Source: Pseudomonas helmanticensis
GTDB taxonomy: Bacteria > Pseudomonadota > Gammaproteobacteria > Pseudomonadales > Pseudomonadaceae
NCBI RefSeq assembly: GCF_900182985.1
Contig: NZ_FXUY01000001.1
Span: 3,410,001 to 3,474,000, forward strand
Direction: 5' to 3'
DNA: 64,000 nucleotides
Made by a program: the position numbers and the translations under genes. Below the pieces are notes generated by a model that was given only the letters and a program-made list of their open reading frames with translations, was not told the origin of the DNA and searched no databases. Positions 1-64,000 of the stretch are shown piece by piece (the stretch's first letter is position 1; each line of letters begins with the position of its first letter).

Positions 1-368
1 AGCGGCCCGAGCGTCGCGCGCACCAGAGGCCCGGCATAATCGAAGGACAGATCGAGACTGATCTTGCAGGCCTTCTCATTCAACACCTTGAACACCCAGA
101 CGCCGTGCAATTGATTGAATGGACCTTCTTCAAGGTTCATCTCGATCGACTGCCCCGGCACCAGCGTATTGCGTGTGACGAAGTGCTGGCTGAGGCCGCC
201 CTTCGCCACGCCGACGCTGGCGCGCATATGCTCCGGTGAGCTTTCCAGCACCTCGGCCGCCGAGCACCACGGCAGAAACTCCGGATAACGCGCCACATCG
301 TTGACGAGGTCATAGAGAAATTGCGCCGGGTACGGCAGCAGCGCTGATCGTTGAATATGTGTCGTCAT
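1..368 (-). CDS. ratA: RatA-type SRPBCC (START-like) protein, 3' end beyond window
   Basis: Reading the minus strand from the ATG at 366-368 gives an uninterrupted frame to the window edge. It starts MTTHIQRSALLPYPAQFLYD and contains DVARYPEFLPWCSAAEVLES, the conserved N-terminal signature of the RatA / Coq10-like SRPBCC family, and later NTLVPGQSIEMNLEEGPFNQ. RatA was described in E. coli as a ribosome-association toxin, while Coq10 relatives bind ubiquinone, so the cellular role is uncertain. About 122 codons are visible; the family is usually around 145 residues, so only the C-terminal helix is missing. Its position next to smpB and ssrA is the standard Pseudomonas arrangement and supports the call. 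Confidence 0.88.
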   Translation of the reverse strand, partial: MTTHIQRSALLPYPAQFLYDLVNDVARYPEFLPWCSAAEVLESSPEHMRASVGVAKGGLSQHFVTRNTLVPGQSIEMNLEEGPFNQLHGVWVFKVLNEKACKISLDLSFDYAGPLVRATLGP

Positions 369-375
369 GTAAGCG

Positions 376-1779
376 TTACTTCCAGAGCTGAGCGGCAAAC
401 ACTACAAGAATGCCGATAGGCGCCACGTAGCGCATCAAGAACAAAGACAGGGCAAACAGTGCCGGATTACGGATCGACAATTCGTCGCGCACCGCTTCAC
501 GCCCCATCACCCATCCGGCAAACAGCACGAAACACAGGCCACCGAGCGGCAACATGATCCGCGAGGTGAAGAAATCGATCACGCCAAAGAAGTCCAGACC
601 GCTCTTCGCTCCCCATTGGTAGAGGTGAAACATCCCGCCTTCGTTCACGAAAAATTTGGCTTCCTTCCAGATATTGAAGGAGAACACCGTGCCCAAACCG
701 ACGAACCAGCAAGTGAAAGCCAGCCAGAAAGTCACCCAGGCGCGGCTGACTTTGGTGCGTTCAACCAGATACGCCACCATCGGTTCGAGCAGGGAAATTG
801 CCGAACTCCATGCTGCAACGGCCACCAGAACGAAGAACACCACGCCCATCAACTGACCGAACGCGACGTTACCAAAGGCAAATGGCAGGCTGACGAACAT
901 CAGGCCCGGGCCTTCGCTCGGGTTGAGGCCCGCTGCGAATACGATCGGGAACAAGGCCAGGCCGGCGACCAGCGAAACGAAGGTATCCAGCAGCGCCACA
1001 CCGACAACGGTGCCGGACAGCGACGCGTTTTTCGGCATGTAGGCGCCGTAAATCATGATTGAACCGACGCCCACACTCAGCGAAAAGAATGCGTGTCCCA
1101 TTGCCGGCAGCAAGCCGTCGAGAACCTTTTCCGGGTGGAAGTCGAACATGAAGTGCACGCCCTCCATGAAATGTCCGGTGGTCATGCTGTAACCGAGCAA
1201 CACCAGAATCATCACGAACAGCAGCGGCATCATGATTCGCAAGCTGCGCTCAAGCCCTGCAACCACGCCTTTGGCGATCACGAAAGCCGATAACAGCATA
1301 AAAATCGTGTGCCAAAGTGTCAGGCGCCAAGGATTGGAGATGACATTCCCGAAGTACGCCCCGACCTGATCAGCCGTTACGCCCTGGAAATCCCCACGTC
1401 CCATGTCGATGATGTAATCCAGCGACCAGCCGCCGACCACGCTGTAGAAAGACAGGATCAGCAGCGCCGTGATCATCCCGGCAAACGCCCCCCACGACCA
1501 CTTGGGCGAATGCCCTGCCTCGATTGCCAGTACCTTCAAGGCGTTGGCCGGACTCTGCCGCGCACGCCGACCAATCAGGGTTTCGGCCAGCATTACCGGG
1601 ATACCGATCAAGGCAATGCATGCCAGAAACATCAGCACAAAGGCGCCGCCGCCGTAGACCCCGACCATGTACGGGAACTTCCAGATGCTGCCCAACCCCA
1701 CGGCCGAACCGGTCGCGGCGAATATGAAAACCCAGCGGCTAGCCCAACTGCCGTGGACAGAAACCTTGTCTGTCGACAT
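376..1779 (-). CDS. Sodium-dependent transporter, NSS (SNF/LeuT) family
   Basis: This 467-residue integral membrane protein has the hallmark first helix of the neurotransmitter:sodium symporter family: RWVFIFAATGSAVGLGSIWK followed by FPYMVGVYGGGAF, where the unwound GSAVGLG segment binds substrate and Na+. About eleven hydrophobic segments follow, as in bacterial NSS proteins. The family couples Na+ influx to uptake of amino acids or related solutes across the inner membrane; the substrate cannot be read from sequence. It lies 7 bp upstream of ratA on the same strand and is divergent from smpB. No signs of disruption. Confidence 0.9.
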   Translation of the reverse strand: MSTDKVSVHGSWASRWVFIFAATGSAVGLGSIWKFPYMVGVYGGGAFVLMFLACIALIGIPVMLAETLIGRRARQSPANALKVLAIEAGHSPKWSWGAFAGMITALLILSFYSVVGGWSLDYIIDMGRGDFQGVTADQVGAYFGNVISNPWRLTLWHTIFMLLSAFVIAKGVVAGLERSLRIMMPLLFVMILVLLGYSMTTGHFMEGVHFMFDFHPEKVLDGLLPAMGHAFFSLSVGVGSIMIYGAYMPKNASLSGTVVGVALLDTFVSLVAGLALFPIVFAAGLNPSEGPGLMFVSLPFAFGNVAFGQLMGVVFFVLVAVAAWSSAISLLEPMVAYLVERTKVSRAWVTFWLAFTCWFVGLGTVFSFNIWKEAKFFVNEGGMFHLYQWGAKSGLDFFGVIDFFTSRIMLPLGGLCFVLFAGWVMGREAVRDELSIRNPALFALSLFLMRYVAPIGILVVFAAQLWK

Positions 1780-1898
1780 CGTTTATCACGCCCAAGCGTT
1801 AGAAAAAGAGGCCGCATTGTCCGGGATTCACTCAACCTGCTCAAGCACGCAGCATCACCGTAGCCGACAGCCGTTTATCTCCATATAATGCCGCCCCT

Positions 1899-2381
1899 AT
1901 GGCTAAACAGAAGAAACACCCAACAGGGACCATCGCGCAGAACAAAAAGGCGCGACACGATTACTTCATCGAGCACAAGTTCGAGGCTGGTCTGGTCCTG
2001 GCCGGCTGGGAAGTAAAAAGTCTGCGGGCAAGCAAGCTACAGCTGGTCGACAGCTATGTCCTGCTCAAGGATGGCGAAGCGTGGCTGCTCGGTAGCCACA
2101 TCACGCCTCTGATGACCGCAAGCACCCACGTCATCGCTGACCCGGTGCGCACACGCAAACTGCTGCTCAACCGCCGCGAGCTGGAAAAGCTTGCAGCGAT
2201 GGTGCAGCAAAAGGGTTACGCCTGCGTCTGCCTGTCCTGGTACTGGAGCAAGCACATGGTCAAGTGCGAGATCGCTCTGGGCAAGGGCAAGAAGGAATAC
2301 GACAAGCGTGATACCGAGCGCGAGCGCGATGCCGGCCGTGAGCTGCAGCGCGCTGTGCGCAACAAGGGCAAGGAAGACTAG
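1899..2381 (+). CDS. smpB: SsrA-binding protein SmpB
   Basis: 160 residues, the usual length. The protein contains the OB-fold core ([20 protein letters not shown], then [13 protein letters not shown] and LLGSHITPL). It ends in the lysine/arginine-rich tail [11 protein letters not shown]...RNKGKED that becomes helical in the mRNA channel. SmpB binds the tRNA-like end of tmRNA and delivers it to stalled ribosomes for trans-translation. Its partner ssrA lies in this window at 11645-12033, about 9 kb away. Divergent from the NSS transporter gene. Confidence 0.97.
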
Positions 2382-2398
2382 CCTTCCCCTTTGAAAGC

Positions 2399-2490
2399 AA
2401 AGATCGTCCGATCGCGGCCCGAGCCTTCGGCAGCTCCTACGCAGGAATTCGCATTTCCCTGTAGGAGCTGCCGCAGGCTGCGATCTTTTG
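2399..2490. repeat. Inverted REP pair (REPIN), GGAGCTGCCGCAGGCTGCGA family
   Basis: Two inverted copies of the same REP core lie between the convergent smpB and lldR genes: a shortened one ending CCTTCGGCAGCTCCTAC at about 2422-2440 and a complete one at 2460-2489. The left copy is degenerate (GATCGCGGCCCGAGCC). Confidence 0.85.
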
Positions 2491-2500
2491 CTTTAAAAAA

Positions 2501-3268
2501 TCACATCCCCTTGCGCCGCTCCGCCCGAGCCACGCGCTGAACCTCCTGCCGCACTTCTTCCAGCACTTCCTGCACATACAGGATATGTCGGCTGGAAACC
2601 TCCCGAGCTTGCTCCGCACGACCTTCGATAATCGCCAGATACAATTCCCGATGCTGAGTGATGAGCATGTCGCGGGTTTCCGTGCGCTGCTTGTACATGC
2701 CGCCAATGTTGGTCACAACGTTACGCTTGAGCAAATCGAACAAGCCACGAATGGTGTGCAGCAACACCGCGTTATGACTGGCTTCGGCAATCGCCAAGTG
2801 AAATTTCGCATCCGCCGCGCCCTCCTCCGCCCGACTGACTTCGTCGTGGCGCGAATAGCAGTCCTGCAACTCTGCGAACGCAGCGGACAGCCTTTCACGA
2901 TCAACATCGGTTGCGCGTAATGCCGCGTAATAGGCACACGATGCCTCCAGAGTGTGCCGAAACTCGAGCAAGTCGCGCTGTGCTTCAGGATTGCTTTCGA
3001 GCAACTGCAGCAGCGGATCGCTGAACGTCGAACCGAGGCTTTCCACAACATAGTTGCCGCCACCCTGACGGCTGACCAACAAGCCCTTGGCTGCCAGTTT
3101 CTGGATCGCTTCGCGCAGCGACGGACGTGATACGCCAAATTGCTCAGCCAGCGCGCGCTCCGCCGGCAGCCGTTCGCCGGACTTCAGCGTGCCCTCGAGG
3201 ATCATCCCCTCGAGTCGCTCGACAATATCGTCAGACAAACGGCGCTGACGTATCTGATCAAACCCCAT
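2501..3268 (-). CDS. lldR: Lactate-responsive GntR/FadR-type regulator LldR
   Basis: 255 residues. The N-terminal winged helix (residues 1-75: SGERLPAERALAEQFGVSRP, SLREAIQKLAAKGLL, SRQGGGNYVVES) is of the GntR type, and residues ~90-235 form an all-helical FCD effector domain. Members of this FadR subfamily beside lldP repress lactate genes and release DNA when lactate binds. The gene is divergent from lldP, with a perfect 7-3-7 palindrome (3463-3479) in the shared intergenic region of the type bound by PdhR/LldR proteins. The start is the ATG at 3266-3268. Regulation of both lldP-lut-dld and itself is inferred from layout. Confidence 0.88.
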   Translation of the reverse strand: MGFDQIRQRRLSDDIVERLEGMILEGTLKSGERLPAERALAEQFGVSRPSLREAIQKLAAKGLLVSRQGGGNYVVESLGSTFSDPLLQLLESNPEAQRDLLEFRHTLEASCAYYAALRATDVDRERLSAAFAELQDCYSRHDEVSRAEEGAADAKFHLAIAEASHNAVLLHTIRGLFDLLKRNVVTNIGGMYKQRTETRDMLITQHRELYLAIIEGRAEQAREVSSRHILYVQEVLEEVRQEVQRVARAERRKGM

Positions 3269-3415
3269 AACTCATTTCTCCACGATCCCGACCGCTCGCC
3301 GGGCTCTCTATTCTGGCCTATCGGCGCCTTGCCGACACCTACCAGACGCCACTTGCCGAAACCGGATCAGATGCGATCTGCACCGCTGATACGACAAAAG
3401 TTTCAGGGCGACAAA

Positions 3416-3445
3416 TTGACACACCGACATCAAGGCTTTTACCCT
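3416..3445 (+). promoter_or_regulatory. Candidate sigma70 promoter for lldP
   Basis: TTGACA at 3416-3421 is a perfect -35 hexamer. With an 18-bp spacer the -10 would be TACCCT (3440-3445), a weak match. The LldR-type palindrome lies just downstream, where a bound repressor would block initiation. The -10 assignment is tentative. Confidence 0.4.
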
Positions 3446-3462
3446 AGCCAACAGCGCTTGTA

Positions 3463-3479
3463 AATTGGTCTTACCAATT
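3463..3479. promoter_or_regulatory. LldR operator, perfect inverted repeat AATTGGT-CTT-ACCAATT
   Basis: The sequence AATTGGTCTTACCAATT is a perfect 7-bp inverted repeat with a 3-bp centre. This spacing and the TTGGT/ACCAA half-sites match the known PdhR and LldR operators of the GntR/FadR subfamily. It sits between lldR and lldP, 50 bp before the lldP start. Confidence 0.78.
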
Positions 3480-3530
3480 AACCAAGAACGCTGACAGTGC
3501 CTGACCAACAACAATTAGGGGCCACCCCAT

Positions 3531-5225
3531 ATGCAAACCTGGCAACAGCTCTACAGCCCGCTCGGCAGTCTCGGCGTGTCCGCACTCGCGGCCGTCATCC
3601 CCATCGTGTTCTTCTTTCTCGCGCTGGCGGTGTTCCGCCTCAAAGGCCATGTGGCCGGCAGCATCACTCTCGCGCTGTCGATTGCCGTGGCGATCTTCGC
3701 GTTCCAGATGCCAATGGATATGGCCTTCGCCGCCGCCGGTTATGGTTTCGCCTACGGTCTGTGGCCGATTGCCTGGATCATTGTCGCGGCGGTATTCCTC
3801 TACAAACTGACCGTCAAAAGTGGTCAGTTCGAGGTCATTCGCAGTTCAGTGTTATCGATTACTGACGACCAGCGCCTGCAGGTGCTGCTGATCGGTTTCT
3901 GCTTCGGCGCGTTCCTCGAAGGTGCTGCCGGTTTCGGCGCGCCCGTGGCGATTACTGCCGCACTTCTTGTCGGGCTGGGTTTCAACCCGCTGTACGCCGC
4001 CGGCCTGTGCCTGATCGCCAACACCGCACCGGTGGCGTTCGGCGCACTGGGGATTCCGATCATCGTTGCCGGCCAAGTCACCGGCATCGATGCGTTCAAA
4101 ATCGGCGCCATGACCGGTCGGCAACTGCCGTTGCTCTCGCTGTTCGTGCCGTTCTGGCTGGTGTTCATGATGGATGGCCTTCGCGGCGTGCGTGAAACCT
4201 GGCCCGCTGCACTGGTGGCCGGCCTGAGCTTCGCCGTCACCCAATATTTCACTTCGAACTTCATTGGCCCAGAGCTGCCGGACATCACCTCGGCCTTGGC
4301 CAGCCTGATTTCCCTGACCCTGTTCCTCAAGGTTTGGCAACCTAAACGCACCGCAGGCGCGCAAATCGCTGGCGCCACATCCAGCGCCGCGATCACCGCC
4401 AGCGCCGGTGGTTTCGGTCAGAAACGCACAACCGTAGCTTCGCCTTACAGCCTCGGAGAAATTTTCAAAGCGTGGTCACCGTTCCTGATCCTCACCGTAC
4501 TGGTGACCATCTGGACGCTGAAGCCTTTCAAAGCGATGTTCGCCGCCGGCGGTTCGATGTACAGCTGGGTGTTCAACTTCGCGATTCCGCACCTTGATCA
4601 GCTGGTGATCAAAACCGCACCGATCGTGGCCACCCCGACGGCCATTCCGGCAGTGTTCAAACTCGATCCGATTTCCGCGACCGGCACGGCGATTTTCTTC
4701 TCCGCGCTGATCTCGATGCTGGTGCTGAAGATCAATTTCAAAACTGGTCTTACCACTTTGAAAGAGACCTTCTACGAACTGCGCTGGCCAATTCTGTCGA
4801 TCGGCATGGTGCTGGCGTTCGCCTTCGTCACCAACTATTCCGGCATGTCTTCGACCATGGCGTTGGTATTGGCGGCGACGGGCGCTGCTTTCCCGTTTTT
4901 CTCGCCGTTCCTCGGCTGGCTGGGCGTGTTCCTCACCGGCTCGGATACTTCGTCCAATGCCCTGTTCAGTTCACTGCAAGCGACCACCGCACACCAGATC
5001 GGCGTCAACGACACCCTGCTGGTGGCGGCGAACACCAGCGGCGGCGTGACCGGCAAAATGATCTCGCCACAATCGATCGCCGTGGCCTGCGCCGCGACCG
5101 GTTTGGTGGGCAAGGAATCGGATCTGTTCCGCTTCACCCTTAAGCACAGCCTATTCTTTGCAACGATTGTCGGTCTGATCACCCTGGCTCAGGCCTACTG
5201 GTTCACCGGCATGCTGGTGCACTAA
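3531..5225 (+). CDS. lldP: L-lactate permease LldP (LctP family)
   Basis: 564 residues with about 13 hydrophobic segments, typical of LctP permeases, which import L- and D-lactate (and glycolate) with protons across the inner membrane. Recognisable family stretches include [54 protein letters not shown] and [20 protein letters not shown]. The start ATG at 3531 is preceded by AGGGG. It is the first gene of a lldP-lutA-lutB-lutC-dld array under the LldR-type operator. A 160-bp structured gap separates it from lutA. Confidence 0.95.
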
Positions 5226-5261
5226 ACCAATAAAAATCCTACAAGAAGCATGGAAAAAACC

Positions 5262-5346
5262 GACGCCGGTTCGTGATGCCGGCGTCAGCAATTCACCACC
5301 CGGTCTGTAAGGCTGCTGAAAGCAACATTCTCTATATTCAGCAGCC
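5262..5346 (+). other. Two consecutive hairpins between lldP and lutA
   Basis: GACGCCGG (5262-5269) pairs perfectly with CCGGCGTC (5279-5286). GGCTGCTGAA (5311-5320) pairs perfectly with TTCAGCAGCC (5337-5346) over a 16-nt loop. Neither is followed by a T-tract on the + strand, so they look more like mRNA-processing or stability elements than full terminators. They may set different levels of permease and dehydrogenase mRNA. Confidence 0.5.
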
Positions 5347-5386
5347 GCAACAGACGGATAACCGGGACCACCCGGAGACACGCCTG

Positions 5387-6211
5387 ATGAGCGAGCTTTT
5401 TTACAACGCTGTGCCGAACGCGACCCGCGTGGCACCGCCACTGCCCGAACCTCGGCAATACCCCAGCGAAAAACCCTCGCGGGTCTATCTGTTCGGGACG
5501 TGCGTGGTTGACCTGTTCTACCCCGAAGCCGGGATGGACGCGATCCACTTGCTGGAGCGCGAAGGGATTCGGGTCGAGTACCCGCAAGGGCAAAGCTGCT
5601 GCGGCCAACCCGCCTACACCTCGGGTTACACCGAGCAGGCGCGGACGGTGGCGCGCTCGCAACTGGCGCTGTTTGCCGGCGATTATCCGGTGGTGGTGCC
5701 GTCGGGTTCCTGCGCCGGCATGCTGCGCGAGCATTACGCCGACTTGTTCAAGGACGAGCCGCAAATACTGAAACAGGTTCAGGCCCTCGCGGCCCGCACC
5801 TATGAACTGGCCGAGTTCCTGTTGTTTGTCTGCAAGGTGCAGCTCAAGGACAGCGGCGAACCGGTCAAAGTCGCGCTGCACACTTCGTGTTCGGCACGCC
5901 GCGAAATGAACACCCACCTGCACGGCCGCGAGTTGTTGGCGCAGTTGAGCAACGTGGAACGGGTCAATCATGACCACGAAAGCGAATGCTGTGGCTTCGG
6001 CGGAACATTCAGCGTCCGCATGCCAGACATTTCCGGCGCGATGGTGGCTGACAAGACCCAAGCGTTGAAGGATTCCGGCGCACATAAGGTGTTGAGCGCC
6101 GACTGTGGCTGTTTGATGAACATCAACGGCGCATTGGAGAAACAAAAAGAAACGCTGCGCGGGCAACATCTCGCCAGCTTTCTGTGGCAACGAACCGGGG
6201 GTGCGCAATGA
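5387..6211 (+). CDS. lutA: L-lactate oxidation complex subunit LutA (Fe-S, CCG-domain protein)
   Basis: 274 residues from the ATG at 5387 (start chosen for the upstream GGAG at 5374-5377 and because the protein then begins MSELFYNAVPNATRV). Two cysteine-rich CCG motifs are visible: SCCGQPAYTSGYTEQA and ECCGFGGTFSVRMPDIS. Such motifs bind Fe-S or act in heterodisulfide-reductase-like chemistry. LutA (YkgE/LldE) works with LutB and LutC to oxidise L-lactate to pyruvate in the cytoplasm or at the membrane. The stop overlaps the lutB start (ATGA), so the proteins are translationally coupled. There is a 17-40 residue extension before the usual VYLFGTCVVD start of the family. Confidence 0.93.
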   Translation: MSELFYNAVPNATRVAPPLPEPRQYPSEKPSRVYLFGTCVVDLFYPEAGMDAIHLLEREGIRVEYPQGQSCCGQPAYTSGYTEQARTVARSQLALFAGDYPVVVPSGSCAGMLREHYADLFKDEPQILKQVQALAARTYELAEFLLFVCKVQLKDSGEPVKVALHTSCSARREMNTHLHGRELLAQLSNVERVNHDHESECCGFGGTFSVRMPDISGAMVADKTQALKDSGAHKVLSADCGCLMNINGALEKQKETLRGQHLASFLWQRTGGAQ

Positions 6212-7662
6212 GCACTTCCGCGATTATTCCTACGGTCGCCGTAGAAGAAGATTTCCGCACCCGGGCGCACAACGCCCTCGGTGATCAGCAACTGCGGAAC
6301 AACTTCCGCACTGCGATGGATTCACTGATGACCAAGCGGGCAGCGGCTTTCAGCGATGCCCACGAAAGAGAACATTTGCGCGCACTGGGCAATTCGATCA
6401 AAGCCCGCGCGCTCTCCAAGTTGCCCGACCTGCTCGAGCAACTGGAACAGAACCTGACCCGCAACGGTGTGACAGTGCACTGGGCGGAAACGGTGGACGA
6501 GGCCAATGGCATCGTCTTATCGATCATCCGTGCTCACGAGGCGCGGCAAGTGATCAAGGGCAAATCGATGGTCAGCGAAGAGATGGAGATGAACCATTTC
6601 CTCGAGGCTCAAGGCATTGAATGTCTGGAGTCCGATATGGGGGAGTACATCGTCCAGCTCGACCACGAGAAGCCTTCACACATCATTATGCCGGCGATCC
6701 ACAAGAATGCCGGTCAGGTCGCGTCCTTGTTCCACGACAAACTTGGCGTGGAATACACCAAGGACGTTGACCAACTCATTCAGATCGGTCGCAGAGTCCT
6801 GCGGCAGAAATTCTTCGAAGCGGACATCGGCGTCTCCGGCGTCAACTTCGCCGTCGCTGAAACCGGCACCCTGCTGCTGGTGGAAAACGAAGGCAACGGC
6901 CGCATGACCACCACCGTGCCGCCGGTGCACATCGCCGTCACCGGCATCGAAAAGGTTGTCGAAAATCTCCGCGACGTGGTGCCGTTGTTGTCACTGTTGA
7001 CCCGCTCGGCGCTGGGCATTCCGATCACCACTTACGTCAACATGATCTCCGGCCCGCGCAAGGAGCATGAACTCGACGGCCCGCAGGAAGTGCATCTGGT
7101 CCTGCTCGACAACGGTCGCAGCCAGGCTTTCGCCGACAGTGAATTGCGCCAGACCTTGAACTGCATCCGCTGCGGCGCCTGCATGAATCATTGCCCGGTC
7201 TACACCCGCGTCGGCGGTCACACCTATGGCGAGGTGTATCCCGGGCCGATCGGCAAGATCATCACCCCGCACATGGTCGGTCTGGCGAAAGTCCCCGATC
7301 ACCCGAGTGCGTCTTCGCTGTGCGGCGCCTGCGGAGAAGTGTGTCCGGTAAAAATTCCTATCCCGGCGATCCTGCGGCGCCTGCGCGAAGAAAATGTCAA
7401 AGCCCCGGACAGCCCACACCGAGTGATGCGCGGTCAGGGCAGCAAATATTCGCGCAAGGAACGCTTTATCTGGAACGCTTGGGCGAAACTCAACAGTTCG
7501 CCAACCTTGTATCGATTGTTCGGTTTCTTCGCCACGCGCCTGCGAGCACTGACCCCGAGCAACGTCGGCCCGTGGACACAAAATCACAGCGCGCCGAAAC
7601 CCGCCGCTCGCTCACTGCACGACATGGCCCGCGAGCATCTGGCCAAACAGGGAGACCGCTGA
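6208..7662 (+). CDS. lutB: L-lactate oxidation complex subunit LutB (Fe-S, LUD domain)
   Basis: 484 residues from the ATG at 6208, which overlaps the lutA stop. The N-terminal two-thirds is the LUD (lactate utilisation, DUF162) domain, with NFAVAETGTLLLVENEGNGR. The C-terminal part carries two 4Fe-4S ferredoxin motifs, CIRCGACMNHCPVY and CGACGEVCPVKIPI. It is the electron-transfer subunit of the LutABC L-lactate dehydrogenase. Length and domain order are normal. It overlaps lutC by one base (TGATG). Confidence 0.95.
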   Translation: MSTSAIIPTVAVEEDFRTRAHNALGDQQLRNNFRTAMDSLMTKRAAAFSDAHEREHLRALGNSIKARALSKLPDLLEQLEQNLTRNGVTVHWAETVDEANGIVLSIIRAHEARQVIKGKSMVSEEMEMNHFLEAQGIECLESDMGEYIVQLDHEKPSHIIMPAIHKNAGQVASLFHDKLGVEYTKDVDQLIQIGRRVLRQKFFEADIGVSGVNFAVAETGTLLLVENEGNGRMTTTVPPVHIAVTGIEKVVENLRDVVPLLSLLTRSALGIPITTYVNMISGPRKEHELDGPQEVHLVLLDNGRSQAFADSELRQTLNCIRCGACMNHCPVYTRVGGHTYGEVYPGPIGKIITPHMVGLAKVPDHPSASSLCGACGEVCPVKIPIPAILRRLREENVKAPDSPHRVMRGQGSKYSRKERFIWNAWAKLNSSPTLYRLFGFFATRLRALTPSNVGPWTQNHSAPKPAARSLHDMAREHLAKQGDR

Positions 7663-8329
7663 TGAGCGCCAAGCAAAATATCCTCGGCAAGCTGCGGAAA
7701 AGTCTGACGGGCACTACACCGATTGCCGACGACTTTGATGTCGATCTGCTGACGCAGCCTTACACCTACACTGCCGAACAGCGCATTCCGCAACTGCGCA
7801 AACTGATGGAAGCGGTGCACACCGAAATCCACATGACCTCAGACGCGGAATGGCCGGCGCTGCTCGAGCAACTGCTGCACGACCGTCAATTGCCGAGCCT
7901 GCTGATCGCGCCGACTACAGCGCATGGGCAACGCATCACACAGCATTGGGCGAACAATCCTGATCTGCCTGCACTGAAATCCTACGACCGGCCGATGGAA
8001 GAGTGGAAAGCCGAGCTATTCGACGACACCCCGGCCAGCCTCACCGGCACCCTCGGCGCGATTGCCGCCACCGGCAGCCTGATCATGTGGCCAACCCGCG
8101 AAGAACCGCGCTTGATGAGCCTGGTACCGCCGGTGCATTTCGCCCTGCTCAAAGCCAGCGAAATCCGCGACAACTTCTATCAGGTGCAACATGAATTCAA
8201 TTGGGCGCAAGGCATGCCGACCAACGCACTGCTGGTCTCCGGTCCGTCGAAAACCGCCGACATCGAGCAAGTGCTGGCGTACGGCGCGCACGGCCCGAAA
8301 GACCTGGTGGTTCTGATCCTGGAGGACCA

Positions 8330-8333
<4 letters not shown>
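7662..8333 (+). CDS. lutC: L-lactate oxidation complex subunit LutC (LUD domain)
   Basis: 223 residues, starting MSAKQNILGKLRKSLTG at 7662, where the ATG overlaps the lutB stop. It is a stand-alone LUD domain (GTLGAIAATGSLIMWPTREE, SLVPPVHFALLKASEI, ALLVSGPSKTADIEQVL) as in B. subtilis LutC/YvbY. It is the third essential component of the non-flavin L-lactate dehydrogenase. Its stop overlaps the dld start (ATGA). No FMN-type lldD gene is present in the cluster, so LutABC is presumably the L-lactate enzyme here. Confidence 0.94.
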
Positions 8334-11140
<2,807 letters not shown>

Positions 11141-11181
11141 AGAAAAATAGAACCCTTGCGCGCGACTGTAGTCCACAGAAT

Positions 11182-11203
11182 AACCCCGAAGCATCGGGGT
11201 TTT
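11182..11203 (+). terminator. Intrinsic terminator after dld
   Basis: AACCCCGA and TCGGGGTT form a perfect 8-bp stem with a 4-nt AGCA loop, followed by TTTTCC. It lies 40 bp after the dld stop and closes the lactate operon. Confidence 0.8.
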
Positions 11204-11269
11204 CCTTCCATACGGTTGCCCGTCCTGACGGCCAGCGAAGTCTGGATCCCTCAGTTCAAGGAGATACAC

Positions 11270-11548
11270 ATGAAACGTTCTGTACTGTTAGGTCTGTTCG
11301 TTACTGCCTCGATGCTGGCTTCCACTTCGTTCGCCGCAGACAAGCCTGCCGACCTCTGCGATGCCAATATTCAGACCATCGACAATGCCAAGGGGCAGCT
11401 GTCAGCGAACCCGGAACTGACCCAGCGCGCTGAAACCAGTGTGGCCAAGGCCAAGGCGCTGAAGGCTCAAGGCAAAATCGACGACTGCATTGCAGAAACC
11501 TCGCAAACCATCGTCGAACTGCGCAAGTCCACCGGTACCAACAACTGA
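11270..11548 (+). CDS. Small secreted protein with signal peptide
   Basis: 92 residues from the ATG at 11270, preceded by AAGGAGATACAC (a strong ribosome binding site). The first ~22 residues (MKRSVLLGLFVTASMLASTS then FAA) are a Sec signal peptide with an AXA-like cleavage site. The mature ~70 residues are mostly helical and polar (NPELTQRAETSVAKAKALKA, QGKIDDCIAETSQTIVEL) with two cysteines that could pair in the periplasm. I recognise no named family; it is of a kind common in Pseudomonas. It is flanked by terminators and so is a monocistronic unit. Confidence 0.8.
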   Translation: MKRSVLLGLFVTASMLASTSFAADKPADLCDANIQTIDNAKGQLSANPELTQRAETSVAKAKALKAQGKIDDCIAETSQTIVELRKSTGTNN

Positions 11549-11558
11549 TCAGCGTCGC

Positions 11559-11580
11559 GGCCAACCTTCGGGTTGGCCTT
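11559..11580 (+). terminator. Intrinsic terminator after the 92-aa gene
   Basis: GGCCAACC-TTCG-GGTTGGCC, a perfect 8-bp stem with a stable UUCG tetraloop. It is followed by TTGTGGG, so the U-tract is poor. Confidence 0.65.
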
Positions 11581-11644
11581 GTGGGCTGATTGGCGTACAC
11601 TGCGCAGGCTTGTTGCTCAAACAGCTGTACTGAGCAATGAGTTC

Positions 11645-12033
11645 GGGGCCGTTTAGGATTCGACGCCGGTTGCGAAACTCTAGGTGCATGCCGACTTGGT
11701 AACAGAAGTCGTAAATCCACTGTTGCAACTACTTATAGTTGCCAATGACGACCAATACGGTGTTGCTCTCGCTGCTTAATTGCAGCTGACAATGCTCCTG
11801 GTACCTTCGGGTCCAGCAATCATCAGGGGATGTCTGTAAACCCAAAATGATTGTCATATAGAACAGAATCGCCGTGCAGTACGTTGTGGACGAAGCGGCT
11901 AAAACTTACACAACTCGCCCAAAGCACCCTGCCCTTCGGGTCGCTGAGGGTTAACTTAATAGAAACGGCTACGCATGTAGTACCGACAGCGGAGTACTGG
12001 CGGACGGGGGTTCAAATCCCCCCGGCTCCACCA
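11645..12033 (+). ncRNA. ssrA: Transfer-messenger RNA (tmRNA, SsrA)
   Basis: The RNA begins GGGGCCGTTTAGGATTCGAC and ends with the tRNA-like acceptor, T-arm and CCA: GGTTCAAATCC...CGGCTCCACCA. The 5' GGGGCCG pairs with the 3' CGGCTCC. The tag reading frame starts at GCC (11741) and stops at TAA (11777-11779), encoding ANDDQYGVALAA, which has the family ending ALAA. tmRNA with SmpB rescues stalled ribosomes and tags incomplete proteins for proteolysis. The 3' end is the attachment site of the island that follows; the gene is intact, so the island restores it. Confidence 0.97.
12010..12033 (+). repeat. attL core: 3' end of ssrA
   Basis: The T-arm and acceptor end of ssrA directly precede a tyrosine integrase gene in the usual orientation, so this segment is the island's left attachment core. 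A decayed copy is seen at 33665-33687. Confidence 0.65.
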
Positions 12034-12044
12034 CTTCAACATCT

Positions 12045-12071
12045 AAAGACGTCCACGGACGTCTTTTTTTG
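12045..12071 (+). terminator. Terminator now used by ssrA, supplied by the island
   Basis: AAAGACGTCC-AC-GGACGTCTTT is a perfect 10-bp inverted repeat followed by further Ts. It lies 12 bp after the tmRNA CCA end and within the presumed island, so it replaces the chromosomal terminator that now sits at 33696-33726. Confidence 0.75.
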
Positions 12072-12145
12072 TGCCTGAAATCCAGCAAAATCAAGGCTTT
12101 AGCGTCTATTAGCGTCCATGGGCGTCCGACACAATCCACGTAACC

Positions 12146-12197
12146 TGGTATTCCAGATGGTATTCCAAGCCCTTCAGTGGTAATTTTTGGAATACCA
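12146..12197. repeat. Left arm-type sites: TGGTATTCCA x2 direct plus one inverted
   Basis: TGGTATTCCA occurs at 12146-12155 and 12158-12167, a 12-bp period. The reverse complement TGGAATACCA occurs at 12188-12197, just before the integrase gene. Paired copies with the same 12-bp period recur at the other island end (33592-33612), which is how arm-binding sites of tyrosine integrases are arranged. Confidence 0.6.
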
Positions 12198-12218
12198 ATT
12201 GATGTCATGGAACACCTC

Positions 12219-13490
12219 ATGTGCGCCCAAGCCACCCGCCTCTCTGACCGCCAGCTCAAAGCGGTAAAGCCAAAAGACAAGGACTACGTCCTCAGCGATG
12301 GAGACGGCTTACAGCTGCGCGTGAGGGTCAATGGCTCTACGCTATGGAACTTCAACTACCGGCAGCCGATTACCAAAAACCGCATCAATATGGGCCTCGG
12401 CACCTACCCAGAGCTCTCGCTCGCCCAAGCCAGGAAGAAAACTGTCGAAGCCAGAGAGCGTCTCGCTCAGGGCATCGACCCGAAAGAACAACGTAGCGAG
12501 CTGGAGCAGACAAAAAGACAGGCAACCGAGCACACATTCGAGAACGTGGCGTCTGCCTGGTTTGAACTGAAAAAGGATTCTGTGACTCAAGCTTATGCCG
12601 AGGACATCTGGCGCTCGCTCACACTGCATGTCTTTCCATCGCTGGGAACAACACCTATCTCGCAGATCAATGCCCCGAGGGTCATCGAGCTGCTGCGCCC
12701 TTTGGAAACCAAAGGCAGCCTGGAGACAGTGAAGCGACTGACCCAACGACTCAACGAGATCATGACCTACGGTGTGAATTCGGGAATGATCTTTGCCAAT
12801 CCGCTCAGCGGCATTCGGGCCGTTTTCAAGAAGCCGAAAAAGCAGAACATGGCAGCCCTCCGCCCCGAAGAGCTGCCAGAGTTAATGGTCGCCATCGCCA
12901 ATGCGAGCATAAAGAGAACAACCCGCTGCCTGATCGAATGGCAACTCCACACCATGACCCGCCCTGCGGAAGCCGCCACGACGTCCTGGGCTGACATCGA
13001 CCTCGACAAGAAAACCTGGACGATCCCAGCGGAGCGCATGAAGAAGCGACGCGCTCACGTCATACCGCTGACCGAACACACACTTGCTCTGCTTGAGACG
13101 ATCAAACCCTATAGCGGCCACAGAGAGTATGTATTCCCTGCTGATCGAGACCCGCGAACCCACTGCAATAGCCAGACAGCAAACATGGCCCTAAAACGCA
13201 TGGGCTTTGAAGGTCGATTGGTAAGCCAAGGAATGCGCTCCATGGCCAGTACCATCTTGAACGAACAGGGATGGGATTCGGAGCTGATTGAAGTCGCACT
13301 TGCGCACGTGGACAAAGACGAGGTACGCAGCGCCTACAATCGTGCAGATTACATTGAGAGAAGACGTCCCATGATGATCTGGTGGAGTGAACACATCCAG
13401 CAAGCCGCCACTGGAAGCTTGTCAGTTTCAGCCATTCAGGGACGCAGAGTAAGCGTCCGGGCAACACACCTTCCTGACGCCGTCGCTTGA
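12219..13490 (+). CDS. Tyrosine site-specific integrase (P4-type, DUF4102 N-terminus)
   Basis: About 423 residues if started at the ATG at 12219 (GGAA 8 bases before it; ATGs at 12207 and 12177 are in frame upstream). The N-terminal arm-binding domain reads LSDGDGLQLRVRVNGSTLW...MGLGTYPELSLAQARKK. The C-terminal catalytic domain has the active-site Arg in HTMTRPAEAA, the RxxH/W-region His in ALAHVD and the nucleophile Tyr in AYNRADY. The HxxR box reads QGMR, so its His is replaced by Gln. It is expected to recombine the island at ssrA. Because the other catalytic residues are present I treat it as a probable functional enzyme. Confidence 0.92.
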   Translation: MCAQATRLSDRQLKAVKPKDKDYVLSDGDGLQLRVRVNGSTLWNFNYRQPITKNRINMGLGTYPELSLAQARKKTVEARERLAQGIDPKEQRSELEQTKRQATEHTFENVASAWFELKKDSVTQAYAEDIWRSLTLHVFPSLGTTPISQINAPRVIELLRPLETKGSLETVKRLTQRLNEIMTYGVNSGMIFANPLSGIRAVFKKPKKQNMAALRPEELPELMVAIANASIKRTTRCLIEWQLHTMTRPAEAATTSWADIDLDKKTWTIPAERMKKRRAHVIPLTEHTLALLETIKPYSGHREYVFPADRDPRTHCNSQTANMALKRMGFEGRLVSQGMRSMASTILNEQGWDSELIEVALAHVDKDEVRSAYNRADYIERRRPMMIWWSEHIQQAATGSLSVSAIQGRRVSVRATHLPDAVA

Positions 13491-13498
13491 AGCGAAGT

Positions 13499-13523
13499 TG
13501 TCCACCTGAATTTTAAGTGGACA
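13499..13523. repeat. Short inverted repeat TGTCCAC ... GTGGACA
   Basis: Perfect 7-bp arms around CTGAATTTTAA, 9 bp after the integrase stop. It could be a bidirectional terminator between the convergent integrase and RES genes or an IS-end relic; neither is proven. The remaining 13524-13619 holds nothing else I can identify. Confidence 0.4.
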
Positions 13524-13619
13524 CCATCGCCCTTATGCCTTGGATCAGGTAGGTGACATCGCCGGACGGTTACCGACTTTCGTCCAACAAGCCGGACAGG
13601 GACAGGCGCCACTCACTGA

Positions 13620-14921
13620 TCATTCCCAAGCACACGAGCGTATCTGCATAGGGGATGAATCTCGCTGTGCAAGCGGCTCTTCCTCCATATCAAACTTGAC
13701 TCCTTTTACAGCGTGCCTACTTAGACTATCAGGTACGTACTCTATCCCGGGCACGCTTGAGGACTTGGGCCCAAGGACAAAACCGCGATCCTTTTTGATT
13801 ACGATTGTGGAGGTAGCAGCGCATGCCACATGAGAGAACAATACAATATTGTGACCTCCTTCATTCTGCACGGACTTGAAGATGACTCCGTCAAATCGAG
13901 GGTCATACTGGGTGGCAAGGTACTCTGCGACGACCTGGGTGATCAGGTAGTTCTTCTCGAAACCTGGGAGAACAGGCACGGTGATTTCGTTGTGTAAATC
14001 TCGCAGAAACTCCTGACGACCCGATTTTTCGAAATATTGAGGATCGAAAAAACTGGGCCGCTGCCCCAAATCAGCTTTCTCAAAACGACCGAAGTCCAGC
14101 AACCGCACTTCACGCGTCAGTCGAAACTCGCCGCTGATGACAGTACCACCCACCGGGGGACGCAGCTCAGCCACACATGTTTCGCGCTCGAATGCGCCGT
14201 AAAATGCAGAAACGCCAGCGGGGTTCATCCGACCTTCGCCAGATTTTTCTTTGGGCGGGGCCGCAAGATTGGAGGCAGGATCCCGACTGATCGACTCGAC
14301 AGCATCAGACGTGGTGCACGAGCGGGCCCGATAGTTAGGCGGTGCGTCCTTTGGAGTGAGTATCCGCACCACCGAGTCATCGCGCGATGAGCAGGAATAG
14401 CCGTCTAGACCTTCGAAGAGCCAGCCTAAAAATTTCTTTGCGCTGTCGTTGAAGTAGCGATTGCCGTGCCTTACACCATCCCCGAATTCATGCCACTGCC
14501 TTTCCACGGCATACGGTAAAAAAGGCATCCGGATATAGGACGTATCCCTACTATAGGATTGGCCATCGAAATTATCACAGACTGCCTGGACAATGGGTTC
14601 GATATTGTCGCAGCCAAATATTTCGCTGACCCAATACTCTACGTCGTCTCCCTGCTGACCGTGACGTAGCTCGTTACCGCTCCAGTAACGATGATGCTCC
14701 CCCTCACAAATGTATTTGCCTAGGACAGCCTCCACTTGGCCTGTCACTTGGGCTAGCGGGATGCATTTGCGCGTTACGCCACACAAGCTGCAAGGAGCGG
14801 AGACCCCGCTGCGTTTGATGCGCCTCTCCAGGTACGGTTCTATGACGCATCTAAAGCAAACTACTTTCTTCACGACCATGGCAAACGACTCAGTCCTTTG
14901 AAGGATATCTGATGGATACAT
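13620..14921 (-). CDS. RES-domain protein with N-terminal zinc-binding HEPN/RES-type domain
   Basis: About 433 residues from the ATG at 14919-14921 (MYPSDILQ...; an alternative in-frame ATG is at 14877-14879). Residues ~20-60 carry two CxxC pairs (CFRCVIEP..., CSLCG) as in the domain that precedes some RES proteins. The C-terminal ~190 residues look like a RES fold: RMNPAGVSAFYGAFERETCV then AELRPPVGG, and later YDPRFDGVIFKSVQNEGGHN with IVLF. RES proteins of toxin-antitoxin loci (MbcT, RES-Xre) consume NAD+. No Xre antitoxin gene is adjacent. It lies 200 bp after the Rad50-like gene on the same strand and may be its last operon member. Family call moderately sure; activity is inference. Confidence 0.65.
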   Translation of the reverse strand: MYPSDILQRTESFAMVVKKVVCFRCVIEPYLERRIKRSGVSAPCSLCGVTRKCIPLAQVTGQVEAVLGKYICEGEHHRYWSGNELRHGQQGDDVEYWVSEIFGCDNIEPIVQAVCDNFDGQSYSRDTSYIRMPFLPYAVERQWHEFGDGVRHGNRYFNDSAKKFLGWLFEGLDGYSCSSRDDSVVRILTPKDAPPNYRARSCTTSDAVESISRDPASNLAAPPKEKSGEGRMNPAGVSAFYGAFERETCVAELRPPVGGTVISGEFRLTREVRLLDFGRFEKADLGQRPSFFDPQYFEKSGRQEFLRDLHNEITVPVLPGFEKNYLITQVVAEYLATQYDPRFDGVIFKSVQNEGGHNIVLFSHVACAATSTIVIKKDRGFVLGPKSSSVPGIEYVPDSLSRHAVKGVKFDMEEEPLAQRDSSPMQIRSCAWE

Positions 14922-15121
14922 TATGTGGCTTCGTTCAAAGCTCTGGACGCTAAGGGCATAAAAAAATACACATACCTGGGCTGAGCAACCTGAGCCGACA
15001 GTGCGCAGAGCCGAGACGTTTCTAACCAAGCGGCAGCTCAATGACCGCCAACGCTTCGGCCGCTACCGCCCCGATATACCTTCTTCTCTATGTTCCGTGT
15101 TACCTGGTACGGCTTTCCTTT

Positions 15122-18100
15122 TCAACTACGGAAGAGTCTGTGATCCGCTGAGTTGTCGTTATGCTGGACGGCTTGTCGCATCCTGTAGCCCTGAAGGATT
15201 TCCGACGCTGCAGTGTTGTTTCGAACCTCATACGAGACACCACCTGGAGCGGCCGAAATTAGCTGTACCACTGTGCAAGGCAACCCAGCAGCACTAAATT
15301 TTCTTTCAACAAATTCGGTTTCAGCTCGATCGTGACTCGACATTAGGACTTGGTAGCCCTCCAACTCAACGAGGTTGCGCATCACGTCCGTGAATGCAGC
15401 AGAGTGAATCACATCGTTGTGTTGCAAGGGATCATCCAGAAGGAGCGCACGCCACCTCGACCACGGATAAGAGACACTTGCACTACACAGTATGCTGAAA
15501 CCGTTGGCAGCTAACTGCCCCTCGCTCAAGATGAGTTGGGGATTAAGATTCCGGACTTCGGGAGTGCCGCCATCCTGCGTACGACGACGAATACGTGCGC
15601 TAAACTCGGTTCGGTCGGCAAAGTAGTCCGCGTTAAAAAACACCGATGTCCCGGGACTGGTGAGAAGAGCATCGTTGAAGGCGCCGATTAATTCGTTTAA
15701 TGGGCGCAGGAACTGATCCGAAAAGGAGTCAGCCTCATCTTGCAGCCGTTCAGCAAGACGGCGGATCGCCTCATGTGCTGCTTGAATTCGGGCGGCCTGA
15801 GACCGGGAGGCCGTAACCGCAGCCTCAATGGCAACACGATTCGTCTCGACCGACCCAGAGCCAATCTGTGCCGCAACCATCCCGCGCAAGTTATCCAACT
15901 CTTCCTGACCGGTTGTGTTCTCCAGTGCCGCGACCAATCGCTGCCGCTCTGACTCGATTGCGTTGAGGTCAAATCGCCGACTGCCGAGTTCTGCTAGCTT
16001 GTGCTCGAAGACTGCTTGAGCTGGTGGTGGCAATAACCCGTGCGACGACCACATGCTGGTCAATTCTGTAATCTGTTTCTCAAATCCGGTCCAAGCCTGC
16101 TCGTGCTCGGCCAAGGCCGCACTCAGTCGCATATCCTCTGCTTTCGATGCGGATAGTACTTGGAGCTCGACAACATGTAAGCCATGCGCAGATTTCTGCG
16201 CAGCATCGATCTCATCGATGTCTGCCTGAACCTTGGCTAGCAATGCGGGAACGCTTTCAGGGCTAAGCCCCTCCTCTCCCCCCCTTACTTGGAAGCGCCG
16301 CTCGGATCCCGCCAGGTCAGAGATCGCACGAGCTATTTCAGTGCGTAGTTCAGCAACATCTGCTTCTAACTGTTGCAGCCGCTCATGGCACTGGTTTCGC
16401 TTACGCTGCATCTCTACCGCCCCTACTTCCATCGAGGCAAGTGCCCGCCGCGCAGCGTCGAGCCGAGCTTCCCGCTCACCTAACCGGGCATTAGCCACCG
16501 CAGCGATATCGCTCGCCGGGTCCATAAGTTCCAGGCGAGCAAACAGTTCGTTTCGTAGGGTATCTAGAGCAGTTTGCGCATTATCAACTTCCTGTGTCGC
16601 ATCATCTATTTCGGCTATGGCACTGAAGGCTGCAGCTCTTTGGTTCTGAGCGAACTCCAACTCCACCTGCGCCTCATCAAGACGTGCTTGCGCGACTGGG
16701 AGCCCCTCGTCCGCTTCCTTAGCTGAAAGCTCGACGAGTTTTTTGAGTTCGCCAACAGCGAAGTGCGATTTGCAAAGAGGGCAATTGGTGTCGTGGTCGC
16801 CAAGATGCGCAGAAATTGTCGCCAGCGCGCTTGAGATAGCCCCGGCGCGCTCACGACGCTCTTCAAGTTCGAGGCGCCTACTCTCTACGAGAGAGCTGGC
16901 AGCCGCCTCCAACTCTGCATACTCTGATTCAGAAAGTTCAGGTTCATCGTTAACCGCACGATCTTGTTGCAACAACGCATCCGAAAGTCGATCTTCTAAT
17001 ACAGACAGCTTGGTCGACTCTACAACCAGTGCTAGCGCTGCAGAATGGCGCTCCTCGGCAACAGCAAGAGCGGCACGCGTACTCTGCAACGCCGCAAGTT
17101 CATCGTCAGCCTTTGAGCATTCCAAACGAAGCTCAGTAATAGAGGCTTCAATTGCCGAATTTTTTTCAACAAGCGCAACCCGCCGTCGACCTGCTTCAGA
17201 AGCTTCGTCTAGGTCGGTCTGAGCGCCTAGAAGAGTCGCCATACGTTCTCTCAAGCGCTGACCCCGCTTGGAGATCTCGCGCCAATTTCTATCCAGATTC
17301 TCGACCGATACCTCACGCGCCGTAAGCGCTTCCTCGCTCTCAATCTTTGCAGCACGCAGTGCTACGAGCGAAGCGCTCGCAGCGGACTGTCGACTCGACA
17401 AATTGGAATGCTGCTCTGGAATACGAGCGAGTTGCATGAGGCGGCTTTCCGCGACCTCCATGGCTTTATTCGCGTCGACAATCCGAGTCCGAAGCTCCGT
17501 AAGGTACTGCTCCAGATCAGCCGGGGAATGAGCCACCGCTCTATCTGTCACAAGCGAGAGCCGTCGATTAAGATCCTCAGCTCCACGGATGATTTGATCC
17601 CGAGGAATAGCACCGGCCGCTTCAGCCTTTCCTTCCTGACGTCGTAGCCGTTCGATTAGCGCATCCCAATGGGCGAGGCGGTCCTCGTGTCGGTTCAACT
17701 CCAGCGCAGCGGCTTCGGCCTTTCGTTTCAGGGCTAGCGTTGCTGAGCGGCCGCGCAGTCGCTTGCGTATGTGCTCTAGCCGCTCGACTCCGGAAGGAAC
17801 ACGAAGGGCGTTCCACTGCTCGGGAGCCTCTCTCGACATGAATCGCTGTTGTGACCCTTGTCCCAAGAAATGAGTGAGTGCCAAGTAGGTGGAAAGATTA
17901 TCCACCTGCTGTCCCCAACCAGGACTGACGAGGAGACTTTTCAAGTCTGGATCTGAAGTTCCACTAGGTCCATTGGGATTACCTTCACGCTCGACCTGAT
18001 GACCATCGGAGAAACTCAGACTGACAGCGTGCGAGAACTGTTCCGCACCCTCTCTCGTCAGATAATCAGCCTCGGTGTTACCTCTGCTGAGATACCGTTC

Positions 18101-18274
18101 GAAGTGCTTTACCTCTGACGTCAACCCCCACTCAATCGCGTCGAAGAAGGAGCTTTTTCCTAACCCGTTCGGCCCGGTGATAATGACGAGGCCGGGAACG
18201 CCCGCAAGCTCAAGATCGAAACTCCCAAATGTGCGGAAGTTGCGAAGTTGGATACGTTGAAGATAGAGGCTCAC
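15122..18274 (-). CDS. Rad50/SMC-like AAA ATPase with zinc hook
   Basis: 1050 residues. The start MSLYLQRIQLRNFRTFGSFD leads to a Walker A at residues 34-41 (GPNGLGKSS). Two long coiled-coil stretches flank a central CPLC at about residue 497, a Rad50-type zinc hook. The C-terminus has an ABC signature (LILSEGQLAANG, ~913) and Walker B (LLLDDPLQHND, ~943). Such ATPases bridge DNA and control partner effectors. The ATG overlaps the stop of the 224-aa gene (ATGA), so it is translated from the same mRNA as that gene and the FAD protein. It is not SbcC: no SbcD nuclease is adjacent, and the partners are different. Intact. Confidence 0.85.
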   Translation of the reverse strand: MSLYLQRIQLRNFRTFGSFDLELAGVPGLVIITGPNGLGKSSFFDAIEWGLTSEVKHFERYLSRGNTEADYLTREGAEQFSHAVSLSFSDGHQVEREGNPNGPSGTSDPDLKSLLVSPGWGQQVDNLSTYLALTHFLGQGSQQRFMSREAPEQWNALRVPSGVERLEHIRKRLRGRSATLALKRKAEAAALELNRHEDRLAHWDALIERLRRQEGKAEAAGAIPRDQIIRGAEDLNRRLSLVTDRAVAHSPADLEQYLTELRTRIVDANKAMEVAESRLMQLARIPEQHSNLSSRQSAASASLVALRAAKIESEEALTAREVSVENLDRNWREISKRGQRLRERMATLLGAQTDLDEASEAGRRRVALVEKNSAIEASITELRLECSKADDELAALQSTRAALAVAEERHSAALALVVESTKLSVLEDRLSDALLQQDRAVNDEPELSESEYAELEAAASSLVESRRLELEERRERAGAISSALATISAHLGDHDTNCPLCKSHFAVGELKKLVELSAKEADEGLPVAQARLDEAQVELEFAQNQRAAAFSAIAEIDDATQEVDNAQTALDTLRNELFARLELMDPASDIAAVANARLGEREARLDAARRALASMEVGAVEMQRKRNQCHERLQQLEADVAELRTEIARAISDLAGSERRFQVRGGEEGLSPESVPALLAKVQADIDEIDAAQKSAHGLHVVELQVLSASKAEDMRLSAALAEHEQAWTGFEKQITELTSMWSSHGLLPPPAQAVFEHKLAELGSRRFDLNAIESERQRLVAALENTTGQEELDNLRGMVAAQIGSGSVETNRVAIEAAVTASRSQAARIQAAHEAIRRLAERLQDEADSFSDQFLRPLNELIGAFNDALLTSPGTSVFFNADYFADRTEFSARIRRRTQDGGTPEVRNLNPQLILSEGQLAANGFSILCSASVSYPWSRWRALLLDDPLQHNDVIHSAAFTDVMRNLVELEGYQVLMSSHDRAETEFVERKFSAAGLPCTVVQLISAAPGGVSYEVRNNTAASEILQGYRMRQAVQHNDNSADHRLFRS

Positions 18275-18945
18275 GGTGTTACCTCCGACCAGGCGTCTAC
18301 GAGTGCATCCATAAGTTCAGCTCCATCTGCCAAATCAGAGTCAGCCAGTTCAAACCAACGATCAACCACGGACTGCTCTATTCCTAGCTCAGCCGCGACG
18401 TCAATAAGCGCGCTCAATCGGTCTAATGGAGCCGCAGGCTGCGGTGGTAAAGCTTCCCAAGGGCGAGCCAAAAACGTACGAGCTATAAAACCAGCGAATG
18501 CCTCATTACGCTCGTCTAAGTTCTCGGGCGGCAACCACACAAGCTTTCTAGCAACACGGTCATCGCGCTCAATCGCCAAGGCGAGCGCTCGCCATTCTGG
18601 ATCATCCTCACTGCCGTCCGGCCCCACGAGCCAAAGCTGCAGGTCCAGAACCTGCCCTGGGGGCAAGTGGGAGCGAGCAACCACACCCTGATTACGATAT
18701 CGACGGACACCATCACGAACCAACGCAACATCGGGCGAGATAGGCAGACGACCGAACAAGATCGGAAAGCGGCCTATGGTTACGGTGGCGATATCGACAG
18801 GTAGATGCGAGCCCCTCAGCACGTCCTCGCCAGTACCACCGCGAAAATCCGCCGACGCCAACTCATTTCGGACCACTGCCTCAAGATCTAATGCTCCTGC
18901 AGCGGAAATTACACGCGACACAAAGTCGCTCAACAGTTCGCTCAT
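18271..18945 (-). CDS. Unknown 224-aa protein, middle gene of FAD-ATPase operon
   Basis: 224 residues. No family recognised. The N-terminal third is mixed (SELLSDFVSRVISAAGALDL, VDIATVTIGRFPILFGRL). There is a WRALALAIERDD segment and an acidic helical C-terminus. Its start overlaps the stop of the upstream FAD gene, and its stop overlaps the start of the Rad50-like gene. It is therefore probably made in fixed ratio with both. By analogy with ABC-linked conflict systems it might be the small adaptor between the ATPase and an effector, but this is inference from position and size only. Confidence 0.75.
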   Translation of the reverse strand: MSELLSDFVSRVISAAGALDLEAVVRNELASADFRGGTGEDVLRGSHLPVDIATVTIGRFPILFGRLPISPDVALVRDGVRRYRNQGVVARSHLPPGQVLDLQLWLVGPDGSEDDPEWRALALAIERDDRVARKLVWLPPENLDERNEAFAGFIARTFLARPWEALPPQPAAPLDRLSALIDVAAELGIEQSVVDRWFELADSDLADGAELMDALVDAWSEVTP

Positions 18946-21401
18946 GCTTGCACTTCCCCTGTGTCAATCTGGTCTTGCCACTGTTGGCGCAACCGAGCCT
19001 CAGTGGCGGCAATATGAGCAACGACCGCTTGCCTGCCGATGCCCAATGCTCTCTGAAAACTGGCATCGACACCAACGATCACATTGCATGGAGTAGGTGG
19101 TGCGTCCATCCTCATATCTCCCAGTCCAGCATCTGACAAGGATAGTTGGCCGGCTTGCTCAAAACTTGCTGGAGCATTCAGCTCTGAAAGCAGGACAAAG
19201 GATGTCTGCCAGGCATGAAGAGTCGCCATTAATGTGATGCTCCGACCTTCGATTAGGTCTGCACCAGAGGCATAGATGGTGGATATTTCTGTACCATCCT
19301 CAGCACGGTTGTCGAAATTACCTGGCGCCACACTCCGGGGAGATGAGTTGGGCCAAGCCTCAGCAGTGGCAAGCGCAAGAGTAATTGTTCGAATGATGTT
19401 CGCCATTCTTAGCGGGCCCACCAAAACCTGTCGATCGGTGTTGTCGCCGTCGTCCTCCATAGTACATGCCGCCAACCGGAGTAGCCTGCCAAGCAAGGCC
19501 AAATCGGCTCGTAGGCGAATCCGCCAGGCAGTCCACCTCCGAGCCATTTCGGATCGTAAAATGGGCTCAATCCTCCACGTTACCCAGTTCGCTGCTTCGC
19601 TACCTGTCGTGAGGTAAGTCATCAGATGTTCATCGACTTGATCAAGCGTCCAAATGTCCATACCTGCATGTAGTTCGGCCGCGACCACATCAGCATTGAT
19701 GATGGCTGACTGCATTTGCGCAGCAACTGCTGTCCCTATGATCGGAGACGGTAACGAATGAGCATGTGGTGATCTTTGCGTCAGCGAGGTTAACCATTCG
19801 TTCCAGCAGCGTTCGTCAGTCTCCATACGAACCTGCCGGGCATGAATAACAAGCCTGGCGACTGCACCGCCTAAGCTCCCAAGATCGGTCGGCTTGGCCC
19901 CACACTCGAGGTTTAATGCACGATCGGCGTTTCCCCACCAGCCCAACAAATCAATTGGACGAATACCGCCAGACCAAACGATCGAAGGTGGTATATCGGC
20001 GAGACCGATCCGCACCCGCTGCGGCTGTAGTTGCACCGCAGCGGCAAGCAGATGACGCGAGACCGGAAAGTTAGCGGCAGCAAGCCCATGATCAAGCTCT
20101 TGAGCCGCGCTAGGAGTTAGATGAGGTGGGGAGTGACGCTTCGAATCAGCAGCTAACCAGCTCACATGATTTGCTTCATAGGCGGCGCGAATATCCTCGA
20201 AAGGCCTAAACGCCTCTAACTTGGCCGCACCATGCCGTATAAACAACTCATCGACCCTGAGATCTGTTCCAGAAACAGAATAGAAGCCCTGGCGGGCAAT
20301 GTCCGCTGAAATCGCACCTGCTAGATGCCTAATCGGTAAGCCAGCATCATCCGCAGCGGTGAACAGTAAATAGACCAGTAGACGGTTGAGTGCTGAAGTT
20401 GGTTGCACCAACAACTCATCCCGCTGAGTATTGAAGATGATATTTACCCGATTACGGAGACGACCTGCGATTTCGCCAATCAGACCATCATCGCGTAACC
20501 GCGGGCCTATGAATCGATCGTACGCAGTGAGGAAATCGAAGCCCATTCCGAACTGCTCTGCTTCAAGATCAATTTGCAATAATTCATCAGAGATTTCTTC
20601 AATGCCCGGCCACGTTGTCACCAGTTCGATTAAGGCCGTGTGATCAAAATCTTGAAGCGCTGCAGCGCAAAGATCGATTAGCCCTCCATCCCCGGCTCCT
20701 GAAACGAGAATGGTTGTTTCGCGATCTGCATATCGCGGTGCCCCAGGGACACCTCGGTCAGACCAATATGAGTTCCAAGGCGCATTACCAAGCTGACGCT
20801 CTCTACCAAAACCAATTGCAATGAACACAGCGCCATAGCTTGCAGCTGATAGGTCATCACCCCTTACAGATTGGTGCCGAACTCGATAGGCGACCGTGCC
20901 GATGCGTTCGATGGCGGTGACTTCTCGCAGCACCTTGATGGGTAGCGCATTCGGCCGATGCGCCTGGAGGGTTCCGAACTGACGCATAACCTCGGCAGCG
21001 ACTGAATCTGCAGTACCTGCGCTCCAATTGAGGAAGGGCAGGCCTGCACTCCGAACAAGAGCACCTTGTCGAGGCCATTCATAAATATGGGGATGAAGGT
21101 TGCGCTGTACGCAACCTCGTTGCAGATGTAGGGCATGCTCTTCGCGTTCGAACACGTCCACGTGACAATCTGGCTTCAGGATCGACAGCCCCGCGGCAAC
21201 AGATAATCCCGCGGCCCCCGCGCCGATTACAGCAAATCTTCTCTTGTCCCGCAGTATCCCATTAGCAACCAGAGCACTTGCCAGGTTGAAGCCTCGGACT
21301 TGCTGTGAATAGAACGTAATGCGGCTGTCGTACGACCCTATCACATAGATCGATGGCCAACCTGGTACCTCCGCACCATTGATCGAGTCCAATTCGTTCA
21401 T
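18942..21401 (-). CDS. FAD/NAD(P)-binding oxidoreductase-like protein with large C-terminal extension
   Basis: 819 residues. After ~55 residues (PSIYVIGSYDSRITFYSQQV) comes a dinucleotide-binding Rossmann motif, FAVIGAGAAGLSVAAGL (residues ~57-73), followed by VDVFERE, the acidic end of the second strand expected for FAD binding. A second GxGxxG-like site, ILVSGAGDGGLIDL, lies near residue 235. The last ~350 residues are helical and match nothing I know. It is the first gene of the three-gene overlapping operon with the 224-aa protein and the Rad50-like ATPase. The role could be a redox or nucleotide-sensing effector. The FAD fold is clear; function unknown. Confidence 0.8.
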   Translation of the reverse strand: MNELDSINGAEVPGWPSIYVIGSYDSRITFYSQQVRGFNLASALVANGILRDKRRFAVIGAGAAGLSVAAGLSILKPDCHVDVFEREEHALHLQRGCVQRNLHPHIYEWPRQGALVRSAGLPFLNWSAGTADSVAAEVMRQFGTLQAHRPNALPIKVLREVTAIERIGTVAYRVRHQSVRGDDLSAASYGAVFIAIGFGRERQLGNAPWNSYWSDRGVPGAPRYADRETTILVSGAGDGGLIDLCAAALQDFDHTALIELVTTWPGIEEISDELLQIDLEAEQFGMGFDFLTAYDRFIGPRLRDDGLIGEIAGRLRNRVNIIFNTQRDELLVQPTSALNRLLVYLLFTAADDAGLPIRHLAGAISADIARQGFYSVSGTDLRVDELFIRHGAAKLEAFRPFEDIRAAYEANHVSWLAADSKRHSPPHLTPSAAQELDHGLAAANFPVSRHLLAAAVQLQPQRVRIGLADIPPSIVWSGGIRPIDLLGWWGNADRALNLECGAKPTDLGSLGGAVARLVIHARQVRMETDERCWNEWLTSLTQRSPHAHSLPSPIIGTAVAAQMQSAIINADVVAAELHAGMDIWTLDQVDEHLMTYLTTGSEAANWVTWRIEPILRSEMARRWTAWRIRLRADLALLGRLLRLAACTMEDDGDNTDRQVLVGPLRMANIIRTITLALATAEAWPNSSPRSVAPGNFDNRAEDGTEISTIYASGADLIEGRSITLMATLHAWQTSFVLLSELNAPASFEQAGQLSLSDAGLGDMRMDAPPTPCNVIVGVDASFQRALGIGRQAVVAHIAATEARLRQQWQDQIDTGEVQA

Positions 21402-21604
21402 CGCAATCCCTAGTAGATCGACATGAAGCCTATAGGCACATCGCCTCTGGCGCTAAGTGTCCGAGAATACTAAAGCGTGCAGTATGGAGCTAGTGGGTAG
21501 GTCTCGAGCGCCCCTTTTCTTATTAGCTACGTAATTGCATGGACCTGATCAGCAGGCATTTGCTGCTGTGGCACACTCGTCAGAGTTGATTGGAATGAAG
21601 TGAT

Positions 21605-21724
21605 ATGGCTGCCACTATCACGGGCAAAATCCGCAAGATTTGGATACTCACAACCTGCATTGGAGGCCCCCTCGAGAGGCTGTTCTGCAAGCGGCTCGCG
21701 TCCTGCGTACAGAGCAACAAATAA
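21605..21724 (+). CDS. Possible 39-aa small protein
   Basis: An ATG at 21605 opens a 39-codon frame (MAATITGKIRKIWILTTCIG...) that ends exactly where a strong inverted repeat begins. The residues are basic and hydrophobic. There is only a weak ribosome binding site (GGAATGAAG). The remainder of 21402-21806 is AT-rich promoter-like sequence between divergent genes. Confidence 0.2.
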   Translation: MAATITGKIRKIWILTTCIGGPLERLFCKRLASCVQSNK

Positions 21725-21752
21725 CGGCCGACATCCGATGTCGGCGGTTATT
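21720..21752. terminator. Strong inverted repeat, terminator-like
   Basis: GCCGACATC (21727-21735) pairs with GATGTCGGC (21737-21745). The arms continue with AATAAC / GTTATT outside a single mismatch. It is AT-rich at both feet, so it could end transcription in either direction, or be an operator for the GNAT gene that begins 55 bp later. Confidence 0.5.
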
Positions 21753-21806
21753 TATGGAATCTCGGTATGCTTCGGCAATTTCTACTCTCAAATCGCAGGG
21801 AATCCA

Positions 21807-22409
21807 ATGACTCGCACCCCAGTTTCAGAACAAGAACTGATCGACACCTTCCTGCCGGTCATACTGGAAAACGATGCCAAAGGCATACTTCAGGATCTGC
21901 TGGGCAACCCCTCACTTGCCTTGCACTTTATGGCGTTCGACGAGACGGACACCCGGAAGGCGATTCGTCACGTCCAGGGCATCCTTGAAGAGTGCTACCG
22001 TGCGGGTCACCTTAAGGTCGCAATGAGCCATGAAGATGGGCGCTTGTATGGCTATGCGCTGCTCTTCGAGCACCCGGATCCCTCCATTCCGCGGTACTGC
22101 CACAAAATCTTCGTATTCAAGCAGTACAGAGGGCACGGCATAGGTACCCAACTACTCCAAGCGCTGACGCTAGACGCCAGAGGTTCATGCCTGCTCTGTA
22201 GTAACGAACTGATCCCGTTTTATGAGAGCGTTGGTCTTGAAGTGAAGAGTACCTACACAGCTCCAAGCGCCCAGCAGGGCTTTGCCTTCACAAGCGAACT
22301 CTATACAGGCCTCACGATCATGGGGAGCCCAAGCGCTGGCAGCTTTGCGCCGGTATTCATGCTCAACGATCAGGACATCAAGCAGCTTATGGTGTTGGGT
22401 GCAGGCTAG
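21807..22409 (+). CDS. GNAT-family N-acetyltransferase
   Basis: 200 residues from the ATG at 21807, chosen for the AGGGA at 21797-21801. The acetyl-CoA-binding motif A is visible as KIFVFKQYRGHGIGTQLLQA (Q/R-x-x-G-x-G/A pattern), followed by CLLCSNELIPFYESVGLEVK, the usual IPFYESLGF segment. Substrate unknown. The enzyme acts in the cytoplasm. It is a stand-alone island cargo gene, divergent from the FAD-ATPase operon. Confidence 0.82.
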   Translation: MTRTPVSEQELIDTFLPVILENDAKGILQDLLGNPSLALHFMAFDETDTRKAIRHVQGILEECYRAGHLKVAMSHEDGRLYGYALLFEHPDPSIPRYCHKIFVFKQYRGHGIGTQLLQALTLDARGSCLLCSNELIPFYESVGLEVKSTYTAPSAQQGFAFTSELYTGLTIMGSPSAGSFAPVFMLNDQDIKQLMVLGAG

Positions 22410-22480
22410 TAGCGCTAGGATACCTGCTATGTGCAAAACCAACAGCATCCCACCCTTGATCCGAAGCTTGGAGAATTACC

Positions 22481-23310
22481 GTGTCAAACGCACCCGTGTC
22501 TTTCGAGGACCCGAGAGCATCGCCGCAGAGGCATTGTCTCGGGAGGCAATTGCTCCATTCCTGAATGACCGCGGTTACACCGTGATTGCCGACGAGAGGA
22601 TCCCTCGGGCGACGCTGTTCAGCAGTTCGTTTCCGTCCAAGCTCCCGATGGCCGGAAACTGAAGATGCGGGTTCGGCTCTGCTGGCGCCGAGGGGGCAGA
22701 AACCCCAACGAGAAGAACTATGCAGCGGCCCAACTGATTGCCCGGCTGCGTCCAGGTGGGTGGGATACGACGCTGGAGTATCTAGCCGAGCGAGACCGCC
22801 AGCACGGGATTACCCACAATTTGCTCCTTCAGCGGGATGGGGACGAAATCATCTATGCCGCTCTCCTTCCCGTGGAAGCAGTCAGTTCGATTTGGCACCG
22901 CCAGCGCGACGTAAGCAACGAGCTACAACGCAGGGGGAGCATGGGGCGAATCAGGAAGAACCATGCCGAGAATGGCTCCAGCCCTACGCTGTGGTTGCAG
23001 GACGACAGAGCTCCGGATGCACACAAGGTATCTGATGCACTTTGGCAGTGGCCTGGAGTGATCGATCTGGCAGAAATCGCCCCTCAGGTAGGGCGAGAGT
23101 ACTTCGACGACACTTTTGACGACTGTCCTTCCCCTGATTATTCGACCCCCGGCCGAGACGAAGGGAGTCGACTTTCTGTTGTTCGTTCAGAGGTTCGTCG
23201 GGATCCTCACATGCGCCAAGCCGTTCTCGAACGCACTTCTGCGTGAGCGGGAGGGGTGTGGAGTAAGCCGAGATTTCGCCGGCTTCCTGGATGTGCAGAC
23301 CGCTAATTAG
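22481..23310 (+). pseudogene. Frameshifted and truncated HNH-endonuclease-type gene
   Basis: A likely original start is GTG at 22481 with GGAG at 22469. The coding signal then moves between frames. ESIAAEALSREAIAPFLNDR is in one frame; QQFVSVQAPDGRKLKMRVRL and CWRRGGRNPNEKNY...DDTFDDCPSPDY...SEVRRDPHMRQAVLER are in a second. REREGCGVSRDFAGFLDV is in a third. That makes at least three shifts (near 22510, 22607 and 23240). Intact homologues that I recall continue from GFLDV into an HHI...HNH metal site, but here the sequence ends in unrelated bases and then a group II intron scrap. The nuclease site is therefore lost and the gene is dead. Confidence 0.7.
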
Positions 23311-23333
23311 ACTTACCATTTCTTACACAAGCA

Positions 23334-23440
23334 GGTCGCGGTAGGGATGGCAGCTACCTGCCACCCCCCGCACAGATCCGTACGTGCGGAACTACCGCAT
23401 ACGGCTCCTGCCTCGGGTGCGTGACGCGAAGCGATCTTCA
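23334..23440 (-). mobile_element. 3'-terminal scrap of a group II intron
   Basis: On the minus strand the bases read GAGCCGTATGCGG...CCGCACGTACGGATCTGTGC and then GGGGGG. This is the hairpin typical of the region after the reverse-transcriptase frame in bacterial group II introns. It is followed by CCCTACCGCGACC, resembling an intron 3' end. No reverse transcriptase frame remains. It interrupts the tail of the HNH pseudogene. 23441-23611 shows nothing else identifiable. Confidence 0.5.
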
Positions 23441-23611
23441 GGATGCGGGTGTGCATTCTTTGGGCTCGGTATGTAGTGATCTGAGAGCAACCCGAAGCGA
23501 GACCATCGCAGCCGATTTCGCTGGCTGCGTCGGACGGTTACCCTGAATCAAAGAATTGAGTCAACATTCAAGGGAAGCACAGTCTCTGAAATGGGGGCGA
23601 GTCGGTGACGA

Positions 23612-25594
23612 TTAAGTCCAGGAAGCTGGGATCAGACCATCACCCTTGACGCTCCAATTCTCTACGGAGTGGGTGAGTGGGATGTCTTTCCAGATCTCCT
23701 TGCCAGCGTGTTCCAGAACAATGATCTGGAGGTGGGACTTTGAACGCGTGAGCCCCTGGGACAGGACGTTGAAAATGCGCTGTGTCGCGATCACATCTGT
23801 AGGACGTTTTCTCTTGAGCTCCTGAACATCCTCGTCAAGGCTGTTGTCTCCGCTGTGGCTGCTTGGGAAATACACCTGGCTTGGCTGGTCGATCACCAAG
23901 AAGCTGAAGGGCGGCAACTGTTTGTTCTCGTCAAGCGACAGGTACTCGTGGATCGCGAGGAAGGCTGCAATGTGATAGCCCATCCAGTTGGCGCCGCTAC
24001 CTACCTCCCACAGGTAATCTTTCCGGTTCCCATGGCTGTCAAAGCGGAGCGTCAACTCCTTTCTGTCGAGCTTGATTTGTGATCCCTCGGGTGCTTCGAG
24101 ACCTCCGAAGGCATCGGCGTAGTCCCCTATCAACTCTCCAATCGTATAGTCGACCCTGCGTTCTTGCTCGGTGCGATCTGTCAGGCTCAGGGTGTTGTCG
24201 AAACCCCGGATGATCCTATCCAGTTCTTTTAGACGCGCGAGGATATTGGCATCAGCGGAAGTTGAGCCGATGCGCTTGAGCAGTCCTGAGATATCACCGG
24301 CGAGAAAGTAGATCTGACCAATCGCGTTTTTCAGCTTTTCATCCCTGTTCAGAATTTCATTTTTTTCAGTACGCAGCTTGGAGAGCGTTTTTTCCTCTGC
24401 GGAGAGTTTGCGTTTGAGGCTGGAGAGACGGTTGTCGACTACCGGGTTTTCCTGCAGTACATCCGATATCTGAGTGATCTTGTTGACCTTTGCCTCAAGC
24501 TTGTCGATGACAGCGGGAAGAACTGAAGTGGTCGAGCCGCACGCCACACACTCACCCTTGGACTGAACGTTCTTTTTAAGCCACTCAAGCCCAATTACGT
24601 GGGATTTTTCAGTGTCGATCGCATCAATGAATTTCTTGCTACTTTGCGAAAGGCTGCTGTAGCCGCTGATGTCGGTAGCGAGGTTTTCCACGATTTCCTG
24701 CTGAGCGACCTCCTTGGCCAACGCGGCCTCGAACGTTTGGTTAACGTGCAGGCGATGGGGTTGTAGGAGCGTATGTTCGAGCCTTTTCTCGTTATAGGCA
24801 TCGACCACAGACTGCAGTTGAGCAATTTTCCCCTCAATGGATGCGGGCATTTGGGCGGGCAGCAAACCGATTTCGATGCAGCTGTGCAGCATCCTGTTCA
24901 CTTCGTAATGCCAGTTGTTTTTTGTTCGCTCAATAACGGCAAGCTCCTTCTGGAGGGCCTCCCTTTCCTTGGCTGCTTCCTCACGTCGACGCTCGGTCAT
25001 GACGTAGTCTGCATTCACGATGCCAAGAGCGTAAGGCATCGCTCGCGTAAGGCGCTCCTTGTGCGTCCAGGAGTCAGTTTTGAAGAACAGAGTGTTTGGG
25101 TTGGCGACGATGTGCTGTGGAAGATAGTTAAAGGCAGCCATGTCCCGGAACGAGCTCCTGCTGTCCAGTTGAGAAGGTTTGTCTTCATCCGAATGTGGCA
25201 GGTCGCTCATCCTGACCAGACCGTTGAATTTGTCCTTGAAAGCAGTCACGTTCAAGTTGCAAGGCAAGATTTCTGGCAGCACTCCGGTGAATGGGGCGAG
25301 GTAGTAATCGCTGGATGTTTGTTTTGCCCCTGGCGTTCTTCTCGCGACTATCCAGGTTTCGTTGCGAATAGTGATTTTCAGTCCAAACCATTCGACCTTG
25401 TTCCGGATGAAGCCGATCGGGATCTGGCACTTACTTGAGCCGAGCGCGTAGTCGATGATGTGGACAATTGATGACTTACCGGTGCCGCTCAGGCCATGAA
25501 TGATGTTGATCTTGCCGGGCACGAATTCGATTTCCCGGATGGGATTCGTCTGGTTCTGTGGCCACAGCAGTACGGCATTAATCTCGAATTTCAT
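23612..25594 (-). CDS. ABC-three-component (ABC-3C) system ATPase, DUF3732 type
   Basis: 660 residues. Walker A HGLSGTGKSS sits at residues 33-42 after the typical IREIEFVPGKINII strand. A long coiled coil is broken by a CVACG at about residue 348, and the C-terminal half has ABC-like elements (EVGSGANWMGYHIA, FLVIDQPSQVYFP as Walker B ~566). This is the layout of the SMC-like ATPase of ABC-3C conflict systems, where ATPase, middle component and effector are encoded together. It is the third gene of the operon and overlaps the middle-component gene by 17 bp. Complete and in frame. Confidence 0.85.
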   Translation of the reverse strand: MKFEINAVLLWPQNQTNPIREIEFVPGKINIIHGLSGTGKSSIVHIIDYALGSSKCQIPIGFIRNKVEWFGLKITIRNETWIVARRTPGAKQTSSDYYLAPFTGVLPEILPCNLNVTAFKDKFNGLVRMSDLPHSDEDKPSQLDSRSSFRDMAAFNYLPQHIVANPNTLFFKTDSWTHKERLTRAMPYALGIVNADYVMTERRREEAAKEREALQKELAVIERTKNNWHYEVNRMLHSCIEIGLLPAQMPASIEGKIAQLQSVVDAYNEKRLEHTLLQPHRLHVNQTFEAALAKEVAQQEIVENLATDISGYSSLSQSSKKFIDAIDTEKSHVIGLEWLKKNVQSKGECVACGSTTSVLPAVIDKLEAKVNKITQISDVLQENPVVDNRLSSLKRKLSAEEKTLSKLRTEKNEILNRDEKLKNAIGQIYFLAGDISGLLKRIGSTSADANILARLKELDRIIRGFDNTLSLTDRTEQERRVDYTIGELIGDYADAFGGLEAPEGSQIKLDRKELTLRFDSHGNRKDYLWEVGSGANWMGYHIAAFLAIHEYLSLDENKQLPPFSFLVIDQPSQVYFPSSHSGDNSLDEDVQELKRKRPTDVIATQRIFNVLSQGLTRSKSHLQIIVLEHAGKEIWKDIPLTHSVENWSVKGDGLIPASWT

Positions 25595-26081
25595 TGGGAA
25601 TCCCGAACAACAGCTTATAGATTTGGGGTGTAGAGACGCTGGCTAGCCAGCTGGATAGCTGCTTGGTGGTTTTGAGCATCTCAGCGGGTATCGACGCTTT
25701 GGTGCCGTTCGGCCATCGGATGACGAGACTGGTAAACACATCCCCGTCTTCACTTGGCTCCTTCTCTACCAGTTTGGCTGCGACTGCCAGGTTCAGCCCC
25801 TGCAAGGTTGAGGCGGTGTATTCCTGAACACGACGTTCCAGATCAATCTTCAGAATCGGGGTGTCACGAAGGACGTTGTCTATGGCCGAGCTAGTGTTTC
25901 GCTTGGAGAGGGCAGCACTGCTCGCCGGGTTCCAAACGATAGGAAGCACCAGCAAAAGTTTGGGGAGATCGATAGGATGATCGTTCCCTGAAGATTCATA
26001 TTCCGATATGAAGTAAGCGAGCAAAAAGCAGGCGAGTGAGCTGTTGTGGATCAGGTGTCGATCCATATAGGGGGCGCTCAT
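25578..26081 (-). CDS. ABC-3C system middle component
   Basis: 167 residues, mostly helical, beginning MSAPYMDRHLIHNSSLACFL. The pattern NSSLACFLLAYFISEY...LLLVLPIVWNP is that of the small middle component encoded between effector and ATPase in ABC-3C operons. It probably bridges the two. Its ATG overlaps the stop of the upstream effector gene (ATGA), and it overlaps the ATPase gene by 17 bp. Confidence 0.75.
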   Translation of the reverse strand: MSAPYMDRHLIHNSSLACFLLAYFISEYESSGNDHPIDLPKLLLVLPIVWNPASSAALSKRNTSSAIDNVLRDTPILKIDLERRVQEYTASTLQGLNLAVAAKLVEKEPSEDGDVFTSLVIRWPNGTKASIPAEMLKTTKQLSSWLASVSTPQIYKLLFGIPNEIRD

Positions 26082-27268
26082 TCATCACTCTCGTTAGCTG
26101 TATGCCAATGAATCGGGTGATCCGTGTCGACTCCATTTGCCTGATGGTGGTAGGTGCCCATGAACAAATAACGGAAGTTTGATTTGACGCGACCGATGCT
26201 CAGGGAAAAGCTTGGCGGGGTCGATGTCTGCAGGTAGATCGCCTTGAAGTCATCCTCTCCAAATTCTTCAGGTTCTTTGCCTGACCTAATGCAATGCGCG
26301 TCGCAATTCGCCTTCCACCTGTCACTCAATTCGGACTCAACCTCACACAGGTCGCTGGGCAGGATCCGGTTGGCTTTCAGCAGTCGAGTACGCTCGGAGT
26401 AAGCGGCCCAATAGTGGCCCAGCTCGGTCTGGATAGGCCTTTGCGGAATATTTATTTTTTTAAGCTGATCTATGAACGACAGCCCCAGTGATCCGTATTC
26501 TTCGATCAACTGTACAAAGTTAGTCTGCTCTTGAGTCAGCGGTCTCCAGGCTTCCTCAAAGAACGCTTCAAAAAGCATGTGTTTTCGGGTGAAGAACGGC
26601 TTTGAGGTTGTCCAGAAGGGGATACCTTGTTTCCACGAGGCTTGGCAGTCAGCGAACAGTTGACCCAAAAGACTTTGATAAATAGTTTCGTGGCAATGTT
26701 CCAGCCCGTCTGGAAACTGAAGGGCAGTGTAGATCGCCTCCTTGAGCGTCTCGTCATCCATTGCGTCGGCAACGTGGAAGCGGGTGATGACGAAGGCGAG
26801 GTCTTCATCACTGAAGCCGGTCGCCTCTGCGGCTATTTCTGCGACCGAGCCGGACATTCCACTGGCATGCTGACGCAAAGACTTGATTGCCTCGGCGACC
26901 GATGTAGGAGTGGTGGCCTTGGAAAGAGTGCTGATTAACGTTCCATCGGGCACTGTGCGGTTTGTCACCAGTACAAACTCAAGAGAGGCGAATTCACTTT
27001 TTGCCGCCGCGAGTCCTTTGAGCCAGTTTCGAAGGGTGTTCCAGACGTTCTTACTGCTGTCCTGGAGTGAATGATTCTCGCCGGTGGTCAGCTTGTCCTG
27101 TTCCAGAATGACTTTTGTCCCACTGGAGAGCGGTATCTGCTCTTCGACGTCGTCAGCTGTTTCAATGCCAAAGCGCGTCTCTGTGTGAGTGCTATGAAAA
27201 ATCCTGTGTAGCACTCGTTCATACTGGTAGCCGAAGCCCGCTGCGCTTGCGCTCGCGTTGCTATTCAT
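26078..27268 (-). CDS. ABC-3C system effector with Cap4-like dsDNA nuclease domain
   Basis: 396 residues from the ATG at 27266-27268 (AAGGAACG just before it; an upstream in-frame ATG at 27293-27295 is less likely). The N-terminus SASAAGFGYQYERVLHRIF, then TETRFGIETADDVEE, VILEQDKLTTGENHSLQDSS and FVLVTNR fit the PD-(D/E)xK-like Cap4/DUF4297 nuclease domain (GFxYQ, E/D ... QxK-like pattern). The C-terminal half is helical, as in ABC-3C-specific C-terminal domains. First gene of the operon. Predicted role: cutting DNA when the ATPase senses infection or foreign DNA (family-based inference). Confidence 0.72.
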   Translation of the reverse strand: MNSNASASAAGFGYQYERVLHRIFHSTHTETRFGIETADDVEEQIPLSSGTKVILEQDKLTTGENHSLQDSSKNVWNTLRNWLKGLAAAKSEFASLEFVLVTNRTVPDGTLISTLSKATTPTSVAEAIKSLRQHASGMSGSVAEIAAEATGFSDEDLAFVITRFHVADAMDDETLKEAIYTALQFPDGLEHCHETIYQSLLGQLFADCQASWKQGIPFWTTSKPFFTRKHMLFEAFFEEAWRPLTQEQTNFVQLIEEYGSLGLSFIDQLKKINIPQRPIQTELGHYWAAYSERTRLLKANRILPSDLCEVESELSDRWKANCDAHCIRSGKEPEEFGEDDFKAIYLQTSTPPSFSLSIGRVKSNFRYLFMGTYHHQANGVDTDHPIHWHTANESDE

Positions 27269-27778
27269 CGTTCCTTCTCTTGACGTTGTTCGCATTTAGC
27301 GAGATCGATGGCGCAGGATCGAAAGAGGATCCAATCCGCAGGGGCAATGAATTTACCTGCAATGATGTCGGGTGGCTACTACTGGCTCCGTGCTGCCCGA
27401 GGGGGGGCCGGGGTGGGGCAAGCGGCCCGATCACCCGTACACTCCCTTGGTCAGTGACGCTGCCAATGGAATGCTAGACGCGTTGCTTCCACCGGCCCGT
27501 GAGCTGAACCTAAATCCATGGCGCGCCGGCGTCGCTTTGAGAATAAATTGCCTACCCATGATGTCCGCTTGCCGGCATCCATGACGTGGGAATATTATCC
27601 AGCCGATTGCCCCACCTTCTAAGTTGCGGATCCGAGTGCGGGCTGACCGCACAGCGGCGCGCGTTCCGGCGCTGACAAATTGAGCGTGTCGAGGAAAAGG
27701 CGCATCCACTTGAGCTGGTCGCCTGAGGAGATGCGTTCGATTTCGCCATTGCTGTCTTTGTCGGACTTAAGCTTTTGT
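27269..27778. other. Gene-free stretch with probable coding relic
   Basis: About 510 bp upstream of the ABC-3C operon and after the PLD gene. One minus-strand frame (about 27625-27775) reads protein-like without a start: KSDKDSNGEIERISSGDQLK then WMRLFLDTLNLSAPERAP. It may be the tail of a lost gene. The rest is G-rich low-complexity sequence (a run of Gs at 27401-27419) with no gene I can support. Confidence 0.4.
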
Positions 27779-28981
27779 TCACCCCTCGTATGGGTTCTCC
27801 TCGCTTTGACCTCGACGCTGCATCTTCAGCACTATCACCACATCGAGCACTGCTAGGTTTTCCACGGGGTAGCCACCTTTTTTCCGTTTCGCGTTCTCCA
27901 ATGCCGCTCTAAGAAGGAGTGCTTCCTCCAGATACTTGTAACCGGCGCTTGCTCCCCAAGGGCTGCTCGATCCGGTTGAGCGAAGCCATTTGGATACAGG
28001 GTCATTTGCTACGTGGTAACGATCAGGAAAGAACTGACAAAGCATCTCTGTGAATACAGACCTGCGTGTCTCTACCTTCTCTTCTGTAAGGCGATTGATC
28101 TCAATCACTACTACCTTGTCTCGATCCTGAGAGGTAGCCTCCAAGACTCGAACGAGCGACCTTGCAAACTCACGAAAGTCGCTTTGTTTACCCCGGCGCT
28201 CCCATCCATTTGCTTGAAAGCGACTCCCATCACCGAAGTCCCAAAGCTGTCGGAACTCCTGGTAAAACGTTTCATTTTTGCTGTCAGACCAAATCCGGGC
28301 CCGTGCGGCAGATTTGAGGAGGTGCACCAACTCGGCCTGGTGATATTCGAAGGTGAGCATCTGACTTCTGCGGAAATCCAAAGCACTACCTAGCTGGGCT
28401 ACCGCTTTTGACGAAGGTAGCTGCAAGTTAAAGACCCGGCTCGACATGTCCGGATCCTCCTTGGCGGAGGCTGGCTTACTAGACTGTTTCGCTTCTCGGT
28501 ATCCGTTCAGCCAACTTTGGTTGAGGATGACGCATGAGTCCTTCAGCCTTAGTATCCACTGCTTCGCTGCGTCATAGGTTTTCTTGGGGATTTTTGAATA
28601 ACCGTTGGCCTCACGGTTAGTAGCAAACGCTGCTTTTGAGAGGTTTGACGATCCCACCAACGCATAGCATCTTCCATCTGATTCACGCCAAAAGATGGCT
28701 TTCGGATGGAAACCGTCAATTAACTCAGCAACCAAAAACTGAGTGTGCCGGTATCTCGGTAGCCATTGAATGACCTTTTGGCAGGCCGCTTTCCTAGTGA
28801 TCCCGAAATCTTTCCCCACGATGAAGGCAAATGATTTGCAATGGCGACCTAACTCTACATCAACGTCCCACTCAGTCAGGTAAGCGCTCAGAATGTAAAG
28901 CTCTTCAGCCTGGCGAAATGCGCGGTGATAGATATCTTTGAGGTCGCTGCCGCCGCTTTGCGGCAAAAGAACGAGATCCAT
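27779..28981 (-). CDS. PLD-family (single HKD motif) nuclease-like protein
   Basis: 400 residues from the ATG at 28979-28981 (GAAGGA upstream; the longer frame to 29080 overlaps an IS66 relic and is rejected). One phospholipase-D-type catalytic motif is visible: FHPKAIFW with H92 and K94, followed by LVGSSNLSKAAF (110-121). Single-HKD proteins act as dimers and include DNases of restriction systems (BfiI/NgoFVII-like). The C-terminal ~250 residues are unassigned. It is the only intact gene between the two IS/ABC regions. Substrate not determinable; DNA is plausible from context. Confidence 0.7.
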   Translation of the reverse strand: MDLVLLPQSGGSDLKDIYHRAFRQAEELYILSAYLTEWDVDVELGRHCKSFAFIVGKDFGITRKAACQKVIQWLPRYRHTQFLVAELIDGFHPKAIFWRESDGRCYALVGSSNLSKAAFATNREANGYSKIPKKTYDAAKQWILRLKDSCVILNQSWLNGYREAKQSSKPASAKEDPDMSSRVFNLQLPSSKAVAQLGSALDFRRSQMLTFEYHQAELVHLLKSAARARIWSDSKNETFYQEFRQLWDFGDGSRFQANGWERRGKQSDFREFARSLVRVLEATSQDRDKVVVIEINRLTEEKVETRRSVFTEMLCQFFPDRYHVANDPVSKWLRSTGSSSPWGASAGYKYLEEALLLRAALENAKRKKGGYPVENLAVLDVVIVLKMQRRGQSEENPYEG

Positions 28982-29036
28982 GTAGTAAATTTTCCTTCTA
29001 GCCTTCGTATGCGTCCGGGCATCCCATCTTGCGTAA

Positions 29037-29640
29037 CTAAACCGGTTGCCACCTATGCGGCACCAGCTCCGCAATATCACTCGCCCGCTGCGTCGGCAGG
29101 CGCGTGAGGACGTCCTTCAAATAGCATACGGATCATACCCGTTGAGCCGCGCCGACTGGATCAAGCTCATGATCGCCGCCGCCCGTTTGCCGCTGCGCAG
29201 CGAACCTGCAAAGAGCCAGTTTTTGCGACCCGCCCACGGTCGAATTTTGTTCTCGCACCAAATATTGTCAATGGGTACGGCCCCGTGATCGAGATAGCGC
29301 CGTCCAGCGTTTGAGGCCGTAATGCAGAGCTTTGCTTTTCGCCGAGCCGTCGTGCACGATCTGGTGCTGGACGATCATCCAGGCGTGCAGAGCATCCATC
29401 ACAGGTACAGCTTTTTCTTGCCGTATTCGGCGGCGTAAATCCGTTTCAAGGTCGCGGACTTCGCTCTCGATTTCGTAAAGCAGCTGGATGTAGCGCAAGG
29501 CCTGTTCGGCGAGCTAGCTCTTGTTGGTGGCGTGCAATTTGAAGAACTTGCGACGCGCATGGGCCACGCATCCGATCTCGGTGACGCCGAGAGGCCTAGG
29601 CCTCCTTTCGACGAGTTATGCCGCGCAGTCGGCCTTACCG
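29037..29640 (-). pseudogene. IS66-family transposase (TnpC) C-terminal relic
   Basis: Reading minus strand: GVTEIGCVAHARRKFFKLHA, then an in-frame TAG at about 29511, AEQALRYIQLLYEIESEVRD, LHYGLKRW, a frameshift near 29275, DNIWCENKIRPWAGRKNWLF, AGSLRSGKRAAAIMSLIQSA, another shift near 29130, and LKDVLTRLPTQRASDIAELV with PHRW before the stop at 29037. These are consecutive C-terminal motifs of IS66 transposases. The N-terminal half, tnpA/tnpB and both inverted repeats are missing, so the element is dead. Confidence 0.8.
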
Positions 29641-29662
29641 GGACGATTAACCACCTACAGCG

Positions 29663-31033
29663 CTACTTAAACAACTCAGATCGCTTAACGACGTAGCCCA
29701 CAGGCTTCTTTTGCTTTTCGATAACACCCTCTTCAACGAGGCGCTGAAGCCATGCTTTTGCCTGCCCATTTGTCACATCTAATGCAGCAGCAATATCAGC
29801 ATCTTTTGTCGGGGTTATCAGTAGTTTTTTAATCAGATCTCTTACCGTCGCAAAAAGTAAATCAGCGTGATCCACTTGTACCCCAGGGAAGGAGTCCATT
29901 ATTTCAGACACAACTTTCAGCGTCGGTTCAACAGCATCTCTGCTGACACTAGTACTTATAGGAAGTAGAGGTTCACAAGACGCTTCTAGCGACCTCTGCG
30001 ACTCTGTCATTGGCTCAGATACCGACAAGCTCTCTATTTCATCAGCGGACGATAATGAGAGTTCTGGTTGCTGAGGCACGTCTGTGCTAGAAACCTTGAT
30101 CGCGAATATTTGGTTAAAGGCTTCGGCATCCGGAGGATTCGGCCAAAGTATCGCCCCCCGATTACCCAAAGCATCAAGGCCGGCAGAGGGCTCACCCGTC
30201 GATCGAACAAATACAGGCACATACTGGAGCTTATCCAACTGCTCCACAGCACCAGCCCATGTCCCGCCTTTGTTATGGTCCGTGTTAACGACCAAGGATG
30301 CATCGGCCAGCGCATAAATGAGTTTATTACGCTGCATAGCATGACCAACGTTGAAGCCGGCATTAGGATCATAAGCAGAAACGAGAACTAAGTTTCCATC
30401 ACGCAAGGAATTCCTTTCCTCACGACTCATGGCAGTTCGCTCTAAGTTTTCCGCTAGAACACCAATAACCTTGCCACCCGACTGCAATGCACCCCGCATT
30501 GCAGCCAGATCAACCCCCCTGGCCCCTCCCGATATAAGTGTTCTGTTAGCACAAGCTGCCAGCCCGCCGATGGACATGGTGTAGTCGACCAATGCATCGT
30601 CGATTTTCCTCGACCCGACGACAGCGAGCCCACCCGATTCAAGCAGCGAAATATCTCCACACCCGTAGAGCACTGCTGGCGCATCAGCACGAAGACGAGC
30701 TTTAAGACGTCGCGGATACTCAGGGTCAGCTCGACTAATGACCCAGATAGCCCGCGTCTGCCATCGCTCGACTACCTGGCTCAACAAGAAGCCCCGTCCC
30801 AGCAGCCGTTGTAGTCGACTTTCATCAGCTATTGGCCGACATAAACGAAGGATCTCAGTGGATTCCGCGGTAAGAAGATCGGCAGGTTGTTTTTGGATCT
30901 GATGTAAATGACTAGCTAAACGCTTGTATTCGGCAGGCGATAGTAGGTCTGGCGTTTGTACGCCACGTCCAACAATTAGCGGTGCCGTAAGCAACAGTAT
31001 CGCCTGCGTATTGGGTGAAAGAGGTGACATCAT
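29663..31033 (-). CDS. DprA-like (SMF) Rossmann-fold protein
   Basis: 456 residues. The DprA core is clear: [26 protein letters not shown] (138-143), [19 protein letters not shown] (164-182), [20 protein letters not shown] and [20 protein letters not shown]. It has a C-terminal winged-helix-like tail ([20 protein letters not shown]). Chromosomal DprA loads RecA on incoming ssDNA. DprA homologues in conflict operons pair with phosphoribosyltransferase proteins; in ShosTA the DprA-like partner is the antitoxin. Its start overlaps the stop of the RecQ-PRTase gene (ATGA). The long ~100-residue stretch before the C-terminus is low-complexity ([17 protein letters not shown]). Confidence 0.87.
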
Positions 31034-33105
31034 TCATCGTGGCCAGTTAGTGAAAGGGCCATAGGCCAAACCTCATCGCAACCGGCTTCTCGTAACAGCC
31101 AAGCTGCGACAGTTAGAGTCCATCGAGAGTTGACGATGTCGTCAACCAAGAGCACCGGTCCCGCGTGAATTATCTGATCGATTTTAAGCGACCCATCAAT
31201 GTTGCGGGCCTGCTGAGTAGAATTTGCCATGGTTTTTTGCTCTGGCCTGTCCTCCGTCTTCGCGAGGACATTGTAAAAGGGTAGACCTAACGCACTGGCT
31301 AGCCTTTTTGCAAAATTGGGTACGATCTCTGGATGCTTCAGAGACGGAATCGCAGCAACCCATTCTGGAGCGGGATTTGGCCTCCAGTTTTTAATCATTT
31401 CGACACATGCCTGAACAAGCTCATCGGAAAAATAGCCGTCAAGATATCTATTATCTCGCACAATGCTGCCCCAACCGGCGTCTCCCCATACACAAAGAGC
31501 CTTACCGGGCTGGGCTTGACGATTGGCCGGAATCAGCCCCCTTACGCCATATAGCGGCATTCCGCCATCAGGCCACTTTTTGCGAGGTTCGATGGGAAGA
31601 CTCGTACGCCGCAGGAAGGCGACCGCAGCTTTGACCAGGCCAAGATTCACTGCACTGGGCAATGGAGGTAAAGCTGGCTTCTTGACCGTACCAGGGACTC
31701 CGTCCAGTGCATCAATCAAAAACGCCATATGCTGGCCGAATGGTAACCCGACATAGTCCCTCATCTGTTGGTGTTCGCCCTGTCGCAGCGAGGTCAGCCG
31801 CTCTGCGCGATCCCAAAAGCTTTGATTAAGGTTTGCCGCGGTAAGTTGCCACTTAGCACCTTGTTTAGCGATAGGTGCTGGCGCCTCCAGTGAAAGCAAC
31901 GCCACAGTTTTTTCGACCCGGCCCTTACTCAGATTGACTTTGCTGAGCAGCTCCGGAACAGATAAGCCATCAGGTGCATCTTCAAGCGCACCTAGAACCT
32001 CCGCGACCTCCTCTTGCGTCGGGAAAGCGCTACGGATAAACCAATCGGTGATTTCAGTCTCCTCCTCACCACTGAGTAGCACACCGTAGGCAGCATCCAA
32101 CGCACGCCCCGCACGACCTACTTGCTGGTAGTAGGCGACCACGGAACCTGGCATTTGATAATGGATCACAAACGCTAGATCGGGCTTGTCATAACCCATG
32201 CCCAACGCCTGTGTGGCGACAAGAGCCTTGACCTCATTGTTAGACAGGGCTAGCTCAAATTCCTCCCGACGATCACCAGTCTGCCCTGTATAGGCTTCGA
32301 CGTTAAAGCCTTGAGATTTCAACCATCCCGCTACTAGAAGGGCATCTCGCACGGTCAATGTGTAAATGATGCCGTGCCCATCCAATGCGGCCAACCTTTC
32401 AGCAAGCCATGCAAGACGCTCTTCTTGGCGAGGAAGACGGATGGTTTGTAACGAAAGCGATGCACGATTGAGATCTCCACAAACAACCTCAATGTTGGGA
32501 CCAAGCACCGCCTTTAAGTCATCCATAACCCGATTGTTTGCCGTAGCGGTGGTAGCAAGCAAACGAAGGTTGGGAGGCATAATTTTGACCATCCGCTCCA
32601 GCAATCGATAGTGTGGGCGGAAGTCGTGCCCCCAATCGGAGATGCAATGCGCCTCATCGATAACTAGCAGGGAGATTTGTGCAGCGATCAGCGCCAAAAC
32701 CTGGGTACGGAAACGATCATTAGCGAGGCGTTCGGGCGATATCAGGAGGATATCAATGCCACCGGCAATAAGCTGGCGTTCAATCGCAGCCCAATCTTCC
32801 CTGTTGTCTGAGTTAATCGTGGCCGCTCGGACACCCATTCGCTCTGCCGCTACAACCTGATTTCGCATCAAAGCCAGCAATGGCGAGATCAGTAACGCAG
32901 GTCCAGCGCCAGCCTCCCTTAGCAGCTTCGTAGCAATGAAATATACGAAGCTCTTACCCCAGCCGGTTTTCTGAACGACTAACAAGCGTTCCTTACCCTC
33001 AACGATGTGGCGTATAGCTTCTTCTTGGCCATCCCGGAAGGTAGCATCGAGTCGTCCCGAACCTAAACGCAGGAGCTCCAAAGCACGCGCTGCATTATAT
33101 TCCAT
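31030..33105 (-). CDS. RecQ-like helicase fused to phosphoribosyltransferase-like domain
   Basis: About 691 residues from the ATG at 33103-33105, preceded by GGAGAG (an ATG five codons upstream is possible). Superfamily 2 motifs: [14 protein letters not shown] (Walker A), [20 protein letters not shown] (DEAH and RecQ aromatic loop), [41 protein letters not shown]. There is no recognisable RQC/HRDC end. Instead the C-terminus carries a PRTase-type PRPP loop, [20 protein letters not shown] (~650). The DprA-like gene overlaps its 3' end. Helicase activity is well supported; PRTase activity and a toxin role are inference. Confidence 0.87.
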
Positions 33106-33591
33106 GGTATTGCTCTCCATTTACCGTCAGATAGGTGATTGCTGATCCGTTGAGCAAGGTTCGAGTCATCCACTTTCCTCAATCCGTTAACTCGCAACGA
33201 ACGGAGAGCAGGAGCCCCTCACCGCCTCGCATACCCTATCAGAGCGTGTCGGACGATGTAGGCCACTTCGAGCAGCTTTTTTTGCAGGAGTACCTGCAGG
33301 GCGAATGCGGTACCGAGCCTATGGCAGAAGGCGGCTGACCTCTCCCCCTAAAAAGCCACAACCACTGGAAAAATTCATTGGAGGCGACGAAGGTTAAAGT
33401 GTGGGTCAAATTCTCAATCCAGAACAATAACGTTTAAAATCAATCAGTTATTTTAATACAAGCCCGGCTACAAGCCGGCTCACCGCCGAGTAGGAGGCCA
33501 GTGACTGCGCCCGAAAGCTTGATTTGAGCTGCTATCATGGGAGCAAGCTTTGGATCGCCGCAAAAATAGGGATTTAGAGAGTTTTACAATC
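33106..33591. other. Intergenic region at the right end of the island
   Basis: No gene can be supported. A + strand frame ending at 33338 (SVSDDVGHFEQLFLQEYLQG and a few more residues) has protein-like composition but no start and could be a gene tail. The sequence becomes markedly AT-rich after 33420. Confidence 0.4.
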
Positions 33592-33612
33592 GGTATTCCA
33601 AAAAGTATTCCA
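33592..33612. repeat. Right arm-type sites: GGTATTCCA and AGTATTCCA
   Basis: GGTATTCCA (33592-33600) and AGTATTCCA (33604-33612) are spaced 12 bp apart, the same period as the paired copies at the integrase end (12147 and 12159). They lie 50-70 bp inside the candidate attR. Confidence 0.6.
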
Positions 33613-33664
33613 TAATTATTTTTAACCGATAAATTATTTTTTAATTCAATAGGTTGAGTGATCG

Positions 33665-33687
33665 ATTCAAATTACCCCAGCCCACCA
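33665..33687. repeat. Candidate degenerate attR (ssrA 3'-end copy)
   Basis: ATTCAAATTACCCCAGCCCA then CCA resembles the ssrA end GTTCAAATCCCCCCGGCTCC then ACCA: TTCAAAT, CCCC, GC and CACCA are shared in order. The copy is imperfect, so it is either decayed or only part of the original duplication. It is followed by a strong terminator. Confidence 0.42.
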
Positions 33688-33695
33688 ACTCTCAA

Positions 33696-33726
33696 CGACA
33701 AAGCCCGCCAAGTGCGGGCTTTGTCG
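33696..33726 (+). terminator. Strong terminator, probably the displaced ssrA terminator
   Basis: CGACAAAGCCCGC pairs with GCGGGCTTTGTCG, a perfect 13-bp stem with a 5-nt loop, 9 bp after the candidate attR. No gene ends nearby on the + strand, which fits it being the terminator that followed ssrA before the island arrived. 33727-33909 contains only short T/C-rich sequence before the next gene. Confidence 0.7.
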
Positions 33727-33909
33727 CATCTGGAGATCCCGTTCACCAAGCCGAACTGATCCTCATCGCGCAAGCCCCCCTTCCCCCCGCCACAATGCTC
33801 TCCCCTCACCCCCACACTCAAATCCCGCAACATTTAATCCGCACCACGTTTAAGTGAGAGCTCTCGATGACCTCTATGCTGCAAACTCCAAAGCGCAACG
33901 AGGTTGAAC

Positions 33910-34335
33910 ATGAATACCTGGATCGCCGCCGTCATGGCTGCCCTGCTCTCCCTGTCCGTCCACGCAGCCGAGTCTCCCGCGTCGCGAGTCGAGCAAGTCG
34001 TGTTCAAGGCGGGCGCCGACCATCTCCAGATCAAGCAATCGATCAAGGGCGAACAAACGGCGCAGTACACGCTCAACGTCAAGGCTGGGCAGATGTTGAC
34101 CGTCGATTTCAAGCCATCCAGCACATCGGCGTATTTCAACATCAGCGCCAAAGGTGCGGACAGCGCGCTGTTCAACGGTTCGATGATGGGCAATCACTTT
34201 GCGGGGGTGCTGCCTGCCGACGGTGAGTACACGGTTCAGGTCTACCTCATGCGCAATGCCGCGCGACGTAACGCGGTGGCGAATTACACGCTGTCGATAA
34301 AGCTCGCCAAGGGTGATGCGGGCACGGGCGGATAA
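33910..34335 (+). CDS. Periplasmic PliG-like g-type lysozyme inhibitor
   Basis: 141 residues from the ATG at 33910, preceded by GAGG with 6-base spacing. A signal peptide (MNTWIAAVMAALLSLSVHAA) is followed by a small beta-sandwich: YTLNVKAGQMLTVDFKPSST, ...GVLPADGEYTVQVYLMRNAA and RRNAVANYTLSIKL. This order (KAGQ...LPADGEY...RNxARxN..NY) closely follows E. coli PliG, which blocks goose-type lysozyme. Fold assignment is from motif memory. Role: protecting the cell wall from host or competitor lysozymes. Confidence 0.6.
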   Translation: MNTWIAAVMAALLSLSVHAAESPASRVEQVVFKAGADHLQIKQSIKGEQTAQYTLNVKAGQMLTVDFKPSSTSAYFNISAKGADSALFNGSMMGNHFAGVLPADGEYTVQVYLMRNAARRNAVANYTLSIKLAKGDAGTGG

Positions 34336-34388
34336 ACCGCAAAAGCGCTTCTACACTCACAGCGCCCATTCCGCCACATCGAGCCACC

Positions 34389-35795
34389 ATGACTGCCCTT
34401 AAAGACCGCATGCAACAAGGCAAGGACGCGCGCAAGAAGTGCTCGCGCAGTGATCAGGCTGTCACCGGCAAGATGAATCGCGATCCGATTCCGTTGATCA
34501 AGGCGTCGAGTCAGGGCCGCGTCGAGTCGCTGGTCGAGTTGCGTTACGGGCGCATGCTGGTGTCGCCCTTCACGTTCTTTCGTGGCAATGCGTTGTTGCA
34601 GGCGCATGACCTGGCGGGCACGGCGACCATGGGCCTGAATCTGCCGATCTGTGGCGATTGTCACCTGATGAATTTCGGTGGTTTCGCCACGCCGGAGCGC
34701 AATCTGTTGTTCAGCGTCAATGATTTCGACGAGGCACATCCCGGGCCTTGGGAGTGGGACTTGAAACGCCTGGCCGCAAGTTTTGTGGTGGCCGCGCGTG
34801 ATCTGCGCCATGGCGAGTCGGTCGAGGAAGAGGTCTGCCGCGACATGGTCGGCGCTTATCAGGCGACCTTGCTGGAGTGTGCGGAGCAAAGTTCGCTGGA
34901 GAACTGGTACGAGTCGATCAGCTATACCGACCTGCTCGCCCAGGCACGCAAAAGTACCCTTGAGCATGTCGAGCGCGCCATCGAGAAAGCCGAGCGGCGT
35001 ACTCACGCTGAATTGCTGCCGAAGATCAGCGAGCGTGACAAGCATGGGCGTCTGATTATTCGTGATGACCTACCGGAAATTTTCCATCTGCATAAAAACA
35101 CCACGCTGCTCGATGCCGAGGATGACTGGCTGCGGCTGTCGGACTGGCGTCCGCTGTACGACACTTTCATGCGTGATTATCGCGGCACGCTGCAGCCCGA
35201 CCGGCGCGAGCTGCTGTCACGGTTTCACGTGCAGGACTTGGCTTTCAAGGTCGTCGGTGTCGGCAGCGTCGGTACCCGCTGTCTGGTGGCGTTGCTGACC
35301 GACGATCAGGAGTTCCCGCTGTTCCTGCAATTCAAGGAGGCGCGGCGCTCGGTACTCGCCGATTACGTCAAAGCCAAATCGCGGGTACGCCATGAAGGTC
35401 AGCGGGTGGTCGAGGGGCAGCGCTTGATGCAAGCCGCCAGCGACCTGTTTCTCGGCTGGACCACTGGCCCCAGCGGTCGGCATTTCTATGTGCGGCAGTT
35501 GCGCGACATGAAAATCTCCGCCGAACTGGAAACCTTCGACGCCGAAACCTTCGCCGCTTACGGTCGGGTCTGCGGCCGCGCGCTGGCTCGCGCGCATGCC
35601 AAGGCGTCCGGGTTAGCGGCGCAGATCAGCGGTTACATCGGCAAGGGCGATGCATTGGCCGATGCGTTATTGAAGTACGCGCAACAGTACACCGCGCAGA
35701 ACGAACGTGATTTCGAACGTTTCCAGGATGCCTGTCGCAAGGGCCGTTTACGCGCTCGGTCGGAAGCCGATTTCGCCGCCGATCATCTGCCCTGA
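34389..35795 (+). CDS. DUF2252 family protein
   Basis: 468 residues. It has the DUF2252 signature: SPFTFFRGNALLQAHDLAG, NLPICGDCHLMNFGGFATPE, NDFDEAHPGPWEWDLKRLAA. The middle motif GDCHxxNFG followed by DFDEA resembles the catalytic loop and DFD of aminoglycoside-phosphotransferase-like kinases, so an ATP-dependent phosphotransferase activity is possible but not shown. It is common in Pseudomonas and actinobacteria, and its function is unknown to me. It follows the PliG-like gene by 53 bp and may be cotranscribed. Confidence 0.88.
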   Translation: MTALKDRMQQGKDARKKCSRSDQAVTGKMNRDPIPLIKASSQGRVESLVELRYGRMLVSPFTFFRGNALLQAHDLAGTATMGLNLPICGDCHLMNFGGFATPERNLLFSVNDFDEAHPGPWEWDLKRLAASFVVAARDLRHGESVEEEVCRDMVGAYQATLLECAEQSSLENWYESISYTDLLAQARKSTLEHVERAIEKAERRTHAELLPKISERDKHGRLIIRDDLPEIFHLHKNTTLLDAEDDWLRLSDWRPLYDTFMRDYRGTLQPDRRELLSRFHVQDLAFKVVGVGSVGTRCLVALLTDDQEFPLFLQFKEARRSVLADYVKAKSRVRHEGQRVVEGQRLMQAASDLFLGWTTGPSGRHFYVRQLRDMKISAELETFDAETFAAYGRVCGRALARAHAKASGLAAQISGYIGKGDALADALLKYAQQYTAQNERDFERFQDACRKGRLRARSEADFAADHLP

Positions 35796-35894
35796 ACCGG
35801 GCTAGACAGGTTGCCGGAGAAATGAATTTTTCTTCACTGCCCCTTCACAATCAAACCTGTAAAGTCCGCTCGCTCATTCAAGAAACTACGGTTC

Positions 35895-35923
35895 GCCCGC
35901 GGCTCTCCCGCGGGCTTTTTTTT
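35895..35923 (+). terminator. Rho-independent terminator
   Basis: GCCCGCGG and CCGCGGGC form a perfect 8-bp stem followed by eight Ts. It is about 100 bp after the DUF2252 stop, long enough for a short 3' UTR or a small RNA to end here. Confidence 0.85.
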
Positions 35924-36120
35924 GCCTGGCGTTTGCCGTCGAAGCGATAAACCCAGGTGTCTTGCACACCGTGGCGTAGTGAATGGCGGGCCTGTGGATG
36001 AATGCGGATCAACCTGAACCCGGCCGATTCAGCAACACACCGGATCCGCACGCCTCAACGTCAGCGATTCGGCGCCGACCGTAAACGCAAATTCCATTTG
36101 CTCCTCCTCAAAACGGCCAA

Positions 36121-36201
36121 TGCAGGAGCTGCCGCAGGCTGCGATCTTTTGATGTTAAAAAACAGGTTCAAAGGATCGCAGCCTTCGGCAGCTCCTACAG
36201 G
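36121..36201. repeat. Inverted REP pair (REPIN), GGAGCTGCCGCAGGCTGCGA family
   Basis: A forward copy at 36121-36151 and an inverted copy at 36174-36201 (GATCGCAGCCTTCGGCAGCT) surround a short AT-rich linker. 35924-36120 and 36202-36279 hold nothing else that I can identify. Confidence 0.9.
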
Positions 36202-36279
36202 GGTATGTGCAACAAGCAGGCAGAATTTATAGGGCATTTGTGTTTTCCTGTCCCCTGATACCACTCACCGGAGCGCCCG

Positions 36280-36867
36280 ATGCCGCTGCTGTCCCTGCCC
36301 TGCCAACGCCTGACGCTGGCGATACTCGCGCCGGATCAGGCCGGCCTCGAAAGTGAGTTCTACCAACGTAACCTGCGCCACCTCGCGCCCTGGTCACCGA
36401 TTCGCACCACCGAGTACTTTTCCACCGAGCAGATTCGCCGACGACTCGAAATTCAGGCCAGCGCCTTTGAAGCCGGGCTGGCGATGCATTTCGCGTTATT
36501 GACACAGGACGGTCAGCAGATGATCGGCGCGTGCAATTTCAGCGGAATCATTCGCGGGGCGTTTCAGGCGTGTTATCTGGGTTATCACATCGATGAGGCA
36601 CATCAAGGTCAGGGGCTAATGCGTGAAGCGCTGGAGGCCGGTATCGCCTACATGTTCGATACGCAGAACCTGCACCGGATCATGGCCAACTACATTCCCG
36701 GCAATGAACGCAGCGCACGGCTCTTGGAAAAGCTCGGGTTCGAGCGTGAGGGTTACGCCAAGGCGTATCTGAACATTGCCGGGCGCTGGCAGGATCACGT
36801 GCTGACCGCGTTGATCAACCCGGCATTCGAGGCGCCGGACCAGCGTTGGTCACGACGACTGGCGTGA
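36280..36867 (+). CDS. GNAT acetyltransferase, RimJ/RimL type
   Basis: 195 residues. It carries the features of ribosomal-protein alanine N-acetyltransferases: RRLEIQASAFEAGLAMHFAL, GACNFSGIIRGAFQACYLGY, HIDEAHQGQGLMREALEAGI (acetyl-CoA motif), NLHRIMANYIPGNERSARLL and EKLGFEREGYAKAYL. The family acetylates protein N-termini such as those of S5 or S18, but some members act on small molecules or peptides. Single-gene unit with REPs upstream. Confidence 0.88.
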   Translation: MPLLSLPCQRLTLAILAPDQAGLESEFYQRNLRHLAPWSPIRTTEYFSTEQIRRRLEIQASAFEAGLAMHFALLTQDGQQMIGACNFSGIIRGAFQACYLGYHIDEAHQGQGLMREALEAGIAYMFDTQNLHRIMANYIPGNERSARLLEKLGFEREGYAKAYLNIAGRWQDHVLTALINPAFEAPDQRWSRRLA

Positions 36868-36936
36868 GTTTCACAATTTGTTAAGCATTGGCGAAGTATG
36901 CTCAGGCCTCCCGCCCCTTCCGGTTGCCTGAATGCC

Positions 36937-38376
36937 ATGTCGCGTGCCGCCACTTCATTGTTTCTGCTTGCCGCTTTGCTGTTTTTCTTCGCCCTCGGCA
37001 ACCATCAATTGCAAGGCTCCACCGAGGCTCGCGTCGCCGGCATCGCCATGGAGATGCACCTCGACAACGACTGGGTGACACCTCGGTTGTTCGGCGAACC
37101 GTTTCTGGAAAAACCACCGCTGAGTTTGTGGCTCGATGCCGGCGCCATGCGGCTGTTCGGTGTGTCGCCGTGGGCGGTGCGGTTGGCGTCGGCGGTGGCC
37201 GGCTTACTCAGCGTGATGTTGCTCTACGGCATGTTGTGCCGTTTCGAACGGCCGAAAATGATCGCCTGGACGGCCGGGATTTTGCTGGCGACCATGGCCA
37301 GTTACTGGAGCAATGTGCGCGGGGTCGGCGAGGATGCGCTGCTGGCGCTCGGTGTAACGGCGGCGTTGCTGGCATTTTTTCAGGCACAACGCGCATCGAG
37401 CGTGGGTAACTCGTTGCTGTTTGTCGGCGGAATTGCCATCGCCACGTTGAGTAAAGGAGTGCTGGGGCTGGCGATGCCGGGGGTGGTGATTTTTGCTTAC
37501 TTGCTGGCCGACAATCTGCTCGACAAGCGCCTGAAAGTCGCTGACTGGCTGTGGCCAGGATTACTGACTCTGGTCGGGCTGATTCCGCTGATGATCTGGC
37601 TCGCAGTGCTCTATCAACATGGCGGCGCGCAAGCGGTGAAGGAAGTGCTGCTGACCAACAGCGTCGGCCGCTTCAGCGGATCGTTCGTCGAGGCCGGTCA
37701 CTATGAGCCGTTCTCCTACTACTTGGCCAAGCTGCCGGAAGCCTTTCTGCCGTGGAACATTCTGGTTTATCTGGGGCTGTGGCATTTTCGCAAACAACTG
37801 AAGGCCAACCGATACCTGCTGTTTTTCAGCCTGTGGATCGTTGCGCAATTCGTGATGCTGACGTTGGCGTCGAGCAAACGCACGGTGTACCTGATGTCGA
37901 TGACCCCGGCGGCGGCGGTGATTGCGGCCGAGTTTGCCGGTGTGTTGTTCGACAAGCTGAAAGCGTACGAATCCGCCCATGGTTTTGTCAGCCGAATCGC
38001 GAGGCATCGTCAGGCATTGGCCGCTGCTGTGCTTACCGTAGTGATCGGCAGCTACCTCGTTGCCGCACAGTGGACGTTGCCGAACGCTGATAAACACCTG
38101 TCGTTCCTGCCGCTGACCGAACACATTCAAGCGTTGCGAGCGGACGGTCATCAGGTTGCGTTGTTTCAAGCCAATGAACGGGTGGGCGGGGCGAGTGTGT
38201 TCTATACGCAGAGCGTTCTTAAAGGCTTGGATACCGAGGCGCAATTGCGCGAGTTTCTCGCTGCGGCAGCCACCAATGTGGCGGTGATCTCGGCCGACAC
38301 CGAGCCGGCCGCACCGCTGAAAGTGTTGAAGACCATGATGGTCGGGCGCCAGGCGTACTACTTTGTCAGCAACTGA
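36937..38376 (+). CDS. ArnT-like glycosyltransferase family 39 protein
   Basis: About 479 residues from the ATG at 36937 (MSRAATSLFLLAALLFFFAL; an upstream ATG at 36898 is in frame but adds a non-membrane leader). After the first membrane helix comes STEARVAGIAMEMHLDNDWV and PRLFGEPFLEKPPLSLWLDA, the conserved periplasmic loop with the acidic catalytic region of GT-C transferases. About eleven further hydrophobic helices follow. Such enzymes move a sugar from undecaprenyl phosphate onto lipid A or protein in the periplasm. Whether it carries L-Ara4N as ArnT does cannot be told; no arn genes are nearby. Confidence 0.85.
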   Translation: MSRAATSLFLLAALLFFFALGNHQLQGSTEARVAGIAMEMHLDNDWVTPRLFGEPFLEKPPLSLWLDAGAMRLFGVSPWAVRLASAVAGLLSVMLLYGMLCRFERPKMIAWTAGILLATMASYWSNVRGVGEDALLALGVTAALLAFFQAQRASSVGNSLLFVGGIAIATLSKGVLGLAMPGVVIFAYLLADNLLDKRLKVADWLWPGLLTLVGLIPLMIWLAVLYQHGGAQAVKEVLLTNSVGRFSGSFVEAGHYEPFSYYLAKLPEAFLPWNILVYLGLWHFRKQLKANRYLLFFSLWIVAQFVMLTLASSKRTVYLMSMTPAAAVIAAEFAGVLFDKLKAYESAHGFVSRIARHRQALAAAVLTVVIGSYLVAAQWTLPNADKHLSFLPLTEHIQALRADGHQVALFQANERVGGASVFYTQSVLKGLDTEAQLREFLAAAATNVAVISADTEPAAPLKVLKTMMVGRQAYYFVSN

Positions 38377-38397
38377 AGCAGACTGAATACAACCTTT

Positions 38398-38503
38398 GTG
38401 GCGAGGGGATTTATCCCCGTTGGGGTGCGCAGCGCCCCCTCTTTTGATTCAAGAAAGAAGGGGACTGCTGCGCAGTCCAACGGGGATAAATCCCCTCGCC
38501 ACA
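38398..38503. repeat. Inverted repeat pair, GTGGCGAGGGGATTTATCCC family
   Basis: TGTGGCGAGGGGATTTATCC at the left and its reverse complement at 38480-38503 bracket an inner GCGCAGCGCCCC / GGGG..TGCGCAG pair. This is a second REP family, distinct from the GGAGCTGCC type. It separates the convergent GT39 and PAP2 genes. Confidence 0.88.
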
Positions 38504-38522
38504 TATCCCCCTCGCCACAGGG

Positions 38523-39353
38523 TTATTCGTTGCTCAAGGGAGTTGCCAAGGTGCTGGCGGGCTCTGGCCGTTGATGCTTCTGCAACACCGGCAGCTCCAG
38601 CCGCGCCCGGCCATAAAACGCCAGTGCCGTCAGTAAACAGGCCAGCCAGACGAAGATTCCGGCCCAGAACGTGTGGGACATGTAGTGCCAACCTTGCAGG
38701 ACCCGTGTCGTGCCATAGACAAAACCGAGCAGCAGCGAACCCCACAGAATCGCACTGGAAAAGCGCCACTGGTAACGGCGCGCAACGAAGTACAACGCCA
38801 GCATGGTAAAGCCGCCCGACGCATGCCCGCCCGGCCAGCAGCGTCCCTCTCCTGCTTCATGGAACAGCTGGAAATTGTTGTACCACTCCACGTGAGCCAT
38901 TTTTCCACCGTAAAGCGTGGTCTCGATCGGACAGTAAACGCTGGTGTGCGCCTTGAGGAAATGGATCACGCCGGTGCAAACGGCAAACGCAACGACGACG
39001 AAGAAAAAATCCCTACGGTGATCGGCGGCAAATCGCAGCAGCGGAGCAACTTTGCTTCGCTCGAGAAAAGCCCCCAGTCGCGGGCGCTTCTGCGGATTGA
39101 CCAACGGCCAGACCACCGAGAGCATCGCGCCGATCAGGGCGATTTCCGCCGTCCAGTTCGGAATGATCCGCGCCCATTTGTGCGTGAGCTTTTCGAAGAA
39201 GTGGATTTTGTCGAGCGGGAACGTCTGGGTCAGCGGATCGAACAACAGATTGCTGAAGGCGATGTCGATTTTGGTCATGTCGAACATCAGGAAGACCAAC
39301 GCCGCGCAGGCCAGCGGGATGCCGAAGTTGTAAGCGTAAAAACGAGTATTCAT
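38523..39353 (-). CDS. PAP2-superfamily membrane phosphatase
   Basis: 276 residues with about six hydrophobic helices. The PAP2 active-site motifs are KAHTSVYCPIET region (KxxxxxxRP-like, diverged), CWPGGHASGGFTMLALYF (PSGH-like) and RVLQGWHYMSHTFWAG (SRxxxxxHxxxD-like with His). Family members dephosphorylate lipid phosphates such as undecaprenyl pyrophosphate or lipid A phosphates on the periplasmic side. It overlaps the Ais-like gene by 4 bp (ATGA), so they form one operon next to the ArnT-like transferase. Confidence 0.85.
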   Translation of the reverse strand: MNTRFYAYNFGIPLACAALVFLMFDMTKIDIAFSNLLFDPLTQTFPLDKIHFFEKLTHKWARIIPNWTAEIALIGAMLSVVWPLVNPQKRPRLGAFLERSKVAPLLRFAADHRRDFFFVVVAFAVCTGVIHFLKAHTSVYCPIETTLYGGKMAHVEWYNNFQLFHEAGEGRCWPGGHASGGFTMLALYFVARRYQWRFSSAILWGSLLLGFVYGTTRVLQGWHYMSHTFWAGIFVWLACLLTALAFYGRARLELPVLQKHQRPEPASTLATPLSNE

Positions 39354-40021
39354 TCGGTGGTCACCGTGTGCCAGTCGGAGGCTTCAATGAAGCCGAGCAT
39401 TTTCGGCGCCGCCGGACTGGCAGCGGAAACAAACAGCGAAGAGCCGTAGCCGGGATCGGATGCCGGCACCTTCAGGTCTTTTTCGATCTGCGCCATGCAT
39501 TCGCTGTGGGTCACCAGAATCAGGTTGCGACCCGGGATCTTGTGCGCAAGCGCCTCCTGCAACATGCGCCCCTTGCAGCTGATCAACCAGTCTTCGCCGG
39601 TCGCCGCACGGTTGAACATGTACCCGGCGGTCTGCACGGTGCGCACCATCGGGCTGTTATAGATGTCGGCATTGTTCAGCCCCAGTTGCTCGAATTGCGC
39701 GCCGACCGCGACCGCCACGCTGCGCGAGCGGTCGGTGATGCCGTCATTGCCACTCAGGCAGCGCGCCTTGGAGTGATCGCAACGCTCGACATGGCGCACC
39801 AGCACGATCATCTCGCCCTTTTCCCAACCCGTTGCCAACGCCTGCGAGCCAGCCACATTGCCATGGGCCAGGTCGGGGACCGCCCCCGGGGCGAGCAACC
39901 ACAACGTCAGCGGTATCACCAGTGCCGATGCCGCCAACACCACCCAGGTGTTGCGAAAACGCGCCAGACCGCTCAGATCGATCGAGCGTTTGACGCCGAA
40001 CAGACTCAGTCTCAATTCCAC
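39350..40021 (-). CDS. Membrane-anchored histidine phosphatase, Ais/PmrG-like
   Basis: 223 residues. One N-terminal membrane helix ([20 protein letters not shown]) anchors a histidine-phosphatase domain. Its catalytic box is [13 protein letters not shown] (RHxxR-like), and the second histidine is in [17 protein letters not shown]. The insertion [14 protein letters not shown] and lone cysteines resemble Ais, the LPS core heptose(II)-phosphate phosphatase. With the overlapping PAP2 gene it suggests removal of phosphates from LPS or a lipid carrier in the periplasm. Substrate is inference. Confidence 0.75.
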
Positions 40022-40158
40022 AAAAAGCCGCCTCGCCAGCCTGCATCACTTGTCATTCGATGCGGCGAAGGTACAGAGGCGGGCGTCGGCAGCCAGTGAA
40101 ACCCATGTGAAAAAAGTCTTGGGATCCGTTGTTACAAATTCTGTCCGACAAAATCCTT

Positions 40159-40184
40159 TCAGCTCTCGGATTTGCGGCCGATAC
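40159..40184 (+). promoter_or_regulatory. Candidate FliA (sigma28) promoter for the chemoreceptor
   Basis: GCCGATAC at 40177-40184 matches the FliA -10 consensus GCCGATAA at seven of eight positions. An upstream TCAG at about 40159 is a weak -35 with suitable spacing. It lies ~90 bp before an MCP gene, the usual target of FliA. Confidence 0.5.
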
Positions 40185-40274
40185 AGACCTGCTAACACCC
40201 TTGCTGGCTCAAAAAAACAACAATCTTCCAGCCTAACTGACGACAAGAAACCCTACGTTTCTGGAGGATTTGTG

Positions 40275-42194
40275 ATGAATAGCTGGTTCGGCAACATCAG
40301 CGTGAACATGAAACTGGGCCTGGGCTTCGGCCTGGTACTGGCCCTGACCTGCGTGCTGGCCCTGACGGGCTGGACCAGCCTAGGTGGCCTGATCGACCGC
40401 AGCAACTGGATGAGCGACATCACCCAGCTCAACGCCGGCCTGACCAAACTGCGCGTGGTGCGCCTGCAATACATGCTGACCAACGGCGACGAAACCGCCG
40501 CGCAGAACGTGCAGACCACCCTTGAAAGTTTTGCCGAGCAACAACAGAAGCTGATCAACAGCTTCAAGAGCCCGGAAAACGTCAAACTGCTCAAGGAGCA
40601 GGCAGCGACCATCGCTGAATACCAGACGTCGCTGAATAAAATGCGCAACGCCTACCGCACCGGCAACAGCGCGCGCGACACTATGAGCGCCAGTGCCGAA
40701 ACCGCGTACAACCAGATCGAATCGATCAGCAAACGCGTGCAGCAGATGGACATGAGCGAGCAGCGTTTCGCACAGTTCCAGGCGATCACTACGGCCAAGG
40801 AAGCGTTTATCCTCGCGCGCTACGAAGTGCGCGGCTACACCGCCACCACCAACGCCGAGACCGAACAGAAGGCCGTCGCTCAACTCGATGTAGCCATCTC
40901 CACCCTCAAGCAATTGAACGTGCATTTCGCTGACACTCAGCAGGACGCTCTGCGCCAGCTGGAGACCGCGCTGGGCAACTACCGCAGCGCGTTGATGGCG
41001 TTTAAGAACGCCAACACTGACGCGGTACAGGCTCGCAAGGAAATGACCGATCAAGGTACCGCGATCGTCAACACCAGCGAGCAGCTGTACCAGATTCAAC
41101 TCGACCGCCGCGATGTCGAAAGCGCCCAAGCACGCACCTTCCAGTTGATCAGCACGCTGCTGGCACTGCTGGTGGGCGTGATTGCGGCGGTGATCATCAC
41201 CCGTCAGATCACCCGTCCGCTGCAGGAAACCCTGGCCGTGGTCGAGCGCATCGCCAGCGGCGACCTGACCCAGAACGTCACCGTCACCCGCCGCGACGAA
41301 CTCGGCGTGCTGCAACAAGGCATCGCGCGCATGGGCGTGACCTTGCGTGATTTGATCAGCGGCATCCGCGACGGCGTCACCCAGATCGCCAGCGCCGCCG
41401 AAGAGCTGTCGGCCGTCACCGAACAGACCAGCGCCGGTGTGAACAGCCAGAAGATCGAAACCGATCAGGTCGCCACCGCGATGCACGAGATGACTGCCAC
41501 CGTGCAGGAAGTAGCGCGCAACGCCGAAGAAGCCTCGCAAGCCGCTGCCGCCGCTGACGGCGAAGCCCGTGAAGGCGACAAAGTGGTGAACGAAGCCATC
41601 GCGCAGATCGAACGTCTGGCCAGCGAAGTGGTGCGTTCGACCGAAGCCATGAGCGTGCTGCAACAGGAAAGCGACAAGATCGGCAGCGTCATGGACGTGA
41701 TCAAAGCCGTTGCCGAACAGACCAACCTGCTCGCCCTCAACGCCGCGATCGAAGCAGCGCGCGCCGGTGAAGCCGGTCGTGGATTTGCCGTGGTCGCCGA
41801 CGAAGTTCGTGGCCTGGCCCAGCGTACGCAGAAGTCCACCGAAGAAATCGAAGGCCTGGTCGCCGGTCTGCAGAACGGCACCCAGCAGGTGTCGGCGGTA
41901 ATGAGCAACAGCCGCGCGCTGACTGACAGCAGCGTGGCGCTGACGCGCAAAGCTGGCCTGTCACTGGAAAGCATCACCCGCACGGTGTCGAACATTCAGT
42001 CGATGAACCAGCAGATTGCTGCGGCGGCTGAACAGCAAAGCGCCGTGGCTGAAGAGATCAGCCGCAGCATCATCAACGTGCGCGATGTGTCGGAACAGAC
42101 CGCCGCAGCCAGTGATGAGACGGCGGCGTCGAGTGTTGAACTGGCGCGTTTGGGTGGTCAGTTGCAGCAGATGGTCAGCCATTTCCGCGTTTGA
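40275..42194 (+). CDS. Methyl-accepting chemotaxis protein with HBM sensor domain (McpS-like)
   Basis: 639 residues from the ATG at 40275, with GGAGG ten bases upstream. Order: TM1 ([20 protein letters not shown], ~13-32), a ~250-residue all-helical periplasmic region of the helical bimodular (HBM) type, TM2 ([20 protein letters not shown], ~294-313), HAMP, then the cytoplasmic coiled coil with the hairpin tip [24 protein letters not shown]. The first ~60 residues closely match P. putida McpS, a receptor for TCA intermediates such as malate and succinate. Ligand here is inferred. It signals through CheW/CheA. Likely FliA-regulated. Confidence 0.92.
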
Positions 42195-42221
42195 TCTTCG
42201 TACAGCGCTAAAGCAAAAAAC

Positions 42222-42315
42222 CAATCGCGGGCAAGCCCGCTCCCACAGGTTTTTCAGTCGTTCACAGATGTTGTGTTCGACTCATAACCTGTGGGAGCGG
42301 GCTTGCCCGCGATTG
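42222..42315. repeat. Inverted REP pair, CAATCGCGGGCAAGCCCGCT family
   Basis: CAATCGCGGGCAAGCCCGCT plus CCCACAGG at the left is mirrored by CCTGTGGGAGCGGGCTTGCC plus CGCGATTG at the right. It is a third REP family in this window, immediately after the chemoreceptor gene. Confidence 0.9.
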
Positions 42316-42357
42316 CGTCAGGCCTGTCACCTGGATGCCCCGGAAAACTCGCATCAT

Positions 42358-42450
42358 GTAGGAGCTGCCGCAGGCTGCGATCTTTTGATCTTCGCTTTTG
42401 AACAATCTGAAGCAGGATCAAAAGATCGCAGCCTTCGGCAGCTCCTACAG
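42358..42450. repeat. Inverted REP pair, GGAGCTGCCGCAGGCTGCGA family
   Basis: Forward copy at 42358-42389 and inverted copy at 42417-42450. The two arms continue into GATCTTTTGATC / GATCAAAAGATC, so a very long hairpin is possible. Confidence 0.9.
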
Positions 42451-42504
42451 TGCCATGTGGGTAGCGAGCTTTCTCAGGAACTATCTACTTCGCTTTAGTG
42501 ATCC

Positions 42505-42924
42505 TCAGGCTGCCCACGGGTTAATCATCTCCACACCGCTGAACTCGAAATCCTTCACGTTACGGGTAGCGATGGGGGCGCCATGGGTTCGGCAGATCGC
42601 AGCAATTTGCGCATCGGCCATCGAAATCGCGCGGCCTTTTGATTCGCAATCCGCAACAAGCGTTGCGTACTCGACAGCGGCATGAGCGTCGAAAGACAAA
42701 ATACGTCCGGCAAAGTCTTCTTCGAACATCGCCATGGCATGGGCTTCAAGTTTTTGTTTGCGCTTTCCGGAAGGCAGCCGAGCGATGCCGTGAAGTATTT
42801 CTGCCACGGTCACGGCACTCACTGCCAGCTCCATCGCGGGTTGCGCATCAACCCAGGCAAGCACCCGGGACGCTGGCTCGACTCGCATGAACTCTGATAG
42901 AACGTTGGTATCAAGCACTATCAT
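42505..42924 (-). CDS. fitB: PIN-domain toxin, FitB/VapC family
   Basis: 139 residues. The PIN-domain acidic residues are visible: MIVLDTNVLSEF (D5), VTVAEILHGI (E42), FDAHAAVEYA and MADAQIAAICRTHG (D near 102), and ATRNVKDF (D near 121). PIN toxins are Mg2+-dependent RNases that cut specific tRNAs or mRNAs. The length and the LPSGKRKQKLE insertion match the FitB subgroup. It overlaps the fitA stop by 4 bp, the normal antitoxin-toxin order. Confidence 0.9.
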   Translation of the reverse strand: MIVLDTNVLSEFMRVEPASRVLAWVDAQPAMELAVSAVTVAEILHGIARLPSGKRKQKLEAHAMAMFEEDFAGRILSFDAHAAVEYATLVADCESKGRAISMADAQIAAICRTHGAPIATRNVKDFEFSGVEMINPWAA

Positions 42925-43166
42925 TCGGAGAAATCCACCGCAGTGGCTTTCTCTGAACGCTGCGGCAAATCGAGGTCTATTCCGCCGACAGCACTGAATC
43001 TGTTGCGGATTCGGCTGCCAAGGCCACCGGCACGGTCTACCGTTGTCAGAGCCCGGCCTAAAATAAGTCGAGCCTCTTCCTCCATGGAATGCCCATTGTG
43101 AGCCGCGGTGATGCGCAGTTGTTCCTTGAGCTTTTCATCAAGGTTTCGAATTGTAATGCTGGCCAC
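42921..43166 (-). CDS. fitA: Antitoxin FitA-like (ribbon-helix-helix / Arc type)
   Basis: 81 residues when started at GTG 43164-43166, chosen because AGGAGG lies 5-7 bases upstream and the protein then begins MASITIRNLDEKLKEQLRIT. The RHH fold is followed by AAHNGHSMEEEARLILGRAL. The C-terminal tail (RFSAVGGIDLDLPQRSEK) would wrap the FitB active site. A longer ATG start at 43191-43193 would sit inside the operator and is unlikely. Together with FitB it should repress its own promoter. Confidence 0.9.
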   Translation of the reverse strand: MASITIRNLDEKLKEQLRITAAHNGHSMEEEARLILGRALTTVDRAGGLGSRIRNRFSAVGGIDLDLPQRSEKATAVDFSE

Positions 43167-43177
43167 GACGCCTCCTG

Positions 43178-43199
43178 CAATCAATGAAATCATTGATTG
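43178..43199. promoter_or_regulatory. Autoregulatory operator of fitAB, perfect palindrome
   Basis: CAATCAATGA, then AA, then TCATTGATTG: a perfect 10-bp inverted repeat directly upstream of the fitA ribosome binding site. RHH antitoxins bind such palindromes, with the toxin as co-repressor. Confidence 0.78.
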
Positions 43200-43255
43200 C
43201 AGGCTAGCACATCTTCAACTATCAAAACCCGGCAACTTTACCAATGGTATCCCGC

Positions 43256-44629
43256 TTAACGAGTCCCACGCTGGCGCAACGCCGACGGCATGAAATACGC
43301 GTCCTCCGGCACCGGTTGCGCAAAATCCACGGTCTCCGCTTCTTCGTTATCAAGGTTCTGCACGTAGTAACGGCGCGCCTGCAAGTCGTGGAAGACGTCC
43401 AGCGCACTCCAGGTGGTCGGTAGGTCGTAGAAGTTTTTCAGGTAGGCCATCGACACGCGCCACAACTCCCCTCGCCCATCGTATTGATCGACCAGTGCGG
43501 CGCCCCAGCTGTCTTCATCGAGAAACAGCACGCGTTTGGAATAGATGTGTCGCGAACCTGGTTTGAGGTTGCCTTCCACCACCCAGACCCGGTGCAGTTC
43601 GTAGCGGGTGAACTGCGGGTTGAGGTGGCCGGGGGTGAGCAGTTGCGCGTATTTCACGTCGGGGCTGCCGACTTTGTAATTGTTGTAGGGAATGTAGATT
43701 TCCTGTTTGCCCTTGAGCTTCCACTCGTAGCGATCCGGCGAGCCGTTGAACAGGTCGGTGTCGTCGGCGGTGCGCAGGCCATCGGAGGAGGCGATTGGCG
43801 TGTCGTAGGCGAGGTTCGGCGCACGGCGTACGCGGCGTTGGCCGGCGTCGTAGATCCAGGCCTGGCGCGCGTCCTTGAGCTGGTCGAGGGTTTCGTGCAC
43901 GAGGGCAGCGCCACCGGCCAGTCGCGCCGGGCTTTTCACGAAGGCGAGGTAGTAGAACAGGATGTTTTTCAGGTCAGCGAACTGGCCGTTCGGGCGGTAG
44001 TAGTTAAACAGCGCTTCCTGCTGCGAAGTGACCAGCGCGAAGCTGCCGTTACGTTGGACCGGCGCTTCGGAGGCGCGGCGCACGACGTAGATGCCGCGAT
44101 AGCGGGTGATGTGGTTCCACAACACTTCGATGCCGTCCTTGGGCACCGGAAACGGTACGCCGCCGTAGGCATCGGAGAAGCCGCTGCCGCCTTCGAGCAA
44201 CTTTGCCGAGGTGGCGTTTTTCAGGGTGTTGTCGTACAGCCATTGCGGCGCCGAGCCGGAGCGGCGGGACGGGTAAATCGGCATCTGGAAGGTGTCGGGA
44301 TAGCTGTTGAACAAGGCGATCTGGCCGGGGCTGAGGTGCGTTTTGTACTGGTCGAGATTGGCTTTGGTGATGGTGAACAGCGGTTTGTCGGCGGCGTACG
44401 GATCGGGGTGATGCTGACCCGACTTGTAACCGGCGGGGGCTTGGGTGATGCCGCCCGTCCACGCTGGGATGGTGCCGGCGGCGTTGCCAGCCCGCTCGGC
44501 GCCCATGGGAGTCAGGGTGGTTTTCAGTTGTTCGGCTTGTTGCGGGGTGATGGCGGCGAAAACGCTGCCGGCGGCCAGACTCATGACGAGCGCGAGCGTG
44601 GTCTTGGTCAATCGTGAAGTGTGAAACAT
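43256..44629 (-). CDS. DUF1329 family periplasmic/outer-membrane-associated protein
   Basis: 457 residues from the ATG at 44627-44629 (GGAG 8 bases upstream). A signal peptide (TKTTLALVMSLAAGSVFAA) leads into the DUF1329 domain: LTPMGAERAGNAAGTIPAWT, ...YPSRRSGSAPQWLYD, RVWVVEGNLKPGSRHIYSKR and FLDEDSWGAALVDQYDGRGE. The fold is thought to be LolA/LolB-like, and members are routinely encoded next to a DUF1302 protein, as here (the next gene upstream). The pair is associated with uptake or export of hydrophobic compounds. A REP pair separates it from the DUF1302 gene. Confidence 0.93.
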   Translation of the reverse strand: MFHTSRLTKTTLALVMSLAAGSVFAAITPQQAEQLKTTLTPMGAERAGNAAGTIPAWTGGITQAPAGYKSGQHHPDPYAADKPLFTITKANLDQYKTHLSPGQIALFNSYPDTFQMPIYPSRRSGSAPQWLYDNTLKNATSAKLLEGGSGFSDAYGGVPFPVPKDGIEVLWNHITRYRGIYVVRRASEAPVQRNGSFALVTSQQEALFNYYRPNGQFADLKNILFYYLAFVKSPARLAGGAALVHETLDQLKDARQAWIYDAGQRRVRRAPNLAYDTPIASSDGLRTADDTDLFNGSPDRYEWKLKGKQEIYIPYNNYKVGSPDVKYAQLLTPGHLNPQFTRYELHRVWVVEGNLKPGSRHIYSKRVLFLDEDSWGAALVDQYDGRGELWRVSMAYLKNFYDLPTTWSALDVFHDLQARRYYVQNLDNEEAETVDFAQPVPEDAYFMPSALRQRGTR

Positions 44630-44678
44630 GATCAATCTCCGAAATGGGAGTGAGGTCTGCAATGCTCCGCAGTTCCCC

Positions 44679-44768
44679 TGTAGGAGTGAGCCTGCTCGCG
44701 ATAGCGGTGTGTCAGACAACACCTACAACGACTGAAAGTCCGCCATCGCGAGCAGGCTCACTCCTACA
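44679..44768. repeat. Inverted REP pair, TGTAGGAGTGAGCCTGCTCG family
   Basis: TGTAGGAGTGAGCCTGCTCG plus CGAT is mirrored by ATCGCGAGCAGGCTCACTCC plus TACA. This is a fourth REP family, located between the DUF1302 and DUF1329 genes. Confidence 0.9.
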
Positions 44769-44792
44769 AGGGGGGCGTCGATATTCTGGGTA

Positions 44793-46751
44793 TCAAAGGA
44801 AATACTTGAGGTTGAACCCGACGTTGTCGCGGTCGCGGATGCCGTTGTTCTGCCCGCCGCCGTAAAACTCGGTGTACTGCAGTTCGGCCTCGAGCTTGTT
44901 CTGGTAGTTGGCCTTGATCCCCAGCGTGTAGGCCTTGCGCCCTTCGATGGTGTTGCCGGCCTGGTAGCTGTTGCCCTGGAAGTCGTCCTTGTAAACGATG
45001 TAAGGCGAGACGTTGACCCCGGCGTACACGTCGTTCCACGTGCCGTTGAGCATCGCCGTGTAGCTGTAGGAATCACGGTTGACCTGATCGTCGCGATCAC
45101 CGCCCGACACATAGGAATAGTTACCGGTACCCGCGTAATAACGGTTCGTGCCGTCATAAGCGGTGTATTGCAGACTGCTGCCGCGCAGGTGTTCGGAGGC
45201 CAGTTCGAAGATGCCGAACAGCGAGTCGAACGAGGCCGTCGGGCCGAAGTTGTAGATGGTCCCCAGCGAGGTGTTGAACGCTTCGACACGTTCGGCGTTG
45301 TTGATCTCGCTGTTGAGGTTGACCATCTGCCCACCGACATTGATCGACCGACCCGTCACCGCCACCGCCGCACCGTTGGCCAGGTCGCCAATCAAATCGT
45401 TGGTCGCCGCGACGCCGATCGGCAGATTCGGTCGATAAGCGATTTCACCGAACACCGAGGCCTCGCCCAACGTCGTGTTGAAACTGAAGCCATACATGCG
45501 GATGTCTTCGGCGTAACGCCGATGCGCCTGGATATTGCCCATCACATCAGCGGTGGCCAGACCGTTGGCGAGCGCTCCCGCCTGATCGCCCGCGACGCCC
45601 GCCAGCAGGTTGGTCAGGGCGTTCATGTCGATGCCCTTGTAACCGCCGAGATCCGCCGCGATGGTCGGTTCCTTCGCGTGGTAGTTGACCATGTACAAAC
45701 CGAACTCGGTGCTGTTGAGTTGCTCGGCGATGTAGCGAAACGCGAAGCCAAACTGGCCGTCGTTGCGCGCGTTGTAGTCTTTGCCGATCGACGCCACTTT
45801 CAAGGTATTGCCGTAGGCCGGGGTCACCCCGTTGGCGTACAGCCCGGTGGATTTCAGCACCGGCCCCAGCAACGGGTTGTTGCCCAGCGCGCTGTACAAA
45901 CCGATGACATTGCCAAATCCCGGCACCGGCGTATCGAGTGCGGTGCCGCTGAAATTGTTGTAACCGGTGTTGCCGCCGTCAGCGAACAGATCGGTCTGCG
46001 AGTAGAAAGTGCCGACCGGATCGATGCGAGTTTCCTTCCAGTTGGTCTGGTAGAAACTCTCCATGGTCAGCGAATCGGTCAGGCCGATGTTGAAGCTCAG
46101 CGCCTCGACCGGCACCAGCACTTCTTTCACTTCGGCGCCGGGCAAACGGTACTTCGCGGCGTCCACCGGGTTGGTGGTGTTGATCCCGCCGCGATAGAAA
46201 ATCCCCTCGCCCCAGTTGAACACCTGACGGCCGACACGCGCGGTCACCGGCATCTGCGCAACGTCCCAACTGCCGTGTACATAGGCGTCGAGCATCTCGA
46301 TGCGGCTGCCGGCGATGTCGCGGGTCTGACTGGTGAAGCGGTCGTCCTGCGGGTAACTCTGGCTTGGTTGCGAAGGGCTGTTGTTGTCGTAGTAGTTGTT
46401 GCGCTTGTCCATCAACTGCGTGTCGTAAAACGCGGTGCCGCGCATGAACAAACCGTAGTTCTGATAGTTGGCTTCAAGCTCGGAGGTGATCTTGTACACC
46501 TCGGAAACCAGCCCGGTGTCGAAGTTGCGATTGCCGTCGTTGGTGTTGACGTCATCGTTACTTTTATCGCGACCCTGCACCCGCCACAAACGACCGTAGG
46601 ACAAGGTCGTGTCGAACGAGCCGGTGACCTGTTTGTCGAGCACGCTGAATTCCACCGCGTGCGCGCCATCGACTGCGCACAGTTGCAGCAAGCCGGCGAG
46701 GCCGACACCGGGCAGCGCGGCGCCCGTCAGGCGCAATCGAGTGTTGATCAT
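44793..46751 (-). CDS. DUF1302 family outer-membrane beta-barrel protein
   Basis: 652 residues. A signal peptide ends near ...LLQLCAVDGAHAVEF, followed by the DUF1302 start (VLDKQVTGSFDTTLSYGRLW). The body alternates aromatic and polar residues as in a beta-barrel and contains RVGRQVFNWGEGIFYRGGIN and the final strand NVGFNLKYFL with a C-terminal Leu/Phe. DUF1302 members are predicted large outer-membrane channels that work with DUF1329 proteins on lipids or other hydrophobic substrates. Same strand as the phospholipase and glycerol-enzyme genes. Confidence 0.92.
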   Translation of the reverse strand: MINTRLRLTGAALPGVGLAGLLQLCAVDGAHAVEFSVLDKQVTGSFDTTLSYGRLWRVQGRDKSNDDVNTNDGNRNFDTGLVSEVYKITSELEANYQNYGLFMRGTAFYDTQLMDKRNNYYDNNSPSQPSQSYPQDDRFTSQTRDIAGSRIEMLDAYVHGSWDVAQMPVTARVGRQVFNWGEGIFYRGGINTTNPVDAAKYRLPGAEVKEVLVPVEALSFNIGLTDSLTMESFYQTNWKETRIDPVGTFYSQTDLFADGGNTGYNNFSGTALDTPVPGFGNVIGLYSALGNNPLLGPVLKSTGLYANGVTPAYGNTLKVASIGKDYNARNDGQFGFAFRYIAEQLNSTEFGLYMVNYHAKEPTIAADLGGYKGIDMNALTNLLAGVAGDQAGALANGLATADVMGNIQAHRRYAEDIRMYGFSFNTTLGEASVFGEIAYRPNLPIGVAATNDLIGDLANGAAVAVTGRSINVGGQMVNLNSEINNAERVEAFNTSLGTIYNFGPTASFDSLFGIFELASEHLRGSSLQYTAYDGTNRYYAGTGNYSYVSGGDRDDQVNRDSYSYTAMLNGTWNDVYAGVNVSPYIVYKDDFQGNSYQAGNTIEGRKAYTLGIKANYQNKLEAELQYTEFYGGGQNNGIRDRDNVGFNLKYFL

Positions 46752-46801
46752 GTGTTCCTCCTTCCCTGTTTTTTTATTGTTTTTTTATCCTGCCGCGAGG
46801 G

Positions 46802-48091
46802 CTAGGGTGCCAATCCCGCGCTGACGTAAATCCGGCTGTGCGCGCCGAAATGGCCGAGCAATTTGAACAGCTGCTGATTGAGCGCCGGATGGTCGAAATT
46901 TTCCCGTTGCAGCTGATTGCCGCTGCTGAAATCACTGGTCGCTGGCGCCGTTGCAAGCCACTGGCCGATGGCCTCGTCGAAGGCTGCGGAATCGTCGACC
47001 GACTCGGCGCTGACCACTTCACGCAGGTAGTCCACCGAGTACGGCGGATAGCGTTTGTCCTGGGCGACATCGACGTAAGCGTCGAGCATCGGATGCGCCT
47101 GACCGACGCGCAGCAAGCGGCGCAGCCAGGTCGACTGGTACTTCTCCACTTCCATGTGCCGCGTGGCGACGCGCTCGATGGCGGCCTGTTTGTCTTCGGC
47201 GAAACCGGCGATTGCCTTGCCTTCCAGCAGCAGCAGACTGGCGAGGTCGACGCCCGGCAATGGCTTGGCGTGATAGGGCTGGGTCAGGTCCTGAATGTGG
47301 TGCAGGCCCCAGCCAAGAAAGCGATAGCCCCAGTACGGATGACCGCTGGCAAACGCCAGTCGCGCCAGCCCCATGTATTGATACGCGCGCCAGTCCGGCC
47401 AACTGCGTTCGAGGAACCCGGCAGCCGCGTAGACCACCGCGCTTTCGTGGAAGAAGCCCATGTGAAACGGCGCCTGCGAGCTGTATTGAAACCGTGCATC
47501 GCCGAACGGCTGCGGGCCGAATCCGTAGAGCGCGCCGACGTTACCGGGGTTGTCGCTGAACAGATTGATGTCGTGACCGTAATCCGGCTCATCGGCGGCG
47601 CTGGCCAGCACCGCCAGTGGGGCGACTTTTTCATGCTCGGCGACAACGATAAAGCGCTGGCGATTCCATGGTGAAAGGGTCTGTTCGACCATGACTTGAT
47701 CGGCTTGCAGATGCGTACGTTCGGGCAGGTCTTTGCCCGGCAATGGCTGAATGACCATCGCCAGATGAATCTGCGGATTGATGCGCAACGCGGTAAGGAA
47801 GTCGTGGCGCAGATTGTCACTCGGCGTGGCGGGTAATTTCAGGATGTCGGGGCGCGGCGGGTATTGAGTGAAGTGCTTGCGGGCGAAGGTTTCCTGCTCC
47901 TCCAGCAGCGCACTCACGGCCTCGTATTGCTGCGCAAGAAAGGTTTCCAGCGGCTCGACTTCGACCAGTGGCGCGTCGCGCAAGGCCGGCAGATCCTGCA
48001 ATGCCAGATAGCTGCCCACCGTATGGTTCGACCAGCCCCAGGCACTCGGGGCCGTTGCACAAAGCAGCAACAGGAGGAAGGTCAGCTTCAT
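46802..48091 (-). CDS. Secreted zinc phospholipase C / S1-P1 nuclease-fold protein
   Basis: 429 residues. The signal peptide MKLTFLLLLLCATAPSAWG is followed directly by WSNHTVGSYLAL, so the mature protein would begin with Trp. In zinc-dependent PLC and P1 nuclease that N-terminal Trp is itself a zinc ligand. Further ligands are present in FLGWGLHHIQDLTQPYHAKP (HHxxDxxQPYH) and in PDYGHDINLF. Phospholipases C of this type cleave phospholipid head groups and release diacyl- or alkyl-acyl-glycerol; P1-type members cut nucleic acids. The context of glycerol-type enzymes favours a lipid substrate. Confidence 0.7.
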   Translation of the reverse strand: MKLTFLLLLLCATAPSAWGWSNHTVGSYLALQDLPALRDAPLVEVEPLETFLAQQYEAVSALLEEQETFARKHFTQYPPRPDILKLPATPSDNLRHDFLTALRINPQIHLAMVIQPLPGKDLPERTHLQADQVMVEQTLSPWNRQRFIVVAEHEKVAPLAVLASAADEPDYGHDINLFSDNPGNVGALYGFGPQPFGDARFQYSSQAPFHMGFFHESAVVYAAAGFLERSWPDWRAYQYMGLARLAFASGHPYWGYRFLGWGLHHIQDLTQPYHAKPLPGVDLASLLLLEGKAIAGFAEDKQAAIERVATRHMEVEKYQSTWLRRLLRVGQAHPMLDAYVDVAQDKRYPPYSVDYLREVVSAESVDDSAAFDEAIGQWLATAPATSDFSSGNQLQRENFDHPALNQQLFKLLGHFGAHSRIYVSAGLAP

Positions 48092-48214
48092 GGCTTGTGG
48101 TTCTTATTGGAGAGGCCGTGGGGGATGAGCCTAACAACCGACCTCGCTGCTGACACTGTCCGATCTCACCAGAAAAACTCTCCGATGGCGCCATTCCAAA
48201 TCTCAACACGATCC

Positions 48215-48301
48215 CTGTAGGAGCTGCCGAAGGCTGCGATCTTTTGATGTTGATCTGAAAAAACAAGATCAAAAGATCGCAGCCTTCGGCAGCTCCTACA
48301 G
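48215..48301. repeat. Inverted REP pair, GGAGCTGCCGAAGGCTGCGA family
   Basis: Two inverted copies, CTGTAGGAGCTGCCGAAGGC and its mirror at 48273-48301, lie between the phospholipase and kinase genes. The linker continues the complementarity (GATCTTTTGATGTTGATC). Confidence 0.9.
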
Positions 48302-48320
48302 GGGGATTTATGGTGGGTTT

Positions 48321-49889
48321 TCAGGCGGGGTAGCCGGTGATTTTGCGGATGCTCTGGTACAGCGGTTTGAGTTGGCGGTACATGCGCAGGTAGACGTCTT
48401 TGTACAGTTGCTCGTAGATTTTTTGTGCCTCGGGTTGGGGGTGGAAGACCGCACCGACTCGGGTCATCGCCGCGATGGCCGTGGGGAAATCCACGTGCAA
48501 TCCCAACCCCACCGCACAACAAATCGCCGCGCCCAGGCCCGACGCTTCGTAGACATGCGGACGCTCCGCCGGCAGGCCGAAAATATTTGCCGTCAGTTGC
48601 ATCGCCGCATCACTTTGCGAACCGCCACCGGCCACGCGCAGACGCTTGATCGACACCTTTGAACGCCGCTCGATATTCTCCATGCCCTGACGCAACGCAT
48701 ACGCCAACCCTTCAAGAATCGCCCGGTAAATATGCGCGCGGGTGTGCACATCGCCGAAGCCGATCATCGCGCCTTTCGCCTCGACACCCGGCTCGCGAAT
48801 CCCCGGCGACCAGTACGGTTGCAGCATCAAACCCATCGAACCTGGCGGCACCGCATCGACCAGCGCATCGAACAGTTGCTCCGGCTCGATACCCTGCGCT
48901 TGCGCCTGCTGCATCTCGCGCAGACCGAACTCGTTCTTGAACCAGCTGACCATCCAGTAACCGCGATAAATCATCACCTCGCAGTTGTACTGATCCGGCA
49001 CCGCCGAGGGGTACGGCGGAATCAACGGGACGATTTCCAGATAGCGCGAACGGGTGCTGGTGATCGTCGCCGTGGTGCCGTAAGACAAACACACCGTGCT
49101 CGTATCGACCACGCCGGAACCGACCACTTCGCAGGCCTTGTCGGCACCCGCCGCAATCAACGGCAAGCCTTCCGGAATACCGGTATGGCGAGCGGCTTCA
49201 GCGGTGATGTAGCCAAGGGTTTCACCGGGTTTGTGCAGGGTCGGCAATTGCTCGGGCCGCACCGCCAGCGCCTGCCATTTCCAGTCACTCGGCGCAGCCC
49301 ATTTCAGGCGTTTGAAGTCGAACGGCAGATAGCCGACGCAGCAGCCCACCGAGTCGACGAAGCGTCCGCAAAGACGATGGGTGAGAAACCCCGACAGCAG
49401 CAAAAACTTGTCCGTCGTCGCCCACACCTCAGGCTGATGCTGAGCGATCCAGTTCGCCTCAGCCTGGGCACGAAAATAATCCACGGTGCCCTGCGCGCCG
49501 ACCAGTTTGAACAGCCAGCCCCAAGGCCCTTTGATCCCGCCTTCGACTTCGCTCTGACGCTGATCGAGCCACAGAATCGCCGGACGCAATGGCTTGCCCT
49601 CGGCATCGACGTTGATCACCGTACCGCGCTGAGTGGTCAGCGAAACACCGGCAATCTGCGAACGATCAATGCCAGTCTGCGCCCACACCTGCTGACAAGC
49701 CTCGCCGAGTTTCGCCCAGTAATACTCCGGATCCTGCTCGGCCCAGCCCGGTTGCGTCGAGTAATACGCCTGCAATTCAACCTTGCCTTTGCCGAGCAGA
49801 TTGCCCTGCAAATCGAAGAGCAGCGCGCGCACGCTCTGGGTGCCGTTGTCGATCGCCAGCAGGTAACGCTTGTTCGGGTGGTTATCCAT
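48321..49889 (-). CDS. FGGY-family carbohydrate kinase
   Basis: 522 residues from the ATG at 49887-49889 (AAGAGAG upstream). The ATP-binding phosphate-1 motif is [20 protein letters not shown]. The second half contains [28 protein letters not shown] and [20 protein letters not shown] with FGLP, all standard for FGGY kinases. The family phosphorylates glycerol, pentuloses and related polyols. The neighbouring G3P-dehydrogenase-like and alkyl-DHAP-synthase-like genes suggest a glycerol derivative as substrate rather than a sugar. Third gene of a three-gene operon. Confidence 0.9.
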
Positions 49890-49909
49890 GGAGCTCTCTT
49901 CAAGGGGCA

Positions 49910-51505
49910 TCAACGCGTGGCATCCGGCAAACCGTGATGGCGTTGCCACAACGCCTGATAACGCTGTTCTTCCTGCTGCCAGTGCTCGTCGCTCCAGCCG
50001 AGTCGTGGCTGGCAGAGTTGGCGGATGGCGGTGAAATAATCTTCGCCGCCACGAGGCAGCAACAGGCCAAGACGCGTGCGGCGCAGGAGCAGATCGTCCA
50101 GATGCAGAACCATTTCCGCTTCACAGGCGAAGGCCAATTCCGCCCACAAGGTATCCGTAGCGCCGACCGTTGCGTGGCCGATGTCTTTGATCAGTTGCGC
50201 CAGCCTCGGCAGGTCGCGGCCATGCCGTCCGGCCAGGCGTCGCCACTGCTGGCTGCTCAATTGCGGAATTGTCAGTGCAGGGGCGGCGGCAAAAACTGGC
50301 GCGGCGTCATCAACGAAGGGACGCGAAAGCATGTCTGCGCAGGCCTTGAGCACTTCGATGGCTTGCGGGCGGAACGTGGTCAGTTTGCCGCCGGCCAAGG
50401 TCACGCAACCGGGCTCCTGCCACAGCACATGTTCACGGGTTTCGTTCGAGGGTTTGTCTTGATGATCGCCCGCTGCACTGCCGACTACCGGACGTACGCC
50501 CGACCAGGTCGACAACACGTCATTCGCCATCACTTCTGCGCCAGGGAATTGTTGCGTGCAGGCGGCCAGCAGATAGTCGAGTTCTTCAGCGCTGATGCTC
50601 GCGCTCTGATCCAGATCTTCGCGATGATCAAGATCCGTGGTGCCCACCACCGTCGCGCCTTCCCACGGAAAAACGAACACCGGTCTCCGGTCGCGCTCAT
50701 GCAGAAACGTGAACGCCTGCGCCACCGGCAGACGCCAGCTCGGCAGCAATAAATGACTGCCGCGTAACGGCCGTAATTGCCGTGGAGTCTCAGTCGGGCG
50801 CAAGCGTTCAGCCCACGCACCAGTGGCCACCGCGAGCACACCACAACGCAATTGCAGGGTCGCGCCGGCTTCGCAATCTTCGATCTGCACGCCGCACACT
50901 CGGCCGTTTTCTCGCAGCAAATGTTCGACGCGAACGCCGTTAACCACGACCGCGCCATCGGCGCGCGCCTCGCTCAATACGCGCATCACCAGCCGCGCAT
51001 CGTCGGTCAGTGCATCGACAAAACGGGTGCCGCCGAGCAAGTCATTTTCCTTCACGCCAGGCGCCAGATAACGCAGTTGCTGCGCGTCATGAAAACGATG
51101 GCTGCGCCGACCCGCCAAGGCGTCGTAAACGCTTAGCAAACCACCCAACACCCGAGGCCCGGGAAAACCACCGCGATAGTGCGGCATCATGAAACTCATC
51201 GGCTCGACCAGCCCCGGCGCTTCGTCGAGCAAGCGCTGACGCTCGCGCACCGAATCACGGGTCAGGCGCCATTGTCCTTTAGCGATGTAACGCAAACCGC
51301 CGTGTACCATTTTCGAGGATCGGCTAGACGTGCCCCAGGCAAAATCCCGTTGTTCCAGCAACAGACAACGCCAACCACGGCGCGCCGCTTCACGCAGGAT
51401 GCCGGCGCCGCTGATACCGCCGCCGATGACGATCAGATCCCAGGTTTCCCCCGCCAGTGTTGGCAGAATCTGCTGGCGCCACGCGGCGTTCCAGTCCTGA
51501 CTCAT
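49910..51505 (-). CDS. FAD-dependent glycerol-3-phosphate dehydrogenase/oxidase family protein (GlpD-like)
   Basis: 531 residues from the ATG at 51503-51505 (GGAG 8 bases before; a GTG three codons earlier overlaps the preceding stop). The FAD-binding GxGxxG is [20 protein letters not shown], followed by [20 protein letters not shown] and HGGLRYI, the signature of GlpD. Later come [15 protein letters not shown] and [11 protein letters not shown]. The family oxidises sn-glycerol-3-phosphate to DHAP at the inner membrane and passes electrons to quinone. It lies between the oxidase and kinase genes, 20 bp from the kinase. The housekeeping glpD is normally with glpFKR, so this is probably a specialised paralogue. 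Confidence 0.9.
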
Positions 51506-51510
51506 GGCCG

Positions 51511-53106
51511 TCACTCCGGCAGCAGCGTGCCGGGGTTGAGGCGCCCGGCCGGATCGAAGTGTTTGCTCAGCGCCTGCAAGGTATCCATCGCCAATGCGCC
51601 CTTCTCGCGCAACAGATACGGCGCGTGATCCTTGCCGACGCCGTGCTGGTGACTGATGGTGCCGTGGTTGTCGACGATGGTCTGGCTGGCCGCGTGTTTG
51701 AGCGCTTTCCAGCGCGCCAGCGTCGCGGGGTAATCCGCCGCAGGGCGAAACACGTAGGTGGTGTAGATGCTCGAGCCTTCGCCGTAGACGTGGGACAGGT
51801 GGGTGAATACATGCACGCGCTCGCCTTCAGCGGCCAAGGCCTCGCGCAGACTGTTTTCGATGAGGTTGAGCAGGTTGTCGACGTTGCTCCAGTCGGTGGC
51901 GGTTTCGAGGGTGTCGACCACGTAACCGGCGTTCCACAGATTCTCGCGCAGGTAAGGGAAACGGAAGCGGTTCTGCGCCCATTTCTTGCCGAGCAAGGTG
52001 CCGGTGAATACGCCGCCGAAGGCCTTGAGATGCTGCCGCGCCTGGGTCAGCGACAGCGCGTTTTGCCTACGATTGCCGGTCACGCCGAAGGTCAGCAGGC
52101 ATTTGCCCTCTGCCGCCCCCCTTAGCTTCAGGTATTTTTCCAGCCAGGCGATTTGCTGCGGATGACCGGCCAGCGCCAGTTGCGTTTCGGTTTCCACCGC
52201 ATTGGACAGGCGCAACATCGACAGCGGTACGCGCGCCTGGGCCAATTGGCGGATGGCTTGCAGGGCCTTGGTCCAAGAGGGCAGAAATACACCGTAGAAA
52301 CGCTCATCCGCCGGCAACGCGCTGACCCGCACTTTGACCTCGGAAATGATCCCGAAACGGCCTTCACAACCGAGCACCACTTCGCGCAAATCGGGTCCGG
52401 CGGCCGAAGCCGGGAAGGTTGGAATGTGCATCGGCCCGGCGAAGGTTTCCAGTGTTCCGCCAGCAAACAACTGCTCGATCCGGCCATAGCGCAACGACTG
52501 CTGACCGCTGGAACGGCTAGCGACCCAACCGCCCAATGTCGACAGCTCCCACGACTGCGGGAAATGCCCCAGCGTGTAGCCCCGCGCACGCAACTGACTT
52601 TCCACCTGCGGGCCACTCGCACCGGGGCCGAACGTTGCCAGCAGGCTTTGTTCGTCGAGATCGATCAGGCGATTCATCCGCGCCAGCGACACCGTCACCA
52701 CCGGCCGCGCTGAATCCGGCGGATTAATGTGCCCGGCCACCGAGGTGCCGCCGCCATACGGGATCAGGCACAAATCCTGTCCATGGGCGAGCGCCAGCAA
52801 TTGGCGAATATGCTCAGAGGTCTCGGGAAACGCCACGGCATCGGGATAATTGCCCAGCGCACCTTCGCGCAACGCCAGCCAGTCCGGCAGGCTCTGGCCC
52901 CGGGCATGCAACAAGCGGTCATGGGCATCGACGCTGTACAAGGTATGCGCCTGCAACCGCGAGGCCGGTACGCGCGCCAATGCCGCTTCAAGCGTGGCAT
53001 CGGCCAGCGCGCGCCCCTCGCCCAGTCGTTCATGAAGAAACTCCGCGCCCTGGGCCGGCAGTTCGACCACCGTGGTTGCATCTCCCCAGCCGTTCCAGCG
53101 TCGCAT
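51511..53106 (-). CDS. FAD-binding oxidase, alkyl-dihydroxyacetonephosphate-synthase-like
   Basis: 531 residues. FAD-binding PCMH fold: LCLIPYGGGTSVAGHINPPD, FGPGASGPQVESQLRARGYT, LGHFPQSWELSTLGGWVASR with SSGQQSLRYG. The C-terminal cap contains HVYGEGSSIYTTYVFR and GTISHQHGVGKDHAPYL; this HxHGVGK element corresponds to the active-site histidine cluster of alkyl-DHAP synthase (AGPS). AGPS swaps the acyl group of acyl-DHAP for a fatty alcohol, making the ether bond, and the reaction is formally reversible. First gene of the operon, divergent from the AraC-type regulator. Confidence 0.85.
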   Translation of the reverse strand: MRRWNGWGDATTVVELPAQGAEFLHERLGEGRALADATLEAALARVPASRLQAHTLYSVDAHDRLLHARGQSLPDWLALREGALGNYPDAVAFPETSEHIRQLLALAHGQDLCLIPYGGGTSVAGHINPPDSARPVVTVSLARMNRLIDLDEQSLLATFGPGASGPQVESQLRARGYTLGHFPQSWELSTLGGWVASRSSGQQSLRYGRIEQLFAGGTLETFAGPMHIPTFPASAAGPDLREVVLGCEGRFGIISEVKVRVSALPADERFYGVFLPSWTKALQAIRQLAQARVPLSMLRLSNAVETETQLALAGHPQQIAWLEKYLKLRGAAEGKCLLTFGVTGNRRQNALSLTQARQHLKAFGGVFTGTLLGKKWAQNRFRFPYLRENLWNAGYVVDTLETATDWSNVDNLLNLIENSLREALAAEGERVHVFTHLSHVYGEGSSIYTTYVFRPAADYPATLARWKALKHAASQTIVDNHGTISHQHGVGKDHAPYLLREKGALAMDTLQALSKHFDPAGRLNPGTLLPE

Positions 53107-53316
53107 GCGTGTGTCCTTTTTGCCGTCAGATCAGTGATATTTCAGGCCCCCATACTAGCCAGCGGCCGCAAAGTGTCACGGTCGCATCCGGCCAGTTCGT
53201 GTAGCCAATTGAGTCAAACGTCGCGCAAGCGTCAGCCATTTACTTTAGTCGGGGTTTCAAATTACCTTTCAGGCTATTCGTCCGCCTCCACTGCCGTTGA
53301 TCAAAGGAATGGGATC

Positions 53317-54333
53317 ATGCAATCGCTTGGCTTCACCTCGGTTCCGCCGCTGCTCAAATACCTGCGCCACGCCGAACAACTGGGCATGGCCGTCGAGCCT
53401 GCGTTGGCGGCGGCGGGTTTGCAGGCGCAGCAGTTGAGCGACAACACCCTGCGCTTGCCGGGCGAGGCGCATGAACGCTTGCTGGATTATTTCTGCGAAC
53501 ATTCGGGCGATCCGTTGTTCGGGCTCAACGCGGCGAATTTCGTCCTGCCCAATTCGTGGAGCGTGCTCGGTTACATCACCATGAACTGCGCGACCCTCGG
53601 TGATGCGATGAGCCGGATCATGCCGTTCGAGAAACTGGTCGGCGACATGGGCGTCAGTCGCGCCGAGGTGCAGGATGGCCATGTTCATCTGATCTGGACC
53701 TGTCGTTATCAGCGTCCGCGGATTCGTCGGCATCTGGTGGAGAACGTGCTGGGGTCATGGCTGCAATATGCACGCTGGATCGCCGATACGCAGATGTCGC
53801 CGGCCGCTGTCTGGCTTGAACATTCATGCCCGACCGAGGCGACGCCGGCGCAGTACGAGGCGTTTTTCGATTGCCCGGTGTTGTTCGATCAGCCGTATTC
53901 GGCGCTGATCGTGCCGCTGGCGTATTTGCAGCTGCCGTTGCGTCAGGCGGATGCGCAATTGCTGCGAACCCTGGAAGAACATGCGCTGGGATTGATGGCG
54001 ACGCTTGCGGATGCGTCACTTGAGCAGCAGGTGAAGAACATTCTGCGGCAGTTGCTCAAGGAGGGGTTGCCGCGCAAGGAGCAGGTGGCCGAGCAGCTCG
54101 CGGTTTCAGTGCGTACGTTGCAGCGGCAGTTGCATCAGGCGGGGACGTCGTATCAACAGATTCTGGATGATTTGCGCCAGGAGCTGGCTGAGCATTATTT
54201 GCTCAACAGTACGTTGCCGATTCAGGACATTGCGCAGTATCTGGGGTTTACCGAACCGAGGTCGTTTCACCGCACCTTCAAGAGCCGACGCGGGATGCCG
54301 CCGGGGGAGTTTCGGCAGATGCATCGCGGGTGA
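53317..54333 (+). CDS. AraC-family transcriptional regulator
   Basis: 338 residues from the ATG at 53317 (AAGGAATGGG upstream). The N-terminal ~190 residues are of the arabinose-binding-like type found in OruR/ArgR-type regulators (LGMAVEPALAAAGLQAQQLS, ...LFGLNAANFVLPNSWSVLGY). The C-terminus has two HTH motifs: RKEQVAEQLAVSVRTLQRQL and IQDIAQYLGFTEPRSFHRTF followed by the RRGMPPGEFR end. Divergent from the oxidase-dehydrogenase-kinase operon across 210 bp, so it is the likely activator of that operon, with a lipid or glycerol derivative as inducer. Confidence 0.93.
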   Translation: MQSLGFTSVPPLLKYLRHAEQLGMAVEPALAAAGLQAQQLSDNTLRLPGEAHERLLDYFCEHSGDPLFGLNAANFVLPNSWSVLGYITMNCATLGDAMSRIMPFEKLVGDMGVSRAEVQDGHVHLIWTCRYQRPRIRRHLVENVLGSWLQYARWIADTQMSPAAVWLEHSCPTEATPAQYEAFFDCPVLFDQPYSALIVPLAYLQLPLRQADAQLLRTLEEHALGLMATLADASLEQQVKNILRQLLKEGLPRKEQVAEQLAVSVRTLQRQLHQAGTSYQQILDDLRQELAEHYLLNSTLPIQDIAQYLGFTEPRSFHRTFKSRRGMPPGEFRQMHRG

Positions 54334-54347
54334 TTGTTCCGGCCTCT

Positions 54348-54437
54348 TCGCGAGCAGGCTCACTCCTACAGGGGGCCGTGTCGGACACAGAATCTGCGTT
54401 CACTGAAGATCAATTGTAGGAGTGAGCCTGCTCGCGA
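54348..54437. repeat. Inverted REP pair, GTAGGAGTGAGCCTGCTCGC family
   Basis: TCGCGAGCAGGCTCACTCCT at the left and its reverse complement at 54415-54437 surround a ~40-bp linker. Same family as 44679-44768. Confidence 0.9.
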
Positions 54438-54479
54438 TGAGGCCTCTCGCCACAACGCAATAAACAATTTCAAAAATGA

Positions 54480-54811
54480 TGTTTAAGGACACCCGGCGTT
54501 ACGCGAAACAGCCCACAAATCCTTGCGCCATAACCTACGCCTAAGCCAGAATCCGCCGGCTTGTGCGCCCTGAGCATGCTGCGTAACTTGATTCGGTCAC
54601 TGATTTCCAGTGATCGGGTTTAGTAGCCCGGAATATTTGGGGCGTATAGCTCATCAAGCAGTCGGGTCTTGCCTGAACGTTATGGTGGCTGTGCGTAGGG
54701 CGCCCTCGGGCGCGCCGGTTTCCCAGATCCCCGGTCTACTAACCTGCGCATAGCTGCCTCCACTTCTTTTAGTAGAGAAGCGGTGGCCAGCTTAATTTGA
54801 GGATCTGGTTA
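54480..54811 (+). promoter_or_regulatory. Long leader upstream of the DUF6124 gene, candidate structured RNA
   Basis: About 330 bp without a gene. It includes a GC-rich hairpin (GGGCGCCCTCGGGCGCGCC at 54698-54716) and CACTTCTTTTAGTAGAGAAG (54760-54779), which folds into a stem. From memory, this block (GCGTATAGCTCATCAAGCAG ... CCGGTCTACTAACCTGCGCA) recurs before DUF6124-type genes in Pseudomonas. A transcribed leader with regulatory function is inferred. Confidence 0.45.
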
Positions 54812-55177
54812 ATGTTAAAAGTTACGCCAAACCCGCCGGCCACCGACCCGGCATCCCCCTACGAATCCCCCGATTCCAAGAGATTCCACGAAGCCGCCGA
54901 GCGCGCACTCGATCACTATCTCGGCCCGCCAAATGCCGACCTCATGGCCGCGCCCTACTCCCCCAACACGCTGTACATGGCCAACCCCGAAGCCGATACC
55001 GAATCCCTGCTGGCCGACGCCAGCGAAACCCTTGGCTCCGCCACTGTGATGCTCAACAACCATGCGGCGCTGTTTGCAGGCACCCACCGCAAGACTTTGC
55101 AGGGTATTGCGCAAGTGGTGATGGTGGCGGAAATGGCGGTTAATCGCGTGTTGGACAGGTTAGTGCCGACCGAGTAA
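54812..55177 (+). CDS. DUF6124/DUF3077-type small protein
   Basis: 121 residues from the ATG at 54812 (GAGG 9 bases upstream). It begins MLKVTPNPPATDPASPYESP, followed by a helical C-terminal half (SLLADASETLGSATVMLNNH then LVMVAEMAVNRVLDRL-like sequence). This layout, a proline-rich start plus DAsETLxSA helix, marks a family present in many copies in fluorescent pseudomonads. The function is unknown to me. No signal peptide or membrane helix. The long leader is the most distinctive associated feature. Confidence 0.85.
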   Translation: MLKVTPNPPATDPASPYESPDSKRFHEAAERALDHYLGPPNADLMAAPYSPNTLYMANPEADTESLLADASETLGSATVMLNNHAALFAGTHRKTLQGIAQVVMVAEMAVNRVLDRLVPTE

Positions 55178-55243
55178 CGCAAAAGCCCACCGCCCAACTG
55201 GAAGGGTTGGGTGGCTGGCTTCTTTTTGCGGTGTGTCATTTTC

Positions 55244-55563
55244 CCCTCACCCCAGCCCTCTCCCGAGGGAGAGGGAGCCGACCGAGGTGTCTGGTGCTAT
55301 ACATCGACCTGAATGACCGAGTCGATTATGGATTCGACTAAGCAGGTTCAGGTCGGTGTATCTCTCAAGCATCCCCGGGTCAGTCCCCTCTCCCTCCGGG
55401 AGAGGGCTAGGGTGAGGGGGCGACCGTGGGATGTTCGCTAAATACGACGACCTGAAAGTGCTGCCGTGAATCCATAATCGCTGCAGATCTTTCAGGTCGA
55501 TGCATAACGACAAGACAACGCGGTCAGTCCCCTCTCCCTCCGGGAGAGGGTTAGGGTGAGGGG
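55244..55563. repeat. Compound repeat block: three CCCTCACC...GAGAGGG units with two nested inverted pairs
   Basis: Units of the form CCCTCACCCnAGCCCTCTCC plus a GGGAGAGGG tail lie at 55244-55276 (forward) and in inverted orientation at 55384-55420 and 55528-55563. Between them are two further inverted pairs built on GACCTGAA / TTCAGGTC (about 55303-55358 and 55449-55503). No gene is present in 55178-55572. Confidence 0.8.
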
Positions 55564-55572
55564 CTTTTCGTT

Positions 55573-55941
55573 CTAGAGGCTAATCGCATTGGTAAACACC
55601 AACCGATTGCCGAACGGATCGGCGATGGTCATGTCCTGGCTGCCCCACGGCATGGCCTGAATCTGCGGGTGCGAGAACTTGTAGTCCTTGGCCAGCAGTT
55701 GCTGCTGGAAAACCTCCAGTTCATCGGTCTCGATGCGCAGCGCCGAACCCGGGCTTGCATCGCCGTGATGCTCGGACAGGTGCAGCACACACTCGCCACG
55801 CGACACTTGCAGATACAGCGGGAAGTTCGCCTCGAAGCGATGCTGCCAGTCGATCTTGAAGCCGAGGAAGTCGACGTAGAATTCAACGGCCTTGGCTTCA
55901 TCGAAGATCCGCAGGATCGGGGTGGTTTTGCCGAAGCTCAT
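55573..55941 (-). CDS. VOC-family (glyoxalase/bleomycin-resistance-like) protein
   Basis: 122 residues from the ATG at 55939-55941 (GGGAGC upstream). It contains the beta-alpha-beta-beta-beta repeats of the vicinal oxygen chelate fold: ILRIFDEAKAVEFYVDFLGF, LYLQVSRGECVLHLSEHHGD, SALRIETDELEVFQQQLLAK and MTIADPFGNRLVFTNAI. The pattern matches the glyoxalase superfamily proteins annotated as bleomycin resistance. A metal ligand set is plausible, but substrate cannot be named. Monocistronic. Confidence 0.9.
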   Translation of the reverse strand: MSFGKTTPILRIFDEAKAVEFYVDFLGFKIDWQHRFEANFPLYLQVSRGECVLHLSEHHGDASPGSALRIETDELEVFQQQLLAKDYKFSHPQIQAMPWGSQDMTIADPFGNRLVFTNAISL

Positions 55942-56049
55942 GGGGTGCTCCCTGACTGGTTGGCCCCGCAGCGTAGCTGGGGTGGATGTCAGCAATTCGG
56001 CTTGGTCGCGACATTCTTTAATCTCAGAGTGCCACTATGAGACGTGGAT

Positions 56050-56082
56050 CAAAAGATCGCAGCCTGCGGCAGCTCCTACAGG
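56050..56082. repeat. Single REP copy, GGAGCTGCCGCAGGCTGCGA family
   Basis: AAAAGATCGCAGCCTGCGGC plus AGCTCCTACAG in one orientation only, at the end of the D-aminoacylase gene. Confidence 0.85.
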
Positions 56083-56092
56083 GACATTGAGA

Positions 56093-57550
56093 TCAATGAA
56101 AACCTTCGCGTAAATCACCTTCGCGTGCCAGAAACCGCCCTTCCCTGCGCCCGTTCGCCTGCCCGTCGCGATAACTCAACACGCCATTGATCCACACGCC
56201 ATCAATCCCCTGCGCCGGTCGTTGCGGATCGTTGAAATCCGCCACATCACGTACGGTCGCCGGGTCGAACAACACCAGATCCGCCCAATAACCTTCACGA
56301 ATTTCGCCCCGCTCCTTCAAGCCAAATCGCGCCGCCGACAGCCCAGTCATCTTGTGCACGGCGGTGTGCAGCGGAAACAGCCCGACATCGCGACTGAAAT
56401 GGCCCAACACGCGTGGGAAAGCGCCCCACAGGCGTGGATGCGGGAACGGGTCTTCCGGCAGCCCGTCAGAACCGACCATCGATAACGGATGGGCGAGGAT
56501 TCTTCGTACATCGGCCTCGTCCATGCCGTAGTACACCGCGCCGGCGGGTTGCAGGCGTTTCGCGGCGTCGAGCAGCGGCAGGTTCCATTCGGCGGCGATG
56601 TCGATCAGGTCGCGACCGCTGACTTGCGGGTGCGGCGTCGACCAGGTGATGGTGATGCGATGCGCATCGGTGACTTGCTTCAAATCCAGCGTCGAAGAAC
56701 TCGCCGCATAGGGGTAACAATCGCAGCCGACCGGGTGGGTTTTTGCCGCTTCTTCCAGCGATGCGAGTAACTGCGGACTGCGCCCCCAGTTACCGACACC
56801 GGCACATTTGAGGTGGGAAATGATCACCGGCGATTGCGCATGTCGACCGATTTTAAAAGCTTCATCCATAGCCTCCAGAACCGGCGCGAACTCGCTGCGC
56901 AAATGGGTGGTGTACACCGCGCCGAATGCCGTCAGCTCTTCAGTCAGTTGCATGACTTCATCGGTGGACGCGTTGTAGGCGCTGGCGTAGGCAAGACCTG
57001 TGGATAAACCCAACGCACCGTCCTCAAGGCTTTCACGCAATTGCTCGCGCATCGCGGCGATTTCATCCGGCGTCGCGGTGCGGAACAGGTCGTCCAGATG
57101 ATTGCTGCGCAGCGCTGTATGGCCGATTAATGCGGCAACATTCAGCGTGGTGTTCGCTGCTTCCACCGCCGCGCGGTAATCGCTGAAGCGCGGATAAACG
57201 AACGCTGCCGCCGTACCGAGCAGGTTCATCGGATCCGGCGGATCGCCCTTCAACGTCACCGGCGAAGCGCTGATCCCGCAGTTGCCGACAATCACTGTGG
57301 TCACGCCCTGGCTGAGCTTTGGCAGCATCTCTGGCTGACGAATGACCACGGTGTCGTCGTGGGTGTGCACGTCGATAAAACCCGGCGCCAGCACGCGGCC
57401 GGCGGCGTCAATTTCTTCAGTCGCCGTGGCATCGGACAAATCGCCGATGCGCTCGATACGGCCATCGCGGATGGCCACGTCGGCCTGGTAGCCGGGCGTG
57501 TTGCTGCCATCGATGATCAGGGCATTGCGAATCAGGGTGTCGTACAGCAT
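56093..57550 (-). CDS. N-acyl-D-amino-acid deacylase (D-aminoacylase)
   Basis: 485 residues from the ATG at 57548-57550 (GGGAG 8 bases upstream). Amidohydrolase features: MLYDTLIRNALIIDGSNTPG, RVLAPGFIDVHTHDDTVVIR (metal-binding HTHDD), GNCGISASPVTL with the family Cys, GHTALR, VIISHLKCAGVGNWGRS and MVGSDGLPEDPFPHPRLWG (Asp). It hydrolyses N-acyl-D-amino acids to D-amino acid and carboxylate. Encoded downstream of an RpiR regulator (1-bp gap) and a GntP permease, forming an uptake-and-hydrolysis operon. It could instead act on related N-acyl sugars or amino acids. Confidence 0.92.
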   Translation of the reverse strand: MLYDTLIRNALIIDGSNTPGYQADVAIRDGRIERIGDLSDATATEEIDAAGRVLAPGFIDVHTHDDTVVIRQPEMLPKLSQGVTTVIVGNCGISASPVTLKGDPPDPMNLLGTAAAFVYPRFSDYRAAVEAANTTLNVAALIGHTALRSNHLDDLFRTATPDEIAAMREQLRESLEDGALGLSTGLAYASAYNASTDEVMQLTEELTAFGAVYTTHLRSEFAPVLEAMDEAFKIGRHAQSPVIISHLKCAGVGNWGRSPQLLASLEEAAKTHPVGCDCYPYAASSSTLDLKQVTDAHRITITWSTPHPQVSGRDLIDIAAEWNLPLLDAAKRLQPAGAVYYGMDEADVRRILAHPLSMVGSDGLPEDPFPHPRLWGAFPRVLGHFSRDVGLFPLHTAVHKMTGLSAARFGLKERGEIREGYWADLVLFDPATVRDVADFNDPQRPAQGIDGVWINGVLSYRDGQANGRREGRFLAREGDLREGFH

Positions 57551-57551
57551 G

Positions 57552-58412
57552 TCAGTCTCCCAGCGGCAGGTGATCGTCGCCGCCACGGTATTCGTCGAGG
57601 GCCAGTTTGATCCGCCGCAGACGCTCTTGATTGTCTTCAGGATTGGCCAGCGCCAGCTCGGTGGCGAGCACGTCGATGGCGAGCAGCATGCCGTAGCGCG
57701 CCGCCGTCGGTTTGTAGATGAACGAGGTCTCCGCACCTTGCAGCGGCAGGACAATGTCGGCCAGTTCGGCCAGCGGCGAGTCGGCGCGGGTGATGGCGAG
57801 AATGCGTGCGCCGTAGTTGCGCGCCAGTTCTACGGTCTCGAGCAATTCCGGGGTGATGCCGGTCAGCGAGCAGACGATGAGCACTTGCTCGGCGTTGAGG
57901 CTGGCGGCGGTGACGCGCATCATCACCGCGTCATGACACACCGCAATCGGGTAGCCGAGGCGCACCAGCCGCACCTGCAATTCGTCGCTGCACAGCGTCG
58001 AACAACCGCCCATGCCGAAGGCGTGAATCATCCGTGCCTGGCCGAGCAGTTTCACTGCGTCAGCGAAGCGTGATTCGTCGAACCCGGCCAGATGCTGGCG
58101 CAGCGTGGTTTCGATATCGCCGACGATCTGCCCGTAGAACGCCGACTGTTCAGGCCTGCCCGCCGGGTCGAGAAAACGGCTGCCAACGCCGCTGGCCTGG
58201 GCCAGTTGCAGGCGCAGATCACGCAGGTCGCGGCAACCGACCGTGCGGGCAAAACGCGACAGCGTGGCGGTGCTGACTTCGGCGCGTTGCGCGAGATCTT
58301 CGAGGCTGGCGCTCGCGGCAAAACCAACGTCGTCGAGCATCAGCCGGGCGATACGACCTTCGCCGGCGCTGAAGGAATCCTGGCGGGCGCGGATCTGGTA
58401 GAGGATGTCCAT
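57552..58412 (-). CDS. MurR/RpiR-family transcriptional regulator
   Basis: 286 residues. The N-terminal HTH_6 domain reads RIARLMLDDVGFAASASLED then LAQRAEVSTATLSRFARTVG. The C-terminal SIS domain (~120-250) has IHAFGMGGCSTLCSDELQVR, VLIVCSLTGITPELLETVEL and ILAITRADSPLAELADIVLP. SIS domains of this family bind phosphosugars or related metabolites and control neighbouring genes. Lies between the GntP and D-aminoacylase genes, so it likely regulates both. Confidence 0.93.
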   Translation of the reverse strand: MDILYQIRARQDSFSAGEGRIARLMLDDVGFAASASLEDLAQRAEVSTATLSRFARTVGCRDLRDLRLQLAQASGVGSRFLDPAGRPEQSAFYGQIVGDIETTLRQHLAGFDESRFADAVKLLGQARMIHAFGMGGCSTLCSDELQVRLVRLGYPIAVCHDAVMMRVTAASLNAEQVLIVCSLTGITPELLETVELARNYGARILAITRADSPLAELADIVLPLQGAETSFIYKPTAARYGMLLAIDVLATELALANPEDNQERLRRIKLALDEYRGGDDHLPLGD

Positions 58413-58428
58413 GGGCGGCGGGCTCCGG

Positions 58429-59778
58429 TTACAGCAGGTAAGAAAGGCCGACGGTCAGACCGAAGGCGACCAGCGAGATCAGCGTCTCAAGCACGGTCCA
58501 GGTCTTGAACGTCTGCGCGACCGTCATGTTGAAGTATTCCTTGATCAACCAGAAGCCGCCGTCGTTGACGTGGGAAAAGATAACCGAGCCGGCGCCAGTC
58601 GCCAGCACCAACAGCTCCGGGTGTGGATATCCCAGACCAATGGCCACGGGTGCAACCACGCCGGATGCGGTGGTCATGGCCACGGTCGCGGAGCCGGTGG
58701 CGATGCGCATCAGCGCGGCGAACAGCCAGCCCATGATCAGCGGCGACAGATGAAATTCGTGAGCGAGGCCGACGATTTGGTCAGTCACGCCGGCATCGAC
58801 CAGAATCCTGTTCAGCCCGCCTCCGGCGCCGACCAGCAAAGTAATGCTGGCGGTCGGTGCCAGGCATTCGTTGGTGAATTTAAGGATCGATTCACGGCTG
58901 AAACCCTGGGCGATGCCCAGCGTCCAGAAGCTCAGCAAGGTCGCCAGCAACAGTGCAATCACCGAGTTGCCGATGAACAACAGGAACTGGTTGAAACCGC
59001 TGCCCGGCGTGGAAATCAGGTTGGCCCAGCCACCGATCAGCATCAACACCACCGGCAGCAGAATGGTCGCCATGGTGATGCCGAAACCCGGCAGTTTGTC
59101 GCGCGGTTCGCGGTCGAGGAATTGCTTTTCCAGCGGGTTATCTGCCGGCAATTGAATGCGCGGCACGATGAATTTGGCGTACAGGGGACCGGCAATAATG
59201 GCCGTTGGAATGCCGATGGCAATCGCATACAGCAAGGTCTGCCCGACCGAGGCCTGATAGGCCTGCACCGCGAGCATCGCCGCTGGGTGCGGCGGCACCA
59301 GTGCGTGCACCACCGACAGGCCAGCGACCATTGGCAAGCCAACCATCAGAATCGACACACCGACGCGCCGCGCCACGGTGAACGCGATCGGCACCAGCAA
59401 GACAAAACCGACTTCGAAGAACAGCGGCAGCCCGACCAGAAAAGCGATGCAGACCATCGCCCAGTGCGCGTTCTTCTCGCCGAATTTATCGATCAACGTA
59501 CGCGCCATCTGCTCGGCGCCGCCGGATTCGGCCATCATCTTGCCAAGCATCGTCCCCAACGCGACCACCAGCGCAATATGCCCCAGCGTCTTGCCCACCC
59601 CGGCCTCATACGCGCCCACCACTCCGGAAGCCGGCATCCCGGCCACCAGCGCCAGGCCGATGGAAATCAGGGTGATGACAATGAACGGGTTGAGCCGGTA
59701 ACGGGCGATCAACACGATCAGCGCAATGATGGCGACGGCGGCATAGACCAGCAGCCAATAGCCGAAGGAAGGCGTCAT
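58429..59778 (-). CDS. GntP-family permease
   Basis: 449 residues from the ATG at 59776-59778 (GAGGAG 7 bases upstream). About twelve hydrophobic helices, with GntP landmarks: GVVGAYEAGVGKTLGHIALV, VALGTMLGKMMAESGGAEQM, HALVPPHPAAMLAVQAYQAS, VLLVPIAFTVARRVG and HVNDGGFWLIKEYFNMTVAQ. The family imports gluconate and related hydroxy- or amino-acid anions with protons. Its operon partner D-aminoacylase suggests an N-acyl-D-amino acid or D-amino acid as substrate. First gene of the operon. Confidence 0.93.
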   Translation of the reverse strand: MTPSFGYWLLVYAAVAIIALIVLIARYRLNPFIVITLISIGLALVAGMPASGVVGAYEAGVGKTLGHIALVVALGTMLGKMMAESGGAEQMARTLIDKFGEKNAHWAMVCIAFLVGLPLFFEVGFVLLVPIAFTVARRVGVSILMVGLPMVAGLSVVHALVPPHPAAMLAVQAYQASVGQTLLYAIAIGIPTAIIAGPLYAKFIVPRIQLPADNPLEKQFLDREPRDKLPGFGITMATILLPVVLMLIGGWANLISTPGSGFNQFLLFIGNSVIALLLATLLSFWTLGIAQGFSRESILKFTNECLAPTASITLLVGAGGGLNRILVDAGVTDQIVGLAHEFHLSPLIMGWLFAALMRIATGSATVAMTTASGVVAPVAIGLGYPHPELLVLATGAGSVIFSHVNDGGFWLIKEYFNMTVAQTFKTWTVLETLISLVAFGLTVGLSYLL

Positions 59779-59968
59779 GCGGTACTCCTCGAAAGGGTCA
59801 CGTTCGAATGGGTTGTGAAACTCATAAATCATTTCGAGATCGAGATTTCAAACCGCATGAAAGTAATTTTCGTGGAGAGGTAAGACGTGTCGCAAATGGA
59901 TATGTCTTGTCGTGATTAATGAAAATCGCGGGGCGCGATTTTCATATTTATGCAGCCAACGCAAAACC

Positions 59969-60060
59969 CTGTAGGAGTGAGCCTGCTCGCGATTGCGTCG
60001 TAACAGTCAATATCATCACTGGCCGAATGACAGCTATCGCGAGCAGGCTCACTCCTACAG
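59969..60060. repeat. Inverted REP pair, GTAGGAGTGAGCCTGCTCGC family
   Basis: CTGTAGGAGTGAGCCTGCTC at the left mirrored at 60036-60060. 59779-59968 upstream of the GntP gene is otherwise AT-rich promoter-like sequence with no gene. Confidence 0.9.
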
Positions 60061-60094
60061 TTTGATTGCATTGCATCAGGTACAACGTGGATAA

Positions 60095-60188
60095 CCTGTG
60101 GGAGCCGGCTTGCCAGCGATGACGGTTGCACATTCAACTTAGAGGCTGACTGATCGACCGCTATCGCTGGCAAGCCAGCTCCCACAGG
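60095..60188. repeat. Inverted REP pair, CCTGTGGGAGCCGGCTTGCC family
   Basis: CCTGTGGGAGCCGGCTTGCC plus AGCGAT is mirrored by ATCGCTGGCAAGCCAGCTCC plus CACAGG. Related to, but different from, the family at 42222-42315. Confidence 0.9.
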
Positions 60189-60266
60189 TTCGCGTCCAAC
60201 CCTACGTTGTGTTTCTCTAAGCCAGCCAAGCGCTATACTCGCCTTACATTCCGTAGAGTCCCCGCC

Positions 60267-60428
60267 ATGACCTCCGCGCGTCGCACCAGAAAAAAACTGA
60301 CAGCCGATACTCTGATCCGCGCAATCGCCAGCTCGACAGCCATAGAGACGGGCCAAAGTGTCGAGACAATTGAGCGCAAACTCAAAGTCAGATCCAGTAA
60401 GTTTCTAAATTTGTCCCTGGCCAAGTAG
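60267..60428 (+). CDS. Small basic hypothetical protein
   Basis: 53 residues from the ATG at 60267 (MTSARRTRKKLTADTLIRAI). It is strongly basic, with a helical middle (ASSTAIETGQSVETIERKLK). No family recognised. There is no strong ribosome binding site. It converges on a Fic-protein relic, so a former antitoxin role is conceivable, but the two are on opposite strands and nothing supports it directly. Confidence 0.4.
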   Translation: MTSARRTRKKLTADTLIRAIASSTAIETGQSVETIERKLKVRSSKFLNLSLAK

Positions 60429-60436
60429 CGTCGACC

Positions 60437-60664
60437 TCAAGTCCACAATGCCTGCCGAACCCAATACTCCATGGGTTCGTAGTTGCAGTTCAGCCCCTGA
60501 CTGATTGCTGCAAAATAAGCCTCTTTGTTTCGCTCCCAACTGCTGTAATCCAGCGGCACGTAGCCCGCCTGCACGGCCATGACATCCGCCAATAATCGCG
60601 ACAAGCGCCCATTACCTGTACCTGCTGAACTGGCGACGTTCAGAGCACCATAGGTCTGACGCAA
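60437..60664 (-). pseudogene. Fic-domain protein relic (C-terminal part)
   Basis: The frame reads SSAGTGNGRLSRLLADVMAV then QAGYVPLDYSSWERNKEAYF, CNYEPMEYWVRQAL. The GNGRLSRLLADVM part is the second half of the Fic AMP-transferase motif HPFxxGNGR. The catalytic His-Pro-Phe is replaced by SSAGT, and the ~150 preceding residues are missing. No AMPylation activity is expected. 60665-60761 has no gene. Confidence 0.68.
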
Positions 60665-60761
60665 TACAAGCGCAAAGCCTTAAACGAAAACGGCTACCCG
60701 ATGGCAGCCGTTTTGAAGATTTTGAAGGGTGATAGCAAAGCCTGGCGGGCTCAAACACCCA

Positions 60762-61655
60762 TCACACCATTTCGTTACGAATCCATTCAACCACTGACGT
60801 GCGTTTCGGCGCCCAGCCCAGCAGTTCGCGCGCATGTTTGCCACGCACTCGGCTGTTGGAGCCGAGGCCATAGTTGGCCATTTCGTAGCCCCATTCGGCT
60901 TCGGCATCTTTCAATGGCCAGTCTTGTGGTTGGCCCAGGTTCAGCGCTTGGGCCATCGCGGTGGTCATGTCGATGAACGACGCTTCACCGCTTTCAACGA
61001 AGTAGAACGTGCCCGGAACGTTTTTGGTCAGCGCCAGCAGATACAAGGCGACGACGTCTTCGATGTGCACGTTGGACCAGATGTTCTGGCCGGTGCCGAC
61101 GTGGCGCACTACGCCGCTTTTGCGTGCCTGCTTGAGCAGTCGCGGCAATTGCACGCTGTCGCGATTGACGCCCAGGCTGTGGCCGTAGATCAGCGTGTTG
61201 CAGATGACGGCGGAATTCACGCCATCCTTTGCCGCGGCGAGGATCAGGTTGTCGATGGCCACGCGCGCGGCTTTGTCGGCGGTCGGTTCTGGCAGGTTGT
61301 CTTCAAAGTAGATGACGTCGCTGGACTTGCCGCCGGATGCATCGCCAACGATGCTTGAACCGCTGGTGTGCAGGAATACTTTGTTGGACCCGCGCAAGGC
61401 ATCGAGCAAGGCTTCGACCGCACCACGATGGTCGCTGCTGGCGGCGTTGATAACGGCGTCGGCAGCGCGGGCATGTTCGGCGAGCAGTGCTTTGTCATCC
61501 AGAGTGCCGATGACCGCGGTGATGCCCAGCGCTTTCAGCTCGGCAGCCTGTTCGGTGCTGCGCACAAGCCCGGTGACGTTATGCCCGGCCTGAACCAGAC
61601 CGGTAGCGATCGAGCCGCCGATAAAACCGGCAGCGCCGGTGATGAATACGTTCAT
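60762..61655 (-). CDS. NAD(P)-dependent epimerase/reductase (SDR family)
   Basis: 297 residues from the ATG at 61653-61655 (GGGAG upstream). The Rossmann motif is MNVFITGAAGFIGGSIATGL, with VIGTLDDKALLAEHARAADA and VINAASSD following, and TLIYGHSLGVNRDSVQLPRL with a YGxxxGxxR-like element in place of the classical YxxxK. It belongs to extended/atypical SDRs that use NAD(P)H on small carbonyl compounds. Divergence from the catalytic triad leaves activity uncertain. It follows the LysR gene on the same strand by 100 bp. Confidence 0.85.
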   Translation of the reverse strand: MNVFITGAAGFIGGSIATGLVQAGHNVTGLVRSTEQAAELKALGITAVIGTLDDKALLAEHARAADAVINAASSDHRGAVEALLDALRGSNKVFLHTSGSSIVGDASGGKSSDVIYFEDNLPEPTADKAARVAIDNLILAAAKDGVNSAVICNTLIYGHSLGVNRDSVQLPRLLKQARKSGVVRHVGTGQNIWSNVHIEDVVALYLLALTKNVPGTFYFVESGEASFIDMTTAMAQALNLGQPQDWPLKDAEAEWGYEMANYGLGSNSRVRGKHARELLGWAPKRTSVVEWIRNEMV

Positions 61656-61758
61656 GGAGAAACTCCCTGCGTGAGTAAGTGATGGGACGAGTATCGGCCC
61701 GTGAGCCCGGGGGAAAAACCCGCTCCCGCCCAATTCACTCTTGCGCAGAGGTCACGAA

Positions 61759-62670
61759 TCAGCCCTTGAAATCGGCGCTGGCGTAGGCGGCGAGTTTGCT
61801 CTGAATGAAGTCGAGGAAGCACTGAATGCGCAGCGCCAGTTGCGAGTTACGGTAGTACACCGCGTTGATCGGCTGGCGATAACCGCTGTTGAATTCGCCG
61901 AGCAGGACTTTCAGGCGACCGGCGCGGATGTCGTCGATGGTCATGAAGTGCGACAGGCAGGCGATGCCCTGACCTTCCAGCGCCAGATGGCGCACAGTCT
62001 CGCCACTGGAGGCGCTGATCGCTGGCGTGATCGGCCAGCGGTCGCCGTGCACGTAGCGCAGCGGCCACTGGTTTAGACCTTCGTTTTGGGTGAAGCCGAG
62101 CAAGGTGTGTTCGCTCAGATCGGCGACTTGCTGCGGTGCACCATGTTTTTTCAGGTAGGCGGGGCTGGCGACGATCAGCAGCGGGCTGCAACCGAGTGAG
62201 CGCGCATGCAGCGTCGAATCGGCGAGGGTGCCGATGCGAATGGCGATGTCGGTGCTTTGTTCCAGCAGGTCAATAATCAGGTCGTTGCTGTTGAGTTCGA
62301 GCTGGATGTCCGGATAGAGACGACGGAATTCGTCGATGTACGGAACCACCGCGTGGAGCATAAATGGCGAGGCCGCGTTGATGCGCAGGCGCCCGGACGG
62401 GGTTTGCTGGCGTGACGACAGGCGTTCTTCGAGTTGGTCCATCTGGTCAAGAATCAGCTTGGCGTGTTCGAAGAAGTACTTGCCCTCTTCGGTCAGGTCC
62501 ATGCGCCGCGTGGTGCGGTTGATCAGCGTGGTGTCGAGCTTGGCTTCCAGCTTCGACAACGTGCGACTGACCGCCGACGGCGTCTGGCCGACCTGTTCGG
62601 CGGCGGCGGAGATGGAACCGCACTCGATCACGCAGACAAAAATCTGCAACTCATCGGATCTGGCTTTCAC
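61759..62670 (-). CDS. LysR-type transcriptional regulator
   Basis: 303 residues from GTG at 62668-62670, preceded by AGAGGA; a TTG eight codons upstream is a weaker choice. The N-terminal HTH reads CVIECGSISAAAEQVGQTPS then AVSRTLSKLEAKLDTTLINR. The effector domain runs from GRLRINAASPFMLHAVVPYI, with DIAIRIGTLADSTLHARSLG and ALEGQGIACLSHFMTIDDIR. It probably regulates a nearby gene: the SDR gene (same strand downstream) or mdaB (same strand upstream). Members of this subgroup next to quinone reductases respond to oxidants. Confidence 0.93.
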   Translation of the reverse strand: MKARSDELQIFVCVIECGSISAAAEQVGQTPSAVSRTLSKLEAKLDTTLINRTTRRMDLTEEGKYFFEHAKLILDQMDQLEERLSSRQQTPSGRLRINAASPFMLHAVVPYIDEFRRLYPDIQLELNSNDLIIDLLEQSTDIAIRIGTLADSTLHARSLGCSPLLIVASPAYLKKHGAPQQVADLSEHTLLGFTQNEGLNQWPLRYVHGDRWPITPAISASSGETVRHLALEGQGIACLSHFMTIDDIRAGRLKVLLGEFNSGYRQPINAVYYRNSQLALRIQCFLDFIQSKLAAYASADFKG

Positions 62671-62693
62671 GGGTGTCCTCTTTGAGATCGCCA

Positions 62694-62758
62694 AGATCGC
62701 AGCCTGCGGCAGCTCCTACAGGTGAACGCTGCAGGAGCTGCCGCAGGCTGCGATCTTT
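62694..62758. repeat. Inverted REP pair, GGAGCTGCCGCAGGCTGCGA family, tightly spaced
   Basis: AGATCGCAGCCTGCGGCAGC plus TCCTACAG is followed within 8 bp by GCAGGAGCTGCCGCAGGCTG plus CGATCTTT. It lies between the LysR and mdaB genes. Confidence 0.9.
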
Positions 62759-62790
62759 CGCTGTTACCGCCGATAGTAGCCCTAAATCAC

Positions 62791-63381
62791 TTAAGCCTTA
62801 AGGCCAAACACCTCGGTCAGATGCTGCTCGTAACGCGCCACATCCCCTTCGATGTTTGGGCGTTTCATCACGTCTACACACAAAAAGGTCGGCAACCCGG
62901 TCATGCCCAAAAATTCATTGGCCTTGTGGAACGGGAAGTACACCGCGTCCACACCTTTGGCTTCGAAGAAATCGGTCGGGTCATCGAACGCTTGTTGCGG
63001 TGCGTTCCAGGTCAGCGACAGCATGTATTGCTTGCCCTGAATCAGACCGCCGCTGCCGTACTTCTGCGAGGCGTCGGAGCGGGTGCGGCCATCGCTGGCG
63101 TAGAGGCTGCCGTGGCCTTCGGTGAAGACTTCGTCGAGGTACTTTTTCACCGTCCACGGCGCGCCCATCCACCAGCCCGGCATCTGATAAATGATCACGT
63201 CGGCCCAGAGGAATTTGGCCACTTCTTCCGCGACGTCGTAACCCTCGTCGATGAAGGTGGTTTTGACGTCGAGCCCGCCCCGATCGAGCACGCTCAGCGC
63301 CGCTTCATGCAGCGTGGCGTTGTAGCGACCGTCGGAGTGAGCGAATTTTTTACCGCCATTGAGCAACAGCACTTTTTTCAT
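62791..63381 (-). CDS. mdaB: NAD(P)H-quinone oxidoreductase MdaB
   Basis: 196 residues, the usual length. Flavodoxin-like fold: MKKVLLLNGGKKFAHSDGRY, then VIIYQMPGWWMGAPWTVKKY, LDEVFTEGHGSLYASDGRTR and SLTWNAPQQAFDDPTDFFEA, all characteristic of modulator of drug activity B. It reduces quinones by two electrons with NADPH and FAD, limiting oxidative stress in the cytoplasm. It is divergent from a small quinol-monooxygenase-like gene, which fits a shared quinone theme. Confidence 0.95.
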   Translation of the reverse strand: MKKVLLLNGGKKFAHSDGRYNATLHEAALSVLDRGGLDVKTTFIDEGYDVAEEVAKFLWADVIIYQMPGWWMGAPWTVKKYLDEVFTEGHGSLYASDGRTRSDASQKYGSGGLIQGKQYMLSLTWNAPQQAFDDPTDFFEAKGVDAVYFPFHKANEFLGMTGLPTFLCVDVMKRPNIEGDVARYEQHLTEVFGLKA

Positions 63382-63565
63382 GAGAAAGCCTCGGCGCAGC
63401 CATTGGGCTGGGTGGAGAAGGGAAACTGGAATGGCGGCAGATTAACGGTCCGCCTCGCGCGGAATAAGCCGTGATTGCGCAAAATACATTTGACTGAAAA
63501 GCACGAATCGAATGCCGATTATTGCCATAGCATGCGCGGCCATCTGCATTTGAGGAGTTGTTTTG

Positions 63566-63880
63566 ATGAGTGAACGCTTGGGATTTATCCTGCACGCCAA
63601 GACCCGCCCGGAGAAAGCCGAGGCCTTTGAGGCACTGTTTCGCGCCTATGTTGAACCGAGCCGCGCCGAGCCCGGCTGCATCGAATACCACATGTTGCGC
63701 GACAAGGAAGATCCGTCGCTGTTTATCTTTTACGAGATCTGGGCGAGCCAGGCGCACCTGGATGTGCATTCGAATTTGCCGCACATGAAGGAATTTTTTG
63801 CCCAGCGCATGGAGTATCTGCAACAGGATTTCGATATCCGCCAGATCGAAATGCTCAGCGATTCATCGGCTATCCGCTGA
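63566..63880 (+). CDS. Antibiotic-biosynthesis-monooxygenase (ABM) domain protein, putative quinol monooxygenase
   Basis: 104 residues from the ATG at 63566 (GAGGAG upstream; the TTG before it is not needed). ABM-fold signature: GFILHAKTRPEKAEAFEALF, EPGCIEYHMLRDKEDPSLFI, FYEIWASQAHLDVHSNLPHM. Members such as YgiN oxidise quinols with O2, and YgiN is paired with MdaB in E. coli. That pairing is kept here as divergent neighbours. Its end overlaps the end of the convergent TSUP gene by 11 bp. Confidence 0.88.
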   Translation: MSERLGFILHAKTRPEKAEAFEALFRAYVEPSRAEPGCIEYHMLRDKEDPSLFIFYEIWASQAHLDVHSNLPHMKEFFAQRMEYLQQDFDIRQIEMLSDSSAIR

Positions 63881-64000
63881 TCAGCAAATGGGCGCCGAGC
63901 GCGCCCAGACCGATGAAAAAGACCCGCTTGAACAGCGCCGCACTGATGCGCTGACGCAGCCACTGACCGAGCAACATGCCCAGCACCGCCGGAATCAGCG
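63870..64000 (-). CDS. TSUP (TauE/SafE) family membrane transporter, C-terminal end only
   Basis: The minus strand gives an open frame from the window edge to a TAG at 63870-63872: LIPAVLGMLLGQWLRQRISA then LFKRVFFIGLGALGAHLLIS. The pair GxxLGxxLxxRI and FKRVFFxGLxxLG is the closing motif of TSUP sulfite/taurine exporters. The N-terminal ~200 residues lie outside the window. Confidence 0.8.
   Translation of the reverse strand, partial: LIPAVLGMLLGQWLRQRISAALFKRVFFIGLGALGAHLLISG

Follow-up and report, generated by a model that had tools for sequence, protein, structure and literature searches.

What kind of system is formed by a putative flavoprotein, a small protein and a Rad50-like ATPase whose genes overlap on one strand of a genomic island? 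This question was raised by a window of 64,000 nucleotides (the whole stretch of DNA that was analysed) from Pseudomonas helmanticensis, for which an anti-phage operon had been predicted. A role in defence is very likely; the operon, however, is of an already named kind, and the flavoprotein half of its first protein, LmuA, is the informative part. Overall, a Lamassu type II operon with a releasable flavoprotein effector is the best explanation, to which we assign a probability of roughly 0.7.

Assignment of the trio to Lamassu type II

The relevant features are the following:

18942..21401, minus strand, lmuA, 819 aa, probable effector (PADLOC PDLC03858, 900 bits over residues 1–816; Pfam CTD2; fold matches of the predicted model)
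18942..18945, minus strand, stop/start overlap of lmuA and lmuC, ATGA
18271..18945, minus strand, lmuC, 224 aa, middle component (PADLOC PDLC03876, 250 bits over residues 2–222; Pfam MComp1)
18271..18274, minus strand, stop/start overlap of lmuC and lmuB, GTGA, with GTG as the lmuB start
15122..18274, minus strand, lmuB, 1050 aa, SMC/Rad50-like ATPase with zinc hook, presumed DNA sensor (PADLOC PDLC03868, 1061 bits over residues 2–1034; Pfam AAA_23)
13620..14879, minus strand, RES neighbour, 419 aa from Met55, judged to lie outside the system (Pfam RES, 63.3 bits)
13620..15041, minus strand, RES open reading frame as first called, over-long at its 5′ end

Three overlapping reading frames of 819, 224 and 1050 codons on the same strand were found as predicted, and the zinc hook of the largest protein is present as CPLC. 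Both junctions had been described as ATGA, which holds for the first only. The coupling of an SMC-like sensor to a dinucleotide-binding protein in a single operon was judged to be right.

The ABC-3C domains of Pfam mark the whole trio, namely CTD2 in LmuA (residues 474–793, 130.6 bits), MComp1 in LmuC (32.8 bits, cut-off 27.3) and AAA_23 in LmuB, and several relatives are publicly annotated as ‘ABC-three component system protein’. All sequence features of Lamassu type II / ABC-3C were present, i.e. LmuB with zinc hook, LmuC, LmuA with CTD2 and the gene order; judged from sequence, the trio is almost certainly a complete operon of this type with a flavoprotein-type LmuA. The original prediction knew of no named system with this composition and set down a match of the trio to such a system as evidence against itself; the search of PADLOC defence profiles returned precisely this match. 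An uncharacterised, unnamed defence system, which would agree with the blank NCBIfam search (no match above cut-off for LmuA, LmuC or LmuB), is ruled out by near full-length matches to the PADLOC models of LmuA, LmuC and LmuB together with the ABC-3C domains.

Gene order was compared across 79 related loci (78 fetched and the window’s own). The order lmuA-lmuC-lmuB on one strand was kept in 40 of them, and the 4-bp overlap of lmuA and lmuC in 29 of the 41 loci with LmuC, which makes the arrangement more than a product of chance. In a consensus scan for sigma-70-like promoters, none was listed ahead of lmuA; the region held two such sites, fewer than its shuffled versions (mean 5.6).

The Walker A motif, the CPxC hook, the SEGQ signature and the DDP Walker B motif are conserved across 39 aligned LmuB proteins. 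SMC proteins carry a catalytic glutamate at the Walker B position at which all 39 LmuB proteins have the second aspartate, a substitution that may render ATP hydrolysis weak. Membership in the Rad50-Mre11 family was rejected, as the best Rad50 model scored 37.3 bits against a cut-off of 700 and the operon partners are LmuA and LmuC. A search of genome contigs with LmuC alone retrieved no relative.

The operon lies near a tyrosine integrase at an ssrA gene, whose presence at 11645..12033 was confirmed. The neighbouring modules predicted as ‘ABC-3C’ and ‘DprA/RecQ’ correspond, according to PADLOC, to a second Lamassu-type pair and presumably to PsyrTA. The far end of the island was not located, since the last 24 bases of ssrA at its 3′ end have a single occurrence in the genome and the window showed no exact copy of a run of 14 or more of these bases.

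The flavoprotein half of LmuA

LmuA consists of a predicted flavoprotein half with two dinucleotide-binding domains (residues about 10–430) followed by CTD2, its presumed docking domain. In the predicted model (pTM 0.59, with low confidence at residues 748–765 and 815–819) residues 52–438 adopt a two-dinucleotide-binding fold; the structural matches that Foldseek and VIA-align listed for this segment include flavin-containing monooxygenases (FMOs) and N-hydroxylases, and the absence of a family from these matches carries no meaning. TM-scores normalised by the query were 0.16–0.25 among the matches listed. The motif GDG[GA] was found in all 181 FAD-half domains compared, and W109-P110, W126, GFGxE, YW212-213 and QQxR in 97–100% of them.

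FMOs are recognised by the fingerprint F.G...H...[YFW]. It was found in none of the 181 FAD halves, that of the window included, so that a class B flavin-containing monooxygenase was rejected by motif despite the matching fold. A thioredoxin or disulfide reductase was likewise rejected, the redox-active CxxC being present in two of the 181 domains and not in the window protein. The system with a flavoprotein-type LmuA is presumably the one that DefenseFinder names ‘Lamassu-FMO’, a nickname which the missing fingerprint does not bear out. In the portions available of the open-licence literature searched, neither this name nor the combination of Lamassu with FMO or monooxygenase led to a description of the effector, the letters FMO turned up by coincidence in two papers, and no activity of a flavoprotein-type LmuA is described. 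The main text of PMC7159879 contains none of the words FAD, flavin, monooxygenase and oxidoreductase, and a ‘double-Rossmann dehydrogenase domain’ is listed among LmuA effectors in the accessible part of a review (PMC10586767).

The FAD half of LmuA is very probably the effector. By analogy with the studied Lamassu and DdmABC systems, LmuB and LmuC would keep LmuA inactive in the resting state and would sense unusual phage or plasmid DNA such as ends, hairpins or replication intermediates, whereupon LmuA would be released and assemble with itself. The subsequent chemistry is the least certain part of this scheme: NAD(P)H might reduce the FAD of the released flavoprotein half and the electrons might pass to oxygen, an acceptor proposed because the FAD half lacks both a redox cysteine pair and the FMO fingerprint. 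NAD(P)H would thus be drained and peroxide formed, and the cell would be stopped or killed before the phage matures. We regard such an NAD(P)H oxidase activity as a tentative assignment with somewhat less than even odds.

Within a Lamassu operon, the FAD half could instead be a genuine monooxygenase, or a different flavin oxidoreductase, which modifies one specific molecule of the cell or phage rather than draining NAD(P)H. The FMOs and N-hydroxylases among the matches to the predicted model are consistent with this possibility, and the nearly invariant family motifs suggest a dedicated active site rather than that of a generic oxidase. As the FMO fingerprint is absent throughout and no substrate pocket was identified, we consider such an enzyme conceivable but on balance doubtful.

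It appears unlikely that the FAD half, rather than catalysing a reaction, senses NAD(H) or the redox state and gates the complex, while killing is left to another protein such as the RES protein. The latter adjoins on the same strand and has a complete-looking R..Y..E stretch, which we take to be the RES motif. Against a sensor speaks that the FAD half is the part common to Lamassu and STAND proteins, as effectors are, and that RES is not linked to Lamassu elsewhere; moreover, the N-terminus of LmuA is taken to be an enzyme in the described systems, according to the accessible part of the review (PMC10586767).

The neighbouring RES gene

A RES gene behind the trio on the same strand had been predicted correctly apart from its start. 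The closest relatives from the same genus align from residues 57–67 of the frame first called, and a 98% relative (P0105) has 419 aa; the true start is therefore likely Met55 at 14879, leaving a gap of 242 bp behind the lmuB stop. The N-terminus resembles HEPN/RES-NTD1, with a Pfam HEPN_RES_NTD1 score of 22.1 bits below the cut-off of 27.4. Zinc-ribbon-like CxxC pairs were also noticed by eye in this N-terminus. A RES-Xre toxin-antitoxin pair was rejected, as the flanking genes are the integrase and lmuB and no Xre antitoxin gene adjoins.

The RES protein had been proposed as a component or effector of the system, and its position directly downstream of lmuB on the same strand would suit a fourth, accessory component. 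Besides the gap, the distribution argues against this proposal. A RES match was found in one of the 79 LmuA-type loci (L002, 23 bits, opposite strand), a count in which the window’s own locus as fetched stops before RES and some loci are incomplete. RES relatives, some of them distant, occur in 31 of 249 genomes of the genus as compared with a single genome for full-length LmuA, and no lmu homologue lies near RES in its 12 closest relatives of the genus. Membership of RES was dropped on this evidence as highly improbable; RES is probably not part of the Lamassu operon.

Distribution of the FAD half

Full-length flavoprotein-type LmuA is rare. It was found in three of 398 genomes of the phylum, where six matched LmuA in all and three of these over only about 250–350 positions, and in one of the 249 genomes of the genus, the window’s own; a phage collection gave no match. 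Neither lmuC nor lmuB lies nearby in 36 of the 79 loci with an FAD half, some of which end at contig ends; in those not cut by a contig end the FAD half need not be a defence effector.

Elsewhere the FAD module is fused to NACHT, NB-ARC, Roc-COR or TIR/Mrr domains, and in the proposed mechanism it would be an interchangeable effector module which also serves STAND/NLR-like and Roc-COR proteins. STAND/NLR-like carriers were found in Methylobacterium gregans (L002), Archangium (L041, L045, L047) and Sorangium (L053). In the tree of FAD halves one NACHT fusion nests within the Lamassu branch, and an AU test rejected holding 13 nearby Lamassu-type rows together (p-AU 0.0003), a group picked post hoc from the first tree. 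The Lamassu label changes four times on this tree (101 rows), with P0059, P0060 and P0084 labelled Lamassu by Pfam CTD2 and the incomplete rows L026, P0015 and P0087 excluded.

One can speculate that the FAD half (QQxR...GxGxxG...WP...GFGxE...YW...GxGDGG) is a portable redox-effector domain of bacterial immunity, exchanged among Lamassu, NACHT/NB-ARC NLR-like proteins, Roc-COR (LRRK2-like) proteins, a TIR-Mrr protein, and also an operon, so far undescribed, in which an FAD protein is joined by two unknown proteins. A shared mechanism, oxidative or NAD(P)H-draining, would let each of them abort infection and would be the bacterial counterpart of the oxidative burst; we hold this for possible, with the odds rather against it. 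The effector half of LmuA recurs in unrelated receptor-like proteins, and should it act as a redox effector, a single enzymological result would account for part of Lamassu together with several NLR-like proteins and with Roc-COR proteins. Fusions with NACHT, NB-ARC or Roc-COR domains (L002, L041, L054) also trigger the LmuA model of PADLOC, by virtue of the FAD half alone; a lone match to this model is thus no proof of Lamassu.

Comparison with known systems

YpdA, thioredoxin reductase and FMO flavoproteins have the two-dinucleotide-binding fold in common with residues 52–438 of LmuA. The window protein differs from them in lacking both the FMO fingerprint and CxxC, as do 179 of the 181 domains, and in its family-specific motifs QQxR, WP, GFGxE, YW and GxGDGG. 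STAND/NLR-like proteins share the FAD module, that of L002 being 62% identical to the window’s over residues 3–449, but a NACHT or NB-ARC NTPase takes the place of CTD2, LmuC and LmuB, none of which was found in these carriers, and some add TPR or HEAT repeats.

DdmABC of Vibrio cholerae, according to the accessible part of PMC12409362, likewise combines genes for an effector, a small protein and an SMC-like ATPase. DdmABC is a Lamassu type II system with a Cap4 nuclease as LmuA, whereas the effector of the window operon is predicted to be a flavoprotein, and neither Pfam nor PADLOC listed a nuclease domain in it. The closest agreement is with flavoprotein-type Lamassu II, whose models match each of the three proteins over almost its full length and whose gene order and overlap are those of the window operon.

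Identity of the operon

Four minus-strand ORFs are present where the original prediction had placed them:

18942-21401, minus strand, lmuA (819 aa)
18271-18945, minus strand, lmuC (224 aa)
15122-18274, minus strand, lmuB (1050 aa)
13620-15041, minus strand, RES-domain neighbour gene

ATGA junctions had been proposed within the trio; the lmuA/lmuC overlap is indeed ATGA, while lmuC and lmuB overlap by GTGA. PADLOC matched the three proteins over almost their whole lengths, LmuA with 900 bits (residues 1-816), LmuC with 250 bits (residues 2-222) and LmuB with 1061 bits (residues 2-1034). By Pfam, LmuA carries the ABC-3C C-terminal domain CTD2, the 224-aa protein matches MComp1 and LmuB contains AAA_23. 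Several relatives detected by homology search are publicly annotated as 'ABC-three component system protein'. As judged from sequence, the trio is a known kind of system, Lamassu / ABC-3C. The proposed defence role was very likely right, and the claim of a new, unnamed system does not hold in view of these PADLOC and Pfam matches. The label 'Lamassu-FMO', which we take to be the DefenseFinder term for Lamassu with a flavoprotein-type LmuA, was not found in the open-licence literature searched. Excerpts of one review place ABC-3C and DdmABC in a Lamassu superfamily with many LmuA effectors, including a 'double-Rossmann dehydrogenase domain' (PMC10586767).

Walker A, the SEGQ signature and the DDP Walker B motif are kept in LmuB (n=39 aligned LmuB), and the hook motif CP.C occurs in all 39. 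SMC proteins usually carry a catalytic glutamate where the LmuB Walker B has its second aspartate. ATP hydrolysis by LmuB is described as putatively defective in an excerpt of PMC10586767.

Conservation and distribution

Scanning genomes with a 28-protein alignment of LmuA-type sequences yielded 78 loci, or 79 once the window's own is added. The FAD protein, LmuC and LmuB are encoded on one strand, in this order, at 40 of the 79; one locus has LmuC without LmuB (the contig ends there), two have LmuB only and 36 have neither. A 4-bp overlap is found at 29 of the 41 A/C junctions, the others showing spacings of -280 to 2832 bp that stem from mechanical start choice or an insertion. The 40 trios occur in Alpha-, Beta- and Gammaproteobacteria (13 in Rhizobiaceae) and include near-identical loci (L039, L040 and L078 in a tree of 104 domains), so that they do not represent 40 independent events. 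At locus L027 the FAD part is divided among more than one ORF.

In the phylum and genus genome sets, full-length LmuA-type matches are rare. LmuA matched in 6 of 398 phylum genomes, at full length in three including its own (the contigs of the other two are as long as those of L034 and L078); among 249 genus genomes the own genome alone had a full-length match, and one partial match covered residues 5-254. The 28 plasmid records with LmuA matches, all below 60% identity, are mostly from Rhizobium or Sinorhizobium (23) and predicted to be conjugative (21); ten cover at least 80% of LmuA. No LmuA match was obtained in the phage collection.

The RES neighbour and the island

The closest same-genus RES relatives start aligning at residues 57-67 of the listed ORF, and P0105, a homologue 98% identical to the RES protein, is 419 aa long. 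The listed ORF therefore starts too early and Met55 (14879) is the likely start, which leaves 242 bp between lmuB and the RES gene. This gene had been considered a possible effector of the system, a role that its distribution argues against. The RES protein had no PADLOC match, and no lmuA, lmuC or lmuB homologue was detected among ORFs of at least 90 aa near RES in the 12 closest same-genus genomes (about 3-10 kb each side) or in the 1.5-kb flanks of 29 other RES loci. Only one RES match turned up in the 79 LmuA-type loci (L002); it scores a weak 23 bits and lies on the opposite strand. The own locus as fetched stops short of RES. Among the 249 genus genomes, 31 hold RES relatives, including distant ones; 778 plasmid records do so as well, in every case below 60% identity. 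Their neighbours recur within small sets only (L118/L119/L120/L122; L123/L127/L128, with one gene in common with L124). By eye, the genes common to L123, L127 and L128 resemble Mu-type prophage genes. RES is best read as putative separate island cargo.

Other features of the island and window are:

11645-13490, plus strand, ssrA followed directly by a tyrosine integrase (PRK09692)
23335-23409, minus strand, group II intron fragment (RF00029, 41 bits)
23612-25594, minus strand, second Lamassu-type LmuB (PADLOC PDLC03859, 367 bits)
26078-27295, minus strand, second Lamassu-type LmuA (PADLOC PDLC03848, 140 bits)
29663-31033 and 31030-33120, both minus strand, named defence pair PsyrTA (PsyrA 455 bits, PsyrT 900 bits)
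54678-54764, plus strand, C4 antisense RNA (RF01695, 77 bits)

The second Lamassu-type pair lies in the same island as lmuA-lmuC-lmuB. PsyrTA is presumably the DprA/RecQ module mentioned previously, and C4 antisense RNA is a mark of P1/P4-like phage elements. No second exact copy of the 24-base ssrA 3' end was found in the genome to mark the far end of the island.

The flavoprotein half as a putative exchangeable module

The FAD half of LmuA has a predicted NAD(P)H-FAD fold but neither redox cysteines nor an FMO fingerprint, for which a putative oxidase activity is the simplest reading. Published excerpts report that activation liberates LmuA, whose homo-tetramer formation activates the Cap4 nuclease (the review PMC12409362), and that fused Lamassu effectors are activated by oligomerisation (PMC12799240). 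By analogy with these other effectors, release and assembly of LmuA would activate its flavoprotein half.

We scanned with Pfam 28 FAD proteins from the 36 loci that had neither lmuC nor lmuB. NACHT or NB-ARC was found in five (L002, L041, L045, L047, L053), and Roc-COR with LRR repeats preceding a C-terminal FAD half in two from Verrucomicrobia (L054:7808-11278; L062:2-3208, cut by the contig start). One protein carries TIR and Mrr (L073) and another CTD2, at a contig end (L035). The remaining 19 showed dinucleotide-binding-type matches only, or nothing; a P-loop lies at 531 in one of them, L003 (1790 aa). Another context, a three-gene arrangement, is seen at six loci (L065, L067, L069, L070, L132, L133): downstream of the FAD gene, proteins of 271-390 aa and 767-894 aa are encoded, neither with a Pfam family at cut-off in the five loci scanned. 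Most of the larger proteins have, by eye, a YxxDxN stretch near the start; that they are PIN-like is only a guess.

The NACHT fusion L002/P0016 was placed within the Lamassu branch of the 104-domain tree. P0016 shares 1296 identical residues with L002 among the last 1300 and comes from another assembly (longest contig 5342 bases), possibly of the same organism; this near-identity supports a real NACHT-FAD fusion. After P0059, P0060 and P0084 had been relabelled as Lamassu-type by Pfam CTD2 and three cut-short rows omitted, the Lamassu label required four changes over 101 rows. In our reading of the 104-domain tree, these can be one at the branch base and three within, at L002/P0016, L003 and P0028. 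A careful tree of 25 rows set L002/P0016 beside P0012 (support 97/96) and left L003 and P0028 without resolved placement. Forcing 13 nearby CTD2-bearing rows together was rejected (p-AU 0.000278, a value weakened by the group having been picked after the 104-domain tree). The tree pattern is that of an effector putatively common to different sensors.

All nine proteins compared with PDLC03858, the PADLOC model for LmuA, matched it through their FAD half (L002, L003, L041, L044, L054, L061, L069, L071, L073); neither lmuC nor lmuB was found at their loci. Such matches are a source of false Lamassu calls. What merits follow-up is the putative portable flavoprotein effector.
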